NCBI GenBank assembly: GCA_014800785.1
Contig: JAAVFK010000021.1
Coordinates: 12,931-55,459, forward strand
Reading direction: 5' to 3'
Source of the DNA: Bacteroidales bacterium
Lineage (GTDB): Bacteria; Bacteroidota; Bacteroidia; Bacteroidales; Muribaculaceae
Length of the DNA stretch: 42,529 nt
Below are positions 1 through 42,529 of the stretch, in pieces. The stretch's first letter is position 1. Each line of letters opens with the position of its first letter. A program made the position numbers and the translations under genes. Below the pieces are notes generated by a model that was not told the origin of the DNA, did no database searches, and was given only the letters and a program-made list of their open reading frames with translations.

Positions 1-1929
1 GCCGCAACCACCACTTTCTGGAACTACGACGGCGAGAAGTACAAGATCAACCTTATCGACACCCCGGGACACGTTGACTTCACCGTAGAGGTTGAACGTT
101 CGCTCCGCGTCCTCGACGGCGCCGTGGCTACGTTCTGTGCCGTAGGTGGTGTTGAGCCCCAGTCTGAGACCGTTTGGCGTCAGGCTGACAAATATAACGT
201 TCCCCGTATCGGTTACGTCAACAAGATGGACCGTTCCGGCGCGAACTTCCTCGAGGTTGTACGCCAGGTGCGCGAAGTGCTCGGCGCCAACCCGCTTCCC
301 ATTCAGCTCCCGATCGGTGCTGAGGAAACCTTCAAGGGTGTGATCGACCTGATCACCATGAAGGCTCTCTTCTGGCACGACGAGACTATGGGTGCTGAAT
401 ACTCTGTTGAAGAGATCCCCGCAAACCTCCGCGAAGAGGCTGAGGAGTATCGTGACAAGATGCTCGAGACTCTCGCTGAGCTTGACGAGGCTCTGATGGA
501 GAAATATTTCGACGATCCCTCGACTATCACCGAGGATGAGATCCGCCGCGCTATCCGCAAGGGTACCCTCGCGATGGAGATCAACCCGATGCTCTGCGGT
601 TCTTCGTTCAAGAACAAGGGTGTTCAGACCCTGCTCGACGCTGTCTGCGCATATCTGCCCTCTCCCGAGGATGCAGGTGCTGTGGAAGGCCACGCTGTAG
701 GTGATCCCGACACCATCGAGACCCGCGAACCCTCTCCCGAGGCTCCCATGTCGGCTCTCGCGTTCAAGATCGCAACCGACCCCTATGTAGGTCGTCTCTG
801 CTTCTTCCGCGTTTACTCGGGTGAAATCCCCGCAGGCTCTTACGTTCTCAACACCCGTTCGGGTAAGAAGGAGCGTATCTCCCGTCTGTTCCAGATGCAC
901 TCGAACAAGCAGAATCCGAAAGAGAAGATCGGCTGTGGCGATATCGGCGCAGGCGTAGGCTTCAAGGATATCCGCACCGGTGACACCCTCTGTGCTGAAG
1001 ACGCACCCATCGTACTCGAGGCTATGGAGTTCCCCGATCCCGTGATCGGTATCGCCGTAGAGCCCAAGACTCAGAAAGACCTCGACAAGCTCGGTGTCGG
1101 CCTTCAGAAACTCGCCGAGGAGGATCCCACCTTCCGCGTGGAGACCAACGAAGAGACCGGCCAGACCGTTATTTCCGGTATGGGTGAGCTTCACCTCGAC
1201 ATCATCATCGACCGTCTTCGTCGTGAGTTCAAGGTTGAATGTAACCAGGGTCGTCCCCAGGTAACCTACAAAGAGGCTATCACCAAGCCCGTCGAGCTTC
1301 GCGAGACCTTCAAGAAGCAGACCGGTGGTCGCGGTAAGTTCGCAGACATCATCGTCCGCATCGAACCCGCCGACGAGGACTTCGAGGGTTCACTCCAGTT
1401 CATCGACGAGGTTAAGGGCGGTAACGTGCCTAAGGAATACATCCCCTCTGTACAGAAGGGCTTCCAGACCGCGATGAAGAACGGTGTGCTCGCAGGCTAT
1501 CCCGTAGAGCGCCTCAAGGTAACTCTTCTCGACGGTTCTTTCCACCCCGTCGATTCAGACCAGCTCTCGTTCGAGCTCTGCGCTATCCAGGCCTTCAAGA
1601 AGGGTTCTGAGAAGGCAGGTCCGGTGCTCATGGAGCCGATCATGAAGGTCGAGGTAGTGACTCCCGAGGAGTCAATGGGTGACGTAATCGGTGACCTTAA
1701 CAAGCGCCGTGGTCAGGTAGAGGGCATGGAAACTTCGCGTTCCGGCGCCCGTATCGTGAAGGCTAAGGCTCCTCTGGCCGAGATGTTCGGTTATGTGACT
1801 GCCCTTCGTACCATCACCTCGGGCCGTGCGACTTCAACCATGTCGTTCAGCCACTACAGCGAGGTTAGCTCCTCGATCGCCCGCAACGTTCTGGCAGAGT
1901 GTCAGGGCCGCGTCGATCTGATCAAATAA
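1..1929 (+). CDS. fusA: Elongation factor G, 5'-truncated by window edge
   Basis: Frame 1 is open from base 1 ([61 protein letters not shown]), with the G3 DTPGH motif and EF-G C-terminal sequence; stop at 1927-1929. The ORF track starts at 124 only because the true start is outside the window. Confidence 0.97.
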
Positions 1930-1950
1930 TCAAAAGACAACTCCATCATA

Positions 1951-2256
1951 ATGAGCCAAAAAATTCGCATCAAACTGAAAAGTTACGATCACAATCTCGT
2001 CGACAAGTCGGCTGAGAAGATCGTGAAGACAGTAAAATCGACCGGCGCTGTTGTCAGCGGTCCCATTCCCCTGCCGACCCACAAGCGCATCTTCACCGTG
2101 AACCGCTCCACTTTCGTCAACAAGAAGAGCCGCGAGCAGTTCGAACTCTCTTCGTTCCAGCGTCTGATCGACATCTACAGCTCCACCTCCAAGACCGTGG
2201 ACGCTCTGATGAAACTGGAACTTCCCAGCGGTGTTGACGTTTCCATCAAGGTCTGA
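1951..2256 (+). CDS. rpsJ: 30S ribosomal protein S10
   Basis: [25 protein letters not shown]; follows fusA. Confidence 0.97.
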
Positions 2257-2310
2257 TAGGAAACAACTCCAGAAGATTCGGAACTCCGGTTCAAAAATAA
2301 ACTACAGTTT

Positions 2311-2343
2311 TCCCGGCCCCGCCGGCAACGGCGCGGGTCGGGA
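2311..2343 (+). promoter_or_regulatory. GC-rich hairpin in rpsJ-rplC spacer (candidate ribosomal protein leader)
   Basis: TCCCGGCCCCGCCG-gcaa-CGGCGCGGGTCGGGA, near-complete complementarity with a bulge; 158-bp spacer. Confidence 0.45.
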
Positions 2344-2414
2344 ATGACTGCGGACCGGACGGACGAAAACAAAAGCAAACAAAACAAAGCAACCAAAATA
2401 ACAACAAGCAAGAA

Positions 2415-3032
2415 ATGCCAGGATTATTAGGAAAGAAAATCGGAATGACATCCGTTTTCAGTGCCGACGGAAAAAATGTTCCGTGCACTGTTATCGAAGT
2501 AGGTCCTTGCGTAGTTACCCAGGTCAAGACTGTCGAAACCGACGGTTACGACGCAGTTCAGGTTGGCTTCATCGAGAAGAAAGAGAAGCACACAACCAAG
2601 CCTGAAGCCGGTCACTTCAAGAAAGCCGGCGTAGCTCCGCAGCGCCACTTGGCCGAGTTCAAGTCGTTTGAGACAGTCCCCGCTCTGGGCGACACTCTCA
2701 CTGTTGACCTCTTCCAGGAGGGTGGTTTCGTCGACGTTGTCGGCACCTCCAAGGGTAAAGGTTTCCAGGGTGTTGTAAAACGCCACGGTTTCGGCGGTGT
2801 AGGCCAGGCTACCCACGGTCAGCACAACCGTCTCCGCGCTCCCGGTTCAATCGGTGCCTGCTCGTATCCCGCAAAGGTGTTCAAGGGTCTCCGCATGGCC
2901 GGCCAGATGGGCAACGAGCGTGTGACTGTTCAGAATCTTCAGGTCATCAAAGTTCTGCCTGAGCACAATTTGTTAATGATTAAGGGCTCGATCCCCGGAG
3001 CCAAAGGTTCAATCGTTTTAGTCGAGAAATAA
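2415..3032 (+). CDS. rplC: 50S ribosomal protein L3
   Basis: [32 protein letters not shown]; synteny. Confidence 0.97.
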
Positions 3033-3664
3033 TGGAAGTAGCAGTTTATAACATCAACGGTGAAGACACCGGCCGCAAGGTAGTGCTCAACGATGACGTG
3101 TTCGCACGCAACCTCGAAGAGGGCAACGCCGAACACACTATCTACCTCGACGTAAAACAGTATCTCGCGAACCAGCGCCAGGGTACCCACAAGTCAAAGG
3201 AGCGCAGCGAGGTTTCGGGTTCTACCCGTAAGCTCGGCCGTCAGAAAGGCGGCGGCGGCGCACGTCGCGGTGACATCAACTCACCCCTCCTTCGTGGCGG
3301 CGGCACAGTCTTCGGACCCCGTCCCCGTGACTATCGTTCAAAGCTCAACAAAAAGCAGAAAGCTCTTGCCCGCAAGATCGCTCTGACTTCGAAAGCAAAC
3401 GACAAACAGATCTTCGTAGTCGAAAACTTCACTTTCGACGCTCCGAAAACCAAGGACTTCCTGAAGATCGCCAAGAACTTCAAGGTAGAAGACAAGAAAG
3501 TCCTTCTCGTTTTCGCCGAGCCCAATGACAACGTACTGCTCTCAGTTCGCAACGTGCCCAACGCCCTCATGGCTCAGGCTATCGACCTGAATGCGTACAC
3601 CGTCCTCAACAACGACGCTATCCTTCTGACCGAAGGTTCCGTAGAGATCGTCAACAAATTCTAA
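3032..3664 (+). CDS. rplD: 50S ribosomal protein L4
   Basis: L4 motifs ([33 protein letters not shown]); overlaps rplC stop by 1 nt. Confidence 0.97.
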
Positions 3665-3684
3665 ACGAAAGGAGATCAAAGAAA

Positions 3685-3975
3685 ATGGATATCCAGATCA
3701 AACCTATCATCTCTGAAAAGGCAAACGCCTACAGCGAGAAGCAGAACTGCTACGTCTTCGCTGTTTCTCCCGACGCCAACAAGTTCCAGATCAAGGACAT
3801 CGTTGAGAAGCTCTACAACGTCCGCGTCGAGAAAGTGAACACGGCCCTCTATGCCGGCAAGCGTAAAGCACGCTACACCAAAGCCGGTCTCATCCGCGGC
3901 CAGAAACCCTCCTTCAAGAAGGCATACGTAACCGTTGCCGAAGGACAGACCATCGACTATTACAAGAACATCTAA
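3685..3975 (+). CDS. rplW: 50S ribosomal protein L23
   Basis: MDIQIKPIISEKANAYSEKQNCYVFAV; synteny. Confidence 0.96.
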   Translation: MDIQIKPIISEKANAYSEKQNCYVFAVSPDANKFQIKDIVEKLYNVRVEKVNTALYAGKRKARYTKAGLIRGQKPSFKKAYVTVAEGQTIDYYKNI

Positions 3976-3981
3976 GCAACA

Positions 3982-4809
3982 ATGGCAGTAAGAAAATTCA
4001 AGCCCACGACTCCGGGCCAAAGACACAAGGTTATTGGTGTGTTCAAAGGAACAATCACTGCTACCACACCAGAAAAGTCTCTTACGACCGGCAAACGCTC
4101 GACCGGTGGCCGTAACTCTTCAGGTCACCTCTCGACCCGCTATCGCGGCGGCGGTCACAAGAGAAAATTGCGTCTCGTCGACTTCAAGCGCACAAACGAC
4201 AACGTACCCGCAACGGTAAAGAGCATCGAATACGATCCCAACCGTTCGGCTCGTATCGCGCTTCTCTACTATGCTGACGGATCCAAGGCATACATCATCG
4301 CTCCCAACGGACTCGAGGTAGGCCAGGTTCTGATGAGCGGTCCCGAGGCCGCTCCCGAGGTAGGCAACACCCTTCCCCTCGCGAAGATCCCCGTCGGTAC
4401 ACTTATCCATTGCATCGAACTCAAGCCCGGTCAGGGTGCCTCGATGGCACGTTCTGCCGGTACGTTCGCTCAGCTTACTTCACGTGAGGGTGACTACGCG
4501 ATCATCAAGCTCCCTTCGGGCGAGACCCGCAAAGTCCTCCTGACCTGCCGCGCAACCGTAGGCGTAGTCGGCAACTCCGACCACGCACTCGAGCAGAGCG
4601 GTAAGGCAGGCCGCAGCCGCTGGCTCGGACGCCGCCCCCACAACCGTGGTGTCGTTATGAACCCTGTCGATCACCCGATGGGTGGTGGTGAAGGCCGTCA
4701 GTCCGGTGGACATCCCCGTTCGCGCACAGGTCTCTACGCCAAGGGTCTTAAGACTCGCGCTCCGAAGAAGCATTCTTCGAAGTATATCATCGAGAGAAGA
4801 AAGAAGTAA
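3982..4809 (+). CDS. rplB: 50S ribosomal protein L2
   Basis: [28 protein letters not shown] ... [12 protein letters not shown]. Confidence 0.98.
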
Positions 4810-4834
4810 ACTGATCATCTAAGAACAAACACAA

Positions 4835-5104
4835 ATGAGTCGTTCCCTTAAAAAAGGCCCGTTTATCAGCGTAAAGCTCGAAAAGAAAGTGGCAGCCATG
4901 GAAGAGAGCGGTAAGAAGCAGGTCATCAAGACCTGGAGCCGCGCCTCCATGATCTCTCCCGATTTCGTCGGCCACACTTTCGCAGTTCACAACGGCAACA
5001 AGTTCATCCCCGTCTACGTGACCGAGAACATGGTCGGCCACAAGCTCGGCGAGTTCGCTCCCACGCGTACTTTCCGCGGCCACGGCGGCAACAAGAAGAA
5101 ATAA
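4835..5104 (+). CDS. rpsS: 30S ribosomal protein S19
   Basis: [19 protein letters not shown]. Confidence 0.97.
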
Positions 5105-5141
5105 ACAAGGCCCCCCAAACAAATAAAAGAACACAAACACA

Positions 5142-5546
5142 ATGGGTTTAAGAAAAAGAGAAGCAGCAGACGCTATGAAGGAGGCCCGCAAGCAGGAATA
5201 TTTCGCAAAGCTGCGTAATGTTCCCACTTCGCCCCGCAAGATGCGTCTGGTAGTAGATATGGTGCGTGGCCAGGAAGTATTCAAGGCCCTCGGAATCCTC
5301 AAGTTCTCTAACAAGGAGGCTTCCCGCCGTGTAGAAAAGCTCCTCCGTTCGGCAATCGCCAACTGGGAGCAGAAAAACGAACGCAAAGCCGAGGCAGGCG
5401 AGCTCTACGTGAAGACTATCTTCGTAGACGCAGCTCCCATGCTGAAGCGCCTCCGCCCCGCTCCGCAGGGCCGTGGATACCGTATCCGCAAGCGTTCAAA
5501 TCATGTGACTATCTTCGTTGATTCAATCGAAAACAAAAATGCTTAA
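5142..5546 (+). CDS. rplV: 50S ribosomal protein L22
   Basis: [23 protein letters not shown]. Confidence 0.96.
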
Positions 5547-5551
5547 TCAAG

Positions 5552-6289
5552 ATGGGACAGAAAGTAAATCCGATCGCTAACCGTCTCGGTGTCATCCGTG
5601 GATGGGATTCCAACTGGTATGGCGGCAAGAAGTACGGCGAGACCCTTCTCGAGGACTCGAAAATCCGTAAATTCCTCCGCACCCAGCTTGCTAAAGCAAG
5701 CGTTTCTCGCATCATCATCGAACGTACGCTCAAGATGGTCACCGTAACCATCTGCACCAACCGTCCCGGTATGATCATCGGTAAGGGTGGTAAGGATGTA
5801 GAGGTTCTCAAAGAGGCTCTCAAGAAACTGACCGACAAGGAAGTTCAGATCAATATTCACGAAATCAAGCGCCCCGAGCTCGACGCAGAGCTTGTAGCCA
5901 TGAACATCGCCCGTCAGATCGAAAACCGCGTAGCTTACCGCCGCGCTGTCAAGATGGCTATCCAGTCGACGATGCGCATGGGTGCCGAGGGCATCAAGGT
6001 TCAGGTTTCAGGTCGTCTCAACGGCGCCGAGATCGCACGTTCCGAGATGTTCAAGGAGGGTCGCACACCGCTCCACACGCTCCGTGCCGACATCGACTAC
6101 GCTCTCGTAGAGGCGCTCACCAAAGTCGGTATCCTCGGTATCAAGGTGTGGATCTGCCGTGGTGAGATCTATGGCAAGAAAGAACTCACTCCCTCTTACG
6201 CCATCGGCCAGAAGGAGCAGGGTGGCTCTCGCCAGCAGAACGACCGTCGCAAAGGCGGTTTCCGCAAGAACAGAAACAACAACCGATAA
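5552..6289 (+). CDS. rpsC: 30S ribosomal protein S3
   Basis: [29 protein letters not shown] ... KH motif [12 protein letters not shown]. Confidence 0.97.
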
Positions 6290-6308
6290 GAAACGCTCAT
6301 AGAGACAT

Positions 6309-6740
6309 ATGTTACAGCCTAAGAAAACCAAATTCCGCCGCGCCCAAAAAGGCCGCATGAAAGGCGAGGCTCAGCGCGGAAACCAGCTCGCTTTCGGCTC
6401 GTTCGGTATCAAGACTCTCGAGTCTAAGTGGATCACCGGCCGTCAGATCGAGGCAGCCCGTATCGCCGTGACACGCTATATGCAGCGTCAGGGTCAGATC
6501 TGGATCCGTATCTTCCCCGATAAACCCATCACCAAGAAGCCTGCAGAGGTACGTATGGGTAAAGGTAAAGGTAACCCCGAAGGTTTCGTTGCGCCTGTTA
6601 CTCCGGGACGTATCCTTCTCGAGGTCGAAGGCGTAAGCTACGACATCGCTAAGGAAGCACTCCGTCTGGCAGCCCAGAAACTTCCTGTGATCACCAAGTT
6701 CGTGGTTCGCCGCGACTACGATCCCAGCCAGAACGTCTAA
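6309..6740 (+). CDS. rplP: 50S ribosomal protein L16
   Basis: [30 protein letters not shown]. Confidence 0.97.
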
Positions 6741-6747
6741 AATATGA

Positions 6748-6797
6748 TTTCAGCCGGAGCCGGATGAAAAAATCCGGTTCCGACTGAAAATTTTTTT
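6748..6797 (+). terminator. Intrinsic terminator/attenuator inside the S10-spc operon
   Basis: TTTCAGCCGGAGCCGGAT-gaaaaa-ATCCGGTTCCGACTGAAA followed by A-TTTTTTT: 18-bp stem with one mismatch and one G-U, 7 nt after the rplP stop codon. Confidence 0.85.
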
Positions 6798-6964
6798 GCC
6801 CCGGCATACAATAAGAGTGCCGTGGCTGACGTTATGAAAAATGGCTGTGTGTGCCACGCCCGGACCCGAACGAAGCCGAATCGTCTGAACCTCGGTTTTA
6901 AGACACCGCGCTTCTGGAAGTGAAGAGCAGGGCAGATGCAGATCAAAATAACAATAATTCAACA

Positions 6965-7183
6965 ATGAAAAAGGAAGAAATCAAGGAATTAAGCATTCCG
7001 GAACTCAAGGCCCGCATCGAGGCTGCCGAGAAGGCTTATCGTGAATTGAAAGTAACGCACGCGATTGCTCCCGTAGCCGATCCCTCTAAGATCACAAAAG
7101 ACCGCAAGGAGATCGCCCGCTTGAAAACCGTGTTGCGTCAGAAGGAAATCGCTGCTGTTGCAGCTGAAGCTTCTGCAAACTAA
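6965..7183 (+). CDS. rpmC: 50S ribosomal protein L29
   Basis: MKKEEIKELSIPELKARIEAAEKAYRELK; internal ATG at 6965 preferred over the ORF start at 6920. Confidence 0.93.
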   Translation: MKKEEIKELSIPELKARIEAAEKAYRELKVTHAIAPVADPSKITKDRKEIARLKTVLRQKEIAAVAAEASAN

Positions 7184-7207
7184 TCCCCATCAAAGTATCG
7201 CAGAAAA

Positions 7208-7468
7208 ATGGAAGAAAAAAGACATTTGAGAAAAGAAAGAATCGGGGTTGTTTCGAGCAACAAGTGCGACAAGACAATCACTGTCGAGATCAAGTGGAAA
7301 GAGAAACACCCGATCTACGGTAAGTTCGTCAACAAGACGAAAAAGTACCATGCCCATGACGAGAACAACGAATGCTCGATCGGCGACACCGTTCGTCTGA
7401 TGGAGACTCGCCCTCTGAGCAAGACCAAGAGATGGAGACTTGTTGAAATAATCGAAAAAGTGAAGTAA
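7208..7468 (+). CDS. rpsQ: 30S ribosomal protein S17
   Basis: [32 protein letters not shown]. Confidence 0.97.
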
Positions 7469-7469
7469 T

Positions 7470-7835
7470 ATGATCCAGAGTGAATCGCGTTTAACAGTTG
7501 CAGACAACAGTGGTGCAAAAGAAGCACTCTGCATTCATGTACTCGGCGGCACAGGTCGTCGCTACGCTTCGGTAGGTGACATCATCGTAGTTACCGTCAA
7601 AAGCACCATCCCCCAGTCGGACGTAAAGAAAGGCACCGTTTCGAAGGCTGTCGTTGTACGCACGAAGAAGGAGATCCGTCGTCCCGACGGTTCATACATC
7701 CGTTTCGACGACAACGCATGCGTTCTTCTTAACAACGCCGGCGAACTCCGCGGCACCCGTATCTTCGGCCCCGTCGCTCGTGAGCTTCGTAACACAAACA
7801 TGAAAATCGTTTCACTGGCACCCGAAGTGCTCTAA
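7470..7835 (+). CDS. rplN: 50S ribosomal protein L14
   Basis: [27 protein letters not shown]. Confidence 0.98.
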
Positions 7836-7848
7836 ACCGTAGATAAAC

Positions 7849-8169
7849 ATGGCTAAATTACACATCAAGAAGGGTGACATGGTCGCCGCCATCGCCGGTG
7901 ACGACAAAGGTAAGACCGGCCGTGTCCTCGAAGTGCTCCCCAAGAAGGGCCGCGCTATCGTGGAAGGTCTCAACATCGTCAAGAAAAGCACCAAGCCCAA
8001 CGCCAAATATCCCCAGGGTGGTATTGTTGAAGTGGAGGCTCCCATCTCCATCTCCAACCTTAACGTACTCGACCCCAAGACCGGCAAGCCCACCCGTATC
8101 GGCCGCCGTCTGAATGAGGCCGGAAAACTGGTCCGTTATTCTAAAAAATCAGGAGAGGAGATCAAGTAA
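7849..8169 (+). CDS. rplX: 50S ribosomal protein L24
   Basis: KOW-type [37 protein letters not shown]. Confidence 0.97.
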
Positions 8170-8717
8170 TGAGCAGCACAACACTCGCAAAAGACTATAA
8201 GGAGCGTATCGTTCCCGAACTCACCGAAGAGTTCAAATATACTACCCCCATGCAGGTTCCGCGCCTCGAGAAGATCGTGATCAACCAGGGTCTCGGCGCT
8301 GCAACCCAGGATAAGAAACTCATCGAGACCGCTATCAACGAGCTCACCGCCATCACCGGCCAGAAAGCCGTTCCCACCGTCTCGAAGAAGGATATCGCCA
8401 GCTTCAAGCTGCGTAAGAAAATGCCGATCGGCGCTATGGTAACCCTGCGTCGTGAAAAGATGTACGAATTCCTGGAGCGTCTCGTTCGCGTGGCTCTTCC
8501 CCGAATCCGTGACTTCAAGGGCATCAACGCCAAGCTCGACGGCCGTGGCAACTACACCCTCGGCATCACCGAGCAGATCATCTTCCCCGAAATCAACATC
8601 GACAGCGTGCCCAACATCAAGGGTATGAACATCACTTTCGTGACTTCTGCCGACACCGACGAGGAAGGCTTCGCTCTGCTCAAGAAGTTCGGCCTCCCCT
8701 TCAAGAAAGAGAACTAA
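8169..8717 (+). CDS. rplE: 50S ribosomal protein L5
   Basis: [35 protein letters not shown]; overlaps rplX by 1 nt. Confidence 0.97.
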
Positions 8718-8753
8718 TCATCTTCAACAAAGAATTTTTTATCCGCACACAAT

Positions 8754-9056
8754 ATGGCAAAAGAATCAATGAAAGCGCGTGAGGTGAAGCGTCAGCGCAT
8801 GGTAGCCAAGTATGCCGAGAAGAAAGCCGCCCTCAAAAAGGCTGCTCTTGCCGACGAAAACGGCAATATCGACTACGAGGCCCTCACCAAACTTCAGAAG
8901 CTCCCGAAGAACGCTTCGAAAGTTCGCCTCCACAACCGCTGCACCATCACCGGCCGTCCGAAAGGCTTCATGCGTCAGTTCGGCATCTCTCGTATTCAGT
9001 TCCGTGAGATGGCATCTGCCGGTCTGATTCCCGGTGTTAAGAAAGCCAGCTGGTAA
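8754..9056 (+). CDS. rpsN: 30S ribosomal protein S14 (Zn-independent type, no CxxC)
   Basis: [29 protein letters not shown] ... [22 protein letters not shown]. Confidence 0.97.
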
Positions 9057-9103
9057 TCTTAGAAACGACGATGTCGGTCTGTCCGGCATCCCGACAATAT
9101 CGT

Positions 9104-9145
9104 CACCCCGCCTCCGCTTTCGGAAGCGGGGTGATTCTGTTTCTT
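9104..9145 (+). terminator. Hairpin terminator after rpsN; stem sequence repeated in tandem
   Basis: CACCCCGC-cTCCG-cttt-CGGAa-GCGGGGTG then ATTCTGTTTCTT. The 22-nt core gcctccgctttcggaagcgggg (9110-9131) recurs exactly at 9155-9176, followed by cgatcctctttta. Confidence 0.65.
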
Positions 9146-9204
9146 ATCGTTCATGCCTCCGCTTTCGGAAGCGGGGCGATCCTCTTTTATTCAAGAAAAC
9201 TTAA

Positions 9205-10911
9205 ATGAAATTTAAGCGCATCAAGGAGTTTTTTCATCGGATATTCACGCCGGAGACCGTCTTCTTCGGGTTTCTGATTCTGCTGTTGATACCGAATATA
9301 CTTCTCAGCTATACTGAGAATCTGAAGCCCGTGGCGGTCGCGGCCAATATACTCGCGCCCCTCGGAGTCTACGCCTTCCTGATGACGCTGTCCAAGAACC
9401 TCGGGCGATCGATGTGGATATTCCTGCCGATCGTTCTGCTGGCTATTACCCAGATTGTTCTTCTCACTCTTTACGGGCGCTCGGTCATAGCGGTCGATAT
9501 GTTCCTGAACATCACCACAACGAATGGTGAGGAGAGCGGTGAGCTATTCGGGAGCATATTCCCCATCATCGTTCTGGTCGCCATGTTGTATCTTCCTTCT
9601 CTAATTGTGGGAGTGTGGATGTGGAAGAAAAACATACATCTGCCATCCATGTTTCGAAGGTACATGAGAATTATCTCCATGATTGTAGCATTGAACGGAA
9701 TCGCATGCGGATTCATAGCCGGCGCGACTGATCATGCCTACTCGATGAGGAATGATCTCTATCCCGTGAACGCTGCCTATAACATGACGCTCGCAGCCAA
9801 GCACAGCTACCGGATAGCTGACCATGAAGATGCGGTCCGTGACTTCAGATTTGATGCTGTCTGTCATAGGCCCGACTCTCTAAAGGAATTATATGTAATA
9901 GTAATAGGGGAGACCTCACGAGCGGACAACTGGCAGGTCTGCGGCTACACGCGTGAAACGAATCCCCTGCTCTCGAAACGGACCGATCTTCTTGCGTTTC
10001 GGAAAGCTCTCAGCGAATCGAATACGACACACAAAAGCGTGCCTCTTCTTCTTTCGCATCTGACTGCAGAAAACTATGGCGACTCCATCTATAATGTCCG
10101 CAGTATAATCACCGCCTTCAAGGAGGCCGGATACTCTACCGCCTTCATTTCAAATCAGACCCCCAACAACTCGTTCATCCAATTCTTTGGAGAGGAGGCT
10201 GACGACATAGACTACATCTGTCAACACGGATCGCATTGTGACACGGATCTGCTGCCACATCTTGACAAGTTGCTTGAAAAGGGGAACAGACGACAGCTGG
10301 TGATCATTCATGGCTACGGATCGCATTTCAGCTATCGAGACCGTTATCCGAGATCGGAAGCGCATTTCGTACCGGACACCTACAAGGAGATGGGTGTGCA
10401 GTGGAAGGCCGAGCTGATAAATGCCTATGACAACTCGATACTCATGACGGACCGTTTGCTTGACGGCGTGATTGAGCGGCTTGAAAACTCCGGCGCCGAT
10501 CTTTCGGCCATGATATTCACCGCTGACCACGGCGAGGATCTCTACGACGACGGCCGAGGGCTGCTTCTTCACTCGTCGCCATGTCCGACCTTCTACCAGC
10601 TTCACGTCCCCTTTCTCGTCTGGCTCTCTCCCGGATTTGCAGACGAACCGACCGGTGTAAGAAAGAACCTGACAGCCAATATCAACTCAGGACTCTCGTC
10701 AAGCCTGAGCCTGTTCGACACGGCAATGGATATAGCCGCCATAACCACCGCGCGTTCGCCGTTGAGATGGTCACTCGCGCGTCCCGACTACTCCGCACCG
10801 TCCCGATGCTATCTCAATGACCACAACCATTCGGTGACCCTGCGTCAGAGCGGATTCATAGACATAGATTTCAGGCATCTTGACGATATGGAGAGTGGCA
10901 AAAGTCGGTGA
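9205..10911 (+). CDS. EptA/phosphoethanolamine transferase-like membrane sulfatase-fold enzyme
   Basis: N-terminal TM helices; VIVIGETSRADNWQVCGYTRETNP (nucleophile-Thr motif), TTHKSVPLLLSHLT, IFTADHGEDLYDDGRGLLLHSSP metal-site motif. Confidence 0.88.
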   Translation: MKFKRIKEFFHRIFTPETVFFGFLILLLIPNILLSYTENLKPVAVAANILAPLGVYAFLMTLSKNLGRSMWIFLPIVLLAITQIVLLTLYGRSVIAVDMFLNITTTNGEESGELFGSIFPIIVLVAMLYLPSLIVGVWMWKKNIHLPSMFRRYMRIISMIVALNGIACGFIAGATDHAYSMRNDLYPVNAAYNMTLAAKHSYRIADHEDAVRDFRFDAVCHRPDSLKELYVIVIGETSRADNWQVCGYTRETNPLLSKRTDLLAFRKALSESNTTHKSVPLLLSHLTAENYGDSIYNVRSIITAFKEAGYSTAFISNQTPNNSFIQFFGEEADDIDYICQHGSHCDTDLLPHLDKLLEKGNRRQLVIIHGYGSHFSYRDRYPRSEAHFVPDTYKEMGVQWKAELINAYDNSILMTDRLLDGVIERLENSGADLSAMIFTADHGEDLYDDGRGLLLHSSPCPTFYQLHVPFLVWLSPGFADEPTGVRKNLTANINSGLSSSLSLFDTAMDIAAITTARSPLRWSLARPDYSAPSRCYLNDHNHSVTLRQSGFIDIDFRHLDDMESGKSR

Positions 10912-10965
10912 AAAGGGGAATCAGACTAAAAAATCATTAAAATTATGAATTTTAGCGCCGAAAAA

Positions 10966-10997
10966 TTTGTCTAAGTGAGTGATTTTTGCTAATTTCG
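10966..10997 (+). promoter_or_regulatory. Candidate Bacteroidetes primary-sigma promoter for rpsH onward
   Basis: TTTG-N20-TAATTTCG (consensus TTTG / TAnnTTTG, one mismatch in -7). Confidence 0.5.
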
Positions 10998-11012
10998 CGG
11001 CGTAAAGTGATC

Positions 11013-11046
11013 ATTGCGCCCATGTCGTGACATGTATAGCGCAAAT
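11013..11046 (+). promoter_or_regulatory. Structured rpsH leader hairpin
   Basis: TTGCGC-c-CATGTC-gt-GACATG-tata-GCGCAA nested stem, between the predicted promoter and rpsH. Confidence 0.5.
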
Positions 11047-11226
11047 CTGCTGAAAGGGTCGCTTCCGGTTTCGGGATGTCCAATGGGGTGGACACGAAGA
11101 TGCCGGTGGTGGCGTTTGATGCAGACTTTGTGTGTATAAGTCGGTGACAATGAGTCGACAATGGTGCTTTTACAAGAGAGTATTAAATATTGTCCGGTAC
11201 ATCCGGATCAATTTAACAACACAACA

Positions 11227-11625
11227 ATGACTGATCCAATAGCAGATTATTTGACCAGACTGCGAAACGCCATCCACGCCGGACACCGCGTGGTGGAGAT
11301 TCCGTCCTCAAAGATGAAGAGAGAGATCACCAAGATTCTCTTCGAGCAGGGCTACATCCTCAACTACAAGTTCATGGAGGGTGAAACTCCGTCGGGCACG
11401 ATTAAGATCGCCCTCAAGTACGATCCCGTTGACAAGGTCAACGCCATCAAGAACCTGCACCGTGTGTCTCGTCCCGGTCTCCGCCAGTATTGCGGCTACA
11501 AGGACATGCCCCGCGTGTTGAACGGACTGGGTATCGCCATTCTTTCGACCTCGCGCGGTGTAATGACAAACAAGGAAGCCAAAGAACTCAAGATCGGCGG
11601 CGAAGTATTGTGCTACGTTTATTAA
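11227..11625 (+). CDS. rpsH: 30S ribosomal protein S8
   Basis: MTDPIADYLTRLRNAIHAGHRVVEIPSSKMKREI; ATG at 11227 preferred to upstream ORF start 11161. Confidence 0.96.
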   Translation: MTDPIADYLTRLRNAIHAGHRVVEIPSSKMKREITKILFEQGYILNYKFMEGETPSGTIKIALKYDPVDKVNAIKNLHRVSRPGLRQYCGYKDMPRVLNGLGIAILSTSRGVMTNKEAKELKIGGEVLCYVY

Positions 11626-11646
11626 TTAAGGAGGAATCATTTCACT

Positions 11647-12201
11647 ATGTCAAGAATTGGTAAAGCCCCCATCGCCATCCCGGCCGGTGTAAAGGTAGAG
11701 GTGAAAGACAACCTCGTGACTGTCAAGGGTCCCAAAGGCGAACTTTCGCAGGAGATCAACCCTGATATCAAGGTGGCCGAAGAAGACGGCCATATCATCG
11801 TAACCCGTCCCGACGACGAGCGCGAGCACCGCGCGATGCACGGTCTCTACCGTGCGCTGATCCACAACATGGTTGTCGGTGTTTCCGAAGGTTACAAGAA
11901 AGAGATGGAACTCGTCGGCGTGGGTTACCGCGCGACCGCAAGCGGTCAGGTGCTCGAGCTTTCGCTCGGCTACTCGCACGCCATCTTCATCAAACTTCCC
12001 AAAGAGATCAAAGTAGAGGCGAAGAGCGAACGTAACAAAAATCCGCTCATCCTTCTCGAGAGCGCGGACAAGCAGCTTCTCGGCCAGGTATGCGCCAAGA
12101 TCCGCTCGCTCCGCAAGCCTGAGCCTTACAAGGGCAAGGGTATCAAGTTCGTCGGCGAGATCATCCGTCGCAAGTCGGGTAAGTCGGCTAACGCTAAATA
12201 A
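11647..12201 (+). CDS. rplF: 50S ribosomal protein L6
   Basis: [35 protein letters not shown]. Confidence 0.98.
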
Positions 12202-12218
12202 TTAATCCCAAGGAAGTC

Positions 12219-12560
12219 ATGATTAGCAAAATCGCAAGAAGAAATAAAATCAAAACCCGCATCCGCGGTAAGATTTCCGGAACCGCGCAGCGTCCGCGCA
12301 TGAGCGTCTTCCGTTCAAACAAGGCCATCTACGTTCAGGTTATCGACGACCTGGCAGGCGTAACTCTGGCATCTGCTTCTTCGAAAGGACTCGAAGGAGG
12401 CACAAAGTGCGAGATCGCGGCCAAAGTTGGCGAGGCTATCGCCAAGAAAGCCCAGGAAAAGGGCATCGCAGAAGTAGTATTCGACCGTAACGGTTATCTG
12501 TATCACGGTCGCGTGAAATCACTTGCAGACGCCGCCCGTAACGCCGGCCTTAAATTCTAA
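12219..12560 (+). CDS. rplR: 50S ribosomal protein L18
   Basis: [20 protein letters not shown] ... [26 protein letters not shown]. Confidence 0.97.
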
Positions 12561-12568
12561 CCTACGAC

Positions 12569-13087
12569 ATGGCAAAAAATAACAGAGTAAAGACAACTAG
12601 CGATCTCGATCTTAAGGATCGCCTTGTAGCAATCAACCGTGTGACCAAGGTCACCAAGGGTGGCCGCGCATTCAGCTTCGCAGCCATCGTGGTTGTCGGC
12701 AACGAGAATGGAATCATCGGCTGGGGTCTCGGTAAGGCCAACGAAGTCCAGGCGGCTATCGCCAAGGGCGTAGAGGCAGCCAAGAAGAACCTCATCCGCG
12801 TACCTGTACACAAAGGTACCATCCCCCACGAGCAGGCAGCTAAATTCGGCGGCAGCCGCGTTTTCCTGAAGCCCGCTTCCGAGGGTACCGGTGTGAAGGC
12901 CGGCGGCGCTATGCGTGCTGTGCTTGAGAGTGTCGGCATCACCGACGTGCTCGCCAAGTCGAAAGGTTCTTCGAACCCCCACAACCTCGTCAAGGCCACT
13001 ATCGAGGCCCTCGGCGAACTCCGCAGCCCCGCCCAGGTGGCACAGAACCGCGGCGTGTCGGTCGAGAAAGTGTTTAACGGCAAATAA
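12569..13087 (+). CDS. rpsE: 30S ribosomal protein S5
   Basis: [26 protein letters not shown] ... [16 protein letters not shown]. Confidence 0.97.
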
Positions 13088-13102
13088 TCCAAGAGCATCA
13101 CA

Positions 13103-13282
13103 ATGGCAAAGATTGCAATCAAACAGATCAAGAGCCGTATCAACTGCCCCGCAGTTCAGAAGCGCACACTCGACGCTCTCGGCCTCCACAAAATGAACCA
13201 GACGGTCGTACACGAAGATGTACCCTCGATTCTGGGTATGGTTAAAAACGTTCATCATCTCGTTGAGGTGACAAAACTCTAA
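13103..13282 (+). CDS. rpmD: 50S ribosomal protein L30 (59 aa, absent from ORF track)
   Basis: Hand translation MAKIAIKQIKSRINCPAVQKRTLDALGLHKMNQTVVHEDVPSILGMVKNVHHLVEVTKL; position between rpsE and rplO. Confidence 0.95.
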   Translation: MAKIAIKQIKSRINCPAVQKRTLDALGLHKMNQTVVHEDVPSILGMVKNVHHLVEVTKL

Positions 13283-13294
13283 TCAGACACGACA

Positions 13295-13741
13295 ATGCAA
13301 CTTCATAATCTCACTCCTGCCGTAGGCAGCAACAAGAAGAACAAACGTGTGGGCCGCGGTCCCGGTTCTGGTTACGGCGGTACTTCGACCCGTGGTCACA
13401 AGGGTGCGAAATCCCGTTCGGGCTACAAGCACAAGATCGGCTTCGAGGGCGGTCAGATGCCCCTCCAGCGTCGTGTGCCCAAATTCGGTTTCAAGAACAT
13501 CAACCGCGTCGAATACAAGGCTATCAACCTTGACGCACTTGAGGCTCTTGCCGAAGCAAAGGCCCTTGAGAAGATTACTGTTGCCGATCTTCGCGCAAAC
13601 GGTCTGGTTCCCAAAAATGTGAAGGTGAAGGTTCTCGCAAACGGAGCTCTCACCCGCAAGCTTGAGGTCGAGGCTGACGCCTTCTCCAAGAAAGCAGAGG
13701 AAGCCATCACCGCTGCCGGCGGCACAGCAATCAAAAAATAA
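13295..13741 (+). CDS. rplO: 50S ribosomal protein L15
   Basis: MQLHNLTPAVGSNKKNKRVGRGPGSGYGGTSTRGHKGAKSRSG. Confidence 0.97.
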   Translation: MQLHNLTPAVGSNKKNKRVGRGPGSGYGGTSTRGHKGAKSRSGYKHKIGFEGGQMPLQRRVPKFGFKNINRVEYKAINLDALEALAEAKALEKITVADLRANGLVPKNVKVKVLANGALTRKLEVEADAFSKKAEEAITAAGGTAIKK

Positions 13742-13750
13742 AGACTCACA

Positions 13751-15091
13751 ATGGGATTTACACAAACAATAAAGAATATCTGGAGCATCGAGGATCTTCG
13801 CAAGCGCATCGGTATCACCCTGCTGCTTGTGATCATCTATCGCTTCGGATGCTACGTGGTTCTTCCGGGCATCAACCCGGATGACCTCATGGCGCTTAAG
13901 AACTTCACCTCCGACGGTCTGATGCAGCTGCTCGACATGTTCTCGGGAGGCGCGTTCTCTCAGGCCTCGATCTTCGCTCTCGGCATCATGCCCTACATCA
14001 CGGCTTCGATCGTGATCCAGCTTCTGGGTATGGTCCTCCCCGCATTCCAGAAAATGCAGCGCGAGGGCGAATCGGGCCGCATGAAACTCAACCAGTACAC
14101 GCGTTACCTGACAGTAATCATCCTTCTGCTCCAGGGACCCGCTTACCTCATGAACCTTAAATATCAGGTTCAGGCTGCAGGCGGCAACGTGGATATGTCG
14201 TTCTGGATGCTCGCCTTCATGACGATCGTCCTCGCGGCCGGTTCGATGTTCATCATGTGGCTTGGCGAGCGCATTGACCAGAAAGGCGTGGGCAACGGTA
14301 TCTCGTTCATCATCTTGATCGGTATCATCGCCCGTCTTCCCGAAGCATTCTTCCAGGAATTCACCAGCAGACTGTACAACTCGGCAGGTGGCGGACTGGT
14401 GCTTTTCCTCGTGGAAATCATCATCCTTCTCGCCGTGATCGCCGGTGCGGTCCTTCTCGTCCAGGGTACCCGCAAGGTGCCCGTGCAGTACGCGAAGCGT
14501 ATCGTCGGCAACAAGCAGTATGGCGGTGTGCGTCAGTATATCCCGCTTAAAGTGAATGCCGCAGGCGTAATGCCCATCATTTTCGCCCAGGCAATCATGT
14601 TTATCCCCATCACACTCGTAGGCTTCTCGACCAAGACCACAGGTTTCTTCGGCGCTCTTACCGACCTGTACGGTTTCTGGTACAACCTGGTTTACTTCCT
14701 CATGATCGTTGCCTTCACCTACTTCTACACCGCCATCACCGTGCGTCCCGCGCAGATGGCTGAAGACATGAAGCGCAACAACGGATTTATCCCCGGTATC
14801 AAGCCCGGCAAGCCGACCGTCGAGTATCTTGACTCGATCATGTCGCGCATAACGCTCCCCGGATCTATCTTCCTCGGAATCGTTGCCATCCTGCCGGCGA
14901 TCGCCCATGTGTGTGGTCTGAACCGTAACTTCGCCTCGTTCTTCGGCGGCACTTCGCTTCTGATTCTCGTAGGCGTAATTCTCGACACGCTCCGCATCAT
15001 CGAGGGCCACCTCGTAATGCGTCGTTATGATGGTCTGATGAAAGACGGAAGCCGGATTCAGGGTCGCACCACCGGCAACAACGCTTTCTGA
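13751..15091 (+). CDS. secY: Preprotein translocase subunit SecY
   Basis: Multi-TM; FTQTIKNIWSIEDLRKRIGITLLLVIIYRFGCYVVLPGI; NNGFIPGIKPGKPT. Confidence 0.97.
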   Translation: MGFTQTIKNIWSIEDLRKRIGITLLLVIIYRFGCYVVLPGINPDDLMALKNFTSDGLMQLLDMFSGGAFSQASIFALGIMPYITASIVIQLLGMVLPAFQKMQREGESGRMKLNQYTRYLTVIILLLQGPAYLMNLKYQVQAAGGNVDMSFWMLAFMTIVLAAGSMFIMWLGERIDQKGVGNGISFIILIGIIARLPEAFFQEFTSRLYNSAGGGLVLFLVEIIILLAVIAGAVLLVQGTRKVPVQYAKRIVGNKQYGGVRQYIPLKVNAAGVMPIIFAQAIMFIPITLVGFSTKTTGFFGALTDLYGFWYNLVYFLMIVAFTYFYTAITVRPAQMAEDMKRNNGFIPGIKPGKPTVEYLDSIMSRITLPGSIFLGIVAILPAIAHVCGLNRNFASFFGGTSLLILVGVILDTLRIIEGHLVMRRYDGLMKDGSRIQGRTTGNNAF

Positions 15092-15132
15092 TAAACGCAA
15101 CTCGTTAAACCGTATCGTCGTCAAGACAAATT

Positions 15133-15936
15133 ATGATATATCTCAAGACCGAGGAAGAAATTGAAAAGGTGCGTGCCGCCAGCGATCTGGTCAGCCGCAC
15201 TCTCGGAGAGGTCGCCAAGTGGATCGCTCCGGGTGTCACGACTCAGAAGCTCGACACCATCGCCCGTGAATTCATCTGTGACAACGGCGGTTCGCCCGCC
15301 TGTCTGGGTTATCACGGCTTCCCCGGAACCTTGTGTATCGAAGTCAACGAGACTGTGGTCCACGGCTTCCCCTCGAACTACGCCCTGCGTGAGGGTGACA
15401 TCGTCGGCACCGACTGTGTGGTTGAGCTCAACGGATATAACGGAGACTCCTGCTACACGTTCGCCGTCGGCGAAGTCGACCCGAAGACACTCCGTCTTCT
15501 CGAGGTGACGAAAGAATCGCTCTACAAAGGCATCGCCGCCGCGAAAGCGGGCAAACGTATCGGTGACATCAGCAATGCTGTCCAGACGTTCTGCGAAAAG
15601 GCCGGATACAGCGTTGTCCGCGAAATGTGCGGACACGGAATCGGCCGGTCGATGCACGAGTCTCCCGAAGTCCCCAACTACGGTCGCCGCGGAATCGGTC
15701 CGCTTCTGAAACCGAATATGACCATCTGCATCGAGCCGATGATCAACCTCGGAAGCAAGAACATCGTGATCGAGCGCGACGGCTGGCAGTGCCGGACGAA
15801 AGACCGCAAGCCCTCGGCCCACTTCGAACACACGATTCTCATCACGGAACACGAACCTGAGATTCTCACGACTTTCAAGTATATCGAAGAGGCTCTCGGA
15901 ATCTCCCCCGAGGGAGCGCCGGTAGCCGAAGAGTGA
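15133..15936 (+). CDS. map: Type I methionine aminopeptidase
   Basis: SPACLGYHGFPGTLCIEVNETVVHGFPS ... EMCGHGIGRSMHESPEVPNYG. Confidence 0.96.
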   Translation: MIYLKTEEEIEKVRAASDLVSRTLGEVAKWIAPGVTTQKLDTIAREFICDNGGSPACLGYHGFPGTLCIEVNETVVHGFPSNYALREGDIVGTDCVVELNGYNGDSCYTFAVGEVDPKTLRLLEVTKESLYKGIAAAKAGKRIGDISNAVQTFCEKAGYSVVREMCGHGIGRSMHESPEVPNYGRRGIGPLLKPNMTICIEPMINLGSKNIVIERDGWQCRTKDRKPSAHFEHTILITEHEPEILTTFKYIEEALGISPEGAPVAEE

Positions 15937-16004
15937 ACGAGAAGGGATAAATCAAAAGTCAGGACGACACGAACCTTCAATCTCTAAAGAACAGAAGCAA
16001 CAAT

Positions 16005-16223
16005 ATGGCAAAACAAGCTGCAATAGAACAAGACGGTGTGATCCTCGAAGCGCTCTCGAACGCGATGTTCAAAGTCGAACTCGAGAACGGCCACGAGATC
16101 ACGGCCCATATTTCGGGAAAGATGAGAATGCACTACATCCGCATCCTCCCCGGAGACAAGGTACGGGTGGAGATGTCGCCCTACGACCTGTCGAAAGGCC
16201 GAATCGCGTTCAGATACAAATAA
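16005..16223 (+). CDS. infA: Translation initiation factor IF-1
   Basis: [51 protein letters not shown]. Confidence 0.97.
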
Positions 16224-16238
16224 AATAGCACACAAGAT

Positions 16239-16355
16239 ATGAAAGTTAGAGCATCAGTAAAAAAGCGCACCCCGGACAGCAAGATCGTTCGTCGCAAAGG
16301 TCGCCTTTACGTAATCAATAAGAAAAACCCCAAATACAAACAGCGCCAAGGTTAA
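16239..16355 (+). CDS. rpmJ: 50S ribosomal protein L36 (38 aa, Cys-free; absent from ORF track)
   Basis: Hand translation [38 protein letters not shown]. Confidence 0.95.
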
Positions 16356-16382
16356 ACTCCTTAGCCACAAACCAAGATATCT

Positions 16383-16763
16383 ATGGCAGTTAGAATCGTC
16401 GGCGTTGATTTGCCGCAAAACAAACGTGGTGAGATCGCTCTCACCTATATCTTCGGCATCGGCCGAAGCGCAGCCAACTCAATCCTCGAGAAGGCCGGTG
16501 TAGACAAGAACATCAAGGTCCAGGACTGGACCGACGACCAGGCAGCCGCTGTCCGTGAGGTGATTCAGCGCGACTACAAGGTCGAGGGTGATCTCCGCAC
16601 CGAAATCCAGCTCAACATCAAGCGACTGATGGACATCGGTTGCTACCGCGGAATCCGTCACCGTCTCGGTCTTCCCCTCCGCGGCCAGAGCACCAAGAAC
16701 AATGCCCGTACCCGCAAGGGCCGTAAGAAAACAGTTGCTAACAAGAAGAAAGCTACTAAATAA
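16383..16763 (+). CDS. rpsM: 30S ribosomal protein S13
   Basis: [31 protein letters not shown]. Confidence 0.97.
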
Positions 16764-16774
16764 GATTTAAAAAT

Positions 16775-17164
16775 ATGGCAAAAAAGACAGCTGCAGCAAA
16801 GAAGAGAAATGTCAAGGTTGACGCCAACGGTCAGCTTCACGTACATAGCTCTTTCAACAACATCATCGTGTGTCTGGCTAACAGCGAAGGTCAGGTTATC
16901 TCCTGGTCGAGCGCAGGCAAGATGGGATTCCGTGGCTCTAAGAAGAACACTCCCTATGCCGCCCAGATGGCAGCGCAGGACTGCGCGAAGGTTGCCTATG
17001 ACCTCGGTCTCCGCTCTGTGAAGGCCTACGTCAAAGGTCCCGGCAACGGTCGCGAAAGCGCTATCCGCACGATCGATGGTGCGGGCATCAAAGTAACCGA
17101 GATCATCGACGTTACTCCGCTGCCCCACAACGGATGCCGCCCTCCGAAAAGAAGAAGAGTCTGA
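16775..17164 (+). CDS. rpsK: 30S ribosomal protein S11
   Basis: [43 protein letters not shown]. Confidence 0.97.
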
Positions 17165-17507
17165 TCTCGTCTCTGAGGAGGCCCGCCCCTGCCGTCGGAT
17201 CCCTTCGGGCTCAGGCCCGGTAGAGATATCCGGCGAAGAGGAATGGCCGGAAGCGCGCCCCATTGCTGCGGGGAACAGCACTTCCGAAGCCATGAGGCAA
17301 GAGGATGATAAGGTAACGGCCCGCGTGTCGTTCCGATCCTTCCCCAGGTGTGCCCGTAATACAAAAATGGATCCGATCCGGGTCTGCCGGTGACGGCGAC
17401 GCGGTGTGATCCGCAAAGTAACAAACAACAACTTTTCGAATCATCCGGACGCTTCCCCGCTGAAGCCGAAGGTGATTATCGGAGGTAATTAAATCTTCAT
17501 CCGGCAA

Positions 17508-17546
17508 CTCCCCCTCAAACGAAGCCCTATAGGAAGGGCGGGGGAG
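17508..17546 (+). promoter_or_regulatory. Hairpin 26 nt upstream of rpsD (candidate S4 leader element)
   Basis: CTCCCCC-tcaaacgaa-GCCCT-atagga-AGGGC-GGGGGAG: two stacked stems with an asymmetric internal loop. Confidence 0.5.
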
Positions 17547-17571
17547 ATGCCAACCCAATCAAGCAACAAAA

Positions 17572-18177
17572 ATGGCAAGATACACAGGTCCTAAAACTAA
17601 GATTGCCCGTAAATTCGGCGAAGCCATCTTTGGTGATGACAAAGTTCTGGCAAAAAAGAACTACCCCCCGGGTCAGCACGGCCAGAACCGTCGCCGCAAG
17701 ACTTCAGAGTATGGTCTCCAGCTCCGCGAGAAGCAGAAAGCGAAATACACCTACGGTGTACTCGAGCGTCAGTTCCGCAACCTCTTCGAACACGCTGCCC
17801 GCACCAAGGGTATCACCGGTGAGGTTCTTCTCCAGCTTCTCGAATCGCGTCTGGACAACGTAGTCTATCGTCTTGGCCTCGCCCCCAGCCGCCCCGCCGC
17901 CCGTCAGCTCGTGCTCCACAAGCACATCACCGTAAACGGCGACGTAGTGAATATCGCTTCTTATCGCGTGAAACCCGGTGACGTCGTTGCCGTTCGTGAG
18001 AAATCAAAGTCTCTCGAGGTAATCGCCGACTGCCTCGCCGGTTTCAACCACTCCAAGTATCCCTGGATCGAGTGGGACGAGAGCGTGAAGGGCGGTAAGT
18101 TCCTGCACATGCCTCAGCGTGCCGACATTCCTGAAACCATCAAGGAGCAGTTGATTGTCGAGTTGTATTCTAAATAA
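17572..18177 (+). CDS. rpsD: 30S ribosomal protein S4
   Basis: [37 protein letters not shown]. Confidence 0.97.
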
Positions 18178-18193
18178 TAAAGTATAGAGACCC

Positions 18194-19201
18194 ATGTCAA
18201 TCTTAGCATTTCAAAAACCCGAAAAGGTCATTATGCTTGAGGCCAACGACAGATTCGGCAAGTTCGAATTCCGTCCTCTCGAGCCCGGCTATGGCCAGAC
18301 CATCGGCAACGCCCTCCGTCGAATCCTTCTGTCGAGTCTGGGTGGCTACGCCATCAATTCGATCAAGATCGAAGGCGTTCCTCACGAACTCGCTACTATC
18401 CCCGGTGTAAAGGAAGATGTGACAAACATCATCCTGAATCTCAAGCAGGTTCGCTTCAAACAGCTGACCGAGGATCATGAGACAGAGAACGCAGTGCTGA
18501 AGGTTTCGGGCACAGACGTATTGAAAGCCGGAGACTTGGGTAAGGTGCTTTCGGGTTTCGAGGTCCTCAATCCTGAGCTCGTGATCGCTCATCTCGATCC
18601 CACAGCCGCTGATTTCAATCTTGAGTTCACGATCAACAAAGGTCGTGGCTGGGTTCCCGCAGACGAGAACCGCGAAATGATCCGTGCGGTCAATCCCGAC
18701 CCCGAGGTCATCGCGATCGACTCGATCTACACCCCGATCAAGAACGTGAAATATGCCGTTGAGAACTTCCGCGTCGAGCAGAAGACCGACTACGAGAAAT
18801 TGATTCTCGAAGTGACCACCGATGGCTCTATACTTCCGAAAGACGCCCTGAAAGAGGCCGCCAAGATCCTGATTCATCACTTCATGCTCTTCTCGGACGA
18901 GAAGATCTCTCTTGAGACTCCGGCCGACGAGCACGAGGATGACTTCGACGAGGAGGTTCTCCACATGCGCCAACTCCTGAAAACCAAACTCGTCGACATG
19001 GGTCTTTCCGTTCGCGCTCTCAACTGTCTGAAGAGTGCCGAGGTCGAGACTCTCGGTGAGCTCGTAGGTTTCCAGAAGAACGATCTGCTGAAGTTCCGCA
19101 ACTTCGGCCGCAAGTCTCTGACCGAGCTTGACGATCTGCTGGCGTCGAACAATCTGTCTTTTGGGATGGACATTTCAAAGTATAAATTAGATAAAGACTA
19201 A
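18194..19201 (+). CDS. rpoA: RNA polymerase alpha subunit
   Basis: [33 protein letters not shown] ... alpha-CTD. Confidence 0.98.
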
Positions 19202-19209
19202 AACTCACG

Positions 19210-19704
19210 ATGAGACACAATAAGAAATTCAATCACCTCAGCCGTAAGAAAGGCCATCGCGACGCGCTGCTGACCAACCTTACGATTTCTCTTATCGAGC
19301 ATAAGAGAATCTTCACCACTCTGGCTAAGGCAAAGGCACTCCGCGTGTTCGCCGAGCCCCTGATCACCCGTTCGAAGAAGGACGATATGGCTAACCGCCG
19401 TCTCGTTTTCAGCTACCTCCAGAACAAGGAAGCTGTCAAGGAACTCTTCGGCACGATCGCAGAGAAAGTAGCTGCCCGTCCCGGTGGTTACACCCGCATT
19501 CTCAAGACCGGTCACCGTCTCGGCGACAACGCTGAAATGGCTATGATCGAGCTCGTCGACTTCAACGAGAACATGCTCGCAGCCGACGACAAGAAGGCAG
19601 GCAAGAGCCGTCGTACCCGTCGTGGCGGCAAGAAGAAAGCTGAGGCAACCGAAGCAGCTCCCGCAGCAGAGGCACCCGCAGCAGAAGAGAAAGAGGCAGA
19701 GTAA
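19210..19704 (+). CDS. rplQ: 50S ribosomal protein L17 with Ala/Lys/Glu-rich tail
   Basis: [37 protein letters not shown]. Confidence 0.97.
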
Positions 19705-19722
19705 TCCCTCCCTCCACCAAAT

Positions 19723-19763
19723 AGAAGAGGCCCCGACGTCCATCCGACGCCGGGGCCTCTTCT
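19723..19763 (+). terminator. Intrinsic (probably bidirectional) terminator between rplQ and convergent cls
   Basis: AGAAGAGGCCCCGaCGTCcatccGACGcCGGGGCCTCTTCT followed by GTTTGTCT. Confidence 0.9.
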
Positions 19764-19791
19764 GTTTGTCTGCTAAGATAATCTTGCCTGC

Positions 19792-21225
19792 TCAGAGTAT
19801 CGGGGCAAAGAGCCGGGTGACGGACTCGATTGCGCGCTGCCATGAGGGGCGGCGATGCCATTCTGTATAAGTCAGCTTGCGACTTTCGGCGAGATCAGCG
19901 AAGAAGATGTCGCGCATCCGGCGGTTGATGCCGCGGTCATAGATGAACAGGTTCGCCTCGAAATTGTTCTCGAAACTGCGGAAGTCGAAATTGCAGGAAC
20001 CGGCCGTCACCATCTCGTCATCAATGATCATCGCCTTGGCGTGAAGCATTCCCGGCTGGTAAAGATAGACCTTGATGCCGCTTTTCAGACACTGCGTCAC
20101 GTATGAGAAAGACGCGTAGCGTAGCAGGCGCGAATCGGGACGGCACGGAATCATCACACGCACGTCAACACGCGCCGCAGCCGCGGCCTCCAGAGCCTGC
20201 AGCAGAGAGTCCGTAGGGAGAAAATAGGGTGTCTGTATATAGATGGACTTCTTGGCGCTTGAAATGGCCCTCAGAAACGCCAGGACGATGTTCTCGCGAG
20301 AGCTTGTCGGTCCCGAAGTGATCAGCTGCATCCCAATTCCCGGTGCGTGAGGGTCAAGATCACGGAAATGCATCGGAAGGAGAGAATGCTTTTTCTGAAA
20401 AGACCAGTCAATACTGAAGCTCAGAGCAAGAGAACGGACCACATCGCCGGTCACCCGGAAATGAGTGTCGCGCCACACGCGTCCGTCAGGCAGTCCCTTG
20501 TCATAACGGTCGGCGATATTCATCCCGCCGATATATCCGATCTCAAAATCGATCACAACGATCTTGCGGTGGTTGCGCCAGTTGATGCGGTTGGCCAACT
20601 GAGGAAACGTCACCCGGAAGAAAGGGTGAACGTCGACCCCCGCGTCGCTCATGCGTTTGAAAAAGCGGTTGCGGGCACTGAAAGAACCGACGTGGTCATA
20701 GATCACTTTAACGTCCAGTCCGGCCCGGGCCTTCTCGATCAGTATGTCGGCTATTTCTGATCCGAGATCATCGTCGAGAAATATATAATACTGCAGCCAG
20801 ATGGAAGTCGTCGCGTTATGCAGATCGCGTTTCAGCTCCCGGAACTTGGTTGGGCCGTCGGTGAAGATCTCAAGAGAATTGTTGAGCGAAAGTGGGGAAT
20901 GGCTGAGCTCGTTGACCATCTTAGCCATCTGAACCGAATCTGCCGAGAGACCGGTATCGTCAAGATCCAGCTTGCGGGTGGGGTTGCTGTGAAGCAGCTT
21001 CCTCTTGTTGTGACGCGAGATCATATGCAGATGTTTCATACTGCGCCCGAAGAAGAGATAGAATATCAACCCGATGCCCGGAAGGAAGATCAGGGCTATC
21101 ACCCATGTGAGCGCGCGGATCGGATTGCGGTTCTCGGAGAGCACCACATAAACCGCACCGATGATAATGACGAAGTAGACGGTGAGGAAAATGACGACCA
21201 GCCAATAATTGAGATTTTCAAGCAT
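19792..21225 (-). CDS. cls: Cardiolipin synthase (PLD superfamily)
   Basis: Two N-terminal TM helices; two HxK motifs (NHRKIVVIDFEIGYIGGMNIADRYD; LHAKAMIIDDEMVTAGSCNFDFRSF). Confidence 0.94.
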   Translation of the reverse strand: MLENLNYWLVVIFLTVYFVIIIGAVYVVLSENRNPIRALTWVIALIFLPGIGLIFYLFFGRSMKHLHMISRHNKRKLLHSNPTRKLDLDDTGLSADSVQMAKMVNELSHSPLSLNNSLEIFTDGPTKFRELKRDLHNATTSIWLQYYIFLDDDLGSEIADILIEKARAGLDVKVIYDHVGSFSARNRFFKRMSDAGVDVHPFFRVTFPQLANRINWRNHRKIVVIDFEIGYIGGMNIADRYDKGLPDGRVWRDTHFRVTGDVVRSLALSFSIDWSFQKKHSLLPMHFRDLDPHAPGIGMQLITSGPTSSRENIVLAFLRAISSAKKSIYIQTPYFLPTDSLLQALEAAAAARVDVRVMIPCRPDSRLLRYASFSYVTQCLKSGIKVYLYQPGMLHAKAMIIDDEMVTAGSCNFDFRSFENNFEANLFIYDRGINRRMRDIFFADLAESRKLTYTEWHRRPSWQRAIESVTRLFAPIL

Positions 21226-21451
21226 AGACGAAGAGGGATTAGTATTTTATCCGGTAGCAGGCTTCGCGGATAATGAAGCAGGCTTCGCAGATCATACGTA
21301 AGAGAGGTAAAGATAGGCTCGAAGAGAGGGGAATAGAGAAGGAGGAGAGGTATATATAAAAAAATAAGAGCTATCTTCACAGACGGCTCTGACTCTTTTG
21401 GCTTAACTAAATAAATTCTTACATTTTCGGCTTGACTTGATTAGGACACTG

Positions 21452-21483
21452 CAAAATTACAAAATCATTTCAAGTCTACCAAA
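21452..21483 (-). promoter_or_regulatory. Promoter for cls, consensus match
   Basis: Minus strand TTTG-N20-TAATTTTG; predicted 5' UTR about 220 nt. Confidence 0.65.
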
Positions 21484-21500
21484 TATTTTGAAGAAAAATT

Positions 21501-21521
21501 TGTGTTAAAATTTTTAACACA
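21501..21521. other. 21-bp AT-rich perfect palindrome
   Basis: TGTGTTAAAA-T-TTTTAACACA, just upstream of the cls promoter; on the minus strand it is followed by AATTTTTCTT. Confidence 0.6.
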
Positions 21522-21619
21522 TAGTTAAAGGCCGTTATAAGAAGTACTTATGTGAAATTATACGTGAAATTTTTTTGCGAAAAAATTTGGAATCGGCATT
21601 TATCGCCCTCCCCGAAAGA

Positions 21620-22441
21620 TCAGATGTCATAGAACCGTTCGAGAAGAGCGCGGCGGTAGTTCTTGGAGATCTTGATCTCGTCGATGTCGTTGAAGGGTGG
21701 GAGAAGCTTGATGTCTGTCTGGGTAATCTCTCCCAGATAGATACTGTTGATGATATACGACTTGTGGGTACGGACGAACTCCGGACCGTAGCTGAGGATA
21801 GACTCGGCTGTCGTGTGGCGCTTGAGTATGTGGCGCTCAAGGGTGGTCGTGATCGCCTCCCATATCTTTCGGTCCGAATCGTACTTGAAGAAGAGCACGG
21901 AGGTCGGGGGGATGATCAGCTTGTCACCCGAGAGTGTCGAGACCGACAGGAACGCCTGGTCCGCCCGCAGAGTGATCATTTTGCAGATATCTCCTGCCGT
22001 CACCCCCGGAAGCTGACCCTCCAGACGGTAACGCTCAAGAATCAGGCCGACCTCATCCGGATCGAAAGGTTTGAGCAGATAATCGTATGCACGCAGGCGG
22101 AACGCCTCGTGGAAATATTTCTGATACTGCGTGTAGAAAATGAAACGGGTGGGTCCCCATTTCTGACCGTTCGTGAACAGCTCGAGGCCGCTACCGTCCG
22201 GATACTCGATGTCGAGAAAGACGAGATCGGGTTTTGTTTTCTTCAGCAGCTTCCGGCCTTCGTCGAGGCTTATGGCGGTGCCGATGATATCGACATACGG
22301 ATACTTGGCAAGAGCTTCGCGCACAACCTCCACAGAGGGGAGGTCATCGTCTATGATAACCACAGACACGTTTCTGCGCTTCAGAAAAGAAGCGTTGTTC
22401 ATAGTGTTCTTATTTTCGGGATGCTCGGTGTTATTTTTCAT
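21620..22441 (-). CDS. LytTR-family response regulator
   Basis: REC: VVIIDDDLPSVEVV, DLVFLDIEYPDGSG, RAYDYLLKPF; C-terminal LytTR-like DNA-binding region. Confidence 0.9.
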   Translation of the reverse strand: MKNNTEHPENKNTMNNASFLKRRNVSVVIIDDDLPSVEVVREALAKYPYVDIIGTAISLDEGRKLLKKTKPDLVFLDIEYPDGSGLELFTNGQKWGPTRFIFYTQYQKYFHEAFRLRAYDYLLKPFDPDEVGLILERYRLEGQLPGVTAGDICKMITLRADQAFLSVSTLSGDKLIIPPTSVLFFKYDSDRKIWEAITTTLERHILKRHTTAESILSYGPEFVRTHKSYIINSIYLGEITQTDIKLLPPFNDIDEIKISKNYRRALLERFYDI

Positions 22442-22474
22442 GGGAATCCGTTAGGGATATTGTGGTTGTAGCAT

Positions 22475-24529
22475 TCAATTCTCAATTTCCATCCACTTCA
22501 GCGGGATGGTGTAGGTCGCCAGACAACCTGTCTCCGAGCCGTCGGGAGCGAGGGTCTGCATGGTCAGATTGAAAGCTATCTCAACGTTATCGCGTTCGCG
22601 GATCATACGGATAGTCTCCATGATCACGCGAAGACCGGTACCGGTCGAGGGAAACATTGCGGTTCCTCCCCCCGGAGGCGTCGTGTTGAACACGCTCACC
22701 GTCACACGGTCCGGAGCCGGCTGACGCACGCACACCATCAACCGGCACGTCTCGTCGGGAGCGACGCCGGGAAACGCATGCTTGAACGCATTCTCAACCA
22801 GAATCTGGATGAACATCGACGGTATCCACAGATGTTCCGGGTCGAGTCCGTCGGCGATCTCGCGGATATAATCGAAGCGGCCCTCATAATTGTCGGACTG
22901 CACGGAGACATAATTGTCCGTGAACTCCAGTTCCTTGTCGAGGGTGGTCACGATATCCGAGGCGACGAACTGCTGATGGCGCAGGAGAGAGACGATCGCT
23001 TCGAGACGCGACTCGCGACCTGCGTCGCGGTTGCGGATCTCGTGGTTCAGCGCATTGTATATGAAGTGGGGGGTGATTCTTGAGCGGACGGTTTCGGTCC
23101 GGAGTGCCGCGATTTTGGCGAGCATCTTCTCCTCGCGCCGGAGAACCCGGCGGCGGTTGACGAGCACGGCGCCGACAATCACGAGCAGAAGAGCGATGAC
23201 GAAGCCTATGATGGCCAGAAGCCTCATGATCCGGCCCTCCTGGAGCGCGTTCTCGGCCTTGAGACTGAGTACCGAGCGGTCGCGTTCATAGGCCATGCGG
23301 TTGGCCGCGATACTCTGCGAGACCGCCACCGATCTGATCGAATCCTCCAGAGTCTTGAAGCGTCGGTAACTGTCGAGCGCCTTGACCGGATTTCCAGACT
23401 CGCCGTAATAGTCAGACAGGAACTCCAGCCTCAGCAGCTGCATCTCCGGACGCAGCGTGTCGCTGAAGGGGTGAATCGCGATCATATGCTCAACCTGAGC
23501 GCGGTTTCCGCGTTGCCACGCGCGACGCATCATCAGCGTGTGGAGATAGGAGACGGCCACCGGATTGGGTTGCTCTTCGGTGAAATAGCGATACGAATCC
23601 GGGATCAGCCTCTCCACACTGTCCGTCATTCCGAGCTGCAGATAGCAGTCGGCCATATTCACGGCCACGAAATTCTTTTCCCAGTCGGCCGAGGGGAGAG
23701 AGTCTAGATAATTGTCGAGACGCTTGAATGTCTTCAGAGCGCCGGCGAAATCCCGGCGGTAATAGAAATCGGTGCCGTAATTATTGAGGTTGTTGAACTT
23801 CTCGAAAGGAATCATGCGCGGCCAGAGATCCATTGTCCGCTTCCACCAGACCGCCGAATTGTTGAAATCGCGCAGACCGGTGTAGACCGTCGCCAGACCG
23901 CCGTAGAGGGAAACATAATCTTCGGGAGTGAAGCCCGCCGTGTCGGCTTCGAGAATCGCACGGTGGTAGAAGTCGGCCGCCATGTCCAGCCGCGACGCGA
24001 GCTTGTAGGCGTCGGCCACATTTGCCAGCGCCAGCGCGTGCTCCTTGCGGTTACCGGTTTTCTCGGCCGCATCCGCACCCCGCGTGAGGTAGAGGATTGC
24101 CGAATCCGGATTGTTGTAGAAATGGGAATAGACCGTACCCTTCGCCTGGAGCACCTTCTGGAGCATCATCATGCGTGTCGGAGTCTCGGGCTGACGGTCA
24201 AGCCAGCCGGTGGCCGAGTCGATAGCGACCAGCATCGCGTCCGGGCGATAGAGATAATAGTTAAGCACCGCCTCGTGAACCTTCGATCCGCACCAGCGGT
24301 CGGAATCGCCGGTGACCATCGCCGCGGCATACTCCGCGCGCACGAGACTGTCGGCGCTCTCGAAGCGCCCGGAGGAGACGAAAACACCGAATTTCTTGGT
24401 CGCCTCGTCATAATCATCGGCCTTTTCCGAAGAGGTGCGCGAACATGCGGACACGACTCCGAAAACGACCAAAACTGTCGTCAGAGCGAGCGCTGAAAGC
24501 GCACCATGAAGTGTCCGGAGTCTGTTCAT
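22475..24529 (-). CDS. Sensor histidine kinase, TPR sensor region, LytS-type kinase
   Basis: Lipobox-like VVSAC near N-terminus, TPR-like region, TM (IMRLLAIIGFVIALLLVIVGAVLV), H-box ITPHFIYNALNHEIRNRD, HATPase-like ILVENAFKHAFPG; directly upstream of the LytTR RR. Confidence 0.88.
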   Translation of the reverse strand: MNRLRTLHGALSALALTTVLVVFGVVSACSRTSSEKADDYDEATKKFGVFVSSGRFESADSLVRAEYAAAMVTGDSDRWCGSKVHEAVLNYYLYRPDAMLVAIDSATGWLDRQPETPTRMMMLQKVLQAKGTVYSHFYNNPDSAILYLTRGADAAEKTGNRKEHALALANVADAYKLASRLDMAADFYHRAILEADTAGFTPEDYVSLYGGLATVYTGLRDFNNSAVWWKRTMDLWPRMIPFEKFNNLNNYGTDFYYRRDFAGALKTFKRLDNYLDSLPSADWEKNFVAVNMADCYLQLGMTDSVERLIPDSYRYFTEEQPNPVAVSYLHTLMMRRAWQRGNRAQVEHMIAIHPFSDTLRPEMQLLRLEFLSDYYGESGNPVKALDSYRRFKTLEDSIRSVAVSQSIAANRMAYERDRSVLSLKAENALQEGRIMRLLAIIGFVIALLLVIVGAVLVNRRRVLRREEKMLAKIAALRTETVRSRITPHFIYNALNHEIRNRDAGRESRLEAIVSLLRHQQFVASDIVTTLDKELEFTDNYVSVQSDNYEGRFDYIREIADGLDPEHLWIPSMFIQILVENAFKHAFPGVAPDETCRLMVCVRQPAPDRVTVSVFNTTPPGGGTAMFPSTGTGLRVIMETIRMIRERDNVEIAFNLTMQTLAPDGSETGCLATYTIPLKWMEIEN

Positions 24530-24533
24530 GGTG

Positions 24534-24563
24534 CAAAGATAACAAAATTTCCTAATTCACAAA
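24534..24563 (-). promoter_or_regulatory. Candidate promoter for the histidine kinase
   Basis: Minus strand TTTG-N18-TATCTTTG, ending 4 nt before the ATG. Confidence 0.45.
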
Positions 24564-24705
24564 TTTTTATAAAAATGGATTTTGCCCTCTTATTGCGCGT
24601 TTTCGCCCTCTTGTCACCTATATTTGCCGTTTATCGACAAAATTGCAGTTTTTGCATTTTATTGCCAAAAAATCAATTTTCGCCTCAAATCAGGGGTCGG
24701 GCCCG

Positions 24706-25479
24706 TTATTGGGCGAGGAAAGCGCGGGAGAGGATGGTTTCCAGATCGGCCGACGCCACCTTCACTTTCAGTGCGCCGTCCATAGCCACGGAGATATGGC
24801 CCGTCTCCTCGCTGACGATGATGCAGATCGCGTCGGTCACCTGGCTCATGCCCAGCGCGGCGCGGTGGCGCAGACCGAGATTCTTCGGGATGTTCATATC
24901 GTGGCTCACCGGGAGGATACACCCCACGGACTTGATCCTGTTGTTGGCGATGATCATGGCGCCGTCGTGGAGGGGAGAGTTCTTGAAGAAGATATTTTCG
25001 ATCAGGCGCATGTTGACGTCCGCGTCGATGATGTCGCCCGTCTTCTCATAATCGGTCAGCGGGACCTTCCGCTGCAGACATATCAGTGCGCCGGTCTTCG
25101 ACTTTGACATCGACATGCAGGCGTAGACCACGGCCATCACCTGGGCATGTATCGCCCCGACGTTCTCCTTCTCGTGGCGGAACAGCCGCCTCAGATGGCG
25201 CCAGCGCCCCTGGGAACCGATGTCGATCAGGAATCGCTTGATCTGGTCCTGAAAAAGGATCACGAGGACTATCAGACCGATGCCCATGAACTTGTCGAGG
25301 ATGGTGCCGGTCAGACGCATGTCGAAGACCTCGGACGCTATGACCCAGATCACGATGAAGAGCAGGACGCCGTAGAAGAGACTCAGCGACCCGGAATTCT
25401 TCATCAGACGATAGAGATAGTAGAGCATCAGCGCTACGATCAATATGTCGATTATGTCTTTGATACCGAATTCAATCAT
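24706..25479 (-). CDS. cdaA: Diadenylate cyclase (CdaA/DacA family)
   Basis: Three N-terminal TM helices; NSPLHDGAMIIANNRI and GLRHRAALGMSQVTDA (DGA/RHR motifs), VSEETGHISVA. Confidence 0.94.
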   Translation of the reverse strand: MIEFGIKDIIDILIVALMLYYLYRLMKNSGSLSLFYGVLLFIVIWVIASEVFDMRLTGTILDKFMGIGLIVLVILFQDQIKRFLIDIGSQGRWRHLRRLFRHEKENVGAIHAQVMAVVYACMSMSKSKTGALICLQRKVPLTDYEKTGDIIDADVNMRLIENIFFKNSPLHDGAMIIANNRIKSVGCILPVSHDMNIPKNLGLRHRAALGMSQVTDAICIIVSEETGHISVAMDGALKVKVASADLETILSRAFLAQ

Positions 25480-25492
25480 GGGAAGGGTTACC

Positions 25493-26335
25493 TCAAGGGT
25501 TGAGAAGCTGGATGACGTCGCGCATCTGGACCGCCTCGGCCACGTCGTGGACGCGGATTATGTCGGCCCCCTTCATCAGCGCGGCGGTATGGAGGGCGAT
25601 GGTGCCCGGAAGTGACTCGGCGGGAGTCGTCTCAAGCGGCCGCCAGATCATCGACTTGCGCGACATCCCGACCAGCAGTGGCCGCCCGAGAGCCTTGAAT
25701 GCCTCCAGATTGCGGAGCAGCTCATAGTTCTGGGACACGTTCTTCGCGAATCCGAAACCGGGATCGATTATCACGTCGGCCACGCCCATCTCGCGCAGGC
25801 GCGCATCCTTGCGGGCCAGATCTTCGAGTACCTCCGCCGTCACGTTGCGGTAGTCTGTCAGTGACTGCATGGTCGCCGGCGTCCCCCTCATGTGCATCAG
25901 CACATAGGCCACGCCCAACTCGGCCACGGTCGGGAACATATCGGGGTCGATGTCGCCCCCGGAGATGTCGTTGATGATCTCCACGCCCCAGACCGACACG
26001 GCCTCGCGCGCCACGGAGGCGCGGAACGTATCGACCGAAACCGGAATCGACGGCCACTCTGTGCGGATAGCCTCCAGAGCCGGAGCGAGACGGTCCCACT
26101 CCTCGGCCGGAGAGATGTCGGCCGCACCCGGGCGGGTCGAATATCCGCCGATGTCGAGCACGTCCACACCGGAGGCGACCATCGCTTCGACACGCTTCTT
26201 CAGCGAGTCGATATATGGCGTGCGGCTCCCCGCGTAGAATGAATCGGGAGTGACGTTTATTATGCCCATTACCCATGGGCGTTCTATGGTTTTCAGTTCC
26301 GAGCCAAGGCGCAGAACAGGTTTTTCTTGAGTCAT
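25493..26335 (-). CDS. folP: Dihydropteroate synthase
   Basis: VMGIINVTPDSFYAGSRT ... DIGGYSTRPGA ... IINDISGG ... IIDPGFGFAKN; start set at MTQEKPVLRL (26335), not the ORF start 26443. Confidence 0.94.
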   Translation of the reverse strand: MTQEKPVLRLGSELKTIERPWVMGIINVTPDSFYAGSRTPYIDSLKKRVEAMVASGVDVLDIGGYSTRPGAADISPAEEWDRLAPALEAIRTEWPSIPVSVDTFRASVAREAVSVWGVEIINDISGGDIDPDMFPTVAELGVAYVLMHMRGTPATMQSLTDYRNVTAEVLEDLARKDARLREMGVADVIIDPGFGFAKNVSQNYELLRNLEAFKALGRPLLVGMSRKSMIWRPLETTPAESLPGTIALHTAALMKGADIIRVHDVAEAVQMRDVIQLLNP

Positions 26336-26391
26336 GTCACAAAATTGAGTCACGTCACAAAGATACCGCCTTTTCTTCAGACGGCCAAATT

Positions 26392-26429
26392 TAGAGGACC
26401 ATAAACTATTTAGAGGATCATAAACTATG
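26392..26429. repeat. 19-bp tandem direct repeat upstream of folP, abutting a -7-like element
   Basis: tagaggaccataaactatt / tagaggatcataaactatg; minus-strand TAAATTTG at 26386-26393. Confidence 0.7.
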
Positions 26430-26472
26430 TATAAAAACAGCAAAACCGGTCGCCGCTGAGGGGACCGGTCTG

Positions 26473-27489
26473 TCAGTTGAGGAGTTCGTCGAGGTTGGTG
26501 GCGAGGTTGATCATCAGTGTCGAGCCCGACTTGTGGGGCATCGCGTAGGAGACACCGAGTCGGAACGACTTCACGCGCAGACCCAGACCGAGCGAGAAGC
26601 CGGAGAGGAAATTGCGGTGATAGGTTGACATATCGGTTCGGGTCTTGTAGTTGTAGCCCAGCCCGATATAGAACTTCTCCGACGGCGCGTACTGGAGGCC
26701 GAAGATCAGATGGCGGAAGAGGTTGGAGCCGAACGATTGTTTGGTCTCCACGGTCTGCGACTCGTCCGAATGTTCGTAATAGGGGAGTTTCCAGCGCGTC
26801 AGATTGTTGGCCGTGACGGCCACCGAGAACGGGCCGCCGCCGATTCCCTGCATATAGGCCAGCGTGATGTCAAACGGCAGACGGTCATAGGAATTGTTGA
26901 AGCGCTTCACCTGACCACCCATATTCGAGAGCACCGCCGAGAACGAGAGATCCTTCTCGTCGTCATAATAGTTGATGCCCAGATCGACTGCCAGCGCCCA
27001 GGCCGTGTACTGTTCATAATTGCTGTAGACGACCTTGAAATTGGCGCCGCCGCGGAGTCGCGCGGTGATGTCGCGCGAATATGTGCCCTCGATCACCATA
27101 TCCTGGGGCGAGAAATCGCCCGTCTGGATTCCGCTCTCGTCATATCCGGTCATACGGCCGTAGTTGAGATAGCGTATGCCGATGCCCCACGCGCTGTTCT
27201 CGCCCGCGCCCATCGCGAAACGGGCCGACGCGAAATTGGAGGTCGCCATATAGAGCATATATGAGAAAGCCACCTGCTTCTCGATTTCCGGACCGAGCAG
27301 GGCCGGGTTCTGGTCCACGAGCGTGGCGTCATCGTCGATCACGGCCGCGCCGCTCCCGCCCAGCGCGTAGGCGTGGGCTGAAGTCGGTATCTCCAGAAAT
27401 GAATAGGCATTGGAGCTCGTCTGGGCCGACGCTCCGAAGCAGAGCGTCGCCGCCATCAGGAGCGCTGCGGATAGGGACTTTGTTCTCAT
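26473..27489 (-). CDS. porQ: Type IX secretion system protein PorQ
   Basis: Signal peptide; SSNAYSFLEIPTSAHAYALGGSGAAVIDDDATLVDQNPALLGPEIEKQVAFSYMLYM; beta-rich outer-membrane-type protein. Confidence 0.85.
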   Translation of the reverse strand: MRTKSLSAALLMAATLCFGASAQTSSNAYSFLEIPTSAHAYALGGSGAAVIDDDATLVDQNPALLGPEIEKQVAFSYMLYMATSNFASARFAMGAGENSAWGIGIRYLNYGRMTGYDESGIQTGDFSPQDMVIEGTYSRDITARLRGGANFKVVYSNYEQYTAWALAVDLGINYYDDEKDLSFSAVLSNMGGQVKRFNNSYDRLPFDITLAYMQGIGGGPFSVAVTANNLTRWKLPYYEHSDESQTVETKQSFGSNLFRHLIFGLQYAPSEKFYIGLGYNYKTRTDMSTYHRNFLSGFSLGLGLRVKSFRLGVSYAMPHKSGSTLMINLATNLDELLN

Positions 27490-27600
27490 CTCCCATATTA
27501 ACGTAAGAAACGGGTCGGGTAGTATATGGGAAGAACGGAAAGAAGTATTGTAAAAAAGTGTGAAATAAGTCTAAAATAGCAGTTTGCGGGCCTTGAAAAT

Positions 27601-27632
27601 TTGGATGGTAGGGAAAAGGTCTATAAATTTGC
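27601..27632 (+). promoter_or_regulatory. Consensus Bacteroidetes promoter for the TonB-domain gene
   Basis: TTTG-N20-TAAATTTG. Confidence 0.7.
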
Positions 27633-27723
27633 AACGTCAATCCGGGGCCGCGGTGACCACAGTCGCCGACCGGTCCGGAGAGCGAACGATTCCATTCCAC
27701 AGTCTTTTGACTAAACTATATTA

Positions 27724-28161
27724 ATGAAAAAACTCATTACTGCAATTTTCGCAGTGGCTTTGTCCGCGGGAGCCTCATTCATCTGTGCGCAGACCTGCCG
27801 GGTCAGCACAGGGATCGGGGCCGATGGATGTCACAACTACATAGAGGTCTTTGAATACGACTATGTGACCGAGAAACCTACCTTTCCCGGAGGAGACGGT
27901 GAATTGATGGCCTACATCAACCACTGTCGCGAATATCCCAAATCGGCCTACGAGCGGGGAGTTCAGGGACGTGTGACCTGTAGCTTCGTAGTCAACACCG
28001 ACGGCGACATCAGCTGTATCCAGGTCCTCAAGGGAGTCGATCCCGAACTGAACCGCGAAGCGGTGCGTATCTTCCGCGAGATGCCCAAATGGCGTCCCGG
28101 CCGACTTGACGGCAAAGCCGTCCCCGTCCGCGTCATCCGCGTCGTCCCCTTCCGCAAATAA
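27724..28161 (+). CDS. Secreted TonB C-terminal-domain protein
   Basis: Signal peptide; KPTFPGGDGELMAYINHCREYPKSAYERGVQGRVTCSFVVNTDGDISCIQVLKGVDPELNREAVRIFREMPKWRPG. Confidence 0.85.
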   Translation: MKKLITAIFAVALSAGASFICAQTCRVSTGIGADGCHNYIEVFEYDYVTEKPTFPGGDGELMAYINHCREYPKSAYERGVQGRVTCSFVVNTDGDISCIQVLKGVDPELNREAVRIFREMPKWRPGRLDGKAVPVRVIRVVPFRK

Positions 28162-28206
28162 CCGCAACCGCCCCCGCCACCTCATCGCCCAATCCCCCAA
28201 CGAATA

Positions 28207-28238
28207 CGGCCCGCCTCGGAAACCTCCGAAGCGGGCCG
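28207..28238. terminator. Hairpin between convergent genes
   Basis: CGGCCCGC-cTCGG-aaacct-CCGAa-GCGGGCCG; no long T-tract. Confidence 0.5.
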
Positions 28239-28260
28239 CTGCAATTAATGGCGGGGTAGG

Positions 28261-29799
28261 TTATAGGTTTTCGTATTCAATCTTTTCGTGATCTCCGGGA
28301 GAAAGTTTAATGTCTAATTTCTCCGGTATATTATTGGAGGTAATTTTGACTCTTTTCGTTTTATGCTTTACGTACGAAAATTCAAGAATATCTCCTTTTT
28401 GCAGATCGCTTACATAGTATTTGCCATCGATGTCTGAAGCCATCCCATATATTTGCTTCCCATCACGATATATCAACAGGGTACAACCGATTGCCAGGTC
28501 CCGTTTGCCTTTCCATTTACAATAAACTGTGATGGTGCGTGTAGTCGAAAATGTAATGGTGTGACGAGTTAGACGTTTCACCATCTCTTTTGCGGCTTCG
28601 TCGCCCATTTCTGCGGCTTTTCTATACCATATCTCAGCAGCATACATATCTTTCTCCGTACCGGTTCCATTATAGTAACAGGAGGCAAGATTGCTAAAGA
28701 TAGATACCGAGGCATCCGGTTGGCTTGCGGCCAACTCGAAATTTTTGAAGGCCTTGGTGTAGTCTTTAGATGTACCCTTACCATCGTAATAACAAACTCC
28801 GACCATATTAATAGCTTCTGTATTCCCAACTTTGGCAGCGGAATCAAACCAGCGGAAGGCGTTGGCATAATCTTTAATATTGTAGTATTTCCATGCAATA
28901 TAAAGTCGACATTCTCCTAATTGCTTTTTGAGCAATTTCTCTTCAGAGGAAGATATGTGTCCGGTGAGGGCAAGCGATAAATAGTGCTCACCCTTTATAG
29001 GATCCACCAGACCGCTTTTTTCACCGTTTATGTACACGGGGCGGCTATAGACCTCACCTAACTTCGCGTATCCCGTCATATCACCCATCTTTCCGCGACG
29101 TCTCAGCCACTTCCGATAGGCTTCCTGATTGTCGGTGCTTTCGTAGAAATCCGATATCTTCTTAGCCGCGTCAATATTGCCGAGTTTGGCGTCGGCATAG
29201 GTCTTCGCGTCTAGTCCCGAGGGAACGATGTCCAGCACGAGGCGAAAGCCGGGAGATAGTATAGGACGCGAGGATTTGTCTATTCCGTTCAGCTTGCCTT
29301 CATTTGACGCCCATTGAGTCTCTTCGTCCGTGGCGAGACGATAGACCTTGCCCGTAATCCGGTTGAGAGCAGGGATGAACAGGCCGTTTACATTCCATGT
29401 AATGGTCGTAGACGGCATTGTGAAACCGGTGACCGCCTCCCATTCATCCAGCGTGATGTGATGGCCGATATAGAAATCGTCCATCTCGATGTCCGGATCG
29501 GGAGTGTATGAGAGTGTGCCTGTAAATCCCTTGGCTGCCGTTTCAGGCGACGTATATGTTCCCCCCTTGACGAACACCATCTCCTGTTCAAGGCTCCGGA
29601 TGATTTTGTCGCGTGTTGCCTGAGACATCCCCTTGTTCTCCGATACTGACTCCCTATGCCGCCGATCTTTCTTTGTGGCGGCATTATTGTGGATTGGAAT
29701 CGGTGGTGCTGGTGGTGGTGGCGTGATTTTTCCCTGGCCGAAGACGGCTGAGGCTGCGAATGCGAGTAGAAGGGTAATTATCGTTCGGGTCAGTCTCAT
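28261..29799 (-). CDS. Secreted protein: degenerate FGE/SUMF1-like N-terminus, Sel1-like repeats, C-terminal CarboxypepD_reg-like domain
   Basis: Signal peptide ...AVFGQGKITPPPPAPP; MVFVKGGTY...FYIGHHITLDEWEAVTGF...YRLATDEETQWASNEG...PGFRLVLD; Sel1-like NTEAINMVGVCYYDGKGTSKDYTKAFKNFELAA and SNLASCYYNGTGTEKDMYAAEIWYRKAAEMGDEAAKEM; C-terminal SDIDGKYYVSDLQKGDILEFSYV. Confidence 0.8.
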   Translation of the reverse strand: MRLTRTIITLLLAFAASAVFGQGKITPPPPAPPIPIHNNAATKKDRRHRESVSENKGMSQATRDKIIRSLEQEMVFVKGGTYTSPETAAKGFTGTLSYTPDPDIEMDDFYIGHHITLDEWEAVTGFTMPSTTITWNVNGLFIPALNRITGKVYRLATDEETQWASNEGKLNGIDKSSRPILSPGFRLVLDIVPSGLDAKTYADAKLGNIDAAKKISDFYESTDNQEAYRKWLRRRGKMGDMTGYAKLGEVYSRPVYINGEKSGLVDPIKGEHYLSLALTGHISSSEEKLLKKQLGECRLYIAWKYYNIKDYANAFRWFDSAAKVGNTEAINMVGVCYYDGKGTSKDYTKAFKNFELAASQPDASVSIFSNLASCYYNGTGTEKDMYAAEIWYRKAAEMGDEAAKEMVKRLTRHTITFSTTRTITVYCKWKGKRDLAIGCTLLIYRDGKQIYGMASDIDGKYYVSDLQKGDILEFSYVKHKTKRVKITSNNIPEKLDIKLSPGDHEKIEYENL

Positions 29800-31103
29800 T
29801 GTTTGCCGTTGATCAGGTCCTGAATATTCTGTTGGTCGCTGTTGACCGTTCCCCCTTCCTCGCTGGCGGGCTTCGGTAGGGTCGGCTTGGGCTCCTCGGG
29901 CGCCGGCTTTGAGGGGGCGGACTCGGTCTGAGTCGAGGTCGAGGTCGAGGTTGCTGAAGAGGGGGTGGGGCGGACGGGACCCGCATCGGTGACCTCGGGT
30001 TGCGCAGTCTCAGGGGCGGCAGTCGGCGCCGGCGTTATTGTCGGCTTTGCGGAGGTCGGCTTCTCCTCCTTATAGTCCTGGTGCACAGACTCGGGGAAAT
30101 CGGCCGGAACCTTTTTATCGTCAGACGAACAGGAATTGATGAGGAAGTTGATGCCCACCAGAAGGAGGGCGACAGCAAAGGCGGCGATCAGGAACCGGAC
30201 CACCATCGGACGCATACTCCGCTTCGGCGACGCCACGGGCTTCGCCTTATTGTCATCCTCAACAATAGCGGTGAACTTCTCCTCTCTCTTCACGGCGATC
30301 GGGTCGGTCACCTCCAGGATATGGACAATGAAGGCGGTGTGGTTGTCGCGGTTGTCTTCGGTGACAGATCTCAGGATCTCGACCTTATTCTCGTCGGTGC
30401 CCCCCTGTTCGGAGAAGATATTGCGAAGCGACGAACCATCTTCCATCTCATCCTGCTCCAGCATGCCGTCGGAACAAAGATAGAAATAATCGCCCCCCTT
30501 GATATCCGACGTCCGGTAGACATCCGCCTTCGGACGGCGCTCCATGTAGGGCTGCATCGCGCGGGTGATCACATTCTTCTGTTTTGAATGGCGCGCCTCC
30601 TCGCGGGTCAGTTCGCCGATCTTGATCAGGTCGTTGACCAGGGAATGGTCGGAGGTCTCGTGAAGAATCCGGGTATCCTCTCCCGTCTTGCCGGGGCGGA
30701 TATGATAGACGCGGCTGTCGCCGATATGGGCTATGAAAGCCCCTTCGTCATAGAGCTTGAGGAAGGCCATTGTCGTGCCCATCTTCTTCTCCGCGCCACT
30801 GTCTTTTGTGTCCAGAGCCTCGAACGCCGCCTTGAGGGCGTTGTCGAAATCCGCTTCGGTGAACTTGCCCTCGGTGTCATGGCCGTCGGCAAGTATCGAG
30901 CTGCTCATTGCCTCGCAGACCGTCGCGCTCGCCACCTCCCCAGCGTCATGGCCTCCCATTCCGTCGCAGAGAATGAAGAGTCGGTCGGAGTCAGTCTGTT
31001 TCCCGAACGCGGGAAACAGACTGTCCTCCTGATGGGGGTTGCCCAGCGAGTCCTTTCTTTGGCCGAACTCCTGTATGCTGTAAACTTTGAGTCTGTATTT
31101 CAT
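29796..31103 (-). CDS. Membrane-anchored PP2C-family Ser/Thr phosphatase with Pro/Thr-rich C-terminal tail
   Basis: LFILCDGMGGHDAGEVASATV, AHIGDSRVYHIRPG, YLCSDGMLEQDEM, EDNRDNHTAFIVHI; TM MVVRFLIAAFAVALLLVGINFLI; start MKYRLKV at 31103; overlaps the next gene by ATGA. Confidence 0.92.
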   Translation of the reverse strand: MKYRLKVYSIQEFGQRKDSLGNPHQEDSLFPAFGKQTDSDRLFILCDGMGGHDAGEVASATVCEAMSSSILADGHDTEGKFTEADFDNALKAAFEALDTKDSGAEKKMGTTMAFLKLYDEGAFIAHIGDSRVYHIRPGKTGEDTRILHETSDHSLVNDLIKIGELTREEARHSKQKNVITRAMQPYMERRPKADVYRTSDIKGGDYFYLCSDGMLEQDEMEDGSSLRNIFSEQGGTDENKVEILRSVTEDNRDNHTAFIVHILEVTDPIAVKREEKFTAIVEDDNKAKPVASPKRSMRPMVVRFLIAAFAVALLLVGINFLINSCSSDDKKVPADFPESVHQDYKEEKPTSAKPTITPAPTAAPETAQPEVTDAGPVRPTPSSATSTSTSTQTESAPSKPAPEEPKPTLPKPASEEGGTVNSDQQNIQDLINGKQ

Positions 31104-31155
31104 AATATTATCCGAGAAGAGGGAGATGTGTCGTTGATCGGATCCTTTGATCGTT

Positions 31156-31191
31156 GGTTTGAAACATGCCGAAGGCATGTCCCTACATTGG
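31156..31191. repeat. REP-like dispersed hairpin repeat, copy 1
   Basis: ggtttgaaACATGCCgaaGGCATGTccctacattgg; identical to copy 2. Confidence 0.8.
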
Positions 31192-31235
31192 ATTGCGGAT
31201 TGGATGCGGTTGGCACTTCCTCTGTTAAGTGAACG

Positions 31236-31823
31236 TTAATAGTCGGTTGCTTCGTCGTCGGGGATTTCGAAAATCAGTGTCGCGTCCGGAAGTTTTATGA
31301 TGTCGCCGTGGTTGAGGACGATCACGTCGCCGAAGAGCAGCTGCTCGTTGCCGAGCCAGGTCTTGTTGACTTTCTCCTTGAAGAGCGACAGATAGTGGAC
31401 GAATCCCTTCGCTGGCACTTTTTTCACCTCGACCACAATGTGCTCGCGGCTCATGGCGCGCTGTTCGCCGGTGTCGATCTGAAAATCGGCTCCCGATTTG
31501 GTCGCCTTGCGCCCGATCACGTTGCGTCCCGGCTTCAGGCGGAACGTGGTTCCTGCGCCGGAGACTTTCAGCCGGCCTATGGTGAAATTGAGCTGACCGA
31601 GGTCGGTCGCCTCGTCGTTGTGGCCGTTGCCGCCGGGATATTCCGTGTCGGGATCGTCTCCCGTGTTTACGGTCTTGTCCACGCGTTTGAACTGAGTGAA
31701 CGGATACTTGTGCTTGCAGATCGGGCAGGTGACGTTTTTCGACTCGATGCCCGGTTGGTTCTTGACCGAAAGGATGGCCCCGTCAAAAGGGCATTTTATC
31801 TGAATTATATCATCCATTACCAT
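31236..31823 (-). CDS. FHA-domain protein with N-terminal Cys-containing ribbon-like segment
   Basis: IIQIKCPFDGAILSVKNQPGIESKNVTCPICKHKYPF; FHA GRNVIGRKATKSGADFQIDTGEQRAMSREHIVVEVKK; start M at 31823 or 31817. Confidence 0.85.
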   Translation of the reverse strand: MVMDDIIQIKCPFDGAILSVKNQPGIESKNVTCPICKHKYPFTQFKRVDKTVNTGDDPDTEYPGGNGHNDEATDLGQLNFTIGRLKVSGAGTTFRLKPGRNVIGRKATKSGADFQIDTGEQRAMSREHIVVEVKKVPAKGFVHYLSLFKEKVNKTWLGNEQLLFGDVIVLNHGDIIKLPDATLIFEIPDDEATDY

Positions 31824-31863
31824 TATTCTTTTACGGTTTGATATGACGGTCTGATAATTTGAG

Positions 31864-31899
31864 GGTTTGAAACATGCCGAAGGCATGTCCCTACATTGG
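31864..31899. repeat. REP-like dispersed hairpin repeat, copy 2
   Basis: ggtttgaaACATGCCgaaGGCATGTccctacattgg, 36/36 identical to copy 1. Confidence 0.8.
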
Positions 31900-31913
31900 T
31901 TTGACGACTGGCT

Positions 31914-32660
31914 TTACCATTTCATTACCGCCATATTGTTGTCGAAATTACCCCACATGACCGGGTGCTGTTTGCCTCCCGAGACGTTGGTCACTTCACG
32001 ATGAACGAAGTCGTAGAGCTCGCGGGCCGTGATGATCCGGTTGCGGTTTGCGTCGGCATTTCCTCCGAGTCCTTTGGTGAGGTAGGTGGTGAAGAATCCG
32101 TTCTTCATATCGGTGCGTTCGATCGAGTTCTCGTTGTTGCGCGATGAGAGGAACAGCATCACGTTGGCATTCTTCGCCGCCGTCAGCGCTCCCTGGGCCG
32201 AAGTTTCGTCCACACGCATTCCACCCGAGCGGCAGGCGTCGACGAACATCATCTTGTTCCGACACCGGCTCTTGGCCATGGCCCGGCGGACCTCGTCATA
32301 TCCGATCTTGCCGTCGTAAGCGCAGAATCCTCCGGGATACCCGTGGCCGCTGAAGAAGAAGACCACCATGTCGTTCTCCTTCGCCATCCCGAATACCTTG
32401 TCGATCGCCTTGACGATCCGTTTCTTCGTCGCCTTCTCGTTGAGAAGCAGGGAGTAGTCGACCGACGTATTCTTGGAGTAGAGGTCGGCCACTGTGCGCG
32501 CGTCGTTGACAGTCAGCCGCAGGTTGCTGATCTGACCCGGGAATCCGGAGTAGTCTCCGATACCCACCGAAACCAGATAGACACGTGCGTCGGCCGCGAA
32601 CGCGACGGTGAGCAGGATCGCCGCAAGCAGGACTCTTAATAACTTACCCTTCATAACCAA
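31914..32660 (-). CDS. Caspase-like (peptidase C14) protein with signal peptide
   Basis: Signal peptide LLRVLLAAILLTVAFAADA; YLVSVGIGDYSGFPG; FFFSGHGYPGGF (His); MMFVDACRSGGMR (Cys). Confidence 0.9.
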   Translation of the reverse strand: MVMKGKLLRVLLAAILLTVAFAADARVYLVSVGIGDYSGFPGQISNLRLTVNDARTVADLYSKNTSVDYSLLLNEKATKKRIVKAIDKVFGMAKENDMVVFFFSGHGYPGGFCAYDGKIGYDEVRRAMAKSRCRNKMMFVDACRSGGMRVDETSAQGALTAAKNANVMLFLSSRNNENSIERTDMKNGFFTTYLTKGLGGNADANRNRIITARELYDFVHREVTNVSGGKQHPVMWGNFDNNMAVMKW

Positions 32661-32671
32661 CCCTTAACAAC

Positions 32672-33664
32672 TTAACCTTCATAGATGTCGGAGGTGAGGT
32701 CTGCGGAATTGTTCGAGGCGAGCGGGTCGGCACCGGGGGTGGAGAAACCTCCGAGGTCGTTCACGCCGAGCCCCTGGCCGTGGATGTCGGCATACTCGTT
32801 CTCATCGAGTCGGCCGTCGTTGTTGGTGTCGACACCCATATAGTCGAACTCCATGTCTCCGTCCACGTCTATCAGGATCACCTCCTGGCCGTCTACCATC
32901 ATTCCCCCCATGTTCATGCCCGTCTCCGGGTCATGGGCGACACCGAGGATCTCTATCTCGGCCTGAGGGGTTCCGTCAACAACCATCGCCTCCTGCGGCT
33001 GAATCTCGCTCTGGGGCTGAACATCGGTTACGGTCAGGTCATTCTGATCATTGTTGTGGGTGACCGAGACGATGTCTATGTCGTCTTCGGCTTGTGTCGG
33101 GTGAGGGGTTGAGGCGGAGGCGGTGCGGGTGGCGTGAGCGGCCACGTTGCTGTCCGTTTGGTCGATATGGTTCCAGCTGAAGTGGTCGCCGAACTCGGCG
33201 CGTTCCTCGGCCGTCATCGCTTTCCACTCGTCGGCCGTGTATGTGCCGTAGACCTGGCCGTGCCATTCGAAACATCCTCCCGGGCCGACTTCCTCGCGCG
33301 CCGCGGCGAAAGCCTCGCCGAAAGACATATCATCATTTACGGAGGTGGCGACCTTTATCTGATCGTCCACCCATTCCGGGTTGGAGAGCTCCTCACGGTG
33401 ATTGTCGGGTCCTGCGGCCGAGGCCTCGTCGGTCATACCCATGAGGAAAGTGGCCACGCCGCCGATCAGCAGGCCCGAGCCGGCGCCTGCCGCCGCGCGC
33501 TTCAATATCCCCTTCTTCCCTTTTTTCTCTTTCGGCGCGCTGTCGGAGCGGGCGTCGCTGTCTGTGCGGATTTCCTGCGACTCGTCAGCAAAACAGGTGT
33601 CCTCGTCGCGGTTCATCTCTTCGTTGTCGAAGCGTGTGGCTTCGTCGTCATATTGTGTGGTCAT
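32672..33664 (-). CDS. Membrane protein with Gly/Ala hydrophobic segment and C-terminal EF-hand-like acidic motif
   Basis: RAAAGAGSGLLIGGVATFLMGM; VGPGGCFEWHGQVYGTYTADEWKAMTAEERAEF; LIDVDGDMEFDYMGVDTNNDGRLDENEYADI; starts 11 bp upstream of the caspase gene. Confidence 0.7.
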   Translation of the reverse strand: MTTQYDDEATRFDNEEMNRDEDTCFADESQEIRTDSDARSDSAPKEKKGKKGILKRAAAGAGSGLLIGGVATFLMGMTDEASAAGPDNHREELSNPEWVDDQIKVATSVNDDMSFGEAFAAAREEVGPGGCFEWHGQVYGTYTADEWKAMTAEERAEFGDHFSWNHIDQTDSNVAAHATRTASASTPHPTQAEDDIDIVSVTHNNDQNDLTVTDVQPQSEIQPQEAMVVDGTPQAEIEILGVAHDPETGMNMGGMMVDGQEVILIDVDGDMEFDYMGVDTNNDGRLDENEYADIHGQGLGVNDLGGFSTPGADPLASNNSADLTSDIYEG

Positions 33665-33671
33665 GATCTTT

Positions 33672-33866
33672 AGAGAGTGTTTGAATTTAAATCAAATTTA
33701 ATGTTTAGAGAGGTTTAGAAATTTTTGATTTCATCACAAAGGATCTTTTGGACGCCTTTCCAAAGATTTCATCGGTCGCGATGCCCGCATCGCTCCCTCT
33801 TCAACTTTGAAAATTCATCCCAAAATCTCTCTTTGTGCTAAAATCATTTAAATTCAAACACTCTCT
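33672..33866. repeat. Perfect 21-bp inverted repeats flanking 153 bp (candidate invertible segment or MITE-like element)
   Basis: agagagtgtttgaatttaaat (33672-33692) / atttaaattcaaacactctct (33846-33866), 21/21; internal hairpin GCGATGCccGCATCGC (33778-33793). Confidence 0.85.
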
Positions 33867-33878
33867 TAGTGTTTGGGG

Positions 33879-34211
33879 TTATTTTTTCTTTTCAGGCAGG
33901 CGGACCCGGGTGTTCTCCTTAATTTCGAGGATCACGTCCACGAGTTCCGAGCGGAGCGCCATGCAGATTGAGTCCTGGCGCTTGTTCATCGTCTCGAGTG
34001 TCTCGGTCGAGACACCCGCGATTCGGGCGTTTCGCTTTGCCTCCTGAGTCTTGATCTCCTTTTCGAGATTGGCGCGTCTCGTCTCCAGACCCTGAAGTTT
34101 CACTGTCGAGGCGATCGAATCGGCCTGTGTCGCCGGTGATGCGGCCGACACGCCGATGGTGCCGGAGAGGGCGATGATCGCGGCGGCCGCTGTTGCTGAA
34201 ATGGTCTTCAT
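33879..34211 (-). CDS. Small secreted coiled-coil protein, unknown function
   Basis: Signal peptide MKTISATAAAAIIALSGTIGVSAA; charged helical LETRRANLEKEIKTQEAKRNARIAG. Confidence 0.6.
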   Translation of the reverse strand: MKTISATAAAAIIALSGTIGVSAASPATQADSIASTVKLQGLETRRANLEKEIKTQEAKRNARIAGVSTETLETMNKRQDSICMALRSELVDVILEIKENTRVRLPEKKK

Positions 34212-34230
34212 CTTATTGGTTTTCTATCGG

Positions 34231-34268
34231 GACCGAGTTTCGGTTTGGTCTTGATTCCGAAACCGGTC
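34231..34268. other. Inverted repeat between the LRR gene and the coiled-coil gene
   Basis: GACCGaGTTTCGG-tttggtcttgatt-CCGAAACCGGTC; no T-tract. Confidence 0.5.
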
Positions 34269-34269
34269 T

Positions 34270-35319
34270 TCAATATTTGTCAAAATTCTTCACTCCCTTG
34301 ATATTCTTTGCGGATGGGAGTTCCGCGGCGCTGATCGGATAGGGGAGAGCTCCGGGGTGGGCGCTGTATTCGCCGGGTGCCGTCGCGAGTGACTTGACGT
34401 AGGCCCCTTTCGCGTTCGCAGGCACGATTATCTGTGCTTTCGGGTTGGCGAGCTGGAAGAAAAACTTCCCTTCGTCACCGAGGTATCCCGTCAGGATCGG
34501 TTTTTCGTTGCGCAGCACTATCGTTGCGAGACCCTTCATCCTTGACGTTTCGCGGAACGATACCGATTCGAGCGATGCCGGCAGGTCTATCGAAGTGACC
34601 GACACGCAGTCTGTCAGCGCCCCCGGTGCAATTTTAACGGTGCCCTCCCGTACGATGATCTTTCCTCCGCGGGCTCTCGGGCAGATGAGCAGCGACTCTC
34701 CGTTTTTGGAGTAGAGCATACCGTTGTCTGAAGAGAATGTGCCGTTGTTGGGGTCTACTGTCAGACGTTCGAGGTGTTGAAGCTGCTTGATGCCCTGGAT
34801 TTTTTCTATCTTGGCCGGGACGTTTATCGCGGCCAGACGGTCGCTCCATCTGAACATCGTCAGATCCATAACTTTCCAGTCGCTGCCGACGGTCACGTCT
34901 GCAATCTCGGGACATTTGAAGAACACGCCCTGTCCGAAGACCACGGGGTTGCCGGGAAAGACCACGCTCCTGAGCGAGTCACAGTCTTCGAAAGCGAAGT
35001 CACCGATCTCTTCCACTCCGGCCGGAATCACGATTCCCTTGAGGCGGTCGGCGTTGGCGAAAGCCTTGCGGCCGATAGCCTTGACGTTATAGACCACGTC
35101 ATTGTGTTTGACCTTGGCCGGGATCTCGACGGTCCCCGAGACTGTCGGCACCTTCTTGTCGGCAATACTGCCGTCGTAGGTCACCGCTACGGTCCGCGCC
35201 GTCTTGTTGGTGATTTCGAAGCAGAGCCGCTGTCCGTTGACCGTCGCCGTGAAGTCATGGGCTTGCGAGGCGAGGGATCCGAGCAGCAGAACTGCAGTCA
35301 GAATTTTTTTCAGTTTCAT
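34270..35319 (-). CDS. Secreted BspA-like leucine-rich-repeat (LRR_5) protein
   Basis: Signal peptide; VKAIGRKAFANADRLKGIVIPAGVEEIGDFAFEDCDSLRSVVFPG. Confidence 0.85.
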   Translation of the reverse strand: MKLKKILTAVLLLGSLASQAHDFTATVNGQRLCFEITNKTARTVAVTYDGSIADKKVPTVSGTVEIPAKVKHNDVVYNVKAIGRKAFANADRLKGIVIPAGVEEIGDFAFEDCDSLRSVVFPGNPVVFGQGVFFKCPEIADVTVGSDWKVMDLTMFRWSDRLAAINVPAKIEKIQGIKQLQHLERLTVDPNNGTFSSDNGMLYSKNGESLLICPRARGGKIIVREGTVKIAPGALTDCVSVTSIDLPASLESVSFRETSRMKGLATIVLRNEKPILTGYLGDEGKFFFQLANPKAQIIVPANAKGAYVKSLATAPGEYSAHPGALPYPISAAELPSAKNIKGVKNFDKY

Positions 35320-35332
35320 ATCTGTCGGAGGG

Positions 35333-35908
35333 TCAGGCGTTGTAGGTGTCCACGTCGGCGTCGTTGACGTAATCGGGGAGATCGTTCTGAGCGAACTGCG
35401 GGTTGAAACCGACGGCGTTGGCGAAGGGTTGCATGGCTATGTTCTGGTCCTGAACCTGGGTGACTTCGTTTTCCTGAATTTGTTGGTCGCCGTTCATGTC
35501 GACCATCATCAGGTCGGCTTTGCCGTCGAGGTCGATGTCCAGGAAGCCCACCTCCTGACCCTCGACGTTGACCACGGCGATGTCCATCTGCGATCCGTCG
35601 GGGTTGGTAACGCGGTCGTAGCTGAGCACTTCCACCTCGGGCTCAGGGTCGGGCTGAACCGGATCCACAGGTTTCGGCTCCGGGTTCACGGGCGGGACCG
35701 GCTCGGGCTGGACGTCCTGGGGTGTGGGGGCCGGAGCGGGCTGCTGTGCGGCGGGTTGGGCCACCACTTCGGGGACTATTTCGTCGGAGGCTTCGGCGGA
35801 CTGGGGGGTGATGGCCGCGCCAGCCACCACACCGACTGCGGCACCTGCGGCGGTGCTTGCGCCGGTAGCCATATTCTTCTTCATCTCGTCTTTGCTTTCC
35901 TGTTTCAT
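35333..35908 (-). CDS. Pro-rich membrane protein with EF-hand-like motif; paralogous to 32672-33664
   Basis: TGASTAAGAAVGVVAGAAI; PAPAPTPQDVQPEPVPPVNPEPKPVDPVQPDPEPEVEV; VNVEGQEVGFLDIDLDGKADLMMVDMNGDQQIQENE. Confidence 0.7.
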   Translation of the reverse strand: MKQESKDEMKKNMATGASTAAGAAVGVVAGAAITPQSAEASDEIVPEVVAQPAAQQPAPAPTPQDVQPEPVPPVNPEPKPVDPVQPDPEPEVEVLSYDRVTNPDGSQMDIAVVNVEGQEVGFLDIDLDGKADLMMVDMNGDQQIQENEVTQVQDQNIAMQPFANAVGFNPQFAQNDLPDYVNDADVDTYNA

Positions 35909-35940
35909 AGCTTATAGTGTTTTAAGTTGTTTTGATGATG

Positions 35941-35972
35941 CAAAAGTACCTCCGAACCTACGCCCCGCCAAG
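35941..35972 (-). promoter_or_regulatory. Candidate promoter for the 35908-33879 transcription unit
   Basis: Minus strand CTTG-N20-TACTTTTG (perfect TAnnTTTG). Confidence 0.6.
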
Positions 35973-36100
35973 CATTTTGCCGCATCCTGTACGAAATACC
36001 CCGATTACTCCACGAAATTGCGCCGCGCCCCCCTCGCCGGCGCCCCCCGCCTCGCAAATCAACCCAACATTTGTCGTCGGTATCCGAAGCGTTTTTTGCC

Positions 36101-37237
36101 TCAGTATCTGATTATTCCGCACCATTTAGGGAAACTATCTGAATAAATTTTACAGTTTTTGGGGATGTGAACAACTTTCAATGATTTACAATCAGAGAAG
36201 GCCCCGCTATCTATTTCCTCAATAGATCTGGGTATAGCGATTGATTCTAATGCGTCGCAACCTGTGAAGGCAAATTTACCAATGCTTATTATAGAAGAAG
36301 GTAAAACCACTTTGTCTAGAGATGTACAGTATGCAAAGGCATTTTCTTCAATTGAAGTCACGGAATTCGGAATATCAATGCGATTCAATTCATGCACACC
36401 GTAAAAAGTTTTTTCCCCTATAACCTTTACTGAATTCGGAATTTGATATATGTATAGACCTAGGGGAGCGAATCCTACCAAAGTCCCGTTAACAACTAAG
36501 CATCTGTTGTCCGGAGTGGCAAATTTCCCGTAGAATGCGTTCAAATTACTACAGTAATCAAATGCTCCGGCTTCAATATATTGGACTGACATTGGTATAT
36601 TAATATATGGAAGAGAAGTGCAAGACGTAAATGCGTCCTTCTTAATTACCGTTACGGATTCCGGTATTACAATAGATTTTAGAGATTCACAGAATCCAAA
36701 AGTGCCATCGAGGATGCTAATAGAGTTAGGAATAGTCACTGTGGTTAATGATTTACAACCCCAAAAGGCACCTCTGCCAATTGTTGTGACTGATCTTGGA
36801 ATGTTCACAGTGGCTAATGCACAATGCGAAAAGGCTGAGTTCCCAATTGTAGTAACTGAGCTTGGAATATTCACAGAGTTTAATGAAACACACCATGCAA
36901 AGGCCTCTTTCCCAATTGTAGTAACTGAGTTAGGTATTTCTACTGACCTTAAAAAGTCAAAGCTCCTAAATGCATAATCTCCTATTGTCTTTACAGAATT
37001 TGGAATTTTGACCTCCGTGATGGTTTTGGGGTATTGACCCTCTTTTATAATGGTAGGACGATTATCTTGGCCACCGCCACCTTGATGTCGCTGAGGTTTA
37101 GTGGGCTTTTTTCTCGGCTTTGTAGATTGCTGAGTTGGCTTCTTAGCGGGGCGCGTGACCTTGCCCTGGCCGAAAGAGTCGGCTGTGGCGAGGGCTATGA
37201 TGGCGATGAGACAGAGGGTCAGGAGTCGGTGTTTCAT
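36101..37237 (-). CDS. Secreted BspA-like leucine-rich-repeat protein
   Basis: MKHRLLTLCLIAIIALATADSFGQGKVTRPAKK...; repeated IPNSVTTIGKEAFAWCVSLNSVNIPSSVTTIGNSAFSHC; start MKHRLL at 37237. Confidence 0.9.
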   Translation of the reverse strand: MKHRLLTLCLIAIIALATADSFGQGKVTRPAKKPTQQSTKPRKKPTKPQRHQGGGGQDNRPTIIKEGQYPKTITEVKIPNSVKTIGDYAFRSFDFLRSVEIPNSVTTIGKEAFAWCVSLNSVNIPSSVTTIGNSAFSHCALATVNIPRSVTTIGRGAFWGCKSLTTVTIPNSISILDGTFGFCESLKSIVIPESVTVIKKDAFTSCTSLPYINIPMSVQYIEAGAFDYCSNLNAFYGKFATPDNRCLVVNGTLVGFAPLGLYIYQIPNSVKVIGEKTFYGVHELNRIDIPNSVTSIEENAFAYCTSLDKVVLPSSIISIGKFAFTGCDALESIAIPRSIEEIDSGAFSDCKSLKVVHIPKNCKIYSDSFPKWCGIIRY

Positions 37238-37250
37238 TTGTCGGGTTATT
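37052..37250. repeat. 5' cassette direct repeat, copy A (LRR gene)
   Basis: Aligned by eye with 38121-38319: about 13 mismatches in 199 nt, no gaps; spacing 1069 bp. Confidence 0.85.
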
Positions 37251-37289
37251 CGGTTAGGAGTGTAATTGTATAAATAGTCATCGGCTCGG

Positions 37290-37319
37290 CAATGTAGGGA
37301 CATCGCTTCGCGATGTTTC
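37290..37319. repeat. REP-like dispersed hairpin repeat, diverged copy 3, opposite orientation
   Basis: Reverse complement gaaACATCGCgaaGCGATGTccctacattg; compensatory stem changes relative to copies 1 and 2. Confidence 0.75.
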
Positions 37320-37367
37320 CCAGGCACCATGTTTCTGTCGATGCGGATTCATCGAAAACAGCGAACC

Positions 37368-38306
37368 TTAGAGCGCCAGGCGTAAGCCAACGTACGTAAG
37401 GCAGTCACGCGGCTTAAGGCAGCCACGATTAGCCACACGGCAGTAAAACGCGCCCTGGCTCTGGCTACCACCACGTACAACACGCATAGCGGTGTTAGGA
37501 GACGATTTATACCTATTGCTCCAGTTATCGGAACACCATTCCATGACATTACCCGTCATATCAAATATGCCTAACTCATTACCGAGTTTCTGTGCTACCG
37601 GATGTGTTCTGCCACCGCTGTTTTCATCATACCATGCCACTCTGTCAATATCGTCACTACCACTATATTTATAGCCCCGAGACCTATTGCCGCCGCGAGC
37701 CGCGTATTCCCATTCCGCCTCAGTCGGCAGACGAAAATTTCGTCCCGTCAGACGGTTCAACTTCTCTACAAATTCATGACAGTCATACTTTGAAACATTT
37801 TCAACTGGAAGCGTCTCTCCTCGAAGATTCGACGGATTGGAACCCATAACCGCTACCCACAATTGTTGCGTCACTTCGGTTTTGCCAATATAGAATGTCG
37901 AAACAGATTCGGTGTGTACCGGTTTTTCATCAGAGTCGCCGGTATTTGATCCCATGCTGTAAGTTCCGCGATCTACCCTTACCATATCGAAACTGACACC
38001 ATTAACCGTGAATGTCTCTACCGGTGCACTCAAAGCTCGGGGAGCCGGTGGATTAGTGTTGGTAGGACGATTATCTTGGCCACCCGATGGGTTGAGGTTG
38101 ATCGTCGTGTTGGCTGTGTTGGTAGGATGACTATCTTGGCCACCGCCACCTTGATGTCGCTGAGGTTTAGTGGGCTTTTTTTTCGGCTTTGTAGATTGCT
38201 GAGTTGGTTTCTTAGCGGGGCGCGTCACCCTGCCCTGGCCGAAGGTGTCGGCCGTGGCGAGAGCTATGATGGCGATGAGGCAGATGGTCAGGAGTCGGTG
38301 TTTCAT
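37368..38306 (-). CDS. Secreted FGE/SUMF1-like (C-type-lectin fold) protein
   Basis: MKHRLLTICLIAIIALATADTFGQGRVTRPAKK; YSMGSNTGDSDEKPVHTESVSTFYIGKTEVTQQLWVAVMG; FRLPTEAEWEYAARGG; GIFDMTGNVMEWCSDNW; VVRGGSQSQGAFYCRVANRG. Confidence 0.92.
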   Translation of the reverse strand: MKHRLLTICLIAIIALATADTFGQGRVTRPAKKPTQQSTKPKKKPTKPQRHQGGGGQDSHPTNTANTTINLNPSGGQDNRPTNTNPPAPRALSAPVETFTVNGVSFDMVRVDRGTYSMGSNTGDSDEKPVHTESVSTFYIGKTEVTQQLWVAVMGSNPSNLRGETLPVENVSKYDCHEFVEKLNRLTGRNFRLPTEAEWEYAARGGNRSRGYKYSGSDDIDRVAWYDENSGGRTHPVAQKLGNELGIFDMTGNVMEWCSDNWSNRYKSSPNTAMRVVRGGSQSQGAFYCRVANRGCLKPRDCLTYVGLRLAL

Positions 38307-38319
38307 TTATCGGGTTATT
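38121..38319. repeat. 5' cassette direct repeat, copy B (FGE gene)
   Basis: See 37052-37250. Confidence 0.85.
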
Positions 38320-38346
38320 TGTCGGGTTATTTGTCGGGTTATTTGG
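38311..38346. repeat. 12-bp tandem repeat x3 spanning the kinase stop and FGE-gene leader
   Basis: cgggttatttgt cgggttatttgt cgggttatttgg. Confidence 0.8.
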
Positions 38347-39871
38347 ATTTGGCGGGTTTGCCGTCGTGCCATTGGCCTCTGGACTCGTCCGGCTGGCTAT
38401 TTTTGAAGTAGCCTTCGAAATAGGCATTGCCTGCTTTGCTGATGTAGATGCCTTTGTAGTATTTGTTATCCTTGAACTCTCCTTCAAAGACGTCGCCGTT
38501 GGAAACGATATATTTTGCTTGACCTTCAAAGTTGCCATTCTTAAACTCACCGTAATAGATCCCTCCCTTATATGGACCATCTATAATTTTCGCTTCACCA
38601 TAATCAGGTATGTATGTATCTCCGACTTCAAAAGCCGTTCCGGTAAACACTACTTTTCCTAATGCTGTGTCAAACGTTATATCTTTAACATTTGTTGCGG
38701 CATTATCCATATCGTCGTTACTCTCCTGCACACGAGAAGTGTCGGTTAGTGCTATTGCAGAGTCGTCTTCGGATGTAGCGTTTGCGGAGTGATTGCCCAA
38801 CAGAGCCCATAGGATGATAGGCAGGGCTACTATCAGTATTCCCGCTCCCCAGGCAATGAAATTTTTGTATTTGCTTTTGGGCGGTTCCTTTTTAATCCAG
38901 TCGGGATTATTAGGCTTTCGGGGTTTCGGGGTCGGTTTCGGGGCTGCCGGCTTGACTTCGGTGGCGTCGCTGTCGGTGCGGGTCTTTTCGTTGCGCGTGT
39001 AGGTTCGGGTCGCCATTCTGAGATCCGCGAGGAAATCCGCTATGGTCTCGTGGCGATTCTTGCGGCCCGAGGACATCGCTTTGGAGATCGGGCCGATCAG
39101 TTTGGCGGGGATAGTTGCGGGGAAGGTCAGCTCCTCTTCAACGAGGCGAGGCGCCTGTGGTGGCGTCACACCCGAAAGGATATAATAGAGCGTAGCTGCG
39201 AGGGAATAGCAGTCAGTCTGGGGAGAGAACTCCTTGACACCACCATCATTATATTGCTCCATCGGGGCGAAGCCGTGAGAGATGCCGGTCGGTGTTGTCG
39301 AAGTTTGGTGACCCTCCGAATCATACTGTTTCGAGAGACCGAAATCGATCAGGATGGCTGCGCCATCCTTGCGGCGCACCATAATGTTGGCCGGTTTCAC
39401 GTCCAGATGATTGATCCTGCGGTCGTGAACATAGATGAGGGCCTCTCCGACCTTCTCGATATAGTCCAGCGCCTGCTTCTCGGGGAGTGGACCGCCGTTC
39501 TTGACCATAGCCGAAAGCGACTCTCCCTCGATATATTCCATTACATAATAGGCCGTATTGTTCTCCTCGAACGCCGAGTAGATACGGATGATTCCCGGAT
39601 GGTCGAACTTGGCGATGTTTCGCGCCTCCTTGAGGAACTTGGCCTTCAGACGGTTGACGAACTCGGCGGTGCTCTGCGTTCCGAGGCGCACACGACTGGT
39701 GGTCGCGTCGCGGTCACAATAGTCCTTGGGGAAGAACTCCTTGATCGCGACGAGACGGCCGAGATTAATGTCGAGGGCGAGATAGGTTATGCCGAAACCT
39801 CCCTGGCCGAGAACCTTTTCTATGCGGTAGGAGCCGTGCTGGAGCAGGACTCCCGGTTGAAGAATCTGCAT
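38339..39871 (-). CDS. Membrane Hanks-type Ser/Thr protein kinase with C-terminal MORN-like repeats
   Basis: LGQGGFGITYLALD, VAIKEFFPKDYC, INHLDVKPANIMV, ILIDFGLSKQY; TM FIAWGAGILIVALPIILWALLG; GGIYYGEFKNGNFEGQAKYIVSNGDVFEGEFKDNKYYKGIY. Confidence 0.94.
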   Translation of the reverse strand: MQILQPGVLLQHGSYRIEKVLGQGGFGITYLALDINLGRLVAIKEFFPKDYCDRDATTSRVRLGTQSTAEFVNRLKAKFLKEARNIAKFDHPGIIRIYSAFEENNTAYYVMEYIEGESLSAMVKNGGPLPEKQALDYIEKVGEALIYVHDRRINHLDVKPANIMVRRKDGAAILIDFGLSKQYDSEGHQTSTTPTGISHGFAPMEQYNDGGVKEFSPQTDCYSLAATLYYILSGVTPPQAPRLVEEELTFPATIPAKLIGPISKAMSSGRKNRHETIADFLADLRMATRTYTRNEKTRTDSDATEVKPAAPKPTPKPRKPNNPDWIKKEPPKSKYKNFIAWGAGILIVALPIILWALLGNHSANATSEDDSAIALTDTSRVQESNDDMDNAATNVKDITFDTALGKVVFTGTAFEVGDTYIPDYGEAKIIDGPYKGGIYYGEFKNGNFEGQAKYIVSNGDVFEGEFKDNKYYKGIYISKAGNAYFEGYFKNSQPDESRGQWHDGKPAKSK

Positions 39872-39875
39872 TTTC

Positions 39876-40679
39876 TTATTTCTCTATGAACTGGCACTTG
39901 CAATAGGGGCAGTGCATCGAATATTGCTTCTTGAGGAGATTGTAGCTGAGGTTGCCGAGGAACTTGTTACACTCCGGATTGGGGCATACATAATCGTCGG
40001 TCAGCTTCTCGGTAGCCGCCTTGCGGTCTTCATAGCTCGTGTCCTTCTTCCGGTAGTTCACCAGATAGAGCCCGAAGCTGATTGCGGCAACCGGAATGGT
40101 GATGTAGAGGGTGTTGACGGCCACGAACGACGCGAGAATCGGGCTGGCCACACCGGAAAACGAGCCCACCATAATCGGGAGCATACGCTTCTTGCCGATC
40201 TCCTGCTGACGGATGGCGATACGGTCCATCTCAGTCTCATAATTGTTCCACACCTGCTTGAGGTGGCGGATATTGAACTGCTTTGTGGCCGCTGATCCCC
40301 CGGCGGCGCTACCGCCGGAGACGGCGGTGGTGAGAAGCTTCCGGGCCGTGTCGATCACCAGGGCGAGGTTGATGTTGAAATGATCCTTGCCGAGCTCGAC
40401 CGAATTCGAGCCCGTGACCTTTTTGGAGACGATCTCCGAACCGTTAACATAGGTGACGTTCTCAGGCTTCATATTGGTCAGCACCATGTTGCCAAGATTG
40501 TCGACCGTAATTTTAGCGTGGGCCTTGCGTTCGGTCGGCTTGCACCGGCTGACGGAGGCCGGGACGCACCCCGGCGCACCGATAGCCGCTGTCTTCCCGG
40601 CACCGTCGATCGCGACAAGGAGGCGACCCGACCCCGGTTCCTTGCCGATAAGTATGGTTTTTCCTTTCAGATTGTTCAT
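39876..40679 (-). CDS. FHA-like protein with two TM helices and C-terminal zinc-ribbon-like CPxxxC...CPYCxC
   Basis: VSRCKPTERKAHAKITVDNLGNMVLTNMKPENVTYVNGSEI; TM region MLPIMVGSFSGVASPILASFVAVNTLYITIPVAAISFGLYLV; YVCPNPECNKFLGNLSYNLLKKQYSMHCPYCKCQFIEK. Confidence 0.8.
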   Translation of the reverse strand: MNNLKGKTILIGKEPGSGRLLVAIDGAGKTAAIGAPGCVPASVSRCKPTERKAHAKITVDNLGNMVLTNMKPENVTYVNGSEIVSKKVTGSNSVELGKDHFNINLALVIDTARKLLTTAVSGGSAAGGSAATKQFNIRHLKQVWNNYETEMDRIAIRQQEIGKKRMLPIMVGSFSGVASPILASFVAVNTLYITIPVAAISFGLYLVNYRKKDTSYEDRKAATEKLTDDYVCPNPECNKFLGNLSYNLLKKQYSMHCPYCKCQFIEK

Positions 40680-40733
40680 GTGTGTAATGTTTGAAAGCGG
40701 ACCTGATATTATAGCTATTCAGCGGTGGCGCTA

Positions 40734-40773
40734 AGCAGCGACCTAAGCTGGTCTGAGCAGCGACCTAAGCCGG
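40734..40773. repeat. 18-bp direct repeats, 22-bp period, in the LytTR/FHA intercistronic gap
   Basis: agcagcgacctaagctgg (40734-40751) and agcagcgacctaagccgg (40756-40773). Confidence 0.75.
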
Positions 40774-41133
40774 ATTGGAAACATACAGGTCCCGAAGTTT
40801 CTTCAGCGCATCTTTCGAGACGCTGAGGTTGTATTCGAAATTCTCGCCGTCGCTGAGCACGAGTTTCTGGCGAAGGATCGCTATCTGGTAGACATAGTTC
40901 AGATTCACGATATGTCGTTTGCCGATTCGGGCGAAAGTTCCTGCCGAGTCCTTGAGACTCGCGGCAAGTATCTCCTGCATCTGCGCGAGATTCATGCAGA
41001 CGGTCGCCTTCAGCTTGTTGTTGAGGATTATATGCGTATAATTCCCATCCGATTCAAAGTAGACGATCTTAGTGATGTCCACTCTGAAGAACTCGTCGCG
41101 CGAGTTCAGATACAGATATTTGCTCCGGTTCAT
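40765..41133 (-). CDS. Stand-alone LytTR-domain transcriptional regulator (no REC domain)
   Basis: FFRVDITKIVYFESDGNYTHIILNNKLKATVCMNLAQMQEIL...FARIGKRHIVNLNYVYQIA; start MNRSKYLYL at 41133 (ORF start 41277 overlaps the upstream gene). Confidence 0.85.
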   Translation of the reverse strand: MNRSKYLYLNSRDEFFRVDITKIVYFESDGNYTHIILNNKLKATVCMNLAQMQEILAASLKDSAGTFARIGKRHIVNLNYVYQIAILRQKLVLSDGENFEYNLSVSKDALKKLRDLYVSNPA

Positions 41134-41177
41134 GATGATGCGTTTTGAGGTGATCGACTGCACGAAAGTAACCGATG

Positions 41178-42529
41178 CTAATCGTTTGCTTTCGATAATG
41201 TGCGTCTCGTCAATATATACTTGGCCAATATACAGGCTATAAACGAAAGGAACGCTATGGCCAATAGATTGATCCAACTCCCGAATCTATCGTAGAGAAC
41301 AATGAAATTGAACCCTTGAATAGGTTTGCCCTCAAGATCGTAATATGAAGAGTCGGTACTTCCCGGTTCGGTGACTTTTATTATATTGTCTGAAAGCATC
41401 TGTTTATAGGTGAAAGAAAAGGGAAGTACGACGTTGCCCGAGGTGTCATATATAGCATAGAGATTTTTGCCTCCTTCGGCCACATTGGTTTCCTCAGCGT
41501 GTATACGGTAGAGTTTCTTGTGAATCTTCGTTATATCGCCATAGTCGATGTGCGGTATTTCCTCAACAAGCCGGTCTTTCAGGAACAGCCGGCCTTTGAA
41601 TCGGTAGATGGAATCCGGGACAGCGACGAGACCAAAGTCGTTCAATTGGGCAATGATGTACGTCGGGTTCATTATGGCGGTGTCACCGATTGCAAATCGC
41701 TCATTCGGATTGGATTTGTTGTAGTGAGGTGGAACAACCCATTTTCCTGTGCGGGTGTACTCGATTCCCCATGTCTGCGTGTCCCATGGACTATCAGCTA
41801 CACGTCGGCCGAACTGAAACCTATCTCTTACCGAGGTATTGTCCCAATAAACCACATCATTCCTACATGACTTACTGATTACAGGTTCAATAGGGTCAAA
41901 GAATAGATATGCGATAGTGATGACGGCTGTGATCACAGCATATAGGATCCAGCTATGTTCATTATATATCCTCCTGAAAAACTCCAAGATTCCTTTGTTG
42001 CTATCCCATATCGAGAGGTTGCTTAATCCCGACTCTTTCCAGACAATATTTTTCAGCTTTTCTACATTACCGGTCATAAAGGCCGCTTCCCCATCCTCGA
42101 ATGTTGATGCGTCGAAAAGAAGGGCATCGGATCGATATATCTTCAGTTGGACACCATCATATTCCCAAGGCAAAGATGGATTGCTTTCGGCTGAGATTCC
42201 ACAGGCTGCAATTTCATCCTTCAGATTCCGGAATTTTTCGGGCGTATATTGGTAATACTCCTTCACTGCGAATTGCTCGCCCTTCGTTTGATAGATTACC
42301 TTCAGATTTTCGGACGTCGCGGTGATCTTGACCCAGGTATATCTATAAGGGTTCGAAGTATCTGATATTACCAGGAGTTCAATTTTGTCGACTCCGGATC
42401 CAAGATCGGGTTCTGTCTCATGGGACTTACCCTTACCTCCCCACTTCCAATCGCTGTTTATGTCGGAATTGATGTCGCTTGTGTCCTCTACGCCTACAAT
42501 CTCGACATCGGTATCCTCTTCCGAGTCGG
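41178..42529 (-). CDS. Membrane protein of unknown function, N-terminus beyond the window edge
   Basis: Frame upstream of the listed GTG start (42266) is open to the edge: ...DSEEDTDVEIVGVEDTSDINSDINSDWKWGGKGKSHETEPDLGSGVDKIELLVISDTSNPYRYTWVKITATSENLKVIYQTKGEQFA-; two TM segments (ILYAVITAVITIAYLFF; WINLLAIAFLSFIACILAKYIL). Confidence 0.75.
   Translation of the reverse strand, partial: DSEEDTDVEIVGVEDTSDINSDINSDWKWGGKGKSHETEPDLGSGVDKIELLVISDTSNPYRYTWVKITATSENLKVIYQTKGEQFAVKEYYQYTPEKFRNLKDEIAACGISAESNPSLPWEYDGVQLKIYRSDALLFDASTFEDGEAAFMTGNVEKLKNIVWKESGLSNLSIWDSNKGILEFFRRIYNEHSWILYAVITAVITIAYLFFDPIEPVISKSCRNDVVYWDNTSVRDRFQFGRRVADSPWDTQTWGIEYTRTGKWVVPPHYNKSNPNERFAIGDTAIMNPTYIIAQLNDFGLVAVPDSIYRFKGRLFLKDRLVEEIPHIDYGDITKIHKKLYRIHAEETNVAEGGKNLYAIYDTSGNVVLPFSFTYKQMLSDNIIKVTEPGSTDSSYYDLEGKPIQGFNFIVLYDRFGSWINLLAIAFLSFIACILAKYILTRRTLSKAND

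Follow-up and report, generated by a model that had tools for sequence, protein, structure and literature searches.

The locus and its inverted repeat

The window considered here (the whole stretch of DNA that was analysed, 42,529 nucleotides from a Muribaculaceae genome of 48 contigs and 2.53 Mb, hereafter G000) carries on its minus strand a gene for a 110-residue protein (33879..34211) and, downstream of it, a gene for a 330-residue protein with EF-hand-like loops (32672..33664), which gave no Pfam hit. Between them lies an element found 13 nt from the stop of the former and 8 nt from the start of the latter. A repeat search of the region recovered two arms (33672-33692 and 33846-33866) that are complementary at 21/21 positions and separated by 153 nt, i.e. 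the perfect 21-bp inverted repeat of the original prediction, whose other details, namely a 7-nt gap between arm and the ATG at 33664, an internal palindrome GCGATGCC-CGCATCGC at 33778-33793 and a -7-like box TAAATTTG on the minus strand at 33693-33700, likewise agree with the sequence. The arm motif has no further match in the whole window (0.08 expected).

The prediction erred in reporting no obvious target-site duplication: TTA is found on both sides (33670-33672 and 33866-33868), and the outermost base of each 21-bp arm is part of it. Other copies have TAA/TTA duplications. With the ends re-read, the element measures 193 bp (33673..33865, no strand assigned) and is bounded by 20-bp terminal inverted repeats (TIRs) that match at 20/20 positions, GAGAGTGTTTGAATTTAAAT on the left (33673..33692, plus strand) and the same 20 bp inverted on the right (33846..33865, minus strand). 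The -7-like box is subterminal, and no transposase gene is found within the 193 bp.

Copies, target duplications and element-free sites

The check for copies in the same genome yielded about 30 full or partial members of the same family (family A) elsewhere in G000, a repetition far beyond chance. They lie in unrelated flanks, most are 90-100% identical, they have an asymmetric interior in common, and TTA/TTA or TAA/TAA borders most of them. Among elements that carry the conserved core described below and have ends starting with GA, 64/83 have the same 3 bp duplicated at both borders, mostly TAA/TTA and AAT/ATT, a count based on a scripted boundary choice that favoured duplications and with which the manual reading of the G000 copies agrees. 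In four related species (L301, L302, L303 and L306) the orthologous pair, the 110-residue gene followed by the EF-hand-like gene, is syntenic and element-free, with flanks too diverged to define a base-exact empty site. These observations, along with the existence of similar autonomous IS5-family elements, bear out the MITE reading of the repeat, an assignment that can be taken as practically certain.

The other reading originally offered, a phase-variation switch in which the 153-bp segment enclosed by the arms is inverted by a recombinase so that expression of the downstream operon alternates between on and off, would account for a perfect inverted repeat upstream of a gene and for the TAAATTTG box placed inside it. 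Invertible promoters of Bacteroidales are single-locus switches with a recombinase and, likewise, have inverted repeats upstream of genes; the window element is instead a dispersed transposable element, with some 30 relatives at unrelated sites bordered by target duplications, and orthologous operons exist without it. No recombinase is present among the 27 window proteins scanned with Pfam, and no -33 element supports the TAAATTTG box; a scan for sigma-70-type promoters, which does not cover those of Bacteroidales, gave no match. A switch at this site is, thus, extremely improbable. Two other roles were also considered and set aside: that of a general outward promoter, as TAAATTTG was not seen in the other families inspected, and that of an intrinsic terminator, the sole hit using the right arm on the plus strand and occurring at the rate expected by chance.

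Several G000 contigs start or stop within family copies, as a repeat that interrupts assembly would lead one to expect. The ends of contigs C1, C3, C5, C9, C19, C25 and C39 fall inside these MITEs and, therefore, the copy number in the draft is probably underestimated. Insertions of about 45-65 bp adjoin the core in otherwise intact MITEs at two loci (L017, about 1550-1635, and L100, upstream of 1500). As for the upstream neighbour, the 110-residue protein has a longer C-terminal part (..SPxLINQFNNL..) in L301, L302, L303 and L306, which is missing from the window's copy right beside the insertion.

The central hairpin

Pairing in the element extends beyond its arms. The full minus strand folds at -76 kcal/mol, compared with -41 for shuffled versions (z = -8.1), and the 126-nt interior deprived of its TIRs still folds at -51.3 kcal/mol on the minus strand (z = -7.8) and at -28.7 on the plus strand. 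At its centre lies a conserved, strand-specific RNA-like hairpin that the original prediction overlooked (33756..33815, minus strand; 60 nt, G000:C21:46686-46745, minus), which is a full-length match to the covariance model built for it (R1). It encloses a 36-nt core, TGAAGAGGGAGCGATGCGGGCATCGCGACCGATGAA (33768..33803, minus), common to MITEs with different TIRs, and the apical stem-loop GCGATG-CGGG-CATCGC (33778..33793, minus), which is the internal palindrome mentioned above. Read along the minus strand, the hairpin consists of an outer stem, the stretch YGAAGARGGA, a 6-bp apical stem closed by a CGGG loop, and the stretch GACYGAUGAR. In the window copy, the internal part contains three tandem G.A/A.G motifs, spaced by one A-U pair and by two further pairs, of which one is a covarying R-Y and the other a nearly constant G-C. 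Across copies two or three such motifs are found, and the loop is mostly CGGG; in divergent copies the third, outer motif may lie 2-3 pairs further out or be absent.

The evidence for this structure comes from the way in which copies differ. In an alignment of 41 distinct sequences, 91.5% of the cells pair, as opposed to 72.9% in shuffles, both sides have changed in 15/20 pairs, and slid versions pair at only 39-49%; an unguided RNAalifold run arrived at this structure as well, down to the isolated pairs that separate the G.A motifs. The invariance of the G.A motifs is partly by construction, because the pattern with which the species genomes were scanned fixed those letters; the loop was left free in the same scan and is still CGGG in more than 90% at each position. 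No letters were fixed when the covariance model was run, even though the sequences from the pattern scan had served to train it, and GANGGA/GACNGA is strictly kept in 22/28 of its divergent matches, where the apical stems are wholly different (GCATAG/CTATGC, GCTTAG/CTAAGT, GCATGG/CCATGC, GCAACC/CGTTGC). In one further case (L322:2211-2270) the outer stem and the third G.A motif are kept, and the apex is different and longer (CAGCAACC-TTTC-GGTTGGTG).

Some resemblances to known motifs were considered and dropped. The one between CUGAUGA/GAA and hammerhead sequences does not hold, the motif being a two-way internal loop and not a three-way junction; those to CRISPR repeats and to REP sequences were also abandoned. 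As to the latter, RAYT (IS200-like) mobilisation of a REP/REPIN-like element, for which the TIRs would be a secondary feature, would fit the GGAG tetranucleotide that precedes the apical hairpin in many copies, but the fourth base of this tetranucleotide is either G or A (GGAG or GGAA) rather than that of a conserved GTAG/GGAG, and the long TIRs with 3-bp duplications are as in IS5, so that hardly any likelihood is left to such an origin.

One core under many ends

The interior of these elements, usually 160-205 bp long when they bear the core, is more conserved than their ends. Besides family A, G000 contains core-bearing families ending in GAGTATGTTTACTTTTAAA (L019), GAAGTCATCTTGACTTTTT (L036) and GAAACTGTTTAAATTTATG (L030, L038). 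When 119 ends were clustered at 14/18 identity, 32 groups resulted; some of the singletons come from misplaced boundaries, so that a fair estimate is some 10-15 real end types. Families A and B of G000 have the interior in common and differ in their ends, a comparison that favours exchange or rapid replacement of the latter; the core may have come under different ends through end drift following the transposases, or through recombination. A number of core-bearing elements (L086, L096 and L264, and also L106, L328 and L342) have a common 5' end, AAGACCCC, without a clear matching 3' end, and are possibly a second, non-TIR carrier of the same hairpin.

The ends of several MITE groups resemble those of autonomous IS5-family elements. 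A search with PF13586 for a parent in G000 gave no match, and a search with PF01609 across the genus led to IS5 elements, among them three autonomous ones of 0.89-0.96 kb, all encoding NF033580 IS5-family transposases with DUF4096 and DDE_Tnp_1 domains: L130 (893 bp, ends GAGTATGTTTGAATTTAAA), L121 (ends GAAGTTGTTTAAACT) and L109 (ends GAGTGTGTTTACTTTTAA). The ends of L130 differ from the family A TIR at 2/19 positions and are close to those of a core-bearing group ending in GAGTATGTTTGAATTTAAC; those of L121 and L109 are close to other groups. The exact autonomous parent of the family A TIR was not found among the IS5 elements recovered, L130 being the nearest. Together with the 3-bp duplications, the ends point to transposition in trans by IS5 transposases.

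MITEs usually derive from IS elements, and the similarity of ends raises the question of whether the core could have been left behind passively from a parental IS, as part of its untranslated region, and be shared through common descent only. However, five IS loci with IS5-type ends gave no match to the hairpin model, and none lies in L130, L121 or L109; the core, therefore, is not simply an untranslated region of these elements. Furthermore, entire stems have been replaced with compensation while the G.A motifs were kept, which neutral decay does not produce. A passive remnant is, on balance, quite improbable.

Distribution of the hairpin

G000 contains 40 occurrences of the 36-nt core when up to two mismatches are allowed. 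The covariance model is positive in 59/81 genomes of the genus, with 48 matches in G000 and up to 59 in another genome, and the pattern scan of species genomes retrieved at least 109 stretches, mostly from Muribaculaceae metagenome assemblies, with Paramuribaculum intestinale DSM 100749 as an isolate among the matches listed; overall, the hairpin is present in several hundred copies across the family. In a draw covering the whole order, 5/295 genomes were positive: G000, representatives of two further genera in its family, and two genomes from a single different family, with weak matches that are again flanked by terminal repeats. No match came from viral contigs, plasmids or phages, so that nothing points to a phage or plasmid as vehicle. 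Among the 4227 covariance models of Rfam, searched at permissive thresholds, the best match reached E = 0.16 and 20 bits, against a cut-off of 63. A literature search on Muribaculaceae transposons or a shared MITE core, in which few subscription journals were covered and an earlier description may have been missed, returned nothing relevant.

Strand asymmetry: RNA or DNA

Whether the fold is maintained as RNA or as DNA can be judged from the difference between the strands. On the hairpin strand, G.U cells outnumber A.C cells by 52 to 9 in the core and proximal stem, and the TIR-free interior is more stable on this strand in all of 46/46 non-redundant elements, with a median advantage of 17.6 kcal/mol with RNA parameters and of 6.8 kcal/mol with DNA parameters. 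Strand-specific selection on an RNA fold is, in our judgement, highly likely.

The core could, conversely, act as DNA, in the form of a cruciform, a single-stranded hairpin or a protein-binding palindrome that aids transposition or replication of the element. Its presence in mobile elements of many end types would be in keeping with such a role, and DNA parameters, too, give the hairpin strand the greater stability; but the preference for G.U over A.C, and the asymmetry of a fold for which a double-stranded cruciform or protein site should prefer neither strand, make this explanation unlikely, single-stranded DNA acting on one strand being a possible form of it. It is from covariation and strand asymmetry that we infer a role as RNA, and the hairpin appears to be a structured RNA, not described before, that IS5-type MITEs have spread through Muribaculaceae.

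Proposed mechanism and relation to known elements

According to the mechanism proposed here, the TIRs would be recognised in trans by IS5-family transposases, with TWA (or AAT/ATT) sites as the targets of insertion; the inserted element, mostly intergenic, would be transcribed along with its neighbours, and the minus-strand transcript would fold into a long hairpin whose two or three tandem G.A motifs would probably be sheared pairs. A host RNA-binding protein or RNase might then recognise the hairpin, and such recognition would maintain selection on the RNA fold across all families, while the ends of the DNA would diverge according to which IS5 transposase mobilises them. Taken jointly, a non-autonomous IS5-type MITE, a central hairpin conserved as a one-strand RNA and the mechanism just outlined form the explanation that we consider likely, with good confidence. 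What the hairpin would do is more tentative. Our best guess is that it acts in cis to stabilise the host transcript or to process it, and we would give this clearly less than an even chance. In the window, both flanking genes have the structured minus strand as their coding strand. Among 125 insertions, with genes called by a simple longest-ORF rule, the 3'-side neighbour is co-oriented with the hairpin in 79 (p = 0.004, without correction for relatedness) and the 5'-side neighbour in 62, an orientation bias that is modest and weaker than a strong cis-mRNA role would lead one to expect. The broader proposal, that we are dealing with a novel RNA motif, functional and strand-specific, with two tandem G.A/A.G motifs two base pairs apart, one of these covarying, and a mobile module carried by several IS5-type systems, its ends changed repeatedly, that a host factor reads in hundreds of gut Muribaculaceae transcripts, falls not far short of an even chance.

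Comparable elements are found in other bacteria. Like BrickBuilt, MITEPgRS/464, MITE239 and MITE700, the IS5-family MITEs of Porphyromonas gingivalis (PMC4596501), the present elements belong to Bacteroidales, are dispersed, and have predicted stem-loops and TIRs like those of IS5-family elements; BrickBuilt, as the window element, has no transposase remnant. In the P. gingivalis MITEs, however, the TIRs are similar and the remainder is not (PMC4596501), whereas here one structured core, with pairs covarying across species, is found under different TIRs. The Correia/NEMIS and ERIC elements are likewise intergenic MITEs of about 100-200 bp with transcripts forming long hairpins (reviewed in PMC10969869 and PMC2229807), but they have other hosts and ends, and in Muribaculaceae the fold of the interior has been kept irrespective of the TIR. 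Precedents for a role of MITE RNA are the Correia transcripts, cut by RNase III at the TIRs (PMC10969869, PMC2229807), and QMITE1 and QMITE2 of Coxiella burnetii, from which small RNAs derive (PMC5896051). QMITE2, at 150-190 bp and with a palindromic repeat, resembles the Muribaculaceae element and differs from it in its GTAG REP and its 7-11 nt duplications; the passages of that study covered here describe no covarying RNA motif across different end types (PMC5896051).

The interiors of MITEs are generally seen as decayed leftovers, and Muribaculaceae are dominant bacteria of the mouse gut. An interior fold kept by compensatory one-strand changes under many unrelated ends, in hundreds of copies in this family, makes it testable whether an RNA function carried by non-autonomous elements explains their spread. 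It also yields a new candidate RNA family, with a covariance model for annotation, and serves as a warning that a perfect inverted repeat ahead of a Bacteroidales gene can mark a MITE and not a phase-variable switch.

Other features of the window

The element lies within a minus-strand region (28261-42266) that encodes a Ser/Thr kinase, a PP2C phosphatase, an FHA protein, a caspase-like peptidase, the EF-hand-like protein, Sel1 and BspA-type LRR proteins. Against the PADLOC models, the kinase matches those for PD-T4-6/mad6 and the caspase the one for caspases, and the cluster is a signalling or possible defence island. Elsewhere in the window, a gene for a sulfatase-fold, EptA-type phosphoethanolamine transferase (9205-10911, plus strand) lies downstream of the gene for ribosomal protein L5 (8169-8717) and upstream of secY (13751-15091), apparently within the ribosomal protein gene cluster, which is an unusual placement.
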